Position numbers and translations under genes: made by a program. Below, in pieces: positions 1-53,314 of a DNA stretch of 53,314 nucleotides. The stretch spans positions 121,252 through 174,565 of the forward strand of contig JANQQU010000026.1 of the NCBI GenBank assembly GCA_028284905.1, read 5' to 3'. Positions within the stretch are counted from its first letter, which is position 1; each line of letters starts with the position of its first letter. The notes beneath the pieces are model-generated. The model was not told the DNA's origin. It searched no databases and worked only from the letters and a program-made list of their open reading frames with translations. Source of the DNA: Calditrichia bacterium (GTDB lineage Bacteria > Calditrichota > Calditrichia > RBG-13-44-9 > J075).

Positions 1-618
1 GGTAATAGTCCGAATATCAACGACCGGTCCGCATTAGGACAAACCGGTGTGGACACCACCGATGTTTTTATGACCGGGGGGCGACTGGGATTCCGCTATA
101 AAGAATGGCGCATGGGCTGGTCGGCGACTTATGATAGAACCAATGAATTCGGTGAAGTAAACCTCTTTTTTCAGAGACCGCCGCGATTTTTTAACGAGCG
201 TCCCCGGCTGCGGACTGGCACGGATTTTTTCCTGCGCTGGAAACGGCTTTCCTGGGAGTCGGAAACCATTGCGGTCAATTACGATGAAGGCGATGAGCGC
301 TTTGACGTCGACCGTTTGTTCTATTATGCCACCCTGGGATTTCAGGCCAGCGATGCGCTGTTCATGTATTATACCTATTGGGGGACGGAAGACGAGTTTG
401 TTTTTGTCGATGCCCAACCCGGAATAATACCCGTGTTCGATCTTTACCAGGGGACCTTAAAAATCTTTGTACCCAGCCTGGGGTTTTCCTATGGATTAAA
501 TGACCGGATTACCCTGAAAGGACAATTCTCCTGGGTAGATATCAGCAGTGATGATGAGTTCTTCAAAGTTGATTTTCGCCAAAACGTGCTTAGCTTGGCA
601 ATCTCAGCATTTTTTTAA
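1..618 (+). CDS. C-terminal part of a putative outer-membrane beta-barrel protein (5' end outside window)
   Basis: The frame is open from base 1, so the gene begins upstream of the window; a GTG at 49 is only an internal codon. The 205 visible residues are rich in alternating aromatic and polar stretches typical of amphipathic outer-membrane strands, and the chain ends in Ala-Phe-Phe, the terminal aromatic usual for barrels inserted by BamA. No family was recognised beyond this. It lies 23 bases before a sensor kinase gene and is probably co-transcribed with it. The barrel assignment is an inference from composition and the C-terminal residue. Confidence 0.6.
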   Translation, partial: GNSPNINDRSALGQTGVDTTDVFMTGGRLGFRYKEWRMGWSATYDRTNEFGEVNLFFQRPPRFFNERPRLRTGTDFFLRWKRLSWESETIAVNYDEGDERFDVDRLFYYATLGFQASDALFMYYTYWGTEDEFVFVDAQPGIIPVFDLYQGTLKIFVPSLGFSYGLNDRITLKGQFSWVDISSDDEFFKVDFRQNVLSLAISAFF

Positions 619-641
619 GATTTTTCAGTTAGGAAAGAGCA

Positions 642-2417
642 ATGAAGTTTCGCAATCTCAAACTGGCCCATAAACAATATATCGGCTTCGATTTTATTCT
701 TCTGGTGATGGTGATCGTCAGTATTTACGCTATTAACCGCATGGCGATACTCCGGGATCAGATTGATGAAGTGTCCAATAACTGGCTGCCCCGGGCATTG
801 GCAATCTCCGATATCAATAAAAACACCTCCGATTTACGCATTAATCAGCTGCAATACGCTTTTGCTGAAGATCAGGCCGGAAAAGATGCCCAGGCGGAAA
901 TGATCTATCCACTGATCGATCGCATCAATGATAATCGAAATACCTATGAAACTTTACGAGAATCCTCCGAGAAAAGCGGCCTCTATTCCGACGAAGAGCG
1001 ACAACTGTATGAAGCTTTTGATGAGAAATGGGATGAATACCAGGAGGTCAGTATCGACTTTTTCCTCCTGGCCCGAAATAATAAAATTCCGGAGGCATTG
1101 TCCGTGCTGAACGCGGATGGGCGAGATATCTTTATGGCGATGAGTAAAAGCCTGGAAGACTTGATTGAGGTGAATAAAAAGGACGCGTTTAACGCTTCGA
1201 AAAATGCTCAGAAAACCTATCAGGACACTAAACGGGTTGCGATATTTCTTTTGATAACCACAATTGTTCTCGCGTTGGTGTTTACCAGCGTATTGATCCG
1301 CTACATTACGGTGCCGGTGCAGGAACTGGATAAAGCCGCCCAGACAGTTGCCGATGGGAATCTTGATGTCACTCTCCCGCTGCGCAGTAAGGATGAAATA
1401 GGCAGCCTGGCGAATTCGTTTAACAGTATGACCCATTCCCTGCGGGAAGCGACCGATCGCTTGAAACATCAGGCGGATGAATTGCAACAGCAAAATGTTG
1501 CCTTACAGGAAGCGCAGGTCGAACTGGAAGAGAAATCTCAGCGCCTGGAAAAACAAAACACAGAAATTGAAGAAAAGAATACCGATCTGGAAAAACAGAA
1601 AATGGAAATCATGAAGAAAAATCTTGATCTTCATGAGACCATGGAGCAACTACGCAGCACTCAGCAGCAACTATTAATGAAAGAAAAAATGGCAGCGCTG
1701 GGTGATCTTGTCGCCGGTATCGCCCATGAAATTAATAACCCGATTGGTACCGTTACCAGTTCCACGGATGTTACCGGCCGGTGTCTCCAGAAAATCGAAA
1801 TTGTTCTGGAAGAAAGCAAAACCCTGGAAGAGCTTCGGAAAAATTCCCAGCTACCGAAAGCGCTTCGTTTGATTCGCGATAACGTCCGCGTTACGCTGGT
1901 TGCCGGAGAACGCATCGCAACAATTGTAAAGAGTCTTAAAAACTTTGCCCGTCTGGATGAAGCCACTTATCAGGTGGTCGATATTCACGAAGGATTGGAA
2001 AGTGCAATTACTCTGCTCGGCAACGAATTGCGGGGCAGGATAGAAGTTGAACGCCATTATAATGAGCTGCCGAAAATTGGCTGCTATCCCAGCGAATTGA
2101 ACCAGGTTTTTATGAACGTACTTCGCAATGCGTCTCAAGCGATTGGCGAAAATGGTACTATTGGTATTTCCACCAACCGGAATAATGGCAATGTGGAAAT
2201 TCAGATTAGCGATAACGGCAAGGGGATTGCGGCGGAGAAGCTGGACAATATTTTTGATTTCTCCTTTACCAGCAGCAGCGACAAACGGGTTAAGATGACT
2301 TCCGGATTGACAACGGCTTACAATATTATTCAAAAGCATCATGGCGATATTATAGCGGAAAGCCAATTGGGTGAAGGAACTACCATCACTATTCTGCTGC
2401 CAGTTAGCCACTCCTGA
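642..2417 (+). CDS. membrane sensor histidine kinase (4-helix sensor, HAMP, coiled coil, HisKA, HATPase)
   Basis: This 591-residue protein has a first membrane helix at about 13-31, a helical extracytoplasmic sensor resembling the four-helix-bundle type of chemoreceptors, a second helix at about 198-220, and a HAMP domain to about 271. A long Glu/Lys/Gln-rich coiled coil (275-345) leads to a HisKA domain with the phosphoacceptor His362 in the motif AHEINNPIG. The ATPase domain shows an N box (NQVFMNVLRNASQAI) and a G1 box (DNGKGI). The G2 box reads TSGLTTAYNI rather than the usual GxGLGL, so the ATP lid is atypical. AGGAAAG precedes the ATG. No response regulator gene is adjacent: the next gene, 22 bases on, is an SNF2 ATPase. 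The ligand is unknown. Confidence 0.9.
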   Translation: MKFRNLKLAHKQYIGFDFILLVMVIVSIYAINRMAILRDQIDEVSNNWLPRALAISDINKNTSDLRINQLQYAFAEDQAGKDAQAEMIYPLIDRINDNRNTYETLRESSEKSGLYSDEERQLYEAFDEKWDEYQEVSIDFFLLARNNKIPEALSVLNADGRDIFMAMSKSLEDLIEVNKKDAFNASKNAQKTYQDTKRVAIFLLITTIVLALVFTSVLIRYITVPVQELDKAAQTVADGNLDVTLPLRSKDEIGSLANSFNSMTHSLREATDRLKHQADELQQQNVALQEAQVELEEKSQRLEKQNTEIEEKNTDLEKQKMEIMKKNLDLHETMEQLRSTQQQLLMKEKMAALGDLVAGIAHEINNPIGTVTSSTDVTGRCLQKIEIVLEESKTLEELRKNSQLPKALRLIRDNVRVTLVAGERIATIVKSLKNFARLDEATYQVVDIHEGLESAITLLGNELRGRIEVERHYNELPKIGCYPSELNQVFMNVLRNASQAIGENGTIGISTNRNNGNVEIQISDNGKGIAAEKLDNIFDFSFTSSSDKRVKMTSGLTTAYNIIQKHHGDIIAESQLGEGTTITILLPVSHS

Positions 2418-2439
2418 TTTGTAAACTACCAAGGATTTT

Positions 2440-5400
2440 ATGCTCGATAGAATTTCCCTGATGGATAACTATGCACAGTTATCCCCATTTTCTCAGGCGG
2501 TCGTGGACGTTGTTGCTATCGCCTACTCGCCATTGTCTCCCCAAAGATTGTTCCAAATTCTGGCGGAAAAACGGAGTGGGTTACGGACAGATAATGATGC
2601 TGCGATAAACCCGGGCATCTTACGTGATTACCTCAAAGACCTGTTGGATAAAAAACTGATCGTGGAAAAGGACGGCTATATTTGCCGCCCTGCTATACGT
2701 GGCGAAATTTTGGCCGCTGCGCTTGAAAAATCGTCTACGAATCGTCTGCTTGCGGCTATTCGTGAAATTATGCCGGCAGAAGCGACAGTTAATCGCTATG
2801 CCTACGCACAGGATCAGCAACAGTATTTACTGCGCGAACTGAACCTGGCCATTTTTCGCGGTGATGTTCGTGAGTACCGCCGCCTGACGGATCTGGCCGG
2901 TCAGCGGAATCAATATTATACTATTCCGGGTTCTTTTTATCGGGATGTATTTACCAAGCCTTTTCGTCCCCAATGGTTTGAAGATTTACCGGTTTATTTT
3001 CAGAACCTTGCCCTGGAAAAAGTGGTGCAGGAAGAGGTCGTGCATTTTCGCCCGATCGATGATTTTTTACCAATCCTGGAAAACCTGCTGGATAGTGGTG
3101 CAGCCGTTAATAATTCCCTGCTCTCTAATCAGTTGCTGGAAATCTACATGCTCCGTGGAGATTTTCCAAAAGTACGCCAATTGCTGGCAGAGGGAACAGC
3201 AAATGGAGAGCTGCTGGCCTGGCGGGGAATGCTCGCTTTTCTCGAAGGGAATAATGATCAGGCAATTGCCACCTATGCGCTTGCCCTGAAACACTTTCGG
3301 AAAGAACGGAAAAAACGAGCGATTTTCTTCCGGCACTACAATGGGCTCTTCTACCTGCTCGCGATGCTGAAAGCGAATAATATCGCTTTTCATCAGGAAA
3401 TAGAGAAAAACTTACGGCGGGTAAGCAAGGAAGATTTGCCGCATCAGGCTGCTTTCCGAGTCGTTCAGGCAGTGCTTTATTCCCAGATGAACCAATTGAT
3501 GATGGCGCGTAGTGAATTGCAGCATCATCAATTAAATGGTCTGAACGGCCTGGTGCGGATGATGCTTGGCCTTGGCGCTCACTGGATTTTCCCCCGGGGA
3601 AAAAAAATACGAAAAGACAATCTTTCCACTCTATTCGAACGGGCGCTTAAAAATGGTTATAAATGGCCGGCGTTTGAACTGGCCCGTCTGTTAAAAATTT
3701 GGGAACCGCGGGATCAACGCTATGAAAAATATGCTAGCGAGTTGGGCGCGGACCTGGACATCCCCGGCTTACTGGATCTGATTCCCCAAATGGAAAGCTG
3801 GGAAAGATCGCTGCGGGCCTTGCAAACTATTGGGAAAACCGAAAATGCCGGCGCTTTCAATGGGGAAGCAGAAACCCGTCTGGTATGGTGGGTCGACTTT
3901 GAGAAGAACATGATCTCTCCCCGCGAGCAAAAACGAAAAAAAAATGGCGGCTGGACGAAGGGCCGGGCAGTAGCGCTAAAACGCCTCGCTGGTAACGAGG
4001 TAGAAGGAATGACCGCCCAGGATGAAAAAATTGCCAGCGCCATTCAGGTTAGCTATGGGTGGTACGGGCAGCAGGAATATTATATCGAGACCGGGAAAGG
4101 ATTTGCCGCGCTTGCCGGTCATCCCTTATTATTTTTAGCAGACAACCCGGAAGTGCGGCTGGAGTTATTACGAGATGATCCTACATTAATTGTTGAGGAA
4201 GCCCAGCGAGGCTTCATGATACGATTCTCCATTCAGTTCGACCGGGAAGGCTATGAAATTGTCCGGGAAACGCCCACTCGTTATAAGTTGATTGAAGTGC
4301 GCCGCGAACACCTGGAGATTCTCGCAGCAATGGGGCAGCAGGAACTTGCGATTCCCCGGGCTGGGAAAAAACAACTGCTGCAAGCGATACGCTCAATTTC
4401 CCGGAGGATTACTATTCATTCGGCGATTAGCGGGCAGGCAGATGAAGCAGAAGATTTGCCTGCGAATAGCAGCCCGCTCATTCACTTGTTGCCCTGGGGA
4501 GATGGCTTTAAGCTGGAGATCTTTGTGCGTCCTTTTGCAGAGGGCGGCCCTTATTTTCATCCCGGTGCCGGTGGTGTAAACATCTTTGCAGAAATAGATG
4601 GAAAGCGTCGGCAAACCCGTCGTGATTTGCACGAAGAACTACGCAATGCCCGCGAATTGATCCATCTTTGTCCCACACTGATAAACCGAAGTACCGATGA
4701 TTGGGAGTGGCAGTTTGAAAGCCCGGAAGACTGTTTACAGGTTTTGGTAGAGTTGGATGATCAGCTGGTGAAACCCCAAATCGAGTGGCCGGAGGGGGAG
4801 CGGTTACGAATTTCTCACCGGGCATCTTTCGAACAACTTTCCCTGACAATCCAGGGGAAAAATGACTGGTTTGCCCTGGATGGCAAGCTAACGCTTGATG
4901 ATAAACAAGTGCTCAGCATGCAGGCCTTACTGAATAAAGTTGAAAATTCCCGCGGAAAATTTATCCCCCTGAGTGAAAATCAGTTTATTGCCCTGACGGA
5001 GCGATTTCGGAAGCAATTAGACGCGCTACGGATTTTTAGTGAAATGGATAGTGATGGAACACTGAAATTGCATAACCTGGCCGCATTAGCTATCGGCGAT
5101 TTAACCGAGTCGGTAAAAAATCTGCAGGCGGACGGTAAATGGGAAAAGCAGCTGCAGCGCATGCGCGAAATGGAGGCGCATCAACCGGAATTGCCTTCCA
5201 CCCTGCAGGCGGAATTGCGTCCGTACCAACTGGATGGATATCGCTGGCTTTCGCGTCTTGCCCATTGGGGCGTCGGCGCGTGTTTGGCGGACGACATGGG
5301 ATTGGGAAAAACCATTCAGGCCTTGGCAGTTATTCTGGAAAGAGCGCCCGGAGGGCCAACCCTGGTGGTTGCACCGGCGTCTGTAACATTTAACTGGATA

Positions 5401-6585
5401 AATGAGATCGCCCGTTTTACCCCGACACTGAATGCCCGGCAATTTGCCGGCAAAGAACGAGCGGCACTGCTGAAAAGCCTGGGGCCATTCGATATTCTGA
5501 TTACCAGCTATGGATTATTACAGCAGGAAGCAGAATTGTTTCAGAAGCAAAATTGGTCAACCATCGTTCTCGATGAAGCACAGGCAATTAAGAATATGGC
5601 CACGAAGCGCTCCCAGGCCGCAATGAAGCTAAACGGCGGTTTCAGAATAATAACTACCGGCACGCCGGTGGAGAACCATCTTGGGGAGTTGTGGAACCTC
5701 TTTCGCTTCTTGAATCCCGGCCTGCTTGGATCATTGAATACTTTCAATGAGCGATTTGCCGGACCGATTCAAAAAGATAATAACCGGGACGTCCGCAATC
5801 AGTTAAAAAAGCTGATCCGCCCATTTATCCTGCGCCGCTTAAAAAGTGAAGTCCTCGATGAATTGCCCCCGAAAACGGAAATTACTCTAAAAGTGAATAT
5901 GTCCGAAGCGGAAATGAGTTTTTACGAAGCGCTGCGGCAAAAAAGTCTCTCCAGAATCACTGCGCTGGACGGCTCGGAAGGGGAACGACGTTTTACCATT
6001 CTTGCGGAAATCATGAAACTGCGCCGGGCTGCCTGCCATCCCCGCTTGGTGCTTCCCGAAAGCGATATCTCCAGCGCGAAACTGGCCTGTTTCGAAGAAA
6101 CGGTGGATGAACTGCTGGAAAACCGTCATAAGGTGCTGGTGTTCAGTCAGTTTGTCGATCACCTGAAAATTATCCGTACGCTGGTTGAACAGAAAGGGAT
6201 TCGCTATCAGTACCTGGATGGCAGCACACCGGTAAAAGCGCGTAAGCAGCGGGTAGAGGCGTTTCAGGGCGGTGAAGGAGATTTGTTTCTGATTAGCCTT
6301 CGTGCCGGTGGCACCGGGCTGAATCTCACTGCAGCAGACTATGTGATTCACCTCGATCCCTGGTGGAATCCGGCAGTGGAAGATCAAGCATCGGATCGGG
6401 CACATCGCATCGGGCAGCAGCGACCGGTGACGATTTATCGCCTGGTCAGCGGAAATACAATTGAGGAAAAAATCGTCAAGCTTCACGGACAAAAACGGGA
6501 TTTAGCGGACGATCTGCTTTCGGGAACCGGATCGAGCGGTAAGGTGTCTGCCAGTGAATTGCTGCGCCTGATCCGGGAAGGTTAG
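2440..6585 (+). CDS. large SNF2-family ATPase/helicase-like protein
   Basis: This 1381-residue protein has a C-terminal Snf2/HepA motor. It carries Walker A DDMGLGKT (Lys957), Walker B DEAQ (1045-1048), motif III TGTPVENHLGELW, and the motif V/VI region GGTGLNLT followed by DRAHRIGQ near 1325. The family translocates on duplex DNA and remodels protein-DNA complexes; unwinding is not implied. The first 90 residues look like a winged-helix domain, and the next several hundred are helical and TPR-like, then a mixed alpha/beta region of unknown function reaches about 900. AAGGA lies just before the ATG. Its stop is only 5 bases from the stop of the convergent gene at 6591. Its partner or target cannot be read from the sequence. 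Confidence 0.9.
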   Translation: MLDRISLMDNYAQLSPFSQAVVDVVAIAYSPLSPQRLFQILAEKRSGLRTDNDAAINPGILRDYLKDLLDKKLIVEKDGYICRPAIRGEILAAALEKSSTNRLLAAIREIMPAEATVNRYAYAQDQQQYLLRELNLAIFRGDVREYRRLTDLAGQRNQYYTIPGSFYRDVFTKPFRPQWFEDLPVYFQNLALEKVVQEEVVHFRPIDDFLPILENLLDSGAAVNNSLLSNQLLEIYMLRGDFPKVRQLLAEGTANGELLAWRGMLAFLEGNNDQAIATYALALKHFRKERKKRAIFFRHYNGLFYLLAMLKANNIAFHQEIEKNLRRVSKEDLPHQAAFRVVQAVLYSQMNQLMMARSELQHHQLNGLNGLVRMMLGLGAHWIFPRGKKIRKDNLSTLFERALKNGYKWPAFELARLLKIWEPRDQRYEKYASELGADLDIPGLLDLIPQMESWERSLRALQTIGKTENAGAFNGEAETRLVWWVDFEKNMISPREQKRKKNGGWTKGRAVALKRLAGNEVEGMTAQDEKIASAIQVSYGWYGQQEYYIETGKGFAALAGHPLLFLADNPEVRLELLRDDPTLIVEEAQRGFMIRFSIQFDREGYEIVRETPTRYKLIEVRREHLEILAAMGQQELAIPRAGKKQLLQAIRSISRRITIHSAISGQADEAEDLPANSSPLIHLLPWGDGFKLEIFVRPFAEGGPYFHPGAGGVNIFAEIDGKRRQTRRDLHEELRNARELIHLCPTLINRSTDDWEWQFESPEDCLQVLVELDDQLVKPQIEWPEGERLRISHRASFEQLSLTIQGKNDWFALDGKLTLDDKQVLSMQALLNKVENSRGKFIPLSENQFIALTERFRKQLDALRIFSEMDSDGTLKLHNLAALAIGDLTESVKNLQADGKWEKQLQRMREMEAHQPELPSTLQAELRPYQLDGYRWLSRLAHWGVGACLADDMGLGKTIQALAVILERAPGGPTLVVAPASVTFNWINEIARFTPTLNARQFAGKERAALLKSLGPFDILITSYGLLQQEAELFQKQNWSTIVLDEAQAIKNMATKRSQAAMKLNGGFRIITTGTPVENHLGELWNLFRFLNPGLLGSLNTFNERFAGPIQKDNNRDVRNQLKKLIRPFILRRLKSEVLDELPPKTEITLKVNMSEAEMSFYEALRQKSLSRITALDGSEGERRFTILAEIMKLRRAACHPRLVLPESDISSAKLACFEETVDELLENRHKVLVFSQFVDHLKIIRTLVEQKGIRYQYLDGSTPVKARKQRVEAFQGGEGDLFLISLRAGGTGLNLTAADYVIHLDPWWNPAVEDQASDRAHRIGQQRPVTIYRLVSGNTIEEKIVKLHGQKRDLADDLLSGTGSSGKVSASELLRLIREG

Positions 6586-6590
6586 TTGCT

Positions 6591-7931
6591 CTATATCGAG
6601 GGTTCCGGAGATACGAATTCGCTGCTATCGTCGATATCCTTTGGGGAAAGCGGTTCAGGCGTAGCAATTCGCAAGTGATGATAGAGATAAGATTCACTGG
6701 CATAGAGGCCAAGCCTTAAGAACATCTTACCTATGATATAAATCTGCTGCCAAACGAACAGCATAAAAATGATCATCGCTGAAGGCGCAGTAAAAAGATC
6801 GGCAATCGGATTATATATAATGAGTGTAACGATGCTCAACAAAGAGAAAGTAAATGCCAGGGTCAGCGGCCGGCGGGGATGGCGACGCAGAAATCCAAAG
6901 GCTTGCCGCAATGCTGTCAGTGCACTGCGCTCATTATTAATGACGCAGTAGATTCGGGCGTAGTCGACCAGCATCATTGTACCAAGAAATATGAAATAAA
7001 TTAGAAATAAGAGCATCCAGCCCAGCCAATAAGTGATCCACTGATAATCGTTTTCCCCCAATAAAATGTCTTCGCCCATAAATTTGACGAATATTAGGGA
7101 CAGGGTAATGACGATAAAATAAGCGATCCCAAAAAGACCAATGCGGATAAAGCGGCCCCAGTTTTTTCCGGCGCCCTGCCAAAAAGTTTCCGCGCTGTAG
7201 CGGTATCTGGCTTTCGCAGTTATCTCATTGATCCAGCCTTCCTGCCCTTCACCGAGAAAATCCTGCAAATATTTTTCCAGACGTATTTTCTTATGAAATC
7301 CTTCCCCATGAAGCGATTTGACATATTCAAAGATATGGGCAGGGGCATCCAGCGATTTTAAATGATCCAATACCTGATCGGTAATTTTATAGCGATGGAT
7401 GAAATGGCGGGTGGCGAAATAGTTAATCACTTGCCCCCACTCAACGATATCGCTTTCACTAAGTACTCGTCGCAGCTGTTCCTGAAAACTATTCCGGTCA
7501 TGGAAAACTTCGTCCCGAATAACCATTAAGTCCTTGAGAACCGGTTCGGGAACACCAGCCTCCTGCAATGCATGCAGGGTATCTTTGTTGATTTGAAAGA
7601 AGCGGCTGATCATACTGGCAAATACCGTAAAGGCACCACCGGAAAGAAAAAGGTTGAGGGCGAAGTAGATGATGCCGCCGAAAACGAGCATCGCGATAGA
7701 TACATCCAGAAACTGCGGGGTGTTGCTCATAAATTCAATAACGAAATCCAGATCAATTTTCCCGGCCAGCTTCTCACCCATCAAGCTTTCTTCCATGAAA
7801 ACATCCAATGATTGCCGAAACGGTAGCATGATAATAAGTCCGGCAAATAGGTTGAGGAAATAAAACGCCAGTAAAATGCGCTTATTGCTCCAGGCCTGGT
7901 AAAGTCCCGCTTTTAAACTTGCAAAAACCAT
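6591..7931 (-). CDS. six-helix membrane protein with a soluble insertion
   Basis: The family was not recognised by name. The 446-residue protein has hydrophobic helices at about 19-37, 76-106, 262-285, 300-323, 355-373 and 384-408. A charged, helical soluble segment (about 110-255) splits the first two helices from the last four. The loop around 330-352 (YCVINNERSALTALRQAFGF) resembles that of bacterial multi-pass proteins in which an amphipathic helix lies between membrane segments. The gene starts 15 bases after the M1 peptidase gene on the same strand, so the two are almost certainly one operon. It could be a permease-like or scaffold protein; no catalytic motif is visible. Confidence 0.75.
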   Translation of the reverse strand: MVFASLKAGLYQAWSNKRILLAFYFLNLFAGLIIMLPFRQSLDVFMEESLMGEKLAGKIDLDFVIEFMSNTPQFLDVSIAMLVFGGIIYFALNLFLSGGAFTVFASMISRFFQINKDTLHALQEAGVPEPVLKDLMVIRDEVFHDRNSFQEQLRRVLSESDIVEWGQVINYFATRHFIHRYKITDQVLDHLKSLDAPAHIFEYVKSLHGEGFHKKIRLEKYLQDFLGEGQEGWINEITAKARYRYSAETFWQGAGKNWGRFIRIGLFGIAYFIVITLSLIFVKFMGEDILLGENDYQWITYWLGWMLLFLIYFIFLGTMMLVDYARIYCVINNERSALTALRQAFGFLRRHPRRPLTLAFTFSLLSIVTLIIYNPIADLFTAPSAMIIFMLFVWQQIYIIGKMFLRLGLYASESYLYHHLRIATPEPLSPKDIDDSSEFVSPEPSI

Positions 7932-7946
7932 TCGGGTTTGTCGCTC

Positions 7947-10052
7947 CTATAAAAAGATGCTGAAAATATTCAGGTATTCCGGTTGATCAAGTATAAACTG
8001 CATCCAGAAAAGCCAGCGCATGCTTAGTTTGTTTTTGCCCAGGGAGGAGGGCGTAATCGCTTTACTGTTGTTGGTAAAATTTAAATCGAGAACGATTTTG
8101 TTCTCCGGGTCGACGGTGGCAGATTTCAGGCGCACTGGCAGGGTATAACTGAATTTATGCCAGAGCGATTCTCCATCCCAGGTTTCCCGGCGGATGCTGC
8201 CATCTTCAAAAACCACTTCTATTTCAACCGGAAAAATAAACGCTCCCAACCGGCGAAGATGAACTTCGCTATGATAGTATTCTTCAATATCAGATGTATC
8301 GGAAACAAGCGTTGCGCTTAAGTCTGTCGGATCAAACGTCTGGCTGCTGATCGTTTTTGTATAGTCGTGACCGGTGGCCGGCTGATAGGGGCGGGTAAAA
8401 ATCCGATCAACGGTATAATCCAGGATGGCATTATCGTAAAGCGCCTGATCAAAAAAGCGCTGCATATTCTTTCCGGATACCTCGTTTACGATATTAATAA
8501 AATCCTGCGATTTCGGATGCTTGAAACGCCAGCGGTCAACATATGTGCGAATGATGGCCTGCATGGTGCTGTCGCCGAGGTAGTTATGCAAAGTCGAGAG
8601 CATAACCGCCGGTCTGGAATAGGAATTAATACCGTAACTGCCATCAGAGTAATATTCCCAGGCGTTACGAACAATCGGGTCAACATCCGGTGCCCAAAGG
8701 TAGCCTGCCCGCTGTACGTGATGATTATTAACTTTTATGCCCAGTAAATCGATCAAGTCACCTTCCGGGCCATAGATGTGATTCATCGCGAGCATTTCTA
8801 AGTAAGAGGTAATTCCTTCATCCAGCCAGGTTTCCTCAAATTCATTGCTCGCAAGCATATGCTGAAAATAATTATGCCCAAATTCGTGAATGATCACCTC
8901 TTCCAAACGGTGTAAACCTTCCGGGGCGCCATAAAATGTTCGGGCAGTAAAAAACGTCGGATATTCCATCCCACCGGTACGACCGGCATTTCGACGGGGA
9001 TCAACGATTGTCAGGTTGGGGAATGGATAGTCACCATAGCGGTCCTGAAAAAATTCGACAGCAGCCCTGGCCGCTTCGATATGGCGTGGCCCTTGCTCCC
9101 GGTGGTCGGATTGGATCAGGGCGCGAATTTCCACATCCTGTGCTTGTCCCTTAAACTCCAGAAATTCCGGGCTGGTTGTCCAGGCAAAATCATGCACATC
9201 TTCAGCATGATAAAAGTGGGTAGCGGTACCATCTCCATTGTCGGTAGGCTCTCCGACAATGAGACCGGTGGCACCGAGCAGATTTTCCGAGGGGACGGTC
9301 ATCCAAACATTGTAAACACCGAAATCGGCGAAAAATTCCGAATTGCTATGAAATTGATGGCAGTTCCAGCCCTCATCGCTAAATACCCCGACTTTGGGAA
9401 ACCATTGCGCTACTAAAAAATATTCTTCCTTAAAACCGGTGCGGGCCAGTGGCGGCGTTGGTAATTTCGCGGAAAAATCCAGATAAAGAGAGATGCTTTC
9501 TCCAGGTGCAACTGCCGTCGGCAAAGCAACGCTGATAACAGATTTATCTTCGGTGTGGGCAGGTATATCCGGTTGAATAAAACGCGTTGCCGTACTCAAA
9601 TCTGTGCCGGGAATAGCTGCTGACGATTCTTTATCTATCAGAGAATAATATTGTTGAACATTGGTGGCGGGCGCCGGCAGCAACTGCAGGCGGTTGATGT
9701 CGATATATCCCCATTTTATCGAAGGGAGCGGGGTATCTATTAAGGAGCTGGCATATCCCTGCATGAAGGTGGAACGATTATTCCGGAAACCATTCAGATA
9801 GAGGTGGAACTGTAGCTCCTGCGTAGAAATGCTGGCCGTGTTTTTCCAGGTCAAAATTTGTCGTGCTTGTAGTTCGCCATTGTCGGTGTTTAATACGACT
9901 TTGATGTCGTAATTCGCGTTGCGGGGACTCAGCGGTTCGCTAAAGAGAACCGGCGGTGAGGGCGTCTGGGCAAGAAGAATCTGTAGAAATAACAGACTAA
10001 GAAACAGGCCTCGATGGATGAAAGTAAATGCCGCGCTCAAGTAATACTCCAC
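7947..10052 (-). CDS. secreted M1-family zinc metallopeptidase
   Basis: This 701-residue gluzincin has the zinc site HEFGH (His389, Glu390, His393) followed, after exactly 18 residues, by Glu412 in WLDEG, the canonical M1 arrangement. The substrate-binding GxMEN motif appears as GGMEYP at about residue 358. An N-terminal hydrophobic segment (about 14-28, ending LLAQ) is a signal peptide, so the enzyme acts in the periplasm or outside the cell. M1 enzymes are usually aminopeptidases, but substrate specificity cannot be told here. The extreme C-terminus is hydrophobic and aromatic. It is the first gene of a two-gene operon with the membrane protein at 6591-7931. Confidence 0.92.
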   Translation of the reverse strand: MEYYLSAAFTFIHRGLFLSLLFLQILLAQTPSPPVLFSEPLSPRNANYDIKVVLNTDNGELQARQILTWKNTASISTQELQFHLYLNGFRNNRSTFMQGYASSLIDTPLPSIKWGYIDINRLQLLPAPATNVQQYYSLIDKESSAAIPGTDLSTATRFIQPDIPAHTEDKSVISVALPTAVAPGESISLYLDFSAKLPTPPLARTGFKEEYFLVAQWFPKVGVFSDEGWNCHQFHSNSEFFADFGVYNVWMTVPSENLLGATGLIVGEPTDNGDGTATHFYHAEDVHDFAWTTSPEFLEFKGQAQDVEIRALIQSDHREQGPRHIEAARAAVEFFQDRYGDYPFPNLTIVDPRRNAGRTGGMEYPTFFTARTFYGAPEGLHRLEEVIIHEFGHNYFQHMLASNEFEETWLDEGITSYLEMLAMNHIYGPEGDLIDLLGIKVNNHHVQRAGYLWAPDVDPIVRNAWEYYSDGSYGINSYSRPAVMLSTLHNYLGDSTMQAIIRTYVDRWRFKHPKSQDFINIVNEVSGKNMQRFFDQALYDNAILDYTVDRIFTRPYQPATGHDYTKTISSQTFDPTDLSATLVSDTSDIEEYYHSEVHLRRLGAFIFPVEIEVVFEDGSIRRETWDGESLWHKFSYTLPVRLKSATVDPENKIVLDLNFTNNSKAITPSSLGKNKLSMRWLFWMQFILDQPEYLNIFSIFL

Positions 10053-10319
10053 TATCTTAATATAAGTCCGGTTGAATATAACAGGTTTTGCCCCGGATGA
10101 CTATGATCAGCGAAAGCTGAATATAACTCGACAAATTAGCAAAGATACGTCTTTAAATCAAGGTTACAGATAGGAAAGCTTCTTGAAATTCCTCAAAGCC
10201 ATTTGATATTTCCGGGGCATACCGTATCTTCTTCCGGGAGCATCGGGAGAAGGTGCAGCATCATAAATATTCGCATTTCTGAAAAATCGCTATAAAAACA
10301 TTCAACAGTGTAAAGTCAT

Positions 10320-11018
10320 ATGAGATATTTTGAAGGATATTCCTTCGAGGATCTGCTGGATGCACTTGTGAATCCTCCCTCCGATCATCACTATCAGCAA
10401 GCCTGGATGGAATTTCTGGAACGCTATCGTTTTACTATCGAGAGTGCTGCCAGGCATCGTTGTAACGGGTGGAATGCCCGTTCGCTGGATATGCAGCTCA
10501 GTGATGTCGTCAATGATGTTATTTCGGATGTCTTGCTTATCCTCTGTAAAAAGAACTGTAAGGCCCTGGCAGATTTTCGCGGCCGGGACAGTGAAGAACA
10601 ATTTAAGGGCTGGCTGCGGGTAGTAGCCAGTCGTGCTGCGGGACGCCGCTTGAAAAACAAGGCGTTTCAACGGGTCATTATTACCGAAGAGGACGGCGAA
10701 CGGAGTGACTTGCCAGACTATGTTATCAAGGATTACCTCTCCGGACTGGAACGGGATCAGGTCTGGGAATTATATGAAGATTGGGTAAACACTATCCGGG
10801 AAGTTAAGGGCAGCCGGAAAGGGAATACTGAGCGCGACATACACATTTTTATGCTTTATACTTTGTCGGATTTTACCCAGGAAATGATTTGTGATTTGCC
10901 GGGATTCGCGGATCCTGCCAGTGCTGACAAATTAGGACACCGGGTGGTGGATAATGTCGTTAATCGCCTCCGCAACTTATTGAAGGAACACTGGAACATC
11001 GATCATTTTAATGCTTAG
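10320..11018 (+). CDS. ECF-like sigma factor, paralogue A of the cluster
   Basis: The 232 residues resemble a divergent ECF sigma factor. A region-2-like segment (about 30-115) contains FLERYR, the acidic stretch VVNDVISDVLLIL and QFKGWLRVVASRAAGRRL, the usual position of core-RNA-polymerase and -10 contacts. A C-terminal helix-turn-helix-like region 4 (about 178-228) follows the motif RDIHIF. It shares the leader xxFEDLL-x-NPP, the AW-x-FLERYR block and the RD-x-HIF block with the genes at 11033 and 13671, so the three are paralogues. It is the first gene of the cluster, lacks its own ZAS-type partner, and ends 14 bases before paralogue B. The Shine-Dalgarno site is weak (GTAAAG). The sigma assignment is by pattern and context, not by close similarity. 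Confidence 0.7.
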   Translation: MRYFEGYSFEDLLDALVNPPSDHHYQQAWMEFLERYRFTIESAARHRCNGWNARSLDMQLSDVVNDVISDVLLILCKKNCKALADFRGRDSEEQFKGWLRVVASRAAGRRLKNKAFQRVIITEEDGERSDLPDYVIKDYLSGLERDQVWELYEDWVNTIREVKGSRKGNTERDIHIFMLYTLSDFTQEMICDLPGFADPASADKLGHRVVDNVVNRLRNLLKEHWNIDHFNA

Positions 11019-11032
11019 TGTGTTGGGTGGGT

Positions 11033-11677
11033 ATGGAATTTAAAGAAATGTTGTCAATACTACAGAATCCTCCGGGGAACGGCGGCGGAGGTGGTGATTA
11101 TCATTTATTTAATGAAGGATGGTCGCATTTTCTGGATAGATACCGGGCGTTAATCGCAACAACAGTCAAACGGTTTTGCGGGGAAAATAAGTTTACTAAT
11201 GCGTCGGAATATAACAAGTTTATTGATGATATCACCTATGATGTGCTGGAAATTCTGATCGAAAAAAACTATAAAGTGATCCGGCAAATTAAGGCTACCG
11301 CCGAATGGCAATTTAAAGGTTATCTTTTTATCGTCACAAAAAATGAATCGATTAAAGCATGTAAGAAGATCCCGCCAATAGACGCGTATGATGATAATGT
11401 TCGTGCAGATCAGCGGGAAGTCGTGCGGGAATTTGAAAACACCGGCTATCAACGTTGGGAAAATTTTCATAATATGGCATCATCAATTCGGGATAAGCAG
11501 GGGACGCGTTCCAAAAACCGGCACAGGGATTTGCATATATTCTTGCTGAGCAGTTTCGGCGGATTTAGTAATGAAGACATTTCCCGGGCGTTAAGTAAAG
11601 AGGGCGTTACGATGAAAATCGTAACCAATAGTATTCACCGGATCAAAGGTATGCTGAACAATCGATTACCGGAATAA
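11033..11677 (+). CDS. ECF-like sigma factor, paralogue B
   Basis: The frame extends to a GTG at 11018, but the ATG at 11033 is preferred because its product begins MEFKEMLSILQNPP, matching MEFQEMLKILQNPP of paralogue C at 13671. The 214-residue product keeps the FLDRYR block, an acidic helix (IDDITYDVLEILI), the QFKGYLFIVTKNE segment equivalent to sigma region 2, the NRHRDLHIF block, and a C-terminal region-4-like helix-turn-helix (FSNEDISRAL). A Gly-rich linker follows residue 15. The next gene, 18 bases downstream, encodes a ZAS-like protein, as expected for a sigma/anti-sigma pair. Confidence 0.7.
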   Translation: MEFKEMLSILQNPPGNGGGGGDYHLFNEGWSHFLDRYRALIATTVKRFCGENKFTNASEYNKFIDDITYDVLEILIEKNYKVIRQIKATAEWQFKGYLFIVTKNESIKACKKIPPIDAYDDNVRADQREVVREFENTGYQRWENFHNMASSIRDKQGTRSKNRHRDLHIFLLSSFGGFSNEDISRALSKEGVTMKIVTNSIHRIKGMLNNRLPE

Positions 11678-11695
11678 ATTTTGAAAGGCTTTTTA

Positions 11696-12064
11696 ATGGA
11701 TTATCCGGACGGACGCTTATTTGCATTATTGCAATTGAAATTGGATGGAGAGTCGCCCGCTGATCTCTCTGAAGAGGATCGGGCAAAAATAGAGGAACTG
11801 GAGCGCAAATTAAAGTCTCAGTCAACGGAGACATTATGGAAAAAAGTTGCGAAGGGATTGCCGAATCGTGAATGCAAAGATGAAAATGAATTCTTTGCCC
11901 GGGAAGACATCTGCCTGGGATTGATGTTTCATGGATTTAAAGATTCGGATGAGGATCGGAACCGTTACTTTCAGCATATGAATACCTGCTTCTATTGTTT
12001 TGAGTTATACTCCGATGTGATGCGCGGCTATCTGAGTGAACTTGAAAAGCATAAAAATCGTTAA
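11696..12064 (+). CDS. small ZAS-like putative zinc anti-sigma protein, copy 1
   Basis: The TTG at 11681 also opens this frame, but the ATG at 11696 aligns with the paralogue at 14311 (MDYPDGRLFALLQLKL against MDYNFGRLLALLKLKL) and has AAAGG at a good distance. The 122-residue soluble protein carries His94-x3-Cys98-x2-Cys101 (HMNTCFYC), the signature of zinc-binding anti-sigma domains, and Cys60, which is also conserved in copy 2 and could be a fourth ligand. In known ZAS proteins this motif sits in an N-terminal domain; here it is C-terminal and there is no membrane helix. Position directly after a sigma-like gene supports an anti-sigma role. The function is inferred. Confidence 0.6.
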   Translation: MDYPDGRLFALLQLKLDGESPADLSEEDRAKIEELERKLKSQSTETLWKKVAKGLPNRECKDENEFFAREDICLGLMFHGFKDSDEDRNRYFQHMNTCFYCFELYSDVMRGYLSELEKHKNR

Positions 12065-12095
12065 AAGAAGATAACTTTGAGAAAAAAATATTTTT

Positions 12096-12126
12096 TTGAG
12101 AGAAAAATAAAAGTGTTGGCATCTAT
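12096..12126 (+). promoter_or_regulatory. candidate ECF-type promoter, site 1
   Basis: TTGAGAGAAAA starts at 12096 and TCT of ATCTAT starts at 12122, an offset of 26. The same offset between TGAGA and TCT is seen at 13531, 14706 and 16161. It lies in the 152-base gap between the first ZAS-like gene and the membrane protein at 12217, about 90 bases before the start. The gap is otherwise AT-rich with no gene. Promoter function is inferred from recurrence. Confidence 0.5.
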
Positions 12127-12216
12127 AAGCGTAGAAACTGGAAACGATAGCGTGTCGACAAGCAATCGCTAAATTAAGATAGGGTCAAAAATTAGCAGAT
12201 GAGAAAGTAGTAAAAA

Positions 12217-13455
12217 ATGGGCACAGTAATTAAGGTAACTCAAACCGAATTGGCCGGTTTTCTCGAGGGTAGTACCAGCGAGGAAATCCGCCGTAAAGTA
12301 GATGATATCCGCCGGGATTATCCCGAGTATGATATGCTTCTGGAAATGGCGCAGGAGGCCTGTCAGGATAGTAATGTTCAGCTTCCGGGAACGCCTCCGG
12401 ATAGTACACTCACACCTTCGGAGCTGGATCAGTTGTTGATGGATTTGTATGCCAACACAGCTTCTACTTCAGAAAAACAACGCTTTATCGATCATTTAAT
12501 TCATTCAGAATCCTTCTACGAAAGACTACTGAAAAATTTCCTGGAAACTCACGAGGTGATGCAGGATGCGGAAGCGCTGGCTGCCAGTGGTAACTACCTG
12601 GGGAGCAAAAGCAATGAAACCCTGTTGCGGGAAGTGGGCATCTTTCAAGAAACACCTGTAGAAGTATTTAAAGAAAAGAAGCAACCTGAAAGGCCAGGGC
12701 TTATCCAAACGTTTGTACATTGGATGCAAGATGAAGGACTACGCTATGCGATACCGGCAGCAGCAGTTGTGTTGATTGCATTTGCCAGTCCTGCTATATG
12801 GTCGCATTATAATAATCCTTTTAATAAGCAGAATTACGATAATGCTGCACCATTTGCATATAATCAGTCCGCCCTGAATGAAGCCTTGAGCGGTCTGCCC
12901 AGTGGTTTACGGAGCAGTGACACCCGGGGCGAAAACAATTTCCACGGTCATTTTACGGCGATGGGCCGGGTAATGCCTGCGACAATTCTGAAACCGTTTG
13001 AAGATCGCGCCTATCGGGACGTGGTGGAAAATGTTGCTTTAAACCAGCAAACTGCTGATTCGCTCGAAAAGTGGATTATAACTTTAAGCGATACCGATAG
13101 TTTGCCTGATTCTCTTAGCAATAAATTATCCCTCGCTCGCGAAATGGTTCATGCCTACTATCTCCATACTGGAGCAGCCAGTCTGGCACTTTACCTCAGC
13201 AAAGATGCCGATGCCCGCAGTAAATCGAAAGCGGCGCATTTGCAGGATGCTGAAAAGTGGTTAAGCAAAGCAAAAACCCTGGCAGAACAGTACGGACATT
13301 CCGCTCTCGATCAGGAAAATTATTTCCTGGGATTAGCTTATGCCTATCATTACGACAAAGCAAAAAATCAACTGGCGATCGACGCATTTAATGCGGTGCA
13401 TTCAGAGAGCAGCTTCTATGAGAATGCCCGAAAAATGAAAGAATGGCTGCAGTAA
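12217..13455 (+). CDS. single-pass membrane protein, putative membrane anti-sigma/sensor, copy 1
   Basis: The 412-residue protein has no signal peptide. The cytoplasmic part contains two repeats of the helical pattern seen at the start of anti-sigma proteins (QTELAGFLEGSTSEEIRRKV at 9-28 and a related block at about 70-105). One membrane helix follows at about 176-196, then a conserved outer segment PFAYNQSALNEAL and a helical TPR-like C-terminal domain (about 280-412) with alternating Ala/Tyr/Leu helices. It aligns without gaps to the protein at 14817 over the first 130 residues. By the positive-inside rule the TPR-like part lies outside the cytoplasm. I infer a signal-transducing anti-sigma or a sensor for one; the family is not named. 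Confidence 0.6.
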   Translation: MGTVIKVTQTELAGFLEGSTSEEIRRKVDDIRRDYPEYDMLLEMAQEACQDSNVQLPGTPPDSTLTPSELDQLLMDLYANTASTSEKQRFIDHLIHSESFYERLLKNFLETHEVMQDAEALAASGNYLGSKSNETLLREVGIFQETPVEVFKEKKQPERPGLIQTFVHWMQDEGLRYAIPAAAVVLIAFASPAIWSHYNNPFNKQNYDNAAPFAYNQSALNEALSGLPSGLRSSDTRGENNFHGHFTAMGRVMPATILKPFEDRAYRDVVENVALNQQTADSLEKWIITLSDTDSLPDSLSNKLSLAREMVHAYYLHTGAASLALYLSKDADARSKSKAAHLQDAEKWLSKAKTLAEQYGHSALDQENYFLGLAYAYHYDKAKNQLAIDAFNAVHSESSFYENARKMKEWLQ

Positions 13456-13464
13456 TTTACAACG

Positions 13465-13504
13465 AAAGCAAATATCCCATCCCCCGGGATATTTGCTTTT
13501 TTTT
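13465..13504 (+). terminator. rho-independent terminator after 12217-13455
   Basis: A perfect 14-bp stem (AAAGCAAATATCCC at 13465-13478, GGGATATTTGCTTT at 13486-13499) with a 7-base loop is followed by a T run to 13504. It closes the first sigma/anti-sigma unit 10 bases after the stop codon and separates it from the second unit. Confidence 0.9.
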
Positions 13505-13530
13505 GCTTTTTCAAAATAACTGAAATATTT

Positions 13531-13561
13531 CTGAGAAAATTTCCTACCCATTTCACTCTTA
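13531..13561 (+). promoter_or_regulatory. candidate ECF-type promoter, site 2
   Basis: CTGAGAAAA starts at 13531 and TCTTA starts at 13557 (offset 26). Over 30 positions it matches site 4 at 16161 in 23 without a gap; both lie just downstream of a terminator. It is about 112 bases before the start of sigma paralogue C. Confidence 0.55.
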
Positions 13562-13670
13562 ATAGACAAGCTGGAAAGAATTGACGCTAATTGGCGATGC
13601 GGGCTTCGCTAGTTATGTCATTTTTTCAAATAATTCAGTACTAGTCATATAAATCTGTAAGAGGAATGGT

Positions 13671-14321
13671 ATGGAATTTCAAGAAATGTTGAAGATTCTC
13701 CAAAACCCTCCAGATACATCTTCGGGGCGGAAATATCGCCAATACGAAGCGGCCTGGAGCTATTTTATGGAGGATTTTCGGTCAGTAATGGAAGCGACGG
13801 TTGTCCGGTATTGTGGCCGAAATAGATTCGGTACTAATAGAGCATACCGGGACTTCATAGACGATTGCGTGGCGGAAGTGTTGTTGATCCTGGTAAAGGA
13901 TAATAACCGGGCAATACGCAGCTTCAAGGGAAAAACCCGTGGGCAATTTGCTTCTTACCTTTGGCAAATTACCAGACATGTAACGTTTAAACTCGCCCCT
14001 CGTGATAATATCGAAGTAATATCAGAAGGATCAATTCTTCCCCCAAGTACCCGCAGGGATATTTTTAATGAAATTTCAGTGCGAATTCGAGAAATGCAGG
14101 ATACGGCGGAAAAGAAAGGCCGGAAGGCAAAAAATCGTCACCGGGATTCCACAATATATTTCTTTAGTGATCAACTGGTCGATTTGGGACTAGGTGGTTT
14201 TACCGATCAAGAAATATGCCGTATCCCTTTCCTGCAAGGCACGAGTGAAAATGTTGTGCGGTTAGCAAAATTTCGTATCCGTAGATTATTGCAACTGTCG
14301 GGAGGTAAATATGGACTATAA
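13671..14321 (+). CDS. ECF-like sigma factor, paralogue C
   Basis: The 216-residue product begins MEFQEMLKILQNPP and follows paralogue B closely: AW-x-YFMEDFR, the acidic helix DFIDDCVAEVLLILV, a region-2-like segment FKGKTRGQFASYLWQITRHV, the KNRHRD block, and a C-terminal helix-turn-helix-like part (GGFTDQEICRI). It heads the second unit, behind its own candidate promoter and the terminator of the first unit. The GAGG Shine-Dalgarno and start of the following ZAS-like gene lie inside its 3' end, an 11-base overlap that implies translational coupling of sigma and partner. Confidence 0.7.
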   Translation: MEFQEMLKILQNPPDTSSGRKYRQYEAAWSYFMEDFRSVMEATVVRYCGRNRFGTNRAYRDFIDDCVAEVLLILVKDNNRAIRSFKGKTRGQFASYLWQITRHVTFKLAPRDNIEVISEGSILPPSTRRDIFNEISVRIREMQDTAEKKGRKAKNRHRDSTIYFFSDQLVDLGLGGFTDQEICRIPFLQGTSENVVRLAKFRIRRLLQLSGGKYGL

Positions 14322-14709
14322 TTTTGGACGGCTGCTTGCCCTTTTAAAATTAAAGCTGCTCGGAGAGCTTCCGGATGATGTAGAAATATCGGAATTGGAA
14401 GCAATTGCAGAACTGGAAGAGGTTTTGCGAACTCCCGAGACATTCGACAAATGGATTACCCTTTGCAACGATTTACCGGTAGCTGAGTGCCGCGAGGATG
14501 ATTTTATCCTTTCAGACCAAGTTGCGCTTATTGGGCTGTTTTTCCTGGGCTTCAATGGATCAGAAAGTATGCGGAACCGTTTTTTTCTGCACCTGATCAA
14601 CTGTTTCTACTGCTTTAACAGTTTATGCGAGGTGCTGCGTGGATATCTGGATACCATGGACAGTAATAATCTGCCGCAAGACGGCCACCTGGTATTGGAT
14701 TTTCCGTGA
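14311..14709 (+). CDS. small ZAS-like putative zinc anti-sigma protein, copy 2
   Basis: The 132-residue soluble protein is a paralogue of the one at 11696. His94, Cys98 and Cys101 (HLINCFYC) and Cys60 fall at exactly the same residue numbers in both, which supports a zinc site. The start is fixed by GGAGG 5 bases upstream and by alignment with copy 1. It overlaps the sigma gene by 11 bases. The tail after residue 118 is unlike copy 1. Its stop codon forms part of the next candidate promoter. The anti-sigma role is inferred from motif and coupling. Confidence 0.62.
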   Translation: MDYNFGRLLALLKLKLLGELPDDVEISELEAIAELEEVLRTPETFDKWITLCNDLPVAECREDDFILSDQVALIGLFFLGFNGSESMRNRFFLHLINCFYCFNSLCEVLRGYLDTMDSNNLPQDGHLVLDFP

Positions 14710-14736
14710 GAATAATTCTGCAGAATTTCTATCTAC
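14706..14736 (+). promoter_or_regulatory. candidate ECF-type promoter, site 3
   Basis: GTGAGAATAA starts at 14706, overlapping the stop codon of the ZAS-like gene, and TCT of ATCTAC starts at 14732, again an offset of 26. It lies about 83 bases before the membrane protein gene at 14817, the same relation as site 1 has to its paralogue at 12217. Confidence 0.45.
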
Positions 14737-14816
14737 TATTATGAAAGCGATTTTGTTTTAGGCGATTATAAATCGTAAAAACAGAAGTTTAGGAACTTAA
14801 AAAAGAGAGCGATAAT

Positions 14817-16079
14817 ATGAGCGTAATGATCAAGTTACCACAAACAGAGCTGGTGGGATTTCTCCGCGGGAATTGTAGCGAAGAAACCAATCGGAAGGTA
14901 AGATATCTCCGAAAAGAATATTCTGAATATGAGCGGTTATTGGAGATTGCCGAAGATGTCTGTCAGGACAGGGCAATAGATTTGAATATCGATCCCCCGG
15001 AGCGTATGATGGCATCGGAAGATTTCAACCAGTTATTAGAAAATCTTTATACCTGGAATTCAACCCGGGAAAATAAACAACAATTTGTTAAATACCTGTT
15101 TCACTCGGAGACCTTCTATGAAAAGTTGATGACTAATTTTCTTGAAGCGGAAGAAATAATGTTAATGGCGGAAGCGTTCCCCATCATAGAAGAATTGCCA
15201 CTGGGTAAAAGTGATCGAGAATTTTTACAGGAATTGGGAATTGATAAAGAACCAAATCGGATCTGGGAAAAAGTTGCGAATGCTTATAATACTTTCCTGG
15301 AAAATACGTCCACCTGGTGTTCTGTCGGATTAGCGAAATTACTGGAAATACTTAATCGCGGTCCAAGAGTGGTCATTCCTTTGGCTTTAACCTTTTTAAT
15401 ATCCTGTAGCGGTGTCACCCGGGTGTCCTGGCTGCATTATGCATCGCCATTTAAGGATCGTCAAATTCAGGCTGAGCCATTCGCGTATGACCAAAGCTTA
15501 TTGGGACAGGCATTTACGGAATTACCAATGAATATGCGGAGCGGTGAGGAAGTTAATAAAGAAGCCTTTATACGGGACTACGAGCAAGCCGGTTGGGCAT
15601 TAAAAACACTGTTGCCGGTATTTCAGGCAAAGGACTATGACACTTTTCTGGAGAATGTATCCCAGGAACATTCAAGAATCGCCACTCTGGAAATGGAGAT
15701 TGAAAAAATGAATCGCTCCGGAAATTTACCGGATACCCTGCGCAGAAAACTACCCTCCGCCCAGGGTATGGTTCATGCATATTACCTGCATAGTGGCATT
15801 TCCAGTCTGGCACTGTATCTCGATCGGAATAAAGCTGTTGACGATATACCGCGCCGGGATTACCTGTTGCAAGCAGTTAAGAACCTTCAAAAAGCAAAAA
15901 CACTTTCCGGTAATTATGGCTACGCTTCCCATGAGCAGGAATCCTACTTCCTGGGCATGGCCTTCGCATATTTTTATGAGGATGAGAAAAATGAGATGGC
16001 TATAAAGAATTTTTCAGAAGTGAAGCCGGAAAGTAAGTTTTACGAGCGTGCACAGAAATTGAAAGATTGGTTAGAATAA
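14817..16079 (+). CDS. single-pass membrane protein, putative membrane anti-sigma/sensor, copy 2
   Basis: The 420-residue protein is a paralogue of the one at 12217. Its cytoplasmic part starts with PQTELVGFLRGNCSEETNRKV, keeps the HSETFYEKL block (His96 region) and Cys49 found in copy 1, and has one membrane helix at about 184-206. The outer part opens with PFAYDQSLLGQAF and ends in a TPR-like helical domain. The region between the second repeat and the helix (about 140-185) differs from copy 1 in length and sequence, so the two may pair with different partners. It closes the second unit before a strong hairpin. Confidence 0.6.
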   Translation: MSVMIKLPQTELVGFLRGNCSEETNRKVRYLRKEYSEYERLLEIAEDVCQDRAIDLNIDPPERMMASEDFNQLLENLYTWNSTRENKQQFVKYLFHSETFYEKLMTNFLEAEEIMLMAEAFPIIEELPLGKSDREFLQELGIDKEPNRIWEKVANAYNTFLENTSTWCSVGLAKLLEILNRGPRVVIPLALTFLISCSGVTRVSWLHYASPFKDRQIQAEPFAYDQSLLGQAFTELPMNMRSGEEVNKEAFIRDYEQAGWALKTLLPVFQAKDYDTFLENVSQEHSRIATLEMEIEKMNRSGNLPDTLRRKLPSAQGMVHAYYLHSGISSLALYLDRNKAVDDIPRRDYLLQAVKNLQKAKTLSGNYGYASHEQESYFLGMAFAYFYEDEKNEMAIKNFSEVKPESKFYERAQKLKDWLE

Positions 16080-16096
16080 GGTTTAGTCGGAAACGA

Positions 16097-16127
16097 ACAA
16101 GGTATCCCGTTTTTCGGGATACCTTGT
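16097..16127 (+). terminator. hairpin, probable terminator after 14817-16079
   Basis: A perfect 13-bp inverted repeat (ACAAGGTATCCCG at 16097-16109, CGGGATACCTTGT at 16115-16127) has a TTTTT loop and lies 17 bases after the stop. The tail is A/T-rich but lacks a clean T run, so termination may be partial. Confidence 0.7.
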
Positions 16128-16160
16128 AAAATGTATATTTATTAAAAAAGTTAGATTAAT

Positions 16161-16191
16161 TTGAGAAAAAATCCTGCCCGATTCCCTCTTA
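16161..16191 (+). promoter_or_regulatory. candidate ECF-type promoter, site 4
   Basis: TTGAGAAAAA starts at 16161 and TCTTA starts at 16187 (offset 26). It is the best match to site 2 (23 of 30 positions). It lies about 285 bases before the metalloprotease gene, so a transcript from here would have a long leader. Confidence 0.55.
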
Positions 16192-16473
16192 TCGATATAA
16201 AGGTGAAAAACCACTGATAAAAATATTCCAGTTGCCAGGGCGATGGCAATTGCCGGTTTAATAAATTTATCCAGGTAATTACTGGTATTTTGATATTTCA
16301 GTGGGAATGTATAACTTTTACATTACCGGTTGACTGGAGACCGAATTTGCCTTCGAAAACGACTATTATCATTCTTTAATTTTTGTAAAAATGATTAAAA
16401 TGTACTTTTGTTGCTTTTAATTGATAAATGATGTGTCAATAGAATTGTGCTATTCTATTGAGAGAGGAGAAAG
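16192..16473 (+). promoter_or_regulatory. long structured leader upstream of the metalloprotease gene
   Basis: No gene is visible between the stop at 16079 and the start at 16474. Besides the hairpin and promoter listed separately, the stretch holds a small hairpin (TTGCCA 16232-16237, TGGCAA 16244-16249) and a perfect 10-bp inverted repeat with a 6-base loop (TCAATAGAAT 16436-16445, ATTCTATTGA 16452-16461). The second hairpin ends just before the Shine-Dalgarno GAGAGGAG, so it could affect ribosome access. No known riboswitch pattern was recognised. Confidence 0.45.
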
Positions 16474-18264
16474 ATGAAAAAGCAGCCAGTTACTGTTTAT
16501 AATACACGTAACCGCTTTGTCCTGCGACCGGAAGTGCTTAGCCTGACACTTGGAATCTTTTGGTCTTGTGTAGTATTCATTTTTACCCTGGCAGCAATGG
16601 TCGATGGAAAACTATCTGGCCTGCCGGAAATCTTGGCCGGAATATATCCTGGTTATGGGTTGTATGGCTGGAGTTTTCTGGCCGGAATCGGATGGGCGTT
16701 TTTAAGCGGATATCTACTGGGATATTTTATCGGCCTAATGTATATAGTGCTTCCTCGTCGGCAACTTCGTAAAAAATCTTCGCCATTATTTAGAATTAAT
16801 ACAGATCAAAACGCCAATGTTATTCAGGAAGGTGTTGGCAAAGATCCTTATACCATTGTATTTGTCGCTAACCCTTACGTGCTTCCCCTGGAAGGCGATG
16901 GTAGACCAATGGTTGACCCGATCATTAATAACCATGGCCTTTTTCTAAAAACCGTTACCCGCTGCCTTCGTAGCTTTCTGGGAAATGAACTGATGCGCCA
17001 GCCGGATATATTCCAGCAAATGCGCTTTATAACCGTTTTTGATCATGACCATAAAGTATCCGAAAAGAATACAAATGAAGCGCTGTGTGAAGGAGTCAGT
17101 CTGGACACCAGTGCATTGGCGCCACGCCGTGTGAGGCGGGATGATAATGGTAATGTGAATAAAAACTTTGTGCTGGACTATGTGCTGCAGCAAATAGAGA
17201 ACAGCAATATAAAAGGGCCGTTGGAAATCGATGTTATTGCCATTATTTCTGCTGACCATACGTACACCCGCTCGGCTGCCCGGTTTAGCGAAGATAATCC
17301 AAATAGAGGCGGCAAAAGATTTACCTTTACTTTTTTTGAACCGGGTACCGCACCGCAGGAAAAATACCATTATCGCTATGCCAACGTACCCGGTATGTTT
17401 GCCCTTTCTGCCTGGGACGACCGTTTGAAAACCCCGGTACACGAATTTGCGCATGCAATGAGTGATATCGACAACGGCGCCATCGACGACGAATATATCG
17501 ATGAGTCCCACGCTGCATTGGAGTTTCGGGTAAACAAGAAATTTCGCGGCGGCTTTATGGTCTCCGATTGGATGGCAAATGAATTAGCCGATCTCAATTA
17601 TGATAAACCGGAAGATCAGGAATTTATAGGGCGGCTCATTGCGCCAAATACAGGCATCAAATGTGAAGTTTTTGACACACAACAAGCTTTCTTGAACAGT
17701 GCACAAGCTGTCATTAACAATGATGAAGTTTTTTCCCGTTATCGGGAAACAATACTAAAACTGGCACGTTTCCGGACGGTTTTCCGCTTGGACAGTACCG
17801 CCCTGGCCAATTTACAGCCACTATTACCGACTGAAGTATTCGAACGTTTGGACAGTGAATTGCCGCGGCTCAATAAGGATTTTATCGATAAAAAAGAGTT
17901 TCTGGATGAATTGAAAGACGTTCTGAAAGCGCCAAGGGATAATGGCAATAAAGATTTCGAAAAATACAAGCTACTGATTCTGCGTTTTGCGAATGTTCAT
18001 AATTATGCCATTCCCCGGGAATTTGCCCGTTATCGATTTAATGGGGCAGAAAAAGTATATGATTCCGACCGAAAACGTGGCGATAAGGAGATGCATTGGG
18101 TTTCTTACACCCCGGCCCGCTCCCAGGAACATACGACCTGTATTATGGATAGTACTTCCCGGGAATACCGCTTCGATCAACTGGTCTTTGATTTTATGTA
18201 TGACCGCTTGATGACAAAAATTGAACGTAATCATCTGACGCCGCAACCTTGCGAGCGTGCGTGA
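16474..18264 (+). CDS. membrane-anchored putative zinc metalloprotease (M64-like HEFAH...DEY)
   Basis: The 596-residue protein begins with two membrane helices (about 21-43 and 66-93) holding IYPGY between them, a module also found alone at 22415-22816. A soluble domain follows with HEFAH (His323, Glu324, His327) and, 11 residues on, DDEY (338-341). This resembles the HExxH...DEY arrangement of M64-type peptidases, though the spacing is longer. Arg/Lys-rich ends before helix 1 and after helix 2 (RRQLRKK) predict that the catalytic domain faces the cytoplasm. The remainder is helical and unrecognised. It heads the third unit of the cluster, behind candidate promoter 4 and a strong Shine-Dalgarno. 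The substrate is unknown; the membrane anti-sigma-like proteins upstream are possible ones. Confidence 0.65.
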   Translation: MKKQPVTVYNTRNRFVLRPEVLSLTLGIFWSCVVFIFTLAAMVDGKLSGLPEILAGIYPGYGLYGWSFLAGIGWAFLSGYLLGYFIGLMYIVLPRRQLRKKSSPLFRINTDQNANVIQEGVGKDPYTIVFVANPYVLPLEGDGRPMVDPIINNHGLFLKTVTRCLRSFLGNELMRQPDIFQQMRFITVFDHDHKVSEKNTNEALCEGVSLDTSALAPRRVRRDDNGNVNKNFVLDYVLQQIENSNIKGPLEIDVIAIISADHTYTRSAARFSEDNPNRGGKRFTFTFFEPGTAPQEKYHYRYANVPGMFALSAWDDRLKTPVHEFAHAMSDIDNGAIDDEYIDESHAALEFRVNKKFRGGFMVSDWMANELADLNYDKPEDQEFIGRLIAPNTGIKCEVFDTQQAFLNSAQAVINNDEVFSRYRETILKLARFRTVFRLDSTALANLQPLLPTEVFERLDSELPRLNKDFIDKKEFLDELKDVLKAPRDNGNKDFEKYKLLILRFANVHNYAIPREFARYRFNGAEKVYDSDRKRGDKEMHWVSYTPARSQEHTTCIMDSTSREYRFDQLVFDFMYDRLMTKIERNHLTPQPCERA

Positions 18265-18292
18265 GCAAACGAAATCGAGGAAGGAAAAGAAT

Positions 18293-19288
18293 ATGAATCC
18301 GCTGCATCCGAAATTACGCCAGGCTTTATTGCAAGATAAAACGCATCGGAGAAATGGCTTAACACCTTCGCGCCTACTGGAGTATGAACAGCTAGGTGGA
18401 CAACTTTATTATACCATTCATTATCCGGAACGGCCGCTAAAAACAGAGGATTTGGAAATTCTTGTGCTGGATGAAGAAGTCCTGGGAAATATTTGCAATA
18501 ATCAAGTTAAATCAGGAATAAACTTATGCAGCGTTTTGGAAGATATTTATTACGACCACCAAGCAGAGTTTAACGAACCACATACGGCGGATGGATTGAT
18601 AGAGAGTTTGAAAGAAAAAACGGATGATCCGGAAGCAAAGAAGATTATTGAGAACGGCCGGGAAACGATTCTCGCAAATGTGAAAAGGAAGCTGCGCCAA
18701 TATCGGGTGACGCCTGCCGTAACTCGTCGTTTGGCGGAAGAGGGCGTTGATTGCCAGGTGATAAAAATTCTTGAAAAGATTTACCCGCCGATTATTGATG
18801 CAGCGGTAAAAGATCCCAAGTCGGATAAATCAAAATCCGCAAATATTAAGAAAGAAGACCGGCAGAGCAAAACCTTTTATAGTGCAGATGAATTTGACGC
18901 TGCATTAAGAGAATATTTCGGGGCCGACAATCCAGTTCTGGATGCATACTACGAATGCAACAAAGAGCGCATTTTTGATGCCGCGACAGTGGTAATACCA
19001 ACTGGCCCGCTTGTTTTTGGTTTATCTGAAACGGATCTACGTCAGAAAATTGCTGACTTCCGGAGTCGATTTATGCCGCGCTACCCGCAAATCCATGCCG
19101 ACTGGGTAAAGCAGCAACAAAGAATCATCGATCGTTCTCAATTCGATCTTACCTGGAAAAATTTCTTCTTTTTCATTCACCTGGGCCGCTCGCTTGATTT
19201 TGCCGGAAAGTTGATTTATCGGAAAACCTTTTTTCCGATTTTTGATAAGATTGGGGACTGGTGGGGAGCACTTTCGGTTAAAAGGTAA
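18293..19288 (+). CDS. hypothetical protein of the CHAT/metalloprotease cluster
   Basis: The frame reaches a GTG at 18257 inside the preceding gene, but the ATG at 18293 has AGGAAGGAA at the right distance and gives a 330-residue product beginning MNPLHPKLRQALL. I do not recognise it. It has no signal peptide and no clear membrane helix; the only hydrophobic patch is FFFFIHLG near 295. It is charged and helical, with a Lys/Ser-rich linker near 185-200 separating two halves, and a Cys-containing segment ICNNQVKSGINLC near 70-82. Placed between two proteases in a tight operon (29 and 38 base gaps), it may be an adaptor or a substrate. No function can be read directly. Confidence 0.6.
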   Translation: MNPLHPKLRQALLQDKTHRRNGLTPSRLLEYEQLGGQLYYTIHYPERPLKTEDLEILVLDEEVLGNICNNQVKSGINLCSVLEDIYYDHQAEFNEPHTADGLIESLKEKTDDPEAKKIIENGRETILANVKRKLRQYRVTPAVTRRLAEEGVDCQVIKILEKIYPPIIDAAVKDPKSDKSKSANIKKEDRQSKTFYSADEFDAALREYFGADNPVLDAYYECNKERIFDAATVVIPTGPLVFGLSETDLRQKIADFRSRFMPRYPQIHADWVKQQQRIIDRSQFDLTWKNFFFFIHLGRSLDFAGKLIYRKTFFPIFDKIGDWWGALSVKR

Positions 19289-19326
19289 AGGGCATTATCC
19301 CGATAATTTTCGGGGACAATAATACT

Positions 19327-22300
19327 ATGATACAAATGATAAAAAAATATTGGGTGCTGCTGGTAGTGGTGTTCACCATTGCTGCGATCTCGGGATGCGA
19401 CAATTCTCAGGAAATAGAAAAACAGGCAATTGCCGCAGAATTAACCCGGATAAACTATAATGATCGTTTCGTTTCCATGGATGATGCTGTGGCATTCCTT
19501 TATAATCAACGCCATGATTATTTGCAAGCCAATAAGGATCTGATCATTGATGATCAGAAGAATTTTATCTACACCTCTCTGCTGCTGATTAACAATGGCT
19601 TGAGTTCTCGTTTGAATGGTCGCCTTGCTGCCTCAGATTCTATCTTGGACTATGCTCAGATTTTTGCTTCGTTTTTTAATGAAGCCTTTGATGACCGTTT
19701 CTTGCAGGAAGAACTAGCGTTCAGCAGGGGGTTGAATGTAGAAAGATTGCAGGTTCGCCAGGACCTGAAAACACTTGTTTACAAAGCCGGAAAATCTGGC
19801 GACAAATTAAAGGCATATAAAGATGTATTAAATATGGCTCGTTCACTTCAATATCCCAAATTGCAAGTTGAAATAATTCGGAAGATACAATTTAATCTTA
19901 ATAACGAAAATAAGTATGAGCAGTCGCGACTCTACGGAGAAGAGGGGTTGAAGATTGCCCGACAAATTAATTACCGTTCAGAATTATGTAAGGTTTTACG
20001 AAATTTGGGGAATAGCTACATTAACCTGGGTGATTATCATAAAGCGATCAAATCTTTTGATGAAGGGATATTTTTTGCCCGGAGCTTGAGAGATAAAGAA
20101 ATGGAGATGAAATTAATTGCCCGGAAAGGTATTGCCCACGCTGAGCAGGGTGAATACAATAATGCTATGGCCGCATATAATGAAGCGATACGTCTTGCGA
20201 CTAACTATGCCGACTCATCCTATTTTAGTAAGCTTTATAATGATCGAGGGCTATCCCTGATGTGGATGGGGCTTTACGATAGTGCTAAAGTGGATTACTT
20301 CCGAGCGTTGGAATTGCTGAAAGCTTCGACTATAGGGGATAGTGTTAAAAGCGATGAGGCCGAGGAAGTTGCCAATACCACCTCCAACCTGGGTATTCTT
20401 TATCAGTGGGTTGGGAATATGAAAGCAGCAGATACAACCCTTAATAATGCATATCGGATAATCCGGCAAATTGATGAAAAGGATGATTTCGTCAATATGT
20501 TGGATAATCTTGGTGATTTATACCAGGAAATGGATAGCCTGGCCCTCGCGCTTAGTTATTACCAAATGGCCTCGGCTACCATTAAATCCTGCAAAGAGGA
20601 TAACACCAATCTGCCGAAAAAACTGGAAGCAGAAGTTTTCATCAGTTGGGGAAATGCTTGCCTGCGGAAAGCGGAGGCATTAAACCAGAAGGGAGATAAA
20701 CAAACAGGCAATGAGTTTCTACGATTGGCATTAAATAATTTTGATGCAGCTTATGCTGTAATCGGTGACTTGGATGTGCCGAGCGAAATTGCCCGGGCGC
20801 TAATCGGCCAGGGGAAAGCCTATCGCTTGGGAAGTCAGTATCAGGCTGCAATGCAAGTGTTACGAAAAGGCATTGCTATTGCAAAAGAACTACGGGATCC
20901 GCTAGTATTGCTCGATGCTCAATTTACCTTGAGCCAGGTGTATCAAAATCGTGGGAACATAGAGGGGGCCAGACAAGCACTTGAGGTCGCTATTGAAACT
21001 ATTGAGACCTCCGGCGAGAATGTTAGCGGAAAAAATCGCTTAACTTTTTTTGCGAAGCGGCAAGACATCTATGATGAAATGATTCTCTTCCAAATGAGAA
21101 ACGATCGTTTCGAGGAAGCTTTTCTCTATAGCGAAAGCTCCCGGGCCCGATCTCTAATTGACGTCATTGAAGAAAAGAATCTTTGGCAGGCAAATGGGCA
21201 ACCGGTTTCCAGTATCTCGGATATTCAAAAAAGCCTCGGTGAGCAGGTGCAATTAGTAGAATATAAAGTTACCCGGAATGAGTTGCTGATTTTTGTAGTT
21301 ACCGGCAATACTTTTTATGCGCCGATTAGAATATCGGTGTCCCGCGATAGCCTCTCAAAATGGGTGATCGATTATAGAAAAGCAATTGGTGCGGACGAGA
21401 ATAATGCGTTTGAAGCGGAAGTAAAATTTATTGCTAAGGAACGTTTTCTAAGCGGGGCGAAAGCAGGACAACGCTTACATGAATATTTGATAAAACCGAT
21501 AGAAGAAGATTATCTGGATAAAGAGAAGGTTTTGTATATCGTACCAGATGAGGTGCTTAGCTATGTGCCATTTGATGGATTAAATACCACAAAAAGCGGG
21601 AATCATTTTCTGGTAGAAGATTATACTATTGCTTATTCACCCAGCGCCATTGTCCTGAAATATATTTTAGATCATCCCCGCGTGCCAGTTTCTCCAGAGG
21701 AAGATTTATTCTTCGGTGTGGCGAACCCGACGTTTGATTTACCGGGAACGGAAAAGGAAATCGATAATAGCTCCCGTTATTTCAAGAAAAAACCGGAAAT
21801 TTTGAGAACATATAATTCGAACGAAGCAAAAGTGATGGAAGCTTTGCGGCGTAGTCCGGCTGTCATTCAATTTTCCACCCATGCATTTACCAGCTCGGAT
21901 AATTCCAATTATCATTCAATCGTGGTAGGAGCGAAGATGAACAGACAGTCTGCCGAAGAATTCGTTAAGCTCCGAAATCATTCAAAGGCAGAACCTTTAT
22001 TGAATGATGATCAATTAATGGTTTATGAAATTGCCCAGCTGGATTTAAGTAAAACTAAATTTGTAAACCTGCCCGGGTGTAATACTGGTGGTGGCTTGCT
22101 CTATCGCGGTGAAGGAGTCGTCGGTATTACGACAGCTTTTATGAAGGCTGGTGTTCCATCGGTGATGTCTACGCTGTGGAAAATACGCGATGAAGCATCG
22201 AGTGAATTAATGACTGCTTTCTTCGCTAACTGGATGGGCAAAGACAGTGTTTCCCGGGCAGAAGCCCTCCGCCAGGCAAAGTTGGAGATGATTGTAGATA

Positions 22301-22371
22301 TGCGAGCGAAAAACGGCTATCCATTTCCTCACCGTTGGGCCGCCTTTGTAATTAATGGGGATAGTTTTTAA
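19327..22371 (+). CDS. TPR-CHAT lipoprotein (caspase-like peptidase)
   Basis: The 1014-residue protein starts with a lipoprotein signal peptide whose lipobox is ISGC (Cys24, followed by Asp). About ten TPR-like helical repeats fill residues 150-600, including a typical NLGNSYINLGDYHKAIKSFD. The C-terminal CHAT domain (about 690-1014) has the catalytic pair His852 in STHAF and Cys918 in LPGCNTGGG, followed by GEGVVGITTAFMKAG and STLWKIRDEAS, so the active site looks intact. CHAT proteins are clan CD proteases related to caspases and separase, often switched by their TPR part. Export as a lipoprotein places it on the periplasmic side of a membrane. It lies 38 bases after the unknown protein and 43 bases before the two-helix protein. 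Confidence 0.85.
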   Translation: MIQMIKKYWVLLVVVFTIAAISGCDNSQEIEKQAIAAELTRINYNDRFVSMDDAVAFLYNQRHDYLQANKDLIIDDQKNFIYTSLLLINNGLSSRLNGRLAASDSILDYAQIFASFFNEAFDDRFLQEELAFSRGLNVERLQVRQDLKTLVYKAGKSGDKLKAYKDVLNMARSLQYPKLQVEIIRKIQFNLNNENKYEQSRLYGEEGLKIARQINYRSELCKVLRNLGNSYINLGDYHKAIKSFDEGIFFARSLRDKEMEMKLIARKGIAHAEQGEYNNAMAAYNEAIRLATNYADSSYFSKLYNDRGLSLMWMGLYDSAKVDYFRALELLKASTIGDSVKSDEAEEVANTTSNLGILYQWVGNMKAADTTLNNAYRIIRQIDEKDDFVNMLDNLGDLYQEMDSLALALSYYQMASATIKSCKEDNTNLPKKLEAEVFISWGNACLRKAEALNQKGDKQTGNEFLRLALNNFDAAYAVIGDLDVPSEIARALIGQGKAYRLGSQYQAAMQVLRKGIAIAKELRDPLVLLDAQFTLSQVYQNRGNIEGARQALEVAIETIETSGENVSGKNRLTFFAKRQDIYDEMILFQMRNDRFEEAFLYSESSRARSLIDVIEEKNLWQANGQPVSSISDIQKSLGEQVQLVEYKVTRNELLIFVVTGNTFYAPIRISVSRDSLSKWVIDYRKAIGADENNAFEAEVKFIAKERFLSGAKAGQRLHEYLIKPIEEDYLDKEKVLYIVPDEVLSYVPFDGLNTTKSGNHFLVEDYTIAYSPSAIVLKYILDHPRVPVSPEEDLFFGVANPTFDLPGTEKEIDNSSRYFKKKPEILRTYNSNEAKVMEALRRSPAVIQFSTHAFTSSDNSNYHSIVVGAKMNRQSAEEFVKLRNHSKAEPLLNDDQLMVYEIAQLDLSKTKFVNLPGCNTGGGLLYRGEGVVGITTAFMKAGVPSVMSTLWKIRDEASSELMTAFFANWMGKDSVSRAEALRQAKLEMIVDMRAKNGYPFPHRWAAFVINGDSF

Positions 22372-22414
22372 AAAGAAAATCAACCTTTAATATTTATTTC
22401 ATAAAGGAGCTATG

Positions 22415-22816
22415 ATGAATGATGATTTGTTTTTGATGGCACCGAAACATTCTGAAGATGACGATGATCCATTGCCGCCGACAGACACTGAATTTCCGAT
22501 AGGAAGTATCATAATAAGGAACCAACTGGGACCAATTCGTTTTGCGTTAGCCCTGGGAATCGGTTGGGGATTACTGTTTGTGATTATGGCAATAATCATT
22601 GCAGCGGTTAATGGTAATACAGCGGCTCTGGCGGTATTTGATGCAATCTATCCGGGATTTGATGCAACGCGGGATCTTGTATATGTAATTATCGCTGGCT
22701 TTTCCTGGAGCTTTCTCTATGGCGTCATTAGTGGGCTGTTCATTGCTCTTTTATATAATGCCCTGGTTCGCCAGTTTGTAATTGCCGGTGGCGATGGCTA
22801 TGAGACCTATGGGTAA
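22415..22816 (+). CDS. small two-helix membrane protein, homologous to the metalloprotease anchor
   Basis: Two ATGs are adjacent; the one at 22415 is preferred because AGGAG ends 5 bases before it (2 bases for 22412). The 133-residue protein has an acidic start (SEDDDD), then two membrane helices of about 42-64 and 86-112 separated by a loop with IYPGF. It aligns with residues 18-97 of the metalloprotease: LGI-x-W in helix 1, IYPG-aromatic in the loop, AG-x2-W-x-FL-x-G and FIALLY in helix 2. The pattern resembles small two-helix proteins often labelled bacteriophage holin, but that label is not functional evidence. It is probably a partner or membrane oligomer of the cluster. Confidence 0.7.
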   Translation: MNDDLFLMAPKHSEDDDDPLPPTDTEFPIGSIIIRNQLGPIRFALALGIGWGLLFVIMAIIIAAVNGNTAALAVFDAIYPGFDATRDLVYVIIAGFSWSFLYGVISGLFIALLYNALVRQFVIAGGDGYETYG

Positions 22817-22898
22817 AAAGGGTGTTTGCCCTGTTCACCTGGTAGATCTCAGAAAAAAGTAGCATCCTTGAAAAAATTTTGCTATACATTGGCAACCT

Positions 22899-22928
22899 CG
22901 CCGACGGTAATTAACACCGGCGGTTTTT
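22899..22928 (+). terminator. GC-rich hairpin with T run between the CHAT cluster and gldC
   Basis: CGCCG (22899-22903) pairs with CGGCG (22918-22922), and five T follow within two bases. It could end the cluster transcript or act as an attenuator for gldC, whose Shine-Dalgarno follows only 13 bases later. Confidence 0.5.
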
Positions 22929-22952
22929 ATCTGAAGAAGAAAGGAGCCAACG

Positions 22953-23288
22953 TTGGCAAAACGGGAAATAAAATTTTCGGTAGAACTGGATGAGCAAAGC
23001 AATCCACAATCAATCGAATGGGAAGCCACCGATGCCGGATTTGACGGATCGCAGCCATGCGCTTCAATGATGATAAATCTCTGGGATCCGGCAGCAAGAA
23101 ATACCATGAATATTCATCTCTGGACGCCAGGGATGCTGGTCAATGATATGAATGCCCACTACTTCCAGAGCCTGATGGCGATGGCGGATAGCTATCAAAA
23201 TGCGACCCGCAATAGCGAATTGGCCGGAATGATTCGGGAATTTGCGAAATCTTTTTTGGATAAAGTGCGGGAAAAACAGGGTGGGTAA
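22953..23288 (+). CDS. gldC: GldC-like protein
   Basis: The 111-residue protein matches the GldC pattern: it opens with KREIKFSVELDE, continues with the IEWEATD segment, then MMINLWDP, LWTPGMLVNDM, and the helical tail with SLMAMADSYQNAT and MIREFAKSFLDKV. The start is TTG at 22953, chosen because AAGGAG lies 6 bases upstream and the product aligns from its first residue. GldC was named for gliding motility in Bacteroidota; relatives occur through the FCB group including non-gliders, where their role is unclear. It follows the CHAT cluster by 136 bases but a hairpin intervenes, so co-regulation is uncertain. Confidence 0.85.
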   Translation: MAKREIKFSVELDEQSNPQSIEWEATDAGFDGSQPCASMMINLWDPAARNTMNIHLWTPGMLVNDMNAHYFQSLMAMADSYQNATRNSELAGMIREFAKSFLDKVREKQGG

Positions 23289-23320
23289 TTTGTTGATGCT
23301 GTTAGTCAACTTGAGAACGA

Positions 23321-23350
23321 GGGATAAATAAGTTCTCTCTTATTTATCCC
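23321..23350. terminator. hairpin between convergent gldC and ATL-like genes
   Basis: GGGATAAATAA (23321-23331) and TTATTTATCCC (23340-23350) form a perfect 11-bp stem with an 8-base loop. The right arm overlaps the last codons and stop of the minus-strand gene. No long T run follows on either strand, so it may be a bidirectional but weak terminator. Confidence 0.5.
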
Positions 23351-23663
23351 AGCGGTATTTTTTCAGGTTGATGCGTTCGCGTATAAACTCAACCCCTTCA
23401 TCTTCCAATAGGCTACGCTGCAAATCGTAGCGTCCATCTTCTTTCGACAAGGAAATTTTCCCCTGGGAATTAATGACCCGATGCCAGGGGATGTTAATAC
23501 CGGGTGGACTGGCATGTAATGCATAACCAACCATCCGGGCATGATTCCCCAGGCCGGCCAGGCGGGCAATTTGGCCATAAGTGGCAACCTTCCCATGGGG
23601 GATTTTCATAATCGTTTCCCAAATACGAAAATATTTCTCAGAGCTACCTGTTCCGCCAGCCAT
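23340..23663 (-). CDS. alkyltransferase-like (ATL) DNA repair protein, MGMT family lacking the active Cys
   Basis: The 107-residue protein is a stand-alone MGMT C-terminal domain with IPHGKVATYGQIARLAG, then NHARMVGYAL and IPWHRV. The acceptor cysteine of PCHRV is replaced by Trp60, the hallmark of ATL proteins, which bind O6-alkylguanine lesions, flip the base and hand them to nucleotide excision repair rather than removing the alkyl group. The ATG follows the stop of the DUF547 gene by 6 bases on the same strand, so the two share a transcript. Whether the organism has a second, active MGMT cannot be seen here. Confidence 0.9.
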   Translation of the reverse strand: MAGGTGSSEKYFRIWETIMKIPHGKVATYGQIARLAGLGNHARMVGYALHASPPGINIPWHRVINSQGKISLSKEDGRYDLQRSLLEDEGVEFIRERINLKKYRWDK

Positions 23664-23669
23664 ACACGG

Positions 23670-24476
23670 TTATCGTTTAAATTGCACCTGATTTAGCTTC
23701 CAATTATACTTTTTATACTTCAATTTTCGGCGATCGTCAAGAATTTTATTTTTCAACTGGGGAAAATATTGGACGATGAATTCCCGTACGGAGCCGGAAT
23801 ACTCCTCAAAATCATTTTGGTACCAGTCAAAAATTTTCGTTAAGCGGATATCTTTTCCGGAGAGGTCCATCCATTCGCTTTTACTAAGAGCATAGCGTAC
23901 TGCATTGTCGAGTTGCTGATCGAGTTGGTGACCCTGGTAGACATAAGAAGCCAGTGGCGGGCAGCCAATAGAGGCACAATTCAGGGCGAAATGAATCCGG
24001 GCATCTTTAAACTTTGCGCGGATAATCTCATGCTCTACTTCATCCAGGGATAATTCCCCGTGCCCAGCCACTGTTAAGATCTTCTTTTTCCAGGGAGAGC
24101 TTAAAAAACTACCGAGATCTTTAATGCTTTTCACCGGATAATTCTGCAGAATCAGGCGGAGCGTCGCTGAATTATAAAGGTTTATCCAATAGGCCAATGC
24201 ATCGCGCTCACTAAAAACGGAAGGGTCTACTGTCTGTAATGTATCGACATAATCATATAGTCGCTGTAAATCGCTTTTATTACGATAAAGCTCGCTATAG
24301 TCAAAACGTGTTTCGTTGACGTATAACTGAAGAATAATTTCGAATGGGCGATGTAATTGTGGGTCAGCCATTATTTTTTTCTTTGCATTAAGCGGTAAAG
24401 AAGATGCTGATATGAAGATACCGCAAATCAGTAATTTCCAGATTACCGTGGAAAATCGCTGAGAAAGGTGTAGCAT
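23670..24476 (-). CDS. DUF547 domain protein, secreted
   Basis: The 268-residue protein has an N-terminal hydrophobic signal (about 12-30, KLLICGIFISASSLPLNA) and the DUF547 domain across most of the remainder: YWINLYNSATLRLIL, SLDEVEHEIIRAKF, FALNCASIGCPPL with two conserved Cys, and IFDWYQNDFEE. The fold has been compared to thiol-peptidase or transglutaminase-like domains, but its activity is not established and I do not assign one. AGGAG precedes the ATG. It is followed at 6 bases by the ATL-like gene. It probably acts in the periplasm. Confidence 0.85.
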   Translation of the reverse strand: MLHLSQRFSTVIWKLLICGIFISASSLPLNAKKKIMADPQLHRPFEIILQLYVNETRFDYSELYRNKSDLQRLYDYVDTLQTVDPSVFSERDALAYWINLYNSATLRLILQNYPVKSIKDLGSFLSSPWKKKILTVAGHGELSLDEVEHEIIRAKFKDARIHFALNCASIGCPPLASYVYQGHQLDQQLDNAVRYALSKSEWMDLSGKDIRLTKIFDWYQNDFEEYSGSVREFIVQYFPQLKNKILDDRRKLKYKKYNWKLNQVQFKR

Positions 24477-24567
24477 TTTTAGAATTCTCCTGTGTTAACA
24501 ATTTCAAATAAAGTTTTCTCCAGCTGGAGATGAATTGCCGGTGAATTTTTCCGGGCAATCATATTCT

Positions 24568-26115
24568 TTAATTCATTTCAAAAATCATAGTTCCTGATTC
24601 TGGTGTCTGGTTCAAAACACCATCCGAGAAAGCAATGTAAACTTTCCGCTTATTTTGGGGGTGATCCAATACCGCTATCATTTTTAGTGATTTTAATCCT
24701 TGCCAAAATGTCTCTGGTTGATGGTGGACAAGAATTACCAGCGCTTTTCCGGGAAGCGCTTGCTGACCTTTTTTCGGCCAGCTACGGAAGAAAATACCAT
24801 CTTCGGGCAGCAGTAAGCGTTGATCCGGCTGATCCCAGGCAAACGCGACTTGCGCTGCCAGTCCATAGTCATCGCTGACGATCACTGCCGGCCAGTCTGT
24901 ACCTGCCGCCTGTTGCCAGGCCGTTTCTATTTTTTCAAAAAAAGAATCGTTGGATTGATATTCATCGATGCGCTCTGCCCAGGTGGCGGTGGCGGAAATA
25001 CGTGCCTCCCTGCTGCCAGCCTGCATGGCATATCCGCGGTCAATTCCTGGAAAGTAGGCGGTTAGAGAATCTAGCATTGCCGGCCGGGAAAAAGCGAGCA
25101 TCAGGAGTAGCCCAAGCAAAGCCGCTGTAGATAAACCAATAAAATGTTTTGTCCGGTTGTGTAATGTAAGACTCGCCGGTAATAAAATAACCAATGCCGG
25201 AAGAATCCAATTACCTTTGATTTGCCCCATGAAAAGCGCCGCAGCGCCAAAACCGGCGAAGAAAATCATGCCGGTAATTAATGACAAATGATCTCCGGAA
25301 TGGCGGAAATTAAAGTCTAATAACAATTTGCGATTTCGCCAAGCGTTCACTAACGCTAATGCTGGAAAATAAATGCCCCCTAATAGCAAAACGCTAAAAA
25401 TCTGTAAAGATAGCGCCTCTGCTAAAGAAACTTGTGAGGAAATCTTTCCAAATTCAGAAATTGCCTGAATCATCTCCGGCTGAAAAGAAAGGAAAATTGG
25501 CAGGATAAGAATAGCAATCAGCGAGAGATAGAAAATACGTTGCCCTGCTCTTAAGGACGGATAAAAGAAAAACCAATAGCCCGCCACAGGTAATAATAAC
25601 AGCCCGGAAGGCTTCACCCAGAGAGATAAGCCTGCTGCCAGTGCGATAATAAGATGCTGGCGACGATAGCTTGCAATTAGGAATATAAGGACACTCACAA
25701 GCAGCCAATTATCCGGATGAAGAATTGTGCCGGTATAAAACTGCCAGGGAGAAAATGCCACTGCGCTAAGGAGTAACCAACGTATGCCGGGAATAGCCTG
25801 TCGCTCCTGTAATAACTTATCCAGCAAATAAATAACCAACACTCCCCCAATAAGCGATGGCATCCGCATTGCGAGTAAATTGAGAATAGGAAGAAAGTCA
25901 AAAAAAGCGGTGATGAATTGCATCAGGGGAGAGTATGCTGGTTCCAGATGACGGGACCAGTAAAAATAAAGCGCTTCGTCTCTTCCCGCACCCGGTAGTG
26001 TGATTAAGGGAAAACGTAATAATAATGCCAGGCCGGCTAATGGCAGCCAGGTAGGCATCGCCTGTTGCTGCGGTAAGGAAATCGTTTTGACACGGCTAAA
26101 AAATGGGGTTTGCAA
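24568..26115 (-). CDS. GT39/ArnT-type integral membrane glycosyltransferase
   Basis: The 515-residue protein has about ten hydrophobic helices between 25 and 365 and a soluble C-terminal domain (about 370-515). The first outer loop carries GRDEALYFYW, the acidic pair typical of the PMT/ArnT superfamily that transfers sugars from a lipid-phosphate donor to protein or lipid. The next motif SPLMQFITAFF also fits that group. Donor and acceptor cannot be told. Two 24-base-scale gaps separate it from its neighbours, and it is preceded upstream by a terminator hairpin, so it probably has its own promoter in 26116-26250. Confidence 0.85.
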   Translation of the reverse strand: MQTPFFSRVKTISLPQQQAMPTWLPLAGLALLLRFPLITLPGAGRDEALYFYWSRHLEPAYSPLMQFITAFFDFLPILNLLAMRMPSLIGGVLVIYLLDKLLQERQAIPGIRWLLLSAVAFSPWQFYTGTILHPDNWLLVSVLIFLIASYRRQHLIIALAAGLSLWVKPSGLLLLPVAGYWFFFYPSLRAGQRIFYLSLIAILILPIFLSFQPEMIQAISEFGKISSQVSLAEALSLQIFSVLLLGGIYFPALALVNAWRNRKLLLDFNFRHSGDHLSLITGMIFFAGFGAAALFMGQIKGNWILPALVILLPASLTLHNRTKHFIGLSTAALLGLLLMLAFSRPAMLDSLTAYFPGIDRGYAMQAGSREARISATATWAERIDEYQSNDSFFEKIETAWQQAAGTDWPAVIVSDDYGLAAQVAFAWDQPDQRLLLPEDGIFFRSWPKKGQQALPGKALVILVHHQPETFWQGLKSLKMIAVLDHPQNKRKVYIAFSDGVLNQTPESGTMIFEMN

Positions 26116-26250
26116 TTTGATGATCCATATGAGTCTTGGCTGTTATGGCTACTACCATAAATCGTCGCCCGTTTCTGCTGTAAAGGCTTTAAGAGAAAGG
26201 AAAAAATGTTCAAAAAACAAGAGAAATCATGTAAGGTGTGTTACTAAACA

Positions 26251-26288
26251 GACGATCCTGCAACCGAAGCGGCAGGATCGTCGTTTTT
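26251..26288 (-). terminator. strong hairpin terminator downstream of the OmpA-like gene
   Basis: A perfect 11-bp stem (GACGATCCTGC 26251-26261, GCAGGATCGTC 26272-26282) lies 40 bases past the stop of the minus-strand OmpA-like gene. Read on the minus strand the loop contains the stable C(TTCG)G tetraloop, followed by TGTTTAG. The better T run (GTTTTT, 26283-26288) is on the plus strand, but no plus-strand gene lies upstream, so the element may work both ways. Confidence 0.75.
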
Positions 26289-26322
26289 GGTCCAAAGAAA
26301 CCAATAATTGAAATTGAAGAAT

Positions 26323-27312
26323 TTATTTGACAACTAGCTCTACGCGGCGGTTTTTTTCACGCCCCTCTTCGGTTTCATTGGTGGCGACCGGCGCAAGCGG
26401 ACCGACACCATCTGCGGTAAGGCGGGTTGCTGCCACACCATGGCGCGTTGTCAAATATTGCACAACTGAATTCGCACGCGCTTTGGAAAGTTCAATGTTA
26501 TACGCTAGCGTTCCTTTCATATCGGTATGACCGACGACATAGAGATTCAACGTGGCGTTAGTTTTTAACAACTTGCCGATCTCGCTAAGCACCGGTTCCG
26601 ACTCGGATTTGATTTCCGCCTTATCAAACTCGAAAAGTATGCCGTAAATGGCGACTTTCCCCTTGGCCCGCAATGATTTATACATGGTTTCCGCATCAAC
26701 TTTCACCAGGCCGGTTTGCATCGGTTTCGGCTCGATGATATCCAGTTGAGTGATTATAAAAACATCCTTTTTAACCCGGGCAGGATTTACCAGCAATGTG
26801 ATAAAAATATCACCCTGCTCATCGGAGAGCCTGGCGGCAATATAGCGCCGCTCTGCTGCATCCGCGGTACTTCCCAGGCGGTTCGTCAGCTCCCGGCTGC
26901 TCTTATTCATCACAGTATAGGTTTCTCCTACCCAGTAATTGCCGCCGGCAGCACTTAGGTCTGGTCCGGCTGCGGTATAGAGAATTTCAAATCCTGCTTT
27001 TTCTATCGCCTGTTTGTAATTGTGATATACTTCGACAGCGGATGCTTCTCGGGAAAGCATGTATTGAATCCGGGTAATTTTACCGCTGACCGGAATGTTC
27101 TTTACCACTTTTTTATAACTGGCATCTCTTGTCAATGCGCTGGTGGCAACATAGTATTCGCCAAATGAAGCAACGTCATAGTGAGTGATGTAAGAATCCG
27201 GGTAACGGGTAATAAATGGATGATCTTTGCTGCCGGGAATATCCTCCTGAGCGAATAGCAGGCCCAGGAAGATTTGGAACAAACAGCTGAAAAGAATTAT
27301 TTGCTTAGCCAT
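26323..27312 (-). CDS. DUF4892-like/OmpA C-terminal domain protein
   Basis: The 329-residue protein has a signal peptide (about 5-21, ending LLFAQ). Residues 30-200 resemble the DUF4892 pattern: HPFITRYPDSYITHYDV, EYYVAT and YKQAIEKAGFEILY. Residues 210-329 form an OmpA-type peptidoglycan-binding domain with VVGHTDMKGTLAYNIELSKARA and the conserved Asp/Arg positions (NRRVELVV). It is probably anchored in the periplasm by binding peptidoglycan. It follows the T9SS-sorted protein gene by 42 bases and the two may share a transcript that ends at the hairpin downstream. Confidence 0.88.
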   Translation of the reverse strand: MAKQIILFSCLFQIFLGLLFAQEDIPGSKDHPFITRYPDSYITHYDVASFGEYYVATSALTRDASYKKVVKNIPVSGKITRIQYMLSREASAVEVYHNYKQAIEKAGFEILYTAAGPDLSAAGGNYWVGETYTVMNKSSRELTNRLGSTADAAERRYIAARLSDEQGDIFITLLVNPARVKKDVFIITQLDIIEPKPMQTGLVKVDAETMYKSLRAKGKVAIYGILFEFDKAEIKSESEPVLSEIGKLLKTNATLNLYVVGHTDMKGTLAYNIELSKARANSVVQYLTTRHGVAATRLTADGVGPLAPVATNETEEGREKNRRVELVVK

Positions 27313-27354
27313 AAGACACCTGAGTGTTAGAATTTACATTGTCGAAATAAGGAA

Positions 27355-28215
27355 TTATCGCATCAAGATCATTTTTTTGCTTGCCCGGAAATCACCTGCT
27401 TCAATGCGATAATAATAGAGGCCACTTGGTAAATCTGCTGCTTGCCAGTCGCTGGTGTAGGTGCCGGCCGATAAAGCTTCGTCTACTAATACGTCAACTG
27501 TTTGCCCCAATTGATTATAAATCGTCAGACGAACCTGGCTGGCTTCCGGAATCGTAAAACGGATAGTTGTAGATGGATTGAACGGATTTGGATAATTCTG
27601 CTCAAGGGAAAAGCTTTCCGGAAATGGCTGATTTTCCACAGGCTCGACCCCAACATTAGTGGTAAAGTCAAAATCGTCGATCAGGAAAAAACTGCCCAAA
27701 TTTACCAGTCCGCCGGAGTTTAACATTGTAACTGAAACCGTCGCTTTTGCAGCCGTTCCCGTGTTAACATAAGTAATCGGCAGCGTAAAGGGTGTGTAGG
27801 TATCCACCGGAGGCAGACTGGCTCCCGGATCAGTGGCGCCAAGTAAAAGATTCTCTGCAGTAAGGATAGAGGCGGAAACAATCATCATGTCACCACCCAC
27901 TGATTCAAACTTATAATAACCGGTAAGCGCTGCATAGTTTTGGCTGATCGGAATAAACTGCGTGCCATCGCCGAGTGCATTTATTACAGGAGAGAAAGGA
28001 AAGCCGCCAAAATCTTTGCTTTCTCCTTTAGCAGCAAAGGAACCACTGTTGGCATCGTTCGATTGTGTAACAGCACCGGGAATCGCCGCATTATTTGTTA
28101 CCCAGTTATCCGGCTCACCGGCAGTCCAGTTTTCGAAACCGGGATTGTCAATCGGATTTTGAGCAAATAATGATACGGAGAACAAAAAGAGTGCAATACA
28201 GTATAGCTTTTTCAT
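27355..28215 (-). CDS. secreted protein with T9SS type A sorting domain
   Basis: The 286-residue protein starts with a signal peptide (FLFSVSLFAQ) and the segment NPGFENWTAGEPDNWVTNN, typical of carbohydrate-binding-like beta-sandwich domains in FCB secreted proteins. Residues 204-286 are a classic type A sorting tail: SLEQNYPNPFNPSTTIRF, an LTIYNQLGQ strand, LPSGLYYYRIE and a basic KKMILMR end. Such tails direct export by the type IX system and are cleaved or attached at the surface. The catalytic role, if any, is unknown. It implies that the organism encodes a T9SS elsewhere. Confidence 0.92.
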   Translation of the reverse strand: MKKLYCIALFLFSVSLFAQNPIDNPGFENWTAGEPDNWVTNNAAIPGAVTQSNDANSGSFAAKGESKDFGGFPFSPVINALGDGTQFIPISQNYAALTGYYKFESVGGDMMIVSASILTAENLLLGATDPGASLPPVDTYTPFTLPITYVNTGTAAKATVSVTMLNSGGLVNLGSFFLIDDFDFTTNVGVEPVENQPFPESFSLEQNYPNPFNPSTTIRFTIPEASQVRLTIYNQLGQTVDVLVDEALSAGTYTSDWQAADLPSGLYYYRIEAGDFRASKKMILMR

Positions 28216-28344
28216 GAATATCCCTTCCTTTATTAAATGGAAAAGTCCAGGCGGTACCGTTCAGTATTACTGTTAAATACCGCCTGAGTGTAAAAATTGA
28301 TTGGAGTTGCTAACTAAGTGGTGATGCTATTGAAAAGCTGATTG

Positions 28345-28767
28345 TTACTGTCTTACATAAACCTGACGCAGGGTTGCCGGCTCGTCGCCGTTACCAAAAT
28401 CCCAGGTTTCACTGGTATCTTCGATGGTTAGTGTATTTCCGGAAAGTGTAATGGAGGTGTTAGGATCGCCATCATCGATATCGGTACCATCATCATTAAA
28501 ATTGCCGCTAAAGCTGAAAGGGATGCCGGAAAAAGAACCGGAAACAGAGAAATTGCCGTTGCTGTTCACAGTCATCGTCAAGCTGATATTCTGTGCTGCT
28601 TTTGCATCAAATTCTGCGCTGCTGCCCTGGCTGATGTACTTGTATTCTGTCAGGTTCCAGGTACCTTCAAGATCGCTGGCATCGGGTTCCGTACCGGAAT
28701 CGCTGCTACAGCTGGCAAGTAAAGCAAACATGATGGCTAAAAATAGAGCAGTCGTTAATCGTTTCAT
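28345..28767 (-). CDS. small lipoprotein, lipocalin-like
   Basis: The 140-residue protein has a lipobox LASC (Cys20) followed by a Ser/Asp/Gly-rich spacer. The mature part begins DLEGTWNLTEYKY and contains alternating beta-strand patterns (ISLTMTVNSNGNFSVSG, NTLTIED) like the lipocalin-type lipoproteins common in Bacteroidota and relatives. Ligand unknown. AGGAGG before the ATG is a strong Shine-Dalgarno. The 129-base gap to the next gene has no evident terminator, so linkage with the T9SS-sorted protein is possible. Confidence 0.8.
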   Translation of the reverse strand: MKRLTTALFLAIMFALLASCSSDSGTEPDASDLEGTWNLTEYKYISQGSSAEFDAKAAQNISLTMTVNSNGNFSVSGSFSGIPFSFSGNFNDDGTDIDDGDPNTSITLSGNTLTIEDTSETWDFGNGDEPATLRQVYVRQ

Positions 28768-29015
28768 TTGGTTACCTCCTGAAAAATAATGATTTAGTTA
28801 TTTGAGTTAATAGCTGTCTATTCTTACTTCGAAGAATAAACTAGTTTTTTGAATTCTGTAAAACAATACCGTATATGCGGTATTTTTGCGAATAATAAGA
28901 AATGTTTTTGTCACAATCCTATATAATTTTTTTTAGTACGGAAGGAGAAAAATAGGGTTAGAAATAATCTGAAAAAGGGGAGAGGGGCAGGAGGTTGTAC
29001 CAATAGTGCCCGGGG

Positions 29016-29636
29016 CTATATCAACCTGTTGTTAATTGCTTTTTTTACTGCTTCTGCACGCGAGTTTACATGAAGTTTTTTATAAATATTTTTAATATGT
29101 TCGCGGACGGTGTGCCCGCTAATAAAAAGTACTTCGGCAATTCCCTTATAATTTTCTCCATTACAAAGATGCTCCAGTATTTCCCTTTCGCGGATAGTTA
29201 AGGGTGTTTCAGCGGGTTTACGAAAGGATACGATCACTTTCCGGGCTATACTGGCGCTCATTGGGGAACCACCCCGGAAAACATCGCCAATGGCGCTCAG
29301 TAATTCCGTTGGAGGCGTGTCCTTCAATAAATAACCACTAGCGCCGGCACAGAGAGAATTAAAAATGGAGTCATCATCTTCTTTGATAGTTAGCATGATA
29401 AAATCGATATCCGGTAAGTCTGCTTTCAAACGCCGGACGCCTTCGATACCGGACATGCCAGGGAGATCAATGTCCATTAATACCACATCAGGCGGATCTT
29501 CGGAGATTGCTGCCAGCGCGGATTCACAATCGTTGTAGGATTGCTTGCAGATGAATCCCGGCGAGCTATCGATGATCAGCGTCATCAGGCGGCGAATCTC
29601 ACTATCATCTTCGACAATGGCGACTTTTATATCCAT
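29016..29636 (-). CDS. NarL/LuxR-type response regulator
   Basis: The frame opens at a TTG at 29657, but the ATG at 29636 gives a product beginning MDIKVAIVEDDSEIRRLM, the normal receiver start. The 206-residue protein has the acidic pair in VEDD, phosphoacceptor Asp55 in VVLMDIDLPG, Thr in MLTIKE and Lys in GYLLKD. The C-terminal LuxR helix-turn-helix follows (TPLTIREREILEHLCNG, then SGHTVREHIKNIYKKL). It lies about 250 bases downstream of the propeller histidine kinase on the same strand and is its likely partner. Targets may include the neighbouring surface-protein genes, but no operator was recognised. Confidence 0.93.
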   Translation of the reverse strand: MDIKVAIVEDDSEIRRLMTLIIDSSPGFICKQSYNDCESALAAISEDPPDVVLMDIDLPGMSGIEGVRRLKADLPDIDFIMLTIKEDDDSIFNSLCAGASGYLLKDTPPTELLSAIGDVFRGGSPMSASIARKVIVSFRKPAETPLTIREREILEHLCNGENYKGIAEVLFISGHTVREHIKNIYKKLHVNSRAEAVKKAINNRLI

Positions 29637-29768
29637 AATTTTAAAATAGTTTATCAATAAAGATTTGGCAATACCGCAAATGAGGTATATTAATTTTTGT
29701 TGTTAGAAGGATAAAAAATCTTTGAAAAGGTAAAACTGAAAAATAACCACTATGAACTTCGGCACTCA

Positions 29769-29806
29769 TTGCCCATTTGCAAATTTGCAAATATACAAAT
29801 GGGCAA
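29769..29806. repeat. TTTGCCCA-family inverted repeat
   Basis: TTGCCCATTTG (29769-29779) is repeated inverted as CAAATGGGCAA (29796-29806), with AAATTTGCAAAT between. It lies between the histidine kinase and response regulator genes. The unit recurs at 38199-38262 and 51400-51431. Confidence 0.75.
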
Positions 29807-29886
29807 AGGGGGGCAGATAAAAACAGGTAACCTTGGTATTACCTAAATATTATGCCCTCTTATTTGATTCTGATAAAAAATGACTG

Positions 29887-32800
29887 CTAACTATGTTCAT
29901 GCTGGATCAGCTGAGATATTTCCTTGGAAAAAACGATCGTTGTTCCTGATCCTTCATGGGATTTAATCTGCAAATCGCCGTTAATCTTTTTTGCGCGGGC
30001 TTGCATGTTTTTTAAACCATAACCGTCATGGGGCTGCTCTGCAGAAAAGCCATCACCATTGTCTTTGAGAATGATCGAAAGATGATGATCAGTCTGCGCC
30101 ACAATAAAAGTGACTTCGGTGCCATTCGCGTATTTGAGTGCATTGTTCATCGCTTCCTTAAAAATCAAAACAATCGAGCGCCGGTCATCCATTCGCAGGT
30201 TAACATTCGCCAGGTCTTTTTCTATACCGCGGGTGGTAAAGCGCATTTCGCTATGTTCAAACATCGAGTTGCCAAATTGTTTTAGGCGCACCATGGCATC
30301 ATAAAGTGTATCTCTCTCCGGGTCCAGTGACCAAATAAAATCCCGCATATTACTGGAAAGCGCTTTAGTATTATCCTCTATCGCGGAGAGGTATTCCCGC
30401 AGACTGCCCAAATCGGATTTGTCTGTGGTGCTGCGCTTCGCCAATTCCAGAAATAGATTGATTTTGGTGATTACGTTTCCGGATTCATCATGAAAATCCG
30501 CTGCGCTTTTCTTACGTACTTCCCGTCGTTCTTCCATTCTTGCCTGGGCGATGCGATCTTTCTCATTGGCTTCCGCACGTAATTGTTGCTCATGCGTATA
30601 AAGCCGGTAGCGCATAAATCCGGTTAAACTTATGATTGCCGCGCAAATATATAACAGATAGGCCCACCAGGTTCGCCAGGGAGGAGGAGCGATATGAATG
30701 CGAAGAGTGGTGCCAGCTTCATTCCATAGCTCGTCCTTGTTCGAAGCCTTTACGCGAAAATTGTAGGTGCCGGGATCCAGGTTGGTATAAGTGACGAAGC
30801 GCCGGGTACCACTATAGTTCCAATCTTCATCAAACCCTTCCATCATATACGCATACTGGTTTTTTTCCGAACGGGCAAAGTGGAGCGCGGCAAATTCAAA
30901 AGAAATGACATCATCTTGATATCCCAGGAAAATATCTTCCGCCAGCGAGATGTCTTTTGTTAATGGCGATTTGGCATCGGATGAAATCTGCACGGATTGA
31001 TTATTAATAAGAAAGTCCGTGATAACCACCGGGGGGATGTGCGGGTCATCGCGAATGCTGTCCGGATGAAAATGGTTGAAGCCGCCTACGCCGCCAAAAT
31101 ACATCTTTCCCCGAAAATCCTGAAAAAATGCATTATGGTTGAACTCATCACTCTGCAAGCCATCTTCATGGGTAAATGCCCGAATATCGAGCTTCCCTTT
31201 GCGGCTGCCATCATCACGCACCCGGAATTTGACCAAACCATTGTTGGTGCTAATCCAGTAATTGCCCTGCTCATCTTCCAGCATTCCGTATATGACTTCG
31301 TTCGGTAAGCCGTCTTCCCGTCCATAATGTATAAATCGGTGCCGTTGTATTATTTCCCCAGCACTGCTATCTGTATAGGCTTCTACGCGATTCAGCCGGC
31401 CGGCAGTGCAAATCCAAACTTCGCCGCTACGACTTTCAAATATAGAAAGAATGAGATCATTACTAAGACTATAGGGATCATCCGGAGAATGCATGTAAAC
31501 ACTAAATGTGTCTGTTTCCCGATCAAGTATGTGCAGGCCACCGGTGGCTGTGCCGACCCAAAAATTACCAGCCTTGTCTTCATGCAGCGCAAATATGTGA
31601 GAATGTCTGGTTGCGCCAGGCGCATCACTGTTATAGGGATAGCGATGAAATCTATCCGTTTCGGGATCAAAACGATTTAGTCCGCTGTATGAGGTGCCGA
31701 TCCACATCTGTCCGCGCAGGTCTTCATAAATGTAACTAACGACGTCAGATCCAATTGTTTGAGGATCATCGGGATTTGAGCGATAGCTATAGAATCGGTC
31801 GCTCTGCCGCTCATAACGATTCAAGCCGCCTCCCCTGGTACCAATCCATAAATTCCCCCGGCGATCTTCACAAATATCGAGAATATAGCTGCTGCTGATG
31901 CTAAATGGATTTCCCGGTTCGTGATAAAAACGACGCGCTTTGCCGGTTGTAAAGTTGTAGAGGTTAAGCCCCTGGTTGGTGCCAACCCACACTTCGTCCG
32001 GATATTTGGGAGAAACATGAAAGGCCAGGACGTTTTTTCCGGAAAGACTCTGATTATCGTTTTTAACTTGAGTAACTATCGGAAACTTGTTCTTGCCGGG
32101 GTTATAATGGTTGAGCCCCGTTCTGGTGCCAATCCACAAGTCTCCCTGACGATTTTCATAAATGGAAAAAACGAAATTGTTGGATAAGCTAAACGGATCA
32201 TCGGAATCGTGGCGATAGTAATGAAATTTACCGTCGTAGGGCGGCGGCAATATCGCGGTGCCCTGCATACCGCCAATCCAGAGATTCGCGGAATGATCCA
32301 CCATGACCGTCTGAACATTGTTGGCGGATAAACTGCCCGGCTGCCCATCAGAAAAATAATTATGAATGCTGTCGGTTTTGGTGTCTAATCGGGATAAACC
32401 ATTGTTTGTGGCAATCCATAATTGCTCACTGGGTGGATGGTAATCTAAAGAAATTATTTCCTGTGGAATGGCATTCGAGTTTTGAGGATCAGGCTGATAT
32501 GTCTGCAGGTGCGTCAAAGAATGAACGTCGAATTTGTGAAGACTGTTCTCTGCGCCTATCCATAGCGTGTTGCTGTCTAATGTATCCAACGCATAAATTC
32601 TGTGACTTTTCAAGCTGGTGGGAATATCTGCGCTATTTTTAAAATTCGTAAAGTTGCCCGTGTTGAGATCCAGCAGGTTCAATCCGGCTTCCGTCGCCAC
32701 CCAAAGCTGGTGGGCCGGTGCTGCCAGCAGCGAACGAACAGAAGGATGATTAAGGCTGTTCCCGGGATTATCCGGATCGGGTTTAAAACGGGTAAAATTG

Positions 32801-33153
32801 TCGCTGGAGCGGTTCAAGCGGCAGAGCCCGCCTCCGAATGTGCCAACCCAGATATCACCACGAAAGTCTTCAAAAACACACCATACATAATTATTGCTCA
32901 GGCTGCTGCTGTCCCCGGGAATATGGCGATAGATTTTAAAGGTGTAGCCATCGAAACGATTTAAGCCGTCCTGGGTGCAAAACCACATAAATCCGTGGCT
33001 ATCCTGAAAAATAAAATTAACCGAACTTTGGGATAACCCCTCCTCAACCGAATAGCGGTCGAATTGAATGTTTTGTTGCTGGGGATAAATCGAAAAGGTG
33101 ATTGTCGCCAGAAGGAATAGAATGTAGTAAAAACGGTCAGAGGAAGTCGCCAT
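29887..33153 (-). CDS. two-component regulator-propeller sensor histidine kinase
   Basis: The 1088-residue protein has a signal anchor (about 8-24), then a periplasmic sensor of about 14 propeller repeats (residues 30-690) with the recurrent pattern D-x2-G-x-(L/M)W-(I/V)GT-x2-G-L, a Y_Y_Y domain (about 730-800, ending YNFRVKASNKD), one membrane helix (about 807-827), and a HisKA_3-type dimerisation domain with His888 in DFHDESGN. A HATPase domain (DNGDGF, YGLKNMQARAKKI) ends the chain; there is no fused receiver or DNA-binding domain, unlike many Bacteroides hybrids. The LuxR-type regulator at 29016 is its probable partner. In other bacteria such propellers sense polysaccharides, but the ligand here is unknown. 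Confidence 0.93.
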   Translation of the reverse strand: MATSSDRFYYILFLLATITFSIYPQQQNIQFDRYSVEEGLSQSSVNFIFQDSHGFMWFCTQDGLNRFDGYTFKIYRHIPGDSSSLSNNYVWCVFEDFRGDIWVGTFGGGLCRLNRSSDNFTRFKPDPDNPGNSLNHPSVRSLLAAPAHQLWVATEAGLNLLDLNTGNFTNFKNSADIPTSLKSHRIYALDTLDSNTLWIGAENSLHKFDVHSLTHLQTYQPDPQNSNAIPQEIISLDYHPPSEQLWIATNNGLSRLDTKTDSIHNYFSDGQPGSLSANNVQTVMVDHSANLWIGGMQGTAILPPPYDGKFHYYRHDSDDPFSLSNNFVFSIYENRQGDLWIGTRTGLNHYNPGKNKFPIVTQVKNDNQSLSGKNVLAFHVSPKYPDEVWVGTNQGLNLYNFTTGKARRFYHEPGNPFSISSSYILDICEDRRGNLWIGTRGGGLNRYERQSDRFYSYRSNPDDPQTIGSDVVSYIYEDLRGQMWIGTSYSGLNRFDPETDRFHRYPYNSDAPGATRHSHIFALHEDKAGNFWVGTATGGLHILDRETDTFSVYMHSPDDPYSLSNDLILSIFESRSGEVWICTAGRLNRVEAYTDSSAGEIIQRHRFIHYGREDGLPNEVIYGMLEDEQGNYWISTNNGLVKFRVRDDGSRKGKLDIRAFTHEDGLQSDEFNHNAFFQDFRGKMYFGGVGGFNHFHPDSIRDDPHIPPVVITDFLINNQSVQISSDAKSPLTKDISLAEDIFLGYQDDVISFEFAALHFARSEKNQYAYMMEGFDEDWNYSGTRRFVTYTNLDPGTYNFRVKASNKDELWNEAGTTLRIHIAPPPWRTWWAYLLYICAAIISLTGFMRYRLYTHEQQLRAEANEKDRIAQARMEERREVRKKSAADFHDESGNVITKINLFLELAKRSTTDKSDLGSLREYLSAIEDNTKALSSNMRDFIWSLDPERDTLYDAMVRLKQFGNSMFEHSEMRFTTRGIEKDLANVNLRMDDRRSIVLIFKEAMNNALKYANGTEVTFIVAQTDHHLSIILKDNGDGFSAEQPHDGYGLKNMQARAKKINGDLQIKSHEGSGTTIVFSKEISQLIQHEHS

Positions 33154-33292
33154 TCAAGCTCTTTATGTTAAGAGTATACAATAGGTTAAGATTAGCGCCT
33201 GCTCGAAGCGATGGAATAAAATACGGCCAACAATTTTTATAAACAAACAAATTAGATATAGATATGACACGCTGAGGTGAGAAGGGGGGCGT

Positions 33293-33319
33293 AAAAACCG
33301 GCCCCCTTGCGAAGGCCGG
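33293..33319 (-). terminator. rho-independent terminator of the 33359-33886 lipoprotein gene
   Basis: Read on the minus strand, CCGGCC and GGCCGG (33314-33319 and 33298-33303) flank a 10-base loop that can extend the stem (CTT/AAG), and TTTTT follows at 33297-33293. It lies about 40 bases past the stop codon. Confidence 0.85.
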
Positions 33320-33358
33320 CCGTGGAGGTAAGCTATGCTATGCGAGTACAGCCATGGA

Positions 33359-33886
33359 TTAAGGATGAAAATAGATCTCGGCGGAATACTTACCCCGCAA
33401 TTCCTTACCTCGAAATACAGTTAGTTCGACGATATAGTTTCCATGCGCCCGGAGCTCAAAGCTGGGATTTTGAATTTCCTGCGCCATTGACTGCCCCTCG
33501 GTCGGACGTAGCGTCCAGGTATATTCTTCTGCCAACAATCCCTTCGAATAAAAGTTTAGAAAAACCTGTGGTTTACCATAGGAGACGTTAACCAAATCCC
33601 GATGGCCATTTGTACCCCGGCGAAAGTGTATTGTATTGTTTCGGGCATTTGTAATCCGTAATGATATCATATCACGTAAATCTCTAATGCCGGTAGCACT
33701 CTCCAATCCTTCCGCGGCGAGATGCAATTGAGATTCAGATAGATGCGATCCGGAAAAATTTTCCGGCTGCGCATCAAATTGTGGCGCAATTACACCTTCG
33801 CTGTTACAGGCATAAAAACTAATAGAAAATATCAGAATAGTTAGATATCGGCAGATATTCGCCGGCTGCAAAATAAATGACTTCAT
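33359..33886 (-). CDS. hypothetical lipoprotein
   Basis: The 175-residue protein has a hydrophobic signal ending FYAC, a plausible lipobox. I do not recognise the mature part. It has an Arg/Asn-rich stretch (ITNARNNTIHFRRGTNGHRD) near 78-97 and a C-terminal beta-rich segment (NYIVELTVFRGKELRGKYSAE) that resembles an immunoglobulin-like strand pair. It is transcribed divergently from the DUF885 gene and followed by its own terminator, so it is probably monocistronic. Confidence 0.7.
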   Translation of the reverse strand: MKSFILQPANICRYLTILIFSISFYACNSEGVIAPQFDAQPENFSGSHLSESQLHLAAEGLESATGIRDLRDMISLRITNARNNTIHFRRGTNGHRDLVNVSYGKPQVFLNFYSKGLLAEEYTWTLRPTEGQSMAQEIQNPSFELRAHGNYIVELTVFRGKELRGKYSAEIYFHP

Positions 33887-34218
33887 GATTCCCCCTGAGT
33901 TAGGTTGTATAAATAATGTTTTGTTAATTTTCCCCGCTAATCATTTCCGGGTTTCTGATAGTGAATTGTCATCGCGGTTAATTTTTTAGAAAATTTTCTA
34001 AAAAAAGTTTTTTGGGTTTAAAAAAGAAATGATGTAGGAATTCCCGGAGGGATTAATTGTCGTTGATTGTTTAGTTGGTAGACGGTCTTCAATAGATTGA
34101 ATTCCAATATTCTCCGGCAATCGATTCATTATAGAGTAACGAGCGGGAAAATGGTTGAATAAATCATTGATAATCGTTTAATTGCTGTATCACTCTTACA
34201 TCAACAGGAGACTCTAAT
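33887..34218. promoter_or_regulatory. divergent intergenic region with a 24-bp perfect palindrome
   Basis: No gene is visible in this 332-base gap between two divergent lipoprotein genes. It is very AT-rich and holds the perfect palindrome TTTTTTAGAAAA/TTTTCTAAAAAA (33982-34005), about 95 bases from the minus-strand start and 215 from the plus-strand start. It could be an operator or a bidirectional terminator-like hairpin. AGGAG at 34207-34211 serves the plus-strand gene. Confidence 0.4.
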
Positions 34219-35937
34219 ATGCGAAAAGCGTTATTTTTCGCCCTGATAATCACAGCACTTTTATGCCAAAGCTGTGAAGAAGAAACTCATGACGCCCGCT
34301 TTAAATCCTTGGCGCATAACTACATGGAACAGACGATGGCAATGCATCCGGAATGGGCAACTTACCTGGGAGATCATCGCTATGATCATTTATTAAATGA
34401 TTACAGCGAGGAAGGTGTTTTCGCATCCCGGGCATTAAATGCAGCCTTTCTGGATTCGCTGAAAGGGATTGACTTGAATAAACTGTCGCAGGTAAATCAG
34501 ATCGATTACCGTATTTTGCACCATCAGATTAAATACAATATTTTTGCGGCCGATACCCTGCGCAGCTATGAATGGAATCCCATGGATTACAATGTGGGAG
34601 GCGCGATCTATAGTTTGATTGCCCGGGATTTTGCGCCCCTGAACGAGCGGATGAAAAATGTGATTGCCCGACTGAACCAGGTGCCGGAAGTTGTCGACGC
34701 GGCGAAGATTAATCTCCTGCGGCCGCCGCAAATCTATACGATGACCGCCATCGATCAGATAAAAGGCACAATGGCCATGATCCGCAATCAACTGCCGGAA
34801 TTTATCGCGGAAACGCCGGAGTTGCAGGCAGCTTTTACCACCGCCCAGGATACCGCTCTGGAATCCCTGGAAATTTTTGTGGGCTGGATGGAAAATGAAT
34901 TGTTGGAAGAATCGACCAGCAGCTTTCGTATTGGGGATGAAAAGTTTCGCCGGAAGCTTTATTATGCCCTGGAATCGGATTTTACGAAAGAATATATCCT
35001 GGAAAAAGCAATGGTAGATTTGTCGAAAACGCAAACGACCATGTTTGAGATCGCCCGGAAACTTTATCCGGATTATTTCCCCGGTCAGGCAATTCCGGAA
35101 AACCAGAAAGCGGTTATCAAGGCAGTTCTGGATCACCTGGCGGAAACCCGTCCCAATCGCGATAATATTGTGGAACGGGCGAAGAAATTCGTTGATGAAT
35201 GCACGGCGTTTGTTCGGGAAAAGGACCTGGTCTATGTTCCGGAAGAGCCGTTGGAAGTGATAGTGATGCCGGAATTCCAGCGCGGCTTTTCCGTCGCATA
35301 CTGCGATGCGCCCGGTCCATTGGAAAAGGATGCGAAAACCTTTTACGCGATCTCTCCACCACCGGCAAACTGGACGGATGAGCAGGTGGCTTCCCTTTAC
35401 CGGGAATATAACGACTATATGCTTTATAATCTTAGCATTCATGAAGGCACACCGGGGCATTATCTTCAGTTGGCCCATGCGAATAAATTCGAAGCACCGA
35501 CCATGATTCGGGCATTGTTTGGCAGCGGCACTTTTATTGAAGGCTGGGCGACTTATGCGGAACAGTTTATGGCGGAAGCCGGTTTCGGCGGCCCGGAAGT
35601 AAAGATGCAGCAGCTGAAAATGCGCCTGCGCCTGATTATTAACGCGATTATCGATCAGAAAATTCATACCGAAGGAATGACCCGGGACGAAGCGATAGAT
35701 ATGATGATGAACCAGGGCTACCAGGAAGAAGGCGAAGCTTCCGGGAAATGGCGCCGGGCCTGCCTCAGTTCTACCCAGCTTTCCACATATTATGTTGGTA
35801 ACCTGGAAATGAACGATATCCGGGAAAAGTATACCGGAAAAATGGATGGTAACATAAATTTACGAACCTTACACGATACAATGCTTTCATTCGGCTCTCC
35901 TGCACCGAAATACGTGAAGGAAATGATGGGATTGTAA
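34219..35937 (+). CDS. DUF885 family putative metallopeptidase, lipoprotein
   Basis: The 572-residue protein has a lipoprotein-like signal ending QSC and a DUF885 domain over nearly the whole chain. It shows SIHEGTPGHYLQLAH with His408, Glu409 and His414, an HExxxxH-like site typical of the family, then GTFIEGWATYAEQFM (putative third ligand region) and the C-terminal GEASGKWRRACLSS. Family members are thought to be zinc carboxypeptidase-like enzymes, but the substrate is not settled. It probably acts in the periplasm. It has a strong Shine-Dalgarno and is followed by repeats before recQ. Confidence 0.87.
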   Translation: MRKALFFALIITALLCQSCEEETHDARFKSLAHNYMEQTMAMHPEWATYLGDHRYDHLLNDYSEEGVFASRALNAAFLDSLKGIDLNKLSQVNQIDYRILHHQIKYNIFAADTLRSYEWNPMDYNVGGAIYSLIARDFAPLNERMKNVIARLNQVPEVVDAAKINLLRPPQIYTMTAIDQIKGTMAMIRNQLPEFIAETPELQAAFTTAQDTALESLEIFVGWMENELLEESTSSFRIGDEKFRRKLYYALESDFTKEYILEKAMVDLSKTQTTMFEIARKLYPDYFPGQAIPENQKAVIKAVLDHLAETRPNRDNIVERAKKFVDECTAFVREKDLVYVPEEPLEVIVMPEFQRGFSVAYCDAPGPLEKDAKTFYAISPPPANWTDEQVASLYREYNDYMLYNLSIHEGTPGHYLQLAHANKFEAPTMIRALFGSGTFIEGWATYAEQFMAEAGFGGPEVKMQQLKMRLRLIINAIIDQKIHTEGMTRDEAIDMMMNQGYQEEGEASGKWRRACLSSTQLSTYYVGNLEMNDIREKYTGKMDGNINLRTLHDTMLSFGSPAPKYVKEMMGL

Positions 35938-35939
35938 AC

Positions 35940-36014
35940 GTTCAAAGTTCCGTGTTCAGAGTTCAAAGTTTGGGCTCCGATCCGTCAACTTTGAACTCTG
36001 AACTTTGAACCCGG
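35940..36014. repeat. TTCAAAG-family repeats forming a 17-bp perfect inverted repeat
   Basis: GTTCAGAGTTCAAAGTT (35954-35970) and its exact complement (35987-36003) flank a 16-base spacer. Further GTTCAAAG units lie on both outer sides. It sits between the DUF885 and recQ genes and would form a long hairpin in RNA; no T run follows. Confidence 0.8.
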
Positions 36015-36024
36015 AACTGATATT

Positions 36025-38193
36025 ATGCAACAAAAAGCTCAGCAGATTTTAAAAGATGTCTTTGGCTATGATGAGTTTCGCCCCCTGCAGGGCGAGGTGA
36101 TCGATCATGTGCTGAATCGCCGGGATGCCTTAGTGATTATGCCAACCGGCGGGGGAAAATCCCTCTGTTATCAAATTCCTGCCCTGATTTTTGAAGGACT
36201 GACCATTGTTGTTTCCCCATTGATTTCCCTGATGAAAGACCAGGTAGAACAACTCCGGGAAGTCGGTGCCTCAGCGATTTTATTAAATAGCACACTCTCC
36301 CGGGAAGCGTATTCCCTCAATATCCAGATGCTGAAAAACCGCCAGGCCAACCTGCTTTATGTGGCGCCGGAAACGCTGTTTAAAACCGGCATTCTGGAGC
36401 TGCTGGGATCGCTGCAGGTCGATTGTATTACCATCGATGAAGCGCACTGTATTTCCGAGTGGGGACATGATTTTCGCCCGGAATACCGCCAGCTTTCCTC
36501 ACTGCGCAAGCGTTTTCCCCACGCTGTTTTTATGGCCCTGACAGCTACAGCCACACCGCAAGTGCAGGAAGATATCTGTAGTATCCTCGATATTAATTCC
36601 GGACACAAATTTCTTGCCAGCTTTAACCGGGGAAATTTATTCCTGCAGGTTTTTCCGAAAGCAGATCCCGCTCGGCAAACCCTGGAATTTTTACAACAGT
36701 TTCCCGACCAGTCCGGTATTATTTATTGTTTTTCCCGCCGGCAGGTGGAAACCCTGGCAGATTTCCTCGGCAAGAATGGTTTATCGGTGCGGCCGTATCA
36801 TGCCGGCTTATCCGATGACGCCCGTCGCGAAAATCAGGAGCTATTTATCCGTGATGATGTGCAGATTATCGTTGCCACCATCGCTTTCGGTATGGGCATC
36901 AATAAATCGAATGTGCGCTTTGTAATCCATTATGATCTCCCGAAAAGTATCGAATCCTATTACCAGGAAATTGGCCGGGCCGGTCGCGATGGCGTGCGGG
37001 CAGATTGCCTGCTCTTGTTTAGTGCCGGTGATGCCCAGAAAGTGCGTTTTTTTATCGATCAGAAAGAAGACCCGCTGCAGCGACAGGTCGCCTTCGTTCA
37101 TCTCGATCGCCTGATTGACATGGCGGAAACCGAGGGTTGCCGACGTATTCCGCTCATCCGTTATTTCGGGGAAGATTACCAGGCAGAGCGCTGCGATATG
37201 TGTGATAACTGCCTAGGTGGGGAAAAAGAAAAGGTTGACATTACCCTGGCGGCACAGAAATTTCTTTCCTGTGTTTTTCGCACCGGCCAGCTTTATGGCG
37301 CTGGTTATATCATCGATGTGCTCCGCGGATCGGCAGCAAAGAAGATTCTTTCCAACGGGCATCAACATCTTACTACTTATGGCATTGGGAAAGAGTATTC
37401 TAAAAAACAATGGTCGCATCTCGCCCGACAATTTTCCCGGCAGGGGTTGCTTACGAAAGATTTAACCTATGGCAGTTTGAAGCTGACATCGAAGGCCAGC
37501 CAGGTGCTCTCTTCCCAGGAAAAGGTGTTTGGCACTTTGCAGGAAGAAACCACTCAGAAGTCCCGGAAGACGCCGGACTACAGCGGCGACTATGACCGTG
37601 AACTTTTCACGCAACTTCGTCAGAAACGCAAGGAACTTGCCGATGCCGCCAATGTCGCTCCTTTCGTTATCTTCTCGGATAAATCGCTGATCGATATGGC
37701 GACATTTTATCCGCAGAGCGAAGCAGTCTTCTTGCAGATGCACGGGGTTGGGCAAGCGAAAATGAAGCGATATGGCCATACCTTCCTGCACGTCATCCGG
37801 GAGTTTGCCAACACGTATAACAAAGGGGAAATCGAGAAGACACCGGCCCCGGCGATCCCACGCAGCACTCCGAAAACCGATTTTAAACCGCGCTATGTAT
37901 TGGTGGCAGAGGCTTACAATAATGGTGCATCCCTGAAAACATTAATGGCCGAATATGGGGTAAAAATTACCACGATTCTTGCGCATCTATACAACTATGC
38001 CATGGAAGGAAATAAACTGCGTAACGAAGAATTCGCTAAAGCTTCCCGGCTCTCCCAATCCCGGCAAGATGCCGTTATTCGTGCTTTTGAGGAGTTAGGC
38101 GTAGAAAAATTACGTCCTGTCTACGATGCGATGAACGGCCGGGTGAACTACGAAGAACTGCAGTTATTGCGACTTTATTATTTGAATCGGTAG
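36025..38193 (+). CDS. recQ: ATP-dependent DNA helicase RecQ
   Basis: The 722-residue protein begins with the RecQ pattern FGYDEFRPLQGEVI, Walker A PTGGGKS (Lys45), DEAH (138-141) in DEAHCISEWGHDFRPEYRQL, and motif VI GRAGRDG. A zinc-binding RQC region has four Cys (one near 370 and three in CDMCDNC), then a winged-helix part, an HRDC domain (about 525-600) and a C-terminal helix-turn-helix (about 630-665, ASLKTLMAEYGV). It unwinds duplex DNA 3' to 5' in recombination and repair. The start has no clear Shine-Dalgarno, the upstream bases being filled by repeats. RecQ is longer than the 610-residue E. coli protein because of the added C-terminal domain. Confidence 0.96.
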   Translation: MQQKAQQILKDVFGYDEFRPLQGEVIDHVLNRRDALVIMPTGGGKSLCYQIPALIFEGLTIVVSPLISLMKDQVEQLREVGASAILLNSTLSREAYSLNIQMLKNRQANLLYVAPETLFKTGILELLGSLQVDCITIDEAHCISEWGHDFRPEYRQLSSLRKRFPHAVFMALTATATPQVQEDICSILDINSGHKFLASFNRGNLFLQVFPKADPARQTLEFLQQFPDQSGIIYCFSRRQVETLADFLGKNGLSVRPYHAGLSDDARRENQELFIRDDVQIIVATIAFGMGINKSNVRFVIHYDLPKSIESYYQEIGRAGRDGVRADCLLLFSAGDAQKVRFFIDQKEDPLQRQVAFVHLDRLIDMAETEGCRRIPLIRYFGEDYQAERCDMCDNCLGGEKEKVDITLAAQKFLSCVFRTGQLYGAGYIIDVLRGSAAKKILSNGHQHLTTYGIGKEYSKKQWSHLARQFSRQGLLTKDLTYGSLKLTSKASQVLSSQEKVFGTLQEETTQKSRKTPDYSGDYDRELFTQLRQKRKELADAANVAPFVIFSDKSLIDMATFYPQSEAVFLQMHGVGQAKMKRYGHTFLHVIREFANTYNKGEIEKTPAPAIPRSTPKTDFKPRYVLVAEAYNNGASLKTLMAEYGVKITTILAHLYNYAMEGNKLRNEEFAKASRLSQSRQDAVIRAFEELGVEKLRPVYDAMNGRVNYEELQLLRLYYLNR

Positions 38194-38198
38194 AAGTT

Positions 38199-38265
38199 GA
38201 AATGGGCAAATGAGCAAATGGGCAAAAATGCTCATTTGCAAATTTGCCCATTTGCCCATTTTTTT
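38199..38265. repeat. TTTGCCCA-family inverted repeat with T run, probable recQ/dprA terminator
   Basis: Units of AAATGGGCAAAT at the left are matched by ATTTGCCCATTT at the right, with inner GAGCA/TGCTC pairing, and a T run reaches 38265. It fills the 71 bases between the convergent recQ and dprA stops, so it probably terminates recQ. It belongs to the same family as 29769-29806 and 51400-51431. Confidence 0.75.
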
Positions 38266-39362
38266 CAAATCCGTATAAACATCTTCCCTGATAATTGTTT
38301 CACCACGCCAAGTAATTCCAGATTTAGCAGTTGCGAGAGGAGAACTGCGGGGGAGGTCTGCAGACGTTGGACAAGCAAGTCAATGTGCATCGGTTCTTCG
38401 GAGAGGTTGGCGAGAAGCGCTTTCTCCGGGGCTTTCAGGTTGGGCGGCATTGGCTTCTCAGGCGGCTGTTTGCCGGAAAAACGTGGTGCAATTTCCTCGA
38501 AAATGTCTTCCACATCAATGACCATTTTAGCGCCTTGCTGTATGAGGCGATTCGGACCCTCTGAGCGGGAATTGAGGATACTACCCGGCACAGCAAAAAC
38601 TTCCCGGTTTTGCTCCAGGGCGTAGTTTGTAGTAATTAACGCGCCGCTTCGTTTACTTGCCTGCACAACTAAAACACCCAGGCTAATCCCGCTAATGATG
38701 CGATTCCGGCGCGGGAAATTACTGCTGTCCGGCTTGGTGCCGATCAAATATTCGGAGAGGATCGCTCCTTGCCGGGTGATGCGCTCATATAGATTGCGAT
38801 TCTCGGGAGGATAGATGTAGTCGATGCCGCAGCCAAGTATCGCATAAGTGTCGCCACCCATTCGCAAGGCAGCATCATGGGCAACGGTGTCTATCCCGCG
38901 GGCCAGACCGCTGACAACGGTAATGCCATTTTCTACTAACCCTTTCACCAGGGATTCCGTCACCGATCGTCCATAAGCATCCGGCTGACGCATGCCGACA
39001 ACGCCGATGCAATCCGGCCAGGTGACGGGCAAATCTCCTTTATAAAAAAGAATTACCGGCGGATCGGCGGTTTTCTTCAAGAGGATCGGATAGCGGTCAT
39101 CCCAAATAGTGATGCCGCTAATCCCGGTTTCCTGCATTCGCTTTAGCTGATGATCAACCAGTGTGTCATTACCACCGGATTTAATATGCGCGGCAATTTT
39201 TCGGTCAAATCCTTCGATGCGGGTGATGTGCTGAACCGGTGCTGCCAGTGCGGCACGGGCACTGCCGAATACCGAAACCAAGCGGCGTAACCGCCCCGGA
39301 CCAATTTGTGGAATTGTTAATAGACGCAGCACTTCCTGCAGCTGTGGTGAGCTGATAGACAT
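38265..39362 (-). CDS. dprA: DNA processing protein DprA
   Basis: The 365-residue protein has an N-terminal helix-hairpin-helix/SAM-like part (LTIPQIGPGRLRRLVSVFG), the Rossmann-type DprA core (VVGMRQPDAYGR, VVSGLARGIDTVAHDAAL, LGCGIDYIYPPENRNL, FPRRNRIISG, KRSGALITTNYALEQNREVFAVPGSI) and a C-terminal winged helix (about 295-360). DprA loads RecA on incoming single-stranded DNA in natural transformation; its presence alone does not prove competence. The usual GSR of the core is GMR. It lies 26 bases after obgE on the same strand, so the two form one operon. Confidence 0.95.
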   Translation of the reverse strand: MSISSPQLQEVLRLLTIPQIGPGRLRRLVSVFGSARAALAAPVQHITRIEGFDRKIAAHIKSGGNDTLVDHQLKRMQETGISGITIWDDRYPILLKKTADPPVILFYKGDLPVTWPDCIGVVGMRQPDAYGRSVTESLVKGLVENGITVVSGLARGIDTVAHDAALRMGGDTYAILGCGIDYIYPPENRNLYERITRQGAILSEYLIGTKPDSSNFPRRNRIISGISLGVLVVQASKRSGALITTNYALEQNREVFAVPGSILNSRSEGPNRLIQQGAKMVIDVEDIFEEIAPRFSGKQPPEKPMPPNLKAPEKALLANLSEEPMHIDLLVQRLQTSPAVLLSQLLNLELLGVVKQLSGKMFIRI

Positions 39363-39388
39363 GATTTTCCCCCGATGTTAAAAATTGT

Positions 39389-40447
<1,059 letters not shown>

Positions 40448-40521
40448 TTAAAAATATTGCCCAGTCAATGCAAGCCCTTTCTCTTAGCGCCTTGACAACG
40501 GCATTCTGTTTTGCTAAATAG

Positions 40522-40575
40522 GTTTAAAGTTCAAAGTTCAAAGTTCAAAGTTCAAAGTTTAAAGTTCAAAGTTCA
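40522..40575. repeat. TTCAAAG heptamer tandem array
   Basis: About seven direct copies of the 7-base unit TTCAAAG (variants TTTAAAG) run from 40522 to 40575 in the divergent gap between obgE and the DinB-like gene. The same unit is inverted at 35940-36014 and single at 51378-51393. The rest of the 282-base gap shows no gene. Confidence 0.85.
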
Positions 40576-40684
40576 GCGTTTTAATATCTTTAACTTTTAC
40601 ATTCAAAATTGAGAATTGAATATTCGAAATTGAGTCTTTATCCAGATTTATTCGTCTTGCTTATCACAATTACAGGAGAAAAAA

Positions 40685-41194
40685 ATGCGGGAATTACTAT
40701 TAAAGGAATGTAATGAATTTTACCACGGGTATATTAATAGCGCCCCGGAGGGGGACATACTCTCAGTGCTGGAAAATCAGAATGCGGCAGTGCGAAAAAT
40801 GTTTCTGGAAATCTCCGCAGAGAAAGCCGATTATCGCTACGCGGAAGGGAAGTGGACGATTAAGGAACTGATCGCCCACGTATTGGATACCGAGCGGGTG
40901 TTCGGGTTCCGGGCGTTTTGGTTTTCCCGCAATGCTGAATCCGATCAACCAGGCATGGATCAGGATCGCTTTGTAGATTATTGCGGCGCTGATTTACGCG
41001 ATATCGCCGATATGGCCGAGGAATTGTTTGAAATACGTCAGTCCCATATTCGCATGTTCCGCGGGATGGATAAGGAGATGATGCAAAGAACCGGCATCGC
41101 CAGTGGAGTTTCCTTTACGGTGCGGACGCTGCCTTACATTATGGCCGGGCATTTACAGCATCATGTTAATGTTCTGCAGGATAAGTATTTGTAG
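40685..41194 (+). CDS. DinB-like four-helix metal-binding protein
   Basis: The 169-residue protein matches the DinB_2 pattern: KWTIKELIAHVLDTERVF with the first His, and a C-terminal MAGHLQHHVNVL with two further His that together bind a divalent metal. The middle carries FRAFWFSRN and DQPGMDQDRF, typical of the group. Related proteins are thiol-dependent transferases or of unknown role. AGGAG precedes the ATG. A second, more distant family member lies at 51438-51974. Confidence 0.87.
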   Translation: MRELLLKECNEFYHGYINSAPEGDILSVLENQNAAVRKMFLEISAEKADYRYAEGKWTIKELIAHVLDTERVFGFRAFWFSRNAESDQPGMDQDRFVDYCGADLRDIADMAEELFEIRQSHIRMFRGMDKEMMQRTGIASGVSFTVRTLPYIMAGHLQHHVNVLQDKYL

Positions 41195-41242
41195 GAATTT
41201 TGTTTATTCCGGATACTATATACTAACGATTTTGTTTCGAAT

Positions 41243-41332
41243 GATGTCATTGCGAGGAGTGCAGCGACGAAGCAATCCCGTAAATTTCAGAGATTGCTTC
41301 GCAGGCAAAAACCGCCTGCTCGCAATGACATC
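41243..41332. repeat. 90-bp MITE-like element of the TCATTGCGAGG type
   Basis: GATGTCATTGCGAG (41243-41256) and CTCGCAATGACATC (41319-41332) are perfect 14-bp terminal inverted repeats. Inside, GAAGCAATC and GATTGCTTC pair again. Similar palindromes with CATTGCGAGG ends and AAGCAATC cores are scattered through many bacterial genomes. It lies 12 bases from the stop of the Wzc-like gene. It encodes nothing. Confidence 0.85.
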
Positions 41333-41344
41333 AAGATTGTCAGT

Positions 41345-43699
41345 TTAGTAATTATAATAAGAATGCTGATAATCCATCTGATAACGTTTCTCTTCCATCT
41401 TCACCATATTCAGTAGCACGCCTTTTAACTTGCGGCCCAGTTCCGGATATTGCCGCAATCGCTGTAACAATACATCGGTATTGGTGACCCCTGCCCGCAC
41501 AACAATCATGGAAGCATCGACACGGTCGGATAACATCACTGCATCGGCATTGAGACCAAAGGGGGCAGTATCGAGAATGTTTACTCCAAAGCGATCAGCA
41601 AGAATCTTTAGCAGTTGGCGCATTTTGTTGGAGCCAAGCATTTCCGCCGGATTGGGAATGGGCGAACCGGCCGAGATCAGAAATAGATTGGGGACGAACG
41701 TCGGTTGAATAATTTTGCTGATGTTGTTCATATCTATGGTTGCCTTCGAAGTCAGCAGATCGCTCAATCCCGGTCTTTTTTGATTACCGAAAATATTATG
41801 CTGCACGCCCCGGCGGATGTCCCCGTCGATTAACACTACCGGGATCTTTTGCTGGGCGATGGTAACGGCAAGGTTTGCCGCTGTCAGGGACTTGCCATCA
41901 CCGGGGTTTAGGCTGCTGATCAGAAAAGAGCGCAAGCCTTCGTTTTGATGCATCAGCAAAATTTTGGTGCGTAATTCCCGGTAGGATTCGGATGCCAGCG
42001 TCGGAGTATAATCCAGAGTTACCAACTGAGAACGCCGCTTATTTTTGCCATTGGCGAATCCGGAAGCATTTTTTTCTTTTTCGATCATGGGAATGCTACC
42101 GAGCACCGGCAAACGTAGGCGATCGTAGAGTTGCTCACTATTTGCTGCGGTTTTGTTAAAGAGGTTGATAAATATCGCCAGACCAATACCGGCACCAAGA
42201 CCCGCAACAATTCCCATCAGCGCTTTTAAAAGCAGGTTTGCGTAGGGATTTTCGTATGGCGGGGGAATGGCTCTCTCAAAAAGCACCACGGTATTTTCCG
42301 GCACTTTTTGGGCGATGCGGGTCTGGTTGTATTTATCTTCCAGCCGCAAATAGAGATCAGATTTTATCTGGGCCTGGCTGGCCAGCTTCCGCAGTTCTGC
42401 ATCTACTTCCGGACGGGTTTGCAGCTTTTTTTCCACCTGGGTGATGCGCTGGAGCAAGGTGTGATTTTCCTGTTTCAACTCGCTGACAAACTGGGCGGTA
42501 TTTTCACGAACACTGCGGATAATCTCACTTAAAGCTTCCCGGTTCTGCCGCACTTTATGGTGCTGCTGATTCTGATTACGCATCCCACTTCTTTGGTCGA
42601 TCAGTGGCTGTAATTCCGTATAAGGAAATGGCGTGCGGATGTTGCTGTTCAGCGCCAGGATACTCTGAATTTGTTTAACGGTGATGATCTGTGCATCAAT
42701 GTCAATCTGAGTTTTCAGCTCGACCAGCTTTTCGCTAAGATGCTGCCGGAGATCATTGATTTGCGTTAATCGCTCTTCCAGCACATTTTTTTCCAGGAAT
42801 AAACGATCGAGGGAGAGCTCCGGATGACGTCGTTTAAAATCGGAGAGCTTTTGATTGGCCCGTTCCCATTCTTTTTTTGCCAGATGCATCTTGTTCTGCA
42901 AAGAGAGTAGATCGCCACTACCGTCATCATTATTGACCTGATTGTAAAGATCGACGATTCTCTCGCCAAGCAGATTGGAAAGCCAGGCGGCTTTATCCGG
43001 GGAACGGGAAGCAACGGAAAGCTGCAGAAAATTGCGAATCTTCCGGTCTCGCCAGGCATGGGCAATGCGCGCCCGCAGCGATTGTAAAGTGCTATATTGA
43101 TCCTTGATACGAAACGTAATTTCTCCGGCTTTCTTAAAGGGATAGCTGGCCAGAAAAGTATGATTTAAGCGAAAAGAGATACCATGTTCTCTTAGCGTAA
43201 CATTGTCTTCAATGTTTTCCGCAATGCAAACTTCCGCTTTGCGTTTCTTCGGGCAGCGGTAATGTAGTTGATAAAGGCTGTCCTTACGAACAAGCTTGTA
43301 TTGTCCCGCAATAGAAAGGTGGTCGATTTGCAAATCAGCAAAAACATCTTCTGCGGAGAGGCCGTCATTTTCAATGGAAAAGTTCAAATGCAGGGAATCA
43401 ATCACCGGCCAGAGGAGCTGATTCGCATTGAGCACCGCGGTAAGCTGGTTTCGGGTGCGACGGATGGATTCTTTCGAGTCGTCCTGGCTGTGGTTGAGGC
43501 GCAGAGTGGCTTCCGCCCGATAAGTCGTCGTTTGTGGCTGCAAGAAGAGATAAGCGATCCAGCCACCGCCGATAAGCAGTGTGCTAAGAATAATCATTTT
43601 CCGATAATTGCGGAGGATGCGCAGGTATTTCTTGATCATCACATCCAGCCCGGGTGGTTCCTGCAGCAGTTGTTCCATTGAAGTTTTTGGGGTATTCAT
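41345..43699 (-). CDS. Wzc-like polysaccharide co-polymerase/tyrosine autokinase
   Basis: The frame opens upstream at 43750, but the ATG at 43699 (MNTPKTSMEQLL) is preceded by GGAG and is preferred, giving 784 residues. A Wzz domain begins after the first membrane helix (about 38-56). A long coiled coil (about 250-460) and a second helix (about 488-510) follow. The cytoplasmic BY-kinase has Walker A PGDGKS (Lys603), Walker A' VVLIDGDIRRG and Walker B NILDTAPFG. The last residues hold a tyrosine cluster (YQMDYQHSYYNY), the autophosphorylation site. It controls chain length and export of a capsule or exopolysaccharide, but no other polysaccharide gene is in the window. Confidence 0.93.
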   Translation of the reverse strand: MNTPKTSMEQLLQEPPGLDVMIKKYLRILRNYRKMIILSTLLIGGGWIAYLFLQPQTTTYRAEATLRLNHSQDDSKESIRRTRNQLTAVLNANQLLWPVIDSLHLNFSIENDGLSAEDVFADLQIDHLSIAGQYKLVRKDSLYQLHYRCPKKRKAEVCIAENIEDNVTLREHGISFRLNHTFLASYPFKKAGEITFRIKDQYSTLQSLRARIAHAWRDRKIRNFLQLSVASRSPDKAAWLSNLLGERIVDLYNQVNNDDGSGDLLSLQNKMHLAKKEWERANQKLSDFKRRHPELSLDRLFLEKNVLEERLTQINDLRQHLSEKLVELKTQIDIDAQIITVKQIQSILALNSNIRTPFPYTELQPLIDQRSGMRNQNQQHHKVRQNREALSEIIRSVRENTAQFVSELKQENHTLLQRITQVEKKLQTRPEVDAELRKLASQAQIKSDLYLRLEDKYNQTRIAQKVPENTVVLFERAIPPPYENPYANLLLKALMGIVAGLGAGIGLAIFINLFNKTAANSEQLYDRLRLPVLGSIPMIEKEKNASGFANGKNKRRSQLVTLDYTPTLASESYRELRTKILLMHQNEGLRSFLISSLNPGDGKSLTAANLAVTIAQQKIPVVLIDGDIRRGVQHNIFGNQKRPGLSDLLTSKATIDMNNISKIIQPTFVPNLFLISAGSPIPNPAEMLGSNKMRQLLKILADRFGVNILDTAPFGLNADAVMLSDRVDASMIVVRAGVTNTDVLLQRLRQYPELGRKLKGVLLNMVKMEEKRYQMDYQHSYYNY

Positions 43700-43818
43700 A
43701 TTAATTCGCTCCCTGAAATTTATCCGGCGTGTCTGCCGGCAGATAAACATCTACATCGTTTCGCTTATAGAGTGGGGGATGGGAAGAAAATTCTCAGAAG
43801 ATGGGAAATAGTTAATAT

Positions 43819-43896
43819 TTGTAGAGACGATTCATGAATCGTCTCTACAAATATTCATGAATCGTCTCTACAAATATTCATGAATCGTCTCTACAA
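43819..43896. repeat. GTAGAGA palindrome with two tandem half copies
   Basis: A perfect 32-bp palindrome (43819-43850, centre TTCATGAA, arms TTGTAGAGACGA/TCGTCTCTACAA) is followed by two exact 23-base copies of its right half preceded by ATA (43851-43873, 43874-43896). A sister palindrome with changed arms lies at 45134-45163, on the other side of the transglycosylase gene. Confidence 0.9.
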
Positions 43897-43991
43897 CGAT
43901 CCCCTTGCATTCCATCCGGAAAGCGATTATGTTAGAATGATATTCAGGCATTGGTAACTGTAACAGAATCAACAATAAACGTGGGATTTCG

Positions 43992-45071
43992 GTGAAGACT
44001 GATAAATCGGCGGATAAGGAAAGACGCTATTTTTTGAAGGGGATGAGCGGCGTGCTGGCGCTCTCTCTGGCGGATATTCGTTTGCTGGCCGCAAATGAGT
44101 TACAGCCACAGGATGGCAATTTGCCACCGATAAATATGATCATCCCAAAAAGCTATATTCCTCCGTCCAGTGCAACTCATAAAGAATTTCGCAATAAACT
44201 CAAAAAAGCAATTCTCGATTTCCTGGAAGCAAATTATACCGGGAGCAATCTGCCGGTCTGGCGCCGGAAATTCGAAACGATCGACCTGGAAAAGCGGGTG
44301 GATAACATCATCTACTGGCTGCTGCAGGCGGTGCAGATGCATAAGTCCGAGTATCCGGTCGATCCGGTGTGGATTATGGCGCAGATGATGAAGGAATCTT
44401 ATTTTTATGAGTTTGCCATTTCCAATGCGCTGGCAGTGGGAATTTGCCAGTTTGTTCAACGCACTGCCGAATCTTATGATATGCTTTGTGCTGGCCGCAG
44501 ACCGGAACATCACCAGGCGCCCTACAGAAAAGCAAATCTTGCTGGTAAACTGGCGGAAAGCGACGAATGGCGCCAAAAGCGCCGCGAATACCGCCGGAAC
44601 AATCGACCGGCAAAACGCTTCGGCCAGACGGAATTAATGGAGATTATCGAGCGGGGGGAGAGCGCCCGTCATCGGGATGATGTCATTAAATATCTCACCT
44701 ATCAACGCGAATCCGAAGCGATGGCGGAAAAACGCCGGGAAGCCCGACGCGCCTTCCGGGAGTACCTGGAAGCGAATGTTGAAGGCCGGAGCATTTTTGA
44801 TAAAAAGGATCTGGATTTTTTTCTGGGCTTTGACGAACGTTTCACCTACAAAAAGCCGGTGCGCGGCATGGTCGAAATGATGGCCTGGGCGCTGAAAAAC
44901 CGCAGCGGGAACATCCTGGCCGCGTCGATCGCCTATAATGCCGGTCTTTCATCCACCCGTGTTTCCGATGGCGTTTATCGTCATTACGGAAAAATTCCTG
45001 CCATCGAAGAATCCACCCAATACATCAGCCAGGTGCTGGTGAATCATTACGAAATATCGAAACGGTTGTAA
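43992..45071 (+). CDS. Tat-exported lytic transglycosylase (SLT domain with basic insertion)
   Basis: The GTG start gives a 359-residue product with a twin-arginine signal (ERRYFLKGMSGVLALSLA, Arg11-Arg12). The SLT domain has the catalytic Glu135 in MMKESYFY, then ALAVGICQF and, far downstream, IAYNAGLSST. Between these lies a charged insertion of about 110 residues (170-280), rich in Arg and Lys, that is not part of standard SLT domains. Such enzymes cleave peptidoglycan glycan strands to anhydromuropeptides. Tat export of an SLT protein is unusual, since most use Sec. It is a single gene flanked by GTAGAGA palindromes. Confidence 0.85.
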   Translation: MKTDKSADKERRYFLKGMSGVLALSLADIRLLAANELQPQDGNLPPINMIIPKSYIPPSSATHKEFRNKLKKAILDFLEANYTGSNLPVWRRKFETIDLEKRVDNIIYWLLQAVQMHKSEYPVDPVWIMAQMMKESYFYEFAISNALAVGICQFVQRTAESYDMLCAGRRPEHHQAPYRKANLAGKLAESDEWRQKRREYRRNNRPAKRFGQTELMEIIERGESARHRDDVIKYLTYQRESEAMAEKRREARRAFREYLEANVEGRSIFDKKDLDFFLGFDERFTYKKPVRGMVEMMAWALKNRSGNILAASIAYNAGLSSTRVSDGVYRHYGKIPAIEESTQYISQVLVNHYEISKRL

Positions 45072-45133
45072 AACAACGGGCATAATCCATACACCCGATG
45101 TTTATGTTTTCATTCCGGCCATTGTTTTTGCAT

Positions 45134-45163
45134 TGTAGAGAAAATTCATGAATTTTCTCTACA
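45134..45163. repeat. GTAGAGA palindrome, variant arms
   Basis: A perfect 30-bp palindrome with centre TTCATGAA and arms TGTAGAGAAAA/TTTTCTCTACA. Compared with 43819-43850, CGA is replaced by AAA in the left arm and TCG by TTT in the right, keeping all pairing. Confidence 0.9.
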
Positions 45164-45185
45164 GGTGATATAACGGTGATATAAC
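45164..45185. repeat. 11-bp tandem direct repeat
   Basis: GGTGATATAAC occurs twice in a row (45164-45174, 45175-45185), directly after the palindrome and just before the stop of the alpha-2-macroglobulin gene. Confidence 0.8.
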
Positions 45186-45189
45186 CAAT

Positions 45190-48100
45190 TTATTCAACCG
45201 TTACCCGAATACCTTCCGAATGCGAGGTGAATTCCGGGGCATACATACATTGAATGGTAGTAATGCCGTTGGAAAAATTCCCTTCGTGGGTGACGCGTAA
45301 CGGATATTCGAACACGTAGGTGCCTTTATTGAGATATGAGAAGAAGAAATTCGTCGAGGCATCGCGAGTGCTTTCGTAATATCCCAGTCCGCTGCTGTAG
45401 CGATAACCGGAAAGCACGTTGATCGGCTCGAAGCCGGCAGCGCGCATATCCTTCATGTGCACATATTCCATATTCCGGTCTACCCGTAGTTCGATGCGCA
45501 CTTTCAGTAAATCGCCGGGCTGCAATTTTGCTCCTTCATTAATCGGTTTCAGGACCGGGCCGCTGGCAGAATTCTCCTGGCGGAAAAGCTGCTTCTCCAG
45601 CTTCAGAGGCGTTTCATGCGTGGTGATCTTATCCAGCTGCTCGAAATATTGCCAGTAGAGCGCGCCCCAGGCCACACCATCATCTTTCTTCTCGACAGTG
45701 ACATTACCCATCTCTGGTGTTACCGCTTTTCCAGTCCAGGAAGTCTTAAAGTAACCGGTGCCTGCTTCCACTTGCACATCATCCATATTCGCTGGATCAA
45801 TGGTTTCATTACCGACAGTAACGGTTACCAGGGCATCACTGGCGAGCAGGTCGCTACCGCGGAGCAACAGGGCGTAACAGGCCTCGGCGGTTGCCTTGGT
45901 TGTTTTCCAGTCCTGGGTTTGCTTTTGCTTCAGCAACCAGATGCGCATTTCTTCCACAGCTGCGCGATCATCGGCCACTTCATCAAAAACCTCGATGAGT
46001 AACGCCTGCGTTTCGATTGGCGCCTGATACCAGTAGTAGCCACCGCTATTCTCTTTCCAATACATCCCGAATTCTTCCGATTGCAGGGCATGTTCCCGCA
46101 AAGATTTGACAATCGCTGCCGGCACACCTTTTTCATCAGAACGATGAAGCGCGAGGGCGATCATCCCCTGGGTGTATTTGTTGAAAGAAAGCCAGTATTC
46201 TTTTGCCTGGGACTCCCAGAAATCGAAGGCTGTTTTATGATTATCCTCCAGAGAAATTTCCGGGAAATAGCTGCGGGCATATAAGTATTGCACCATGGCA
46301 TTGCCAATTTGCTGCTTCTTCAGGTCTGCCTTGTTGCGCAAGAGGCGCTCATAATTTACCTGCATATCCCGATCAAGGAAGGCGACCGCTCGTCTGAGCA
46401 TTTCAAACACCGACTGATTCCCGCGGATTTCGGTAATACCGAGGCGATCTAGATGACCAAGGCCGCTGACAATGTGCGTGGTGATATAGCGACTGGGATC
46501 CATTTCCGGGAACCAGCTCCAGCCACCATCATTGTGCTGCATCTGCTGTAATTTGCGCAGAGCACCGCTTTGCTCGTTGGCCATCTTATTCAAATCGAAT
46601 AACAGCGCAACGCGCCTCTTCCGTTCACTCTCATCCTGTGCCTGCAACACCCAGGGGGTTTCTTCCAGCAGCAGAGATTTCAATTCCTGATTTTTCTCCA
46701 GGTTGGAAAGCAGTGCATTGCCATCACCTTGTCGCCATACATCAAATACCCGCTTGATTTTCGGATTGGCATTGGCGATATGGCTGGCAATGCTATTGGC
46801 GTAATAACGACTGAATATCTGCTCCGCGCATTCGTAGGGATATTCCATCATATACGGGAGTGCCTGAATGGCGTACCAGGCCGGATTTGAAGTAAATTCC
46901 AAGGACACATTCTGATGGCGTAAGGTTTCTGACTTCCCGGAATCCAGCAGTTTTTCCAACTTGTAGGTTTTGCTTTCATTTCCCCGAATCGGTAATGGTA
47001 AAGATTCGGTCACCAGCATACGGTTGGTCAGCACCGGCAGCATATTTTCTTCGCCATCGGAGAAATCGCCGGCTTTAGCAACGATGCGATAAGTAACCGC
47101 CTGGATGCCGTCGGGAATCTTCAATGCCCAGCGTAAGGGGGCACTCTGCCCGGCTGCAGCGCTAAAGGAAATCTCGGCGTTGCTGTTGCCAAGCTGCGTG
47201 TCAAGCGGCTGCATGCTCAAGGCATCAAATAATTGCAGGGTGGCGTTGCCATTCAATGCTTCTTCGGTGAGATTACTGACTTTGCCGCTAAAAACAATCT
47301 CATCCCCTTCCCGGAAAAAACGTGGCGCATTGGGAACGACCATCAACTCTTTTTGAGTGACGATGGTCTGTTGGGTCAGGGCAAACTGCAACTCTTTCGT
47401 ATGAGCAAAACCAAGGAATTTCCAGCGAGTAAGTGCTTCCGGCATGGTAAAAGAGAGCACGATTTCCCCGTCGGCGTTGGTTGCCAGATGCGGGAAGAAA
47501 AAAGCAGTTTCGTTTAGATTACGACGCACCGGAATCTCATCGGATTCCGCCTCCTGCGATGATTCCTCAGCAGGTGGCGGTGGCGTTGCCGAACGAGATA
47601 TCGACTGCTCGGCGTCCATCATGGCCTCGCCTTCTATGGCCATGGCTGCTTCTGGTGCTGCATCGGCCGGTGCTTCTGCCATGCTGTAAGTTCTCACATT
47701 ATCCCGCATCATGGCGCCGCCGGACCCTTTGCGCATCATCCGGCCAAAATTGCCGCTGCGATAGAGCAGGAGTTGATCATACTGACGGGTAATGAAGCTG
47801 CCGGTTTGGTGCCAGCTTCTGCCGCCGGCGCGAAATGTTTTTGCTGCAAAGGCATTGCCGGTATTAAAGCGATTATGATGAGACCAGGATTCGCTCCGGT
47901 AAATATTGAAATACCAGTTATGATTGCGGAAAGCATCCAGTGATGCATCATACATCCCGGCAAGCATCTCCGCGGCCACTTTCTCGCCCTTCGGTCCGCT
48001 GAGGGTAAGGCGCCATTCTTCCGGCTGCCCCGGCTTTAATTTATCGCGAAAAGTTTCGTAGCGAATTTTCAAATCCTTGTTTGTCCAGGGCACCCGAACG

Positions 48101-51100
48101 GTGCGGGAGATCTGCTGCACCCGACCGTATTTCACGAAGAAAAGGGAAAACCCAAGATTACCACGGTCCGATTCCCGGATCGGGAGGGTGAGGCGTTGTT
48201 TCTTCTCTCCGGCCTTAATCCAGCGAGATTCTGTTTCCTGATCCTGACGATATACTTCCAGCAACGCACGAACATCGCCAGCAGCGGATCCCCAGTTATA
48301 GATCGCTTCTTCGCCCGGTTCGCCATGCAATTTCTCATCCGCATCCCAGAAGAAGGCATGGTCCGGCACTTTTTTCTCTTTCGGATCATACAAGGTGAAA
48401 AATCTTTTCAGGACAATTTCCTTACCAAACTGATCGCTGGTTTTTAGCTCGGCGAGATACTTTCCCTGTTTCCATTCGGCGGCATCTTGCAATGCCATGG
48501 TTTTGGCTTCCGCAGTGTTAAAGTTGTGGGTCAGCAATGCGTTGCCATTTTCCCAATTGCGGAAATCGTCTTCATCATTATAAATGTCGTAGGGGAAATC
48601 CCGGTAATAATCGTCCTTGCTCATAATAAACTGATCCGGACGGCTCCAGAGGCGGGAACGAAATACCCGACCGGGATTCTCCAGGGGATAGATGGTTACT
48701 GTGCCGGATGCTGCTTCAAACTCACCGTTAAGATTCTCGGTGATAATATTGATCGCAGGCATTTTCGCAATGTTGATAGACTCCGGCAAATCCAGGCGTA
48801 CCGATAGTGCCACATACCCAACTTTGACGCTGGTTTGCGCGCTGCGGGTTTCCCCGCCGAGATCAGTGACGTCGAGATAGACCCGGTAATCGAATTCCGG
48901 CTGACGACTTTCCGGAATGGTAGAATCCGGCGCGGCGACAAATTCGATAGTAACGTTGCCCGTTTCATCAGTGGTGGCGGTGCCATTGAGGATTTCTGTC
49001 TCGTTGTAATTGATGCCGCCCCAACGCCAGAATCCCCACCAGTAGGGGAAGCGGGGCTGGCGCACGACACGATATTGCACATTGGCATTGTCGATATTCG
49101 CGCCACTGTAAGCTTTCGCAGTACCGGTAACGGATACCGTTTCTCCCAGCTTAAAGCTACCGCTGAGTGGCTGGAAGGTCACTTCGAAAGTCGGACGCTT
49201 ATATTCTTCCACGGAGATGCTATGATTGCCGTTTTCATTACGGATGCTCATGTAACCGGTAAGGCCGCCCTGCGGAGCGGTAAAACTGCCGGAGAAGGTG
49301 CCGTATTCATTGGTGACCAAATCAAGACTGGAAACCTTCTGATGATTCGCATCGAAGAAGGTAACCGTGGTTTTATGATCGGTAACGATGCTGTTTTCCT
49401 TGGCATCTGTTTCCAGGGTGATCCCTTTAAAATAGATTGTTTGACCGGGACGATAGATGGAACGATCGGTGAAAAAGAAAGTGCGTTTACGGACTTTATC
49501 ACGAATGCGCCGGGCGTCGCGAGGTGCATTAAAATAATCATCGAGGAAAAGCCGCTCGTCGTTATGACGAATGTCCAGCCGATAGCGGCGATGCTTGTTG
49601 CGGTTCAGCTTGCTGAGGTCGCAGTAGCCATTTTTATCGGTTTTGAAAACGCTGCCTTTTACTTCCTTACTACGGCCGCGATTCCGCTCGGTAATCCAGG
49701 TTTGCACCGTTGCTTTTGCCAACGGCTTGCCACTGGTGCGATCAAATACATAAACACCGGTTGGTGCATAGTTCTTCGATTTCGTCATGTAACCAAGGTT
49801 GGAAATCCAGGTGGTGCCGGTGGCAACGCCTTCGCCAAAAGTAAATGCTTCATTCGGGCTCATCATAATGATGTAATGACCGGCGGGAAGCGAGGGCATT
49901 TTAATTTCGACCAAATGGCGCTGATAATCATCTTCATCGGGTAAATCTACTGACCATTGTGTCGTGGGATCTTGTTCTAAATAGAAATCATGCCATTGCT
50001 CGTTATTAAAGCGGTTGTTTTCCCGTACTTGCTGTAATTGCTCCGGCGTCAACGGAATTGCCCGCAGATACACGGTGCGCACATTGCGATGGGTAACTAA
50101 TGCGCGAAAGGGCTTTTCCGGTAAATTGACCTGCTCCATCTCGATGGAAAGCTGCGGGGTAAGAATGCGGGATTGCAGCGCGCGGCAGTTTTTTGCGCCG
50201 TCGGAATCGGGAAAGCGCTTCAGGCCGGTCGCGCAAATATCATAGGCTTTTTTGTAGGCCCATTGGTAAGTATCATCTCCGCCGGGAGAAAAGCGTCCGC
50301 CCTGGCTAAAATGATAGTTGGCAATCTGGTAAGTTACCCAGGTGGAAATTTCATGCCGGATGCATTCCTTCTCCAGCGCTTCCAGTGCTTTCAAATAGCG
50401 CGCATCGCTATCGTTGCCGACAGCATTATCCCGGGCAAAAGAGAGGCGTTTGAGGTCTGCATCAACCAGTGCATCCGGGGTTTTATCTTTCAGATGAAAA
50501 CGCAATAATTCCTGAAAAATGGTTAAGGCATGGTATTTAAAAGAGAGTGTATCCCGGGTTTCAAATTGATGCTTAACAAAATCTTCCGCGGGTAAAAAAG
50601 CGAGGTGATTTAAACGAAATTCGTAAACCGGTTTGGTGAGGTCCGCTTCATCATGCATAAAGAAGTCCAGGGCACGATGGGCGAGAAGATCATAAAGTGT
50701 GGGGCGGAATTTCCGGGAGCCTTCCGCAGCTTCGGTAATGGCATCGAAACGGCGCATCTGCAGTTCCTGCAGTTGATCGCTTTCCTCAAGAGAGGCCCGG
50801 TACAGTTGAATCGCTTTCGCGGCAAATTGTCCGGCACTCCAGGTGGCGATATCTTCATCCGAGGCGCCGCTGGTTTCCGAGCGATCAAGGAGCTGATAGC
50901 GATTGTTTTGATAATACTGCCAGTACATGCTGGCAAGCATTGATTGCAGAATCGGTTTTACCGGAAATTTGCTTTCTTCGATTTCCGCAATAGTGCGTTC
51001 AATGTTTTTCTTCAAACCCTCTTCTTCAAAAGATTCCTGAAGATGCATTTGGTAAACCAGGGCTTTGACAATCTGACCGGAATTATTTTCCCGTTTCGCC

Positions 51101-51312
51101 CAACCATAGATTTTTTTTACGACTTCCAGGGCAGATTTCGGCAATCCCTGCTGCTGAAAAGACGCGACCTGCTCCCATTCCTGTTTGTATTCAGACATCT
51201 GTTTCCCTTTTTCTGATTGATGCGAATAGATAATGCCGGACAATGAGAATATTAGTATAAATGTTAATAAGGCCCAAAAACGCTTCATTGATTTTTTTTC
51301 CTTCGATTTCAT
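45190..51312 (-). CDS. alpha-2-macroglobulin family protein with thioester motif
   Basis: The 2040-residue protein starts with a signal sequence (a second start at codon 9, 51288, has the better Shine-Dalgarno). After a helical N-terminal region come macroglobulin domains (DRSIYRPGQTIYFKG near 610), an A2M domain (PEALTRWKFLGF near 1280) and a thioester domain with CAEQ (Cys1495). A low-complexity, protease-sensitive-looking Ala/Glu/Pro stretch near 1200-1250 (SATPPPPAEESSQEAESDE) may act as bait region. Bacterial members trap invading proteases in the periplasm, often beside PBP1c; none is adjacent here. There is no lipobox, so it may be soluble. The length is typical of the FCB-type proteins. 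Confidence 0.92.
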   Translation of the reverse strand: MKSKEKKSMKRFWALLTFILIFSLSGIIYSHQSEKGKQMSEYKQEWEQVASFQQQGLPKSALEVVKKIYGWAKRENNSGQIVKALVYQMHLQESFEEEGLKKNIERTIAEIEESKFPVKPILQSMLASMYWQYYQNNRYQLLDRSETSGASDEDIATWSAGQFAAKAIQLYRASLEESDQLQELQMRRFDAITEAAEGSRKFRPTLYDLLAHRALDFFMHDEADLTKPVYEFRLNHLAFLPAEDFVKHQFETRDTLSFKYHALTIFQELLRFHLKDKTPDALVDADLKRLSFARDNAVGNDSDARYLKALEALEKECIRHEISTWVTYQIANYHFSQGGRFSPGGDDTYQWAYKKAYDICATGLKRFPDSDGAKNCRALQSRILTPQLSIEMEQVNLPEKPFRALVTHRNVRTVYLRAIPLTPEQLQQVRENNRFNNEQWHDFYLEQDPTTQWSVDLPDEDDYQRHLVEIKMPSLPAGHYIIMMSPNEAFTFGEGVATGTTWISNLGYMTKSKNYAPTGVYVFDRTSGKPLAKATVQTWITERNRGRSKEVKGSVFKTDKNGYCDLSKLNRNKHRRYRLDIRHNDERLFLDDYFNAPRDARRIRDKVRKRTFFFTDRSIYRPGQTIYFKGITLETDAKENSIVTDHKTTVTFFDANHQKVSSLDLVTNEYGTFSGSFTAPQGGLTGYMSIRNENGNHSISVEEYKRPTFEVTFQPLSGSFKLGETVSVTGTAKAYSGANIDNANVQYRVVRQPRFPYWWGFWRWGGINYNETEILNGTATTDETGNVTIEFVAAPDSTIPESRQPEFDYRVYLDVTDLGGETRSAQTSVKVGYVALSVRLDLPESINIAKMPAINIITENLNGEFEAASGTVTIYPLENPGRVFRSRLWSRPDQFIMSKDDYYRDFPYDIYNDEDDFRNWENGNALLTHNFNTAEAKTMALQDAAEWKQGKYLAELKTSDQFGKEIVLKRFFTLYDPKEKKVPDHAFFWDADEKLHGEPGEEAIYNWGSAAGDVRALLEVYRQDQETESRWIKAGEKKQRLTLPIRESDRGNLGFSLFFVKYGRVQQISRTVRVPWTNKDLKIRYETFRDKLKPGQPEEWRLTLSGPKGEKVAAEMLAGMYDASLDAFRNHNWYFNIYRSESWSHHNRFNTGNAFAAKTFRAGGRSWHQTGSFITRQYDQLLLYRSGNFGRMMRKGSGGAMMRDNVRTYSMAEAPADAAPEAAMAIEGEAMMDAEQSISRSATPPPPAEESSQEAESDEIPVRRNLNETAFFFPHLATNADGEIVLSFTMPEALTRWKFLGFAHTKELQFALTQQTIVTQKELMVVPNAPRFFREGDEIVFSGKVSNLTEEALNGNATLQLFDALSMQPLDTQLGNSNAEISFSAAAGQSAPLRWALKIPDGIQAVTYRIVAKAGDFSDGEENMLPVLTNRMLVTESLPLPIRGNESKTYKLEKLLDSGKSETLRHQNVSLEFTSNPAWYAIQALPYMMEYPYECAEQIFSRYYANSIASHIANANPKIKRVFDVWRQGDGNALLSNLEKNQELKSLLLEETPWVLQAQDESERKRRVALLFDLNKMANEQSGALRKLQQMQHNDGGWSWFPEMDPSRYITTHIVSGLGHLDRLGITEIRGNQSVFEMLRRAVAFLDRDMQVNYERLLRNKADLKKQQIGNAMVQYLYARSYFPEISLEDNHKTAFDFWESQAKEYWLSFNKYTQGMIALALHRSDEKGVPAAIVKSLREHALQSEEFGMYWKENSGGYYWYQAPIETQALLIEVFDEVADDRAAVEEMRIWLLKQKQTQDWKTTKATAEACYALLLRGSDLLASDALVTVTVGNETIDPANMDDVQVEAGTGYFKTSWTGKAVTPEMGNVTVEKKDDGVAWGALYWQYFEQLDKITTHETPLKLEKQLFRQENSASGPVLKPINEGAKLQPGDLLKVRIELRVDRNMEYVHMKDMRAAGFEPINVLSGYRYSSGLGYYESTRDASTNFFFSYLNKGTYVFEYPLRVTHEGNFSNGITTIQCMYAPEFTSHSEGIRVTVE

Positions 51313-51377
51313 TGCAATTCTTTCTGTATATGTTCAGACCGACTTTACGGCTACAAGTCACCAGTTCTTATATTTGC

Positions 51378-51431
51378 TTCAAAGTTCAGAGTTGATCATT
51401 TTGCCCATTTGCCCATTTGCCCATTTGCCCA
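51378..51431. repeat. TTCAAAG and TTTGCCCA repeat units side by side
   Basis: TTCAAAGTTCAGAGTT (51378-51393) is followed by four direct copies of the octamer TTTGCCCA (51400-51431). They lie between two minus-strand genes, just past the stop of the DinB-like gene. This is the only place in the window where both families adjoin. Confidence 0.8.
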
Positions 51432-51437
51432 TTTACC

Positions 51438-51974
51438 TTACTGCTTCCCCCAATACAACCGGTTAAACTCTTCCGACTTTCCCCGTTCGATGCTCAGTGT
51501 GCGCCATTGGTCTTCTTGAAAATAGCGCGCGAGATAAACAATCTGCCCGATATGGTAGGCGTAATGATTCAACTGCCGGTTGAGTGCCTGCAGCATTGAA
51601 TGGGCTTCCCCGCGGATGAAAATAGTTCTCTCCAGATCTGCCGCTGTAAGGGTTGGCAGCAGGTCGAAGAGCACTTGCCAGCTACTATCCCAGTATTGCA
51701 TCAAGGCTTCGCGGGAATCTTCATCAACCACAAATTCCTGGTCGCGTTTCCGGTCGGGTTTTTCTCCGTCAGTGGTGAAAACGTCTGTCCAACGGGAGCG
51801 AATATTACCAGCCAGGTGCTTTATGGTGATCGCAATACTATTGCTGCTTTCGTTCAGTTGCAGGAAAAATTGTTCATCGTTTACCTGCACAACCGCCTTC
51901 TCGGCCATTGTTTTGTATTTGCGGTATTGGGCGTCGATATCGGCAAGGTATAACTCTGCAATCGATGATCCCAT
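51438..51974 (-). CDS. DUF1572/DinB-like protein
   Basis: The 178-residue protein has the DUF1572 pattern: NSIAITIKHLAGNIRSRWTD with the first His, TTDGEKPDRKRDQEF, and LNHYAYHIGQIVYLAR with two more His, which fits the DinB-superfamily metal site. Function unknown; bacillithiol or other thiol transferase roles are known for relatives. The AGGAGG upstream of the ATG is strong. It is divergent from the FG-GAP gene. Confidence 0.85.
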   Translation of the reverse strand: MGSSIAELYLADIDAQYRKYKTMAEKAVVQVNDEQFFLQLNESSNSIAITIKHLAGNIRSRWTDVFTTDGEKPDRKRDQEFVVDEDSREALMQYWDSSWQVLFDLLPTLTAADLERTIFIRGEAHSMLQALNRQLNHYAYHIGQIVYLARYFQEDQWRTLSIERGKSEEFNRLYWGKQ

Positions 51975-52240
51975 AAAGCCTCCTGATTTTTTTTAAGCTT
52001 GCTGAAACAAGCATTAGATGCTATATCTATTAATGAAGCATTGTTAGCGGAATTCACAATATCGTATATCGGCCGGAGGATCGCCAGAACGATTTTATTT
52101 ACTGAGTATGGATTTTCCGTTTGCTGAAGATCATAGCATATCAATCGATGAAGATATAAATTGTTTTCTGAGAAATAAATTTTCTAGCCACCTACACCTA
52201 ATATTTTTAACTCATTTAAAACCCTATAAATCGGAGAGAG

Positions 52241-53197
52241 ATGATGCAGAAAGAATCGATGAAGTTAAATTTACTGTGGCTCGCACTGTTAGTTATGCTG
52301 GCTGGAAATTGCCTGTATGGGCAAATTGTTTCTGAAAATGCCAAGGCATGGACCGATGGAGCATTTTATGGAGATATTGGCACCTTCTTCGCGGACGCGG
52401 ATGGAGATGGCAAAGCCGATGCGATTGTTGTGAATGGCGATCGTATCGTTGTAAGACGTTCTACCGGCATTGGTTTTGGCAGTAGCGAATCCTGGTCGGA
52501 AAAAGGATTCCATGGCGACATGAGCACTTACTTTGCAGATGTTACCGGCGATGGCAAAGCGGATGCAATTGCCCTGAATAAAGCCAAAGTGACCGTTCGT
52601 AAATCCGATCAGGGATTTTTTGGCAAGCAGGCAGACTGGACGCAAAATCCCTATTACGGCGAAGTGACAACTGCTTTTGCCGATGTGGATGGTGATGGCA
52701 AAGCCGATGCAGTTGTCGTAAACAAAAACCGCATTGTGGTCCGCCGCTCCAGCGGTATCAATTTCAAGCCCAACGAAAATTGGACAAATCATCCTTACTA
52801 TGGAAATTTAGCCACCCTCTTTTTTGATGTAGATGGGGATGGCAAAGCGGACGCAGTGGCAATCAACCGGGATAAGGTTGTTGTGCGGCGTTCCACCGGG
52901 AAAAACTTTGCCCCCAATCAGGAATGGCTGGGTAGAGGATTTACCGGAAACTACCGGACACTTATGGCCGATATCAATGGCGATAAAAAGAGCGATCTGG
53001 TCGCAATCGACAGTAGCCGGGCATATTACCGCCAGGCGGGGAAAGACGGTTATAGTCTGAATATGGACGTAGCAGAAGGCAATTGCGCCGGCGATATTAC
53101 CGCCACTTTTGCGAACGTTGATGGCCTGCATGGTGATGATTTGATTATCGTAAATAAGAACAAAATTACCGTTCGCCAGGTTAAACCGTTTAAATAG
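52241..53197 (+). CDS. secreted FG-GAP/VCBS-type repeat protein
   Basis: The 318-residue protein (a second ATG at 52244 is spaced better from GGAG) has a signal peptide ending CLYGQ, then six repeats of about 49 residues. Each has the calcium-binding loop FADVDGDGKADAVVVN followed by a RIVVRRSTG-like hairpin; repeats 5 and 6 are degenerate (MADINGDKKSDLVAID, FANVDGLHGDDLIIV). The units probably form a beta propeller on the cell surface or outside. No enzyme domain or T9SS tail is present. It is monocistronic. Confidence 0.85.
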   Translation: MMQKESMKLNLLWLALLVMLAGNCLYGQIVSENAKAWTDGAFYGDIGTFFADADGDGKADAIVVNGDRIVVRRSTGIGFGSSESWSEKGFHGDMSTYFADVTGDGKADAIALNKAKVTVRKSDQGFFGKQADWTQNPYYGEVTTAFADVDGDGKADAVVVNKNRIVVRRSSGINFKPNENWTNHPYYGNLATLFFDVDGDGKADAVAINRDKVVVRRSTGKNFAPNQEWLGRGFTGNYRTLMADINGDKKSDLVAIDSSRAYYRQAGKDGYSLNMDVAEGNCAGDITATFANVDGLHGDDLIIVNKNKITVRQVKPFK

Positions 53198-53205
53198 ACA
53201 TTAAT

Positions 53206-53314
53206 AGTTGACAGTAGCAGTGCGCAGTAATTTATTAACTGCCACTGCCACTGCCACTGCCACTGCCACTGCCACTGCCACTGCCACTGCCACTGCCACT
53301 GCCACTGCCACTGC
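53206..53314. repeat. CTGCCA hexamer microsatellite, runs off the window
   Basis: From 53239 to the last base, CTGCCA is repeated about 12.7 times without error. Just before it, GCAGTGCGCAGTAA (53218-53231) is close to the reverse complement of TTAACTGCCACTGC, so the array start can form a hairpin. The full length is not visible. Confidence 0.95.

Follow-up and report, generated by a model that had tools for sequence, protein, structure and literature searches.

In a Calditrichia bacterium, a gene cluster coding for ECF-like sigma factors carries a directional motif, the boxes TGAGA and TCT at a constant distance, which recurs at a conserved place in homologous clusters of related genomes and also stands 5' of conserved unlinked genes. 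The reading best supported by the comparative evidence is that of a candidate ECF-type cluster promoter, in which recognition of the sites quite likely falls to the cluster's own sigma factors, which are ECF-like and divergent; the -35 element would be TGAGA[AG]AAA and the -10 element nnCTCT, with the boxes 25 bases apart.

Sites and genes of the sigma cluster

The window, that is the whole stretch of 53,314 bases that was analysed, contains exactly four matches to the pattern TGAGA-NN-A-N12-T-NNNN-TCT, all on the + strand, at 12097, 13532, 14707 and 16162; in 100 shuffles of the window the full pattern occurred on average 0.10 times and never more than once, and chance is excluded for these four sites. 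The original prediction had described four TGAGA/TCT sites with an equal offset, and these are present with coordinates one base higher than it gave; the offset of 26 is constant and corresponds to a start-to-start distance of 25 bases, with TCT opening at the 26th base, and the similarity between sites 2 and 4 is high, amounting to 24 identities in 30 positions when counted from the sequence instead of 23. The next same-strand gene starts 120, 139, 110 and 312 bases from the T of TGAGA in sites 1 to 4, or about 80–285 bases from the motif end, in agreement with the predicted 80–290. The core dyad TGAGA-N20-TCT has two extra matches in the window, each just 5' of a same-strand gene: a candidate site at 40610–40637 (+) lies 75 bases 5' of a DinB_2-family gene (40685–41194), and another, beginning at 43796 on the - strand (43769–43796), lies 46 bases 5' of the gene of an 801-aa Wzz/ParA-like protein (41345–43750, -). 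With 27 other spacers (8 to 35) the dyad is found in the window 0.93 times on average and at most three times.

The cluster opens with two ECF-like sigma genes, coding for proteins of 232 aa (10320–11018, +) and 219 aa (11018–11677, +). The AlphaFold2 model of the second resembles ECF sigma domains; in particular, the structure comparison gave AlgU with a probability of 1.00, sigma-E region 2 (4lup) with TMt 0.67 and region 4 (2h27) with TMt 0.65, the whole-model E-values being no better than 0.006. This sigma family remains below the curated Pfam and NCBIfam cut-offs, with weak matches only, and several paralogous members are found in the own genome. The following gene (11681–12064, +) codes for a small protein of 127 aa with an H-x3-C-x2-C motif, a putative zinc anti-sigma factor. 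ZAS proteins are characterized by H-x3-C-x2-C plus an upstream Cys; the H-x3-C-x2-C is present in the window and in several own-family proteins and is lost in family f6, and the predicted model of the small protein did not match any known anti-sigma fold.

Site 1 (12097–12124, +) lies between this small Cys/His gene and that of a 412-aa protein (12217–13455, +) with one hydrophobic stretch and a TPR-like C-terminal half, which may be a membrane anti-sigma factor or the target of a protease; comparison with PDB profiles returned only TPR or chance matches for both the 400-aa and the small families. A terminator-like hairpin (13464–13500) is directly followed by site 2 (13532–13559, +), 5' of the third ECF-like sigma gene (216 aa, 13671–14321, +), after which comes the gene of a second small H-x3-C-x2-C protein (132 aa, 14311–14709, +). 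Site 3 (14707–14734, +) overlaps the stop codon of the latter (TGA at 14707–14709) and stands 5' of the gene of a 420-aa protein (14817–16079, +), a paralogue of the 412-aa protein with 40% identity. Site 4 (16162–16189, +) precedes a gene run encoding a 596-aa protein (16474–18264, +) with a holin-like N-terminus and a HEFAH motif spotted by eye, which matches NF037947 at 7.4e-10, below the cut-off of that profile, a 343-aa protein of no known family (18257–19288, +) whose N-terminus resembles the 264-aa gene of locus L070, and a TPR-CHAT protease-like protein of 1014 aa (19327–22371, +) in which both dyad residues of CHAT, His and Cys, are present. Clusters of this sigma family also encode a small Cys/His protein, a TPR-like protein of ~400 residues and a TPR-CHAT protease, with the TPR-CHAT domains found in 9/9 scanned proteins and the dyad in 10/10 aligned ones.

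As originally predicted, no site precedes the first sigma gene at 10320 on the + strand, where the best PWM score is -1.8; a weak divergent candidate, TGAGG-N20-TCT at 10168–10195 (-, score 5.9), faces an M1-peptidase gene (7947–10052, -), and no function is claimed for it. Under a matrix built from relatives only, whose scores are partly circular because its sites were picked with the originally predicted motif, site 1 is the highest in the window and site 4 the second highest, and site 2 scores low (9.1).

Conservation and distribution of the motif

The comparison set consisted of 40 genomes of one phylum, the homologous loci being named Calditrichota. All pentamer-gap-trimer dyads were scanned in 13 homologous sigma loci, the window being excluded, and counts were normalised by composition, the raw counts being dominated by A/T words; TGAGA-N20-TCT ranks first of all dyads, in 8 of the 13 loci against 0.47 expected (p 2e-9), and the best of 12 Markov resamples reaches 5e-7. 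The consensus of 31 aligned sites is TGAGA[AG]AAA-N13-nnC-TCT with T-rich flanks, the positions conserved in relatives besides the boxes being AAA at offsets 6–8 and C at offset 24; the predicted invariant positions hold in all four window sites, but conservation of the T at +21 does not extend to relatives. The box distance is 25 bases in 31/31 of these sites, which were collected at that offset. In a spacer scan of 15 loci, spacer 20 gave 15 matches and spacers other than 20 and 18 a mean of 1.8 with a maximum of 6, the peak at spacer 18 being due to the same sites where the box reads TCTCT. L070, L079, L081 and the phosphatase site of genome G006 no longer have the exact TCT.

Enrichment before genes was found in the genome-wide scan: 13 of 17 matches in the own genome are 5' of same-strand genes versus 1 of 8 reversed controls (Fisher p 0.004), and without the four window sites the proportion is 9 of 13 (p 0.017). 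A 776-kb sample of the own genome is biased, several stretches having been chosen because they contain matches, and its counts were therefore left out of the enrichment; coding counts in this sample have no peak at spacer 20 (14 matches; other spacers 2–19). The commonest site form of the own genome, TGAGAAAAA-N11-TTCCCTCT, is found 5' of unlinked genes; with up to 2 mismatches it gives 63 matches in 39 relatives versus 46 in the summed controls, mostly noise.

A stricter form of the pattern, partly circular like the matrix and for the same reason, has 10 exact matches in the 40 genomes, all in cluster-bearing genomes and 8 at the cluster. Matches versus reversed controls are 36:13 in cluster-bearing genomes and 17:29 in the others (p 0.0003). 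The site occupies one conserved position, the gap separating the small gene from the ~400-aa gene, in seven clusters of five genera, and a motif match alone exposed a truncated cluster in G001, a genome previously scored as sigma-negative. No site was found near the sigma in the clusters of genus g18 (L076, L078, L082), in the own-genome paralogue loci L083 and L084, or in four KSB1 sigma loci, and each of these results counts against the promoter reading, as do the losses of the exact TCT and the low score of site 2.

The unlinked gene of a GAF-SpoIIE phosphatase has the site 5' in 6/6 own-family genomes that keep the gene, whereas its homologues in four genomes outside the family carry it in 0/4. 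In the orthologous upstream regions there is a footprint on the boxes and a random spacer, column identity being 0.73 for one box-containing block, 0.53 for the other and 0.24 for the spacer. The motif thus does not belong to the cluster only, as the original prediction of a candidate cluster promoter implied, since unlinked genes carry it as well. A histidine kinase gene is another unlinked gene counted as a target.

Alternative readings and known systems

Chance resemblance among AT-rich gaps has a negligible probability: the gaps are rich in A stretches and many weaker matches in relatives are chance, as in the two-mismatch search, but this explanation is contradicted by the shuffles, the spacer scan, the dyad scan and the orthologous footprint; judging from shuffles and reversed controls, the motif is not equally frequent in random intergenic sequence. 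The partly inverted repeat TGAGA...TCTC(A) could also be an operator of a dimeric transcription factor, and complementary GAGA/TCTC halves do occur in many sites, giving the spacer-18 peak; this is very improbable, as a true inverted repeat needs TCTCA, yet offset 27 is T in 30/31 sites, the AAA after the first box is without a TTT counterpart, the sites are directional and face the gene, the spacer is unconserved, and gene lists read by eye contain no helix-turn-helix gene in the conserved cluster. Recognition by a different sigma factor, such as a general-stress ECF controlling the cluster together with the phosphatase and kinase genes, is unlikely; the sigma paralogues of the own genome and its commonest form before unlinked genes speak for it, and against it stand the restriction of strict-form exact matches to cluster-bearing genomes, mostly at the cluster, the phosphatase homologues of four cluster-less genomes, without site, and the same motif in relatives with a single copy of the cluster sigma.

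Many ECF -35 boxes have an AAC core, and some ECF groups are without it; TGAGA[AG]AAA has none. A promoter read by the cluster sigmas would resemble ECF promoters, as far as these are described for ECF41 (PMC3426412) and Streptomyces sigma-E (PMC6767563), in being made of two short boxes whose spacer is nearly fixed, in its group-specific -35 box and the TC core of the -10 box, and in its occurrence both in the neighbourhood of the sigma itself and 5' of unlinked genes. The ECF41 target promoter given in PMC3426412, TGTCACA-n16-CGTC, differs in both boxes, which here would be TGAGA[AG]AAA instead of TGTCACA at -35 and nnCTCT instead of CGTC at -10.

The accessory module of type III-E CRISPR (CASP/Craspase), as outlined in PMC10028731 and PMC9729208, comprises the TPR-CHAT protease Csx29, Csx30, Csx31 and CASP-sigma; the protease cleaves an inhibitor of the sigma, whose targets are partly in its own locus. 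In the cluster, as in that module, an ECF-like sigma is the neighbour of a TPR-CHAT protease, with other proteins in between. Weak matches to NCBIfam NF041236 (type III-E sigma) were obtained for 4/17 sigmas and, at 0.01, for none of the window's own. Membership in type III-E was rejected, as no CRISPR array was found, no Cas families except weak helicase-type matches among 20 window proteins scanned, and no match to the Csx30/Csx31 families in the profile comparison; the system is kept as a lead.

Proposed circuit and its meaning

If the sites are read by the cluster sigmas, the sigma would activate the genes of its presumed regulators, the 412- and 420-aa proteins, an additional sigma/small-protein pair, the gene run ending in the TPR-CHAT protease, and unlinked genes such as those of the GAF-SpoIIE phosphatase and the histidine kinase. 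Basal sigma would come from the first sigma operon (10320–12064), which has no site and would use a different promoter. Inhibition of the sigma may be due to the small Cys/His protein, the 412/420-aa protein or both, and cleavage by the CHAT protease may free the sigma, as in type III-E CRISPR.

The motif amounts to a promoter code, open to testing, of a sigma family missed by current profiles, in Calditrichota, on which there is little regulatory work in the literature searched; it also flags the module where an assembly is broken, as happened with G001, and identifies the target genes. It is conceivable, if doubtful, that this is a phylum-wide, CRISPR-free module whose caspase-like protease, of the TPR-CHAT type, cleaves a dedicated anti-sigma protein and releases sigma factors of an unclassified ECF group, which recognize TGAGA[AG]AAA-N13-nnCTCT promoters and drive their own cluster and a conserved phosphatase/kinase regulon, a stand-alone counterpart, and possibly the source, of the type III-E sigma-protease arm. 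If the CHAT protease does free the sigma, a caspase-like protease would be wired to transcription outside CRISPR, and the type III-E arm would have a simple model in this cluster.

The motif in the window and in its own genome

The full pattern of the original prediction, TGAGA-NN-A-N12-T-NNNN-TCT, has exactly four matches in the window, at 12097, 13532, 14707 and 16162 (+) (sites 1 to 4), against a mean of 0.10 in shuffled sequence. The predicted places are correct, whereas the positions were off by one and the spacing of the boxes TGAGA and TCT, measured from T to T, is 25 bases. It was also predicted that the first sigma gene (10320) lacks such a site, and none lies before it in the correct direction. 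The core TGAGA-N20-TCT has two extra matches, at 40610(+) and 43796(-), both directly 5' of same-strand genes, and the mean match count for 27 other spacers in the range 8–35 is 0.93 in the window. A 23-base unit with CGTCTCTA, present in three copies at 43830-43898, adjoins the site at 43796(-).

The window corresponds to 121252-174565 of contig C54 in an 8.55-Mb genome. Enrichment before genes, the check proposed with the pattern, is borne out in this genome: 17 matches are found in comparison to 8 for the reversed pattern, and 13 of the 17 are located 5' of a same-strand gene at a distance of up to 390 bases, one of them overlapping the preceding stop codon; three others fall within reading frames and one is ambiguous. 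Only 1 of the 8 reversed controls precedes a gene (Fisher p 0.004; p 0.017 with the four window sites removed).

Sigma loci and related genomes

Homologous loci in named records belong to Calditrichota and candidate division KSB1, and a single class takes in all 40 phylum genomes examined. Fifteen sigma loci were analysed, 14 in relatives and L081, a second cluster of the own genome. TGAGA-Nk-TCT has 15 matches in them at k=20, of which 11, spread over 9 of the 15 loci, are near sigma; k=18 gives 11 matches, because some sites carry TCTCT, and the remaining spacers a mean of 1.8 and a maximum of 6. In L070, L079 and L081 the site is present with one base altered in the second box, and a recognisable site, counting these variants, occurs in 12/15 loci. 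No site was found near sigma in the genus g18 loci L076, L078 and L082, in the paralogous loci of the own genome (L083, L084), or in any of the four KSB1 loci; the sigma of KSB1 locus L109 is clearly a member of the family. In the genus g17 clusters L071, L075, L077 and L080, another site of this form is found past the CHAT gene, about 4.3 kb 3' of the first one, and is followed by a gene that by eye is SusC/TonB receptor-like in the first three and by SusC- and SusD-like genes in L080.

Since independence from the predicted motif was wanted, every pentamer-N12..24-trimer dyad was scored in 13 loci, excluding the window and the near copies L070 and L075; the winner was TGAGA-N20-TCT (8 loci vs 0.47 expected, p 2e-9), the best p among 12 Markov resamples being 5e-7. 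A matrix of 11 sites from relatives, chosen using the predicted motif and so not fully independent, ranks site 1 first, site 4 second, site 3 fourth and site 2 lower, with scores of 26.5, 20.7, 13.1 and 9.1 in the window vs 15.6 as the best in the reversed window.

The proposed scan of related genomes covered 40 genomes, 15 of them cluster-bearing (14 by search plus G001). The strict form TGAGARAAA-N13-GTCTCT has 10 exact matches, all in cluster-bearing genomes and 8 at the cluster itself; it was shaped on cluster loci, so that only its absence elsewhere is informative. With up to one mismatch, matches and reversed controls number 36 to 13 in these genomes and 17 to 29 in the 25 others (p 0.0003; p 0.002 with G001 scored negative), 23 to 13 with cluster matches removed (p 0.014), and 9 to 0 in G004 by itself. 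G001, scored sigma-negative because its contig ends ahead of sigma, has three strict-form matches, two of which were retrieved: one is inside a reading frame, the other between a frame end reading HLNNCYQCF and the gene of a 403-aa protein, a member of the family formed by the 412-aa and 420-aa window proteins and their homologues (hhalign probability 99.9). The motif pointed blind to this cluster, the sigma search having scored negative.

Unlinked kinase and phosphatase genes

Two sites on contig C31 of the own genome lie 5' of genes for a histidine kinase and for a GAF-SpoIIE phosphatase, and across 40 genomes the strict form recovers the same two genes in G004, whose phosphatase is 72% identical. 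Orthologues in five relatives of the own family share 55-71% identity, and in each of the six own-family genomes that have the orthologue TGAGA is followed at 25 bases by the second box, which reads TCT in 5/6 and CCT in G006. Beyond the family, no site precedes the four closest homologues, whose genomes have no such sigma (best score 4.65). Upstream column identity over five genera is 0.73 and 0.53 in the box-bearing blocks vs 0.24 in the spacer. The kinase gene carries the site in 3/3 genomes where it was found.

Cluster proteins and proposed regulation

The cluster has genes for three sigma-like proteins (10320, 11018, 13671), for a pair of small proteins (11681, 14311) that share H-x3-C-x2-C in sequence comparison, for the 412-aa (12217) and 420-aa (14817) proteins, for a TPR-CHAT protein (19327) and for proteins of 596 aa (16474-18264, +) and 343 aa. 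The cluster sigmas are not called by Pfam; 12/17 family members have weak ECF matches in NCBIfam, and the AlphaFold2 model of the second cluster sigma (11018; pLDDT 79.7) resembles AlgU and both sigma-E domains. Scans of the window's TPR-CHAT protein and of eight proteins of other loci found CHAT and TPR domains in 9/9, and both residues of the CHAT dyad, His and Cys, are retained in 10/10 aligned sequences. The 596-aa protein has a holin-like N-terminus (NF037947, under its cut-off), no match in a Pfam scan and, by eye, a zinc-peptidase-like HEFAH motif; 598-aa and 416-aa proteins occupy its position in L083 and L070. Caspase-family protease-like genes seen by eye near sigma clusters (L079, 5011-8310; L081, 15905-17959) are possibly further effectors of the same network. 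Elsewhere in the window, helicases at 2440-6585 (+) and 36025-38193 (+), with strong PADLOC DpdE and DpdF matches, are probably ordinary SNF2 and RecQ-like helicases, and the assembly probably broke at an ACTGCC repeat run reaching the contig end (53238-53314).

Group-specific -35 boxes at ECF promoters are well known (PMC3426412; PMC6767563). Searches on CHAT, Calditrichota or TGAGA with ECF sigma, and on type III-E with sigma, covering the literature in part, returned no description of the motif or the module.

In the most likely mode of action, the first operon would supply basal sigma and transcription would begin at the TGAGA promoters; sites 1 to 3 would yield more of the 412/420-aa proteins and of the second sigma/small-protein pair, and site 4 would raise the run ending in the TPR-CHAT protease. 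In type III-E, Csx30 is reported to inhibit CASP-sigma, full-length Csx30 being required (PMC10028731), and TPR-CHAT is reported to cleave Csx30, which is found in a complex with RpoE (PMC9729208). On the basis of this precedent, gene order and the Cys/His motif, the small and 400-aa proteins may act as anti-sigma factors, and the TPR-CHAT protease would release sigma.
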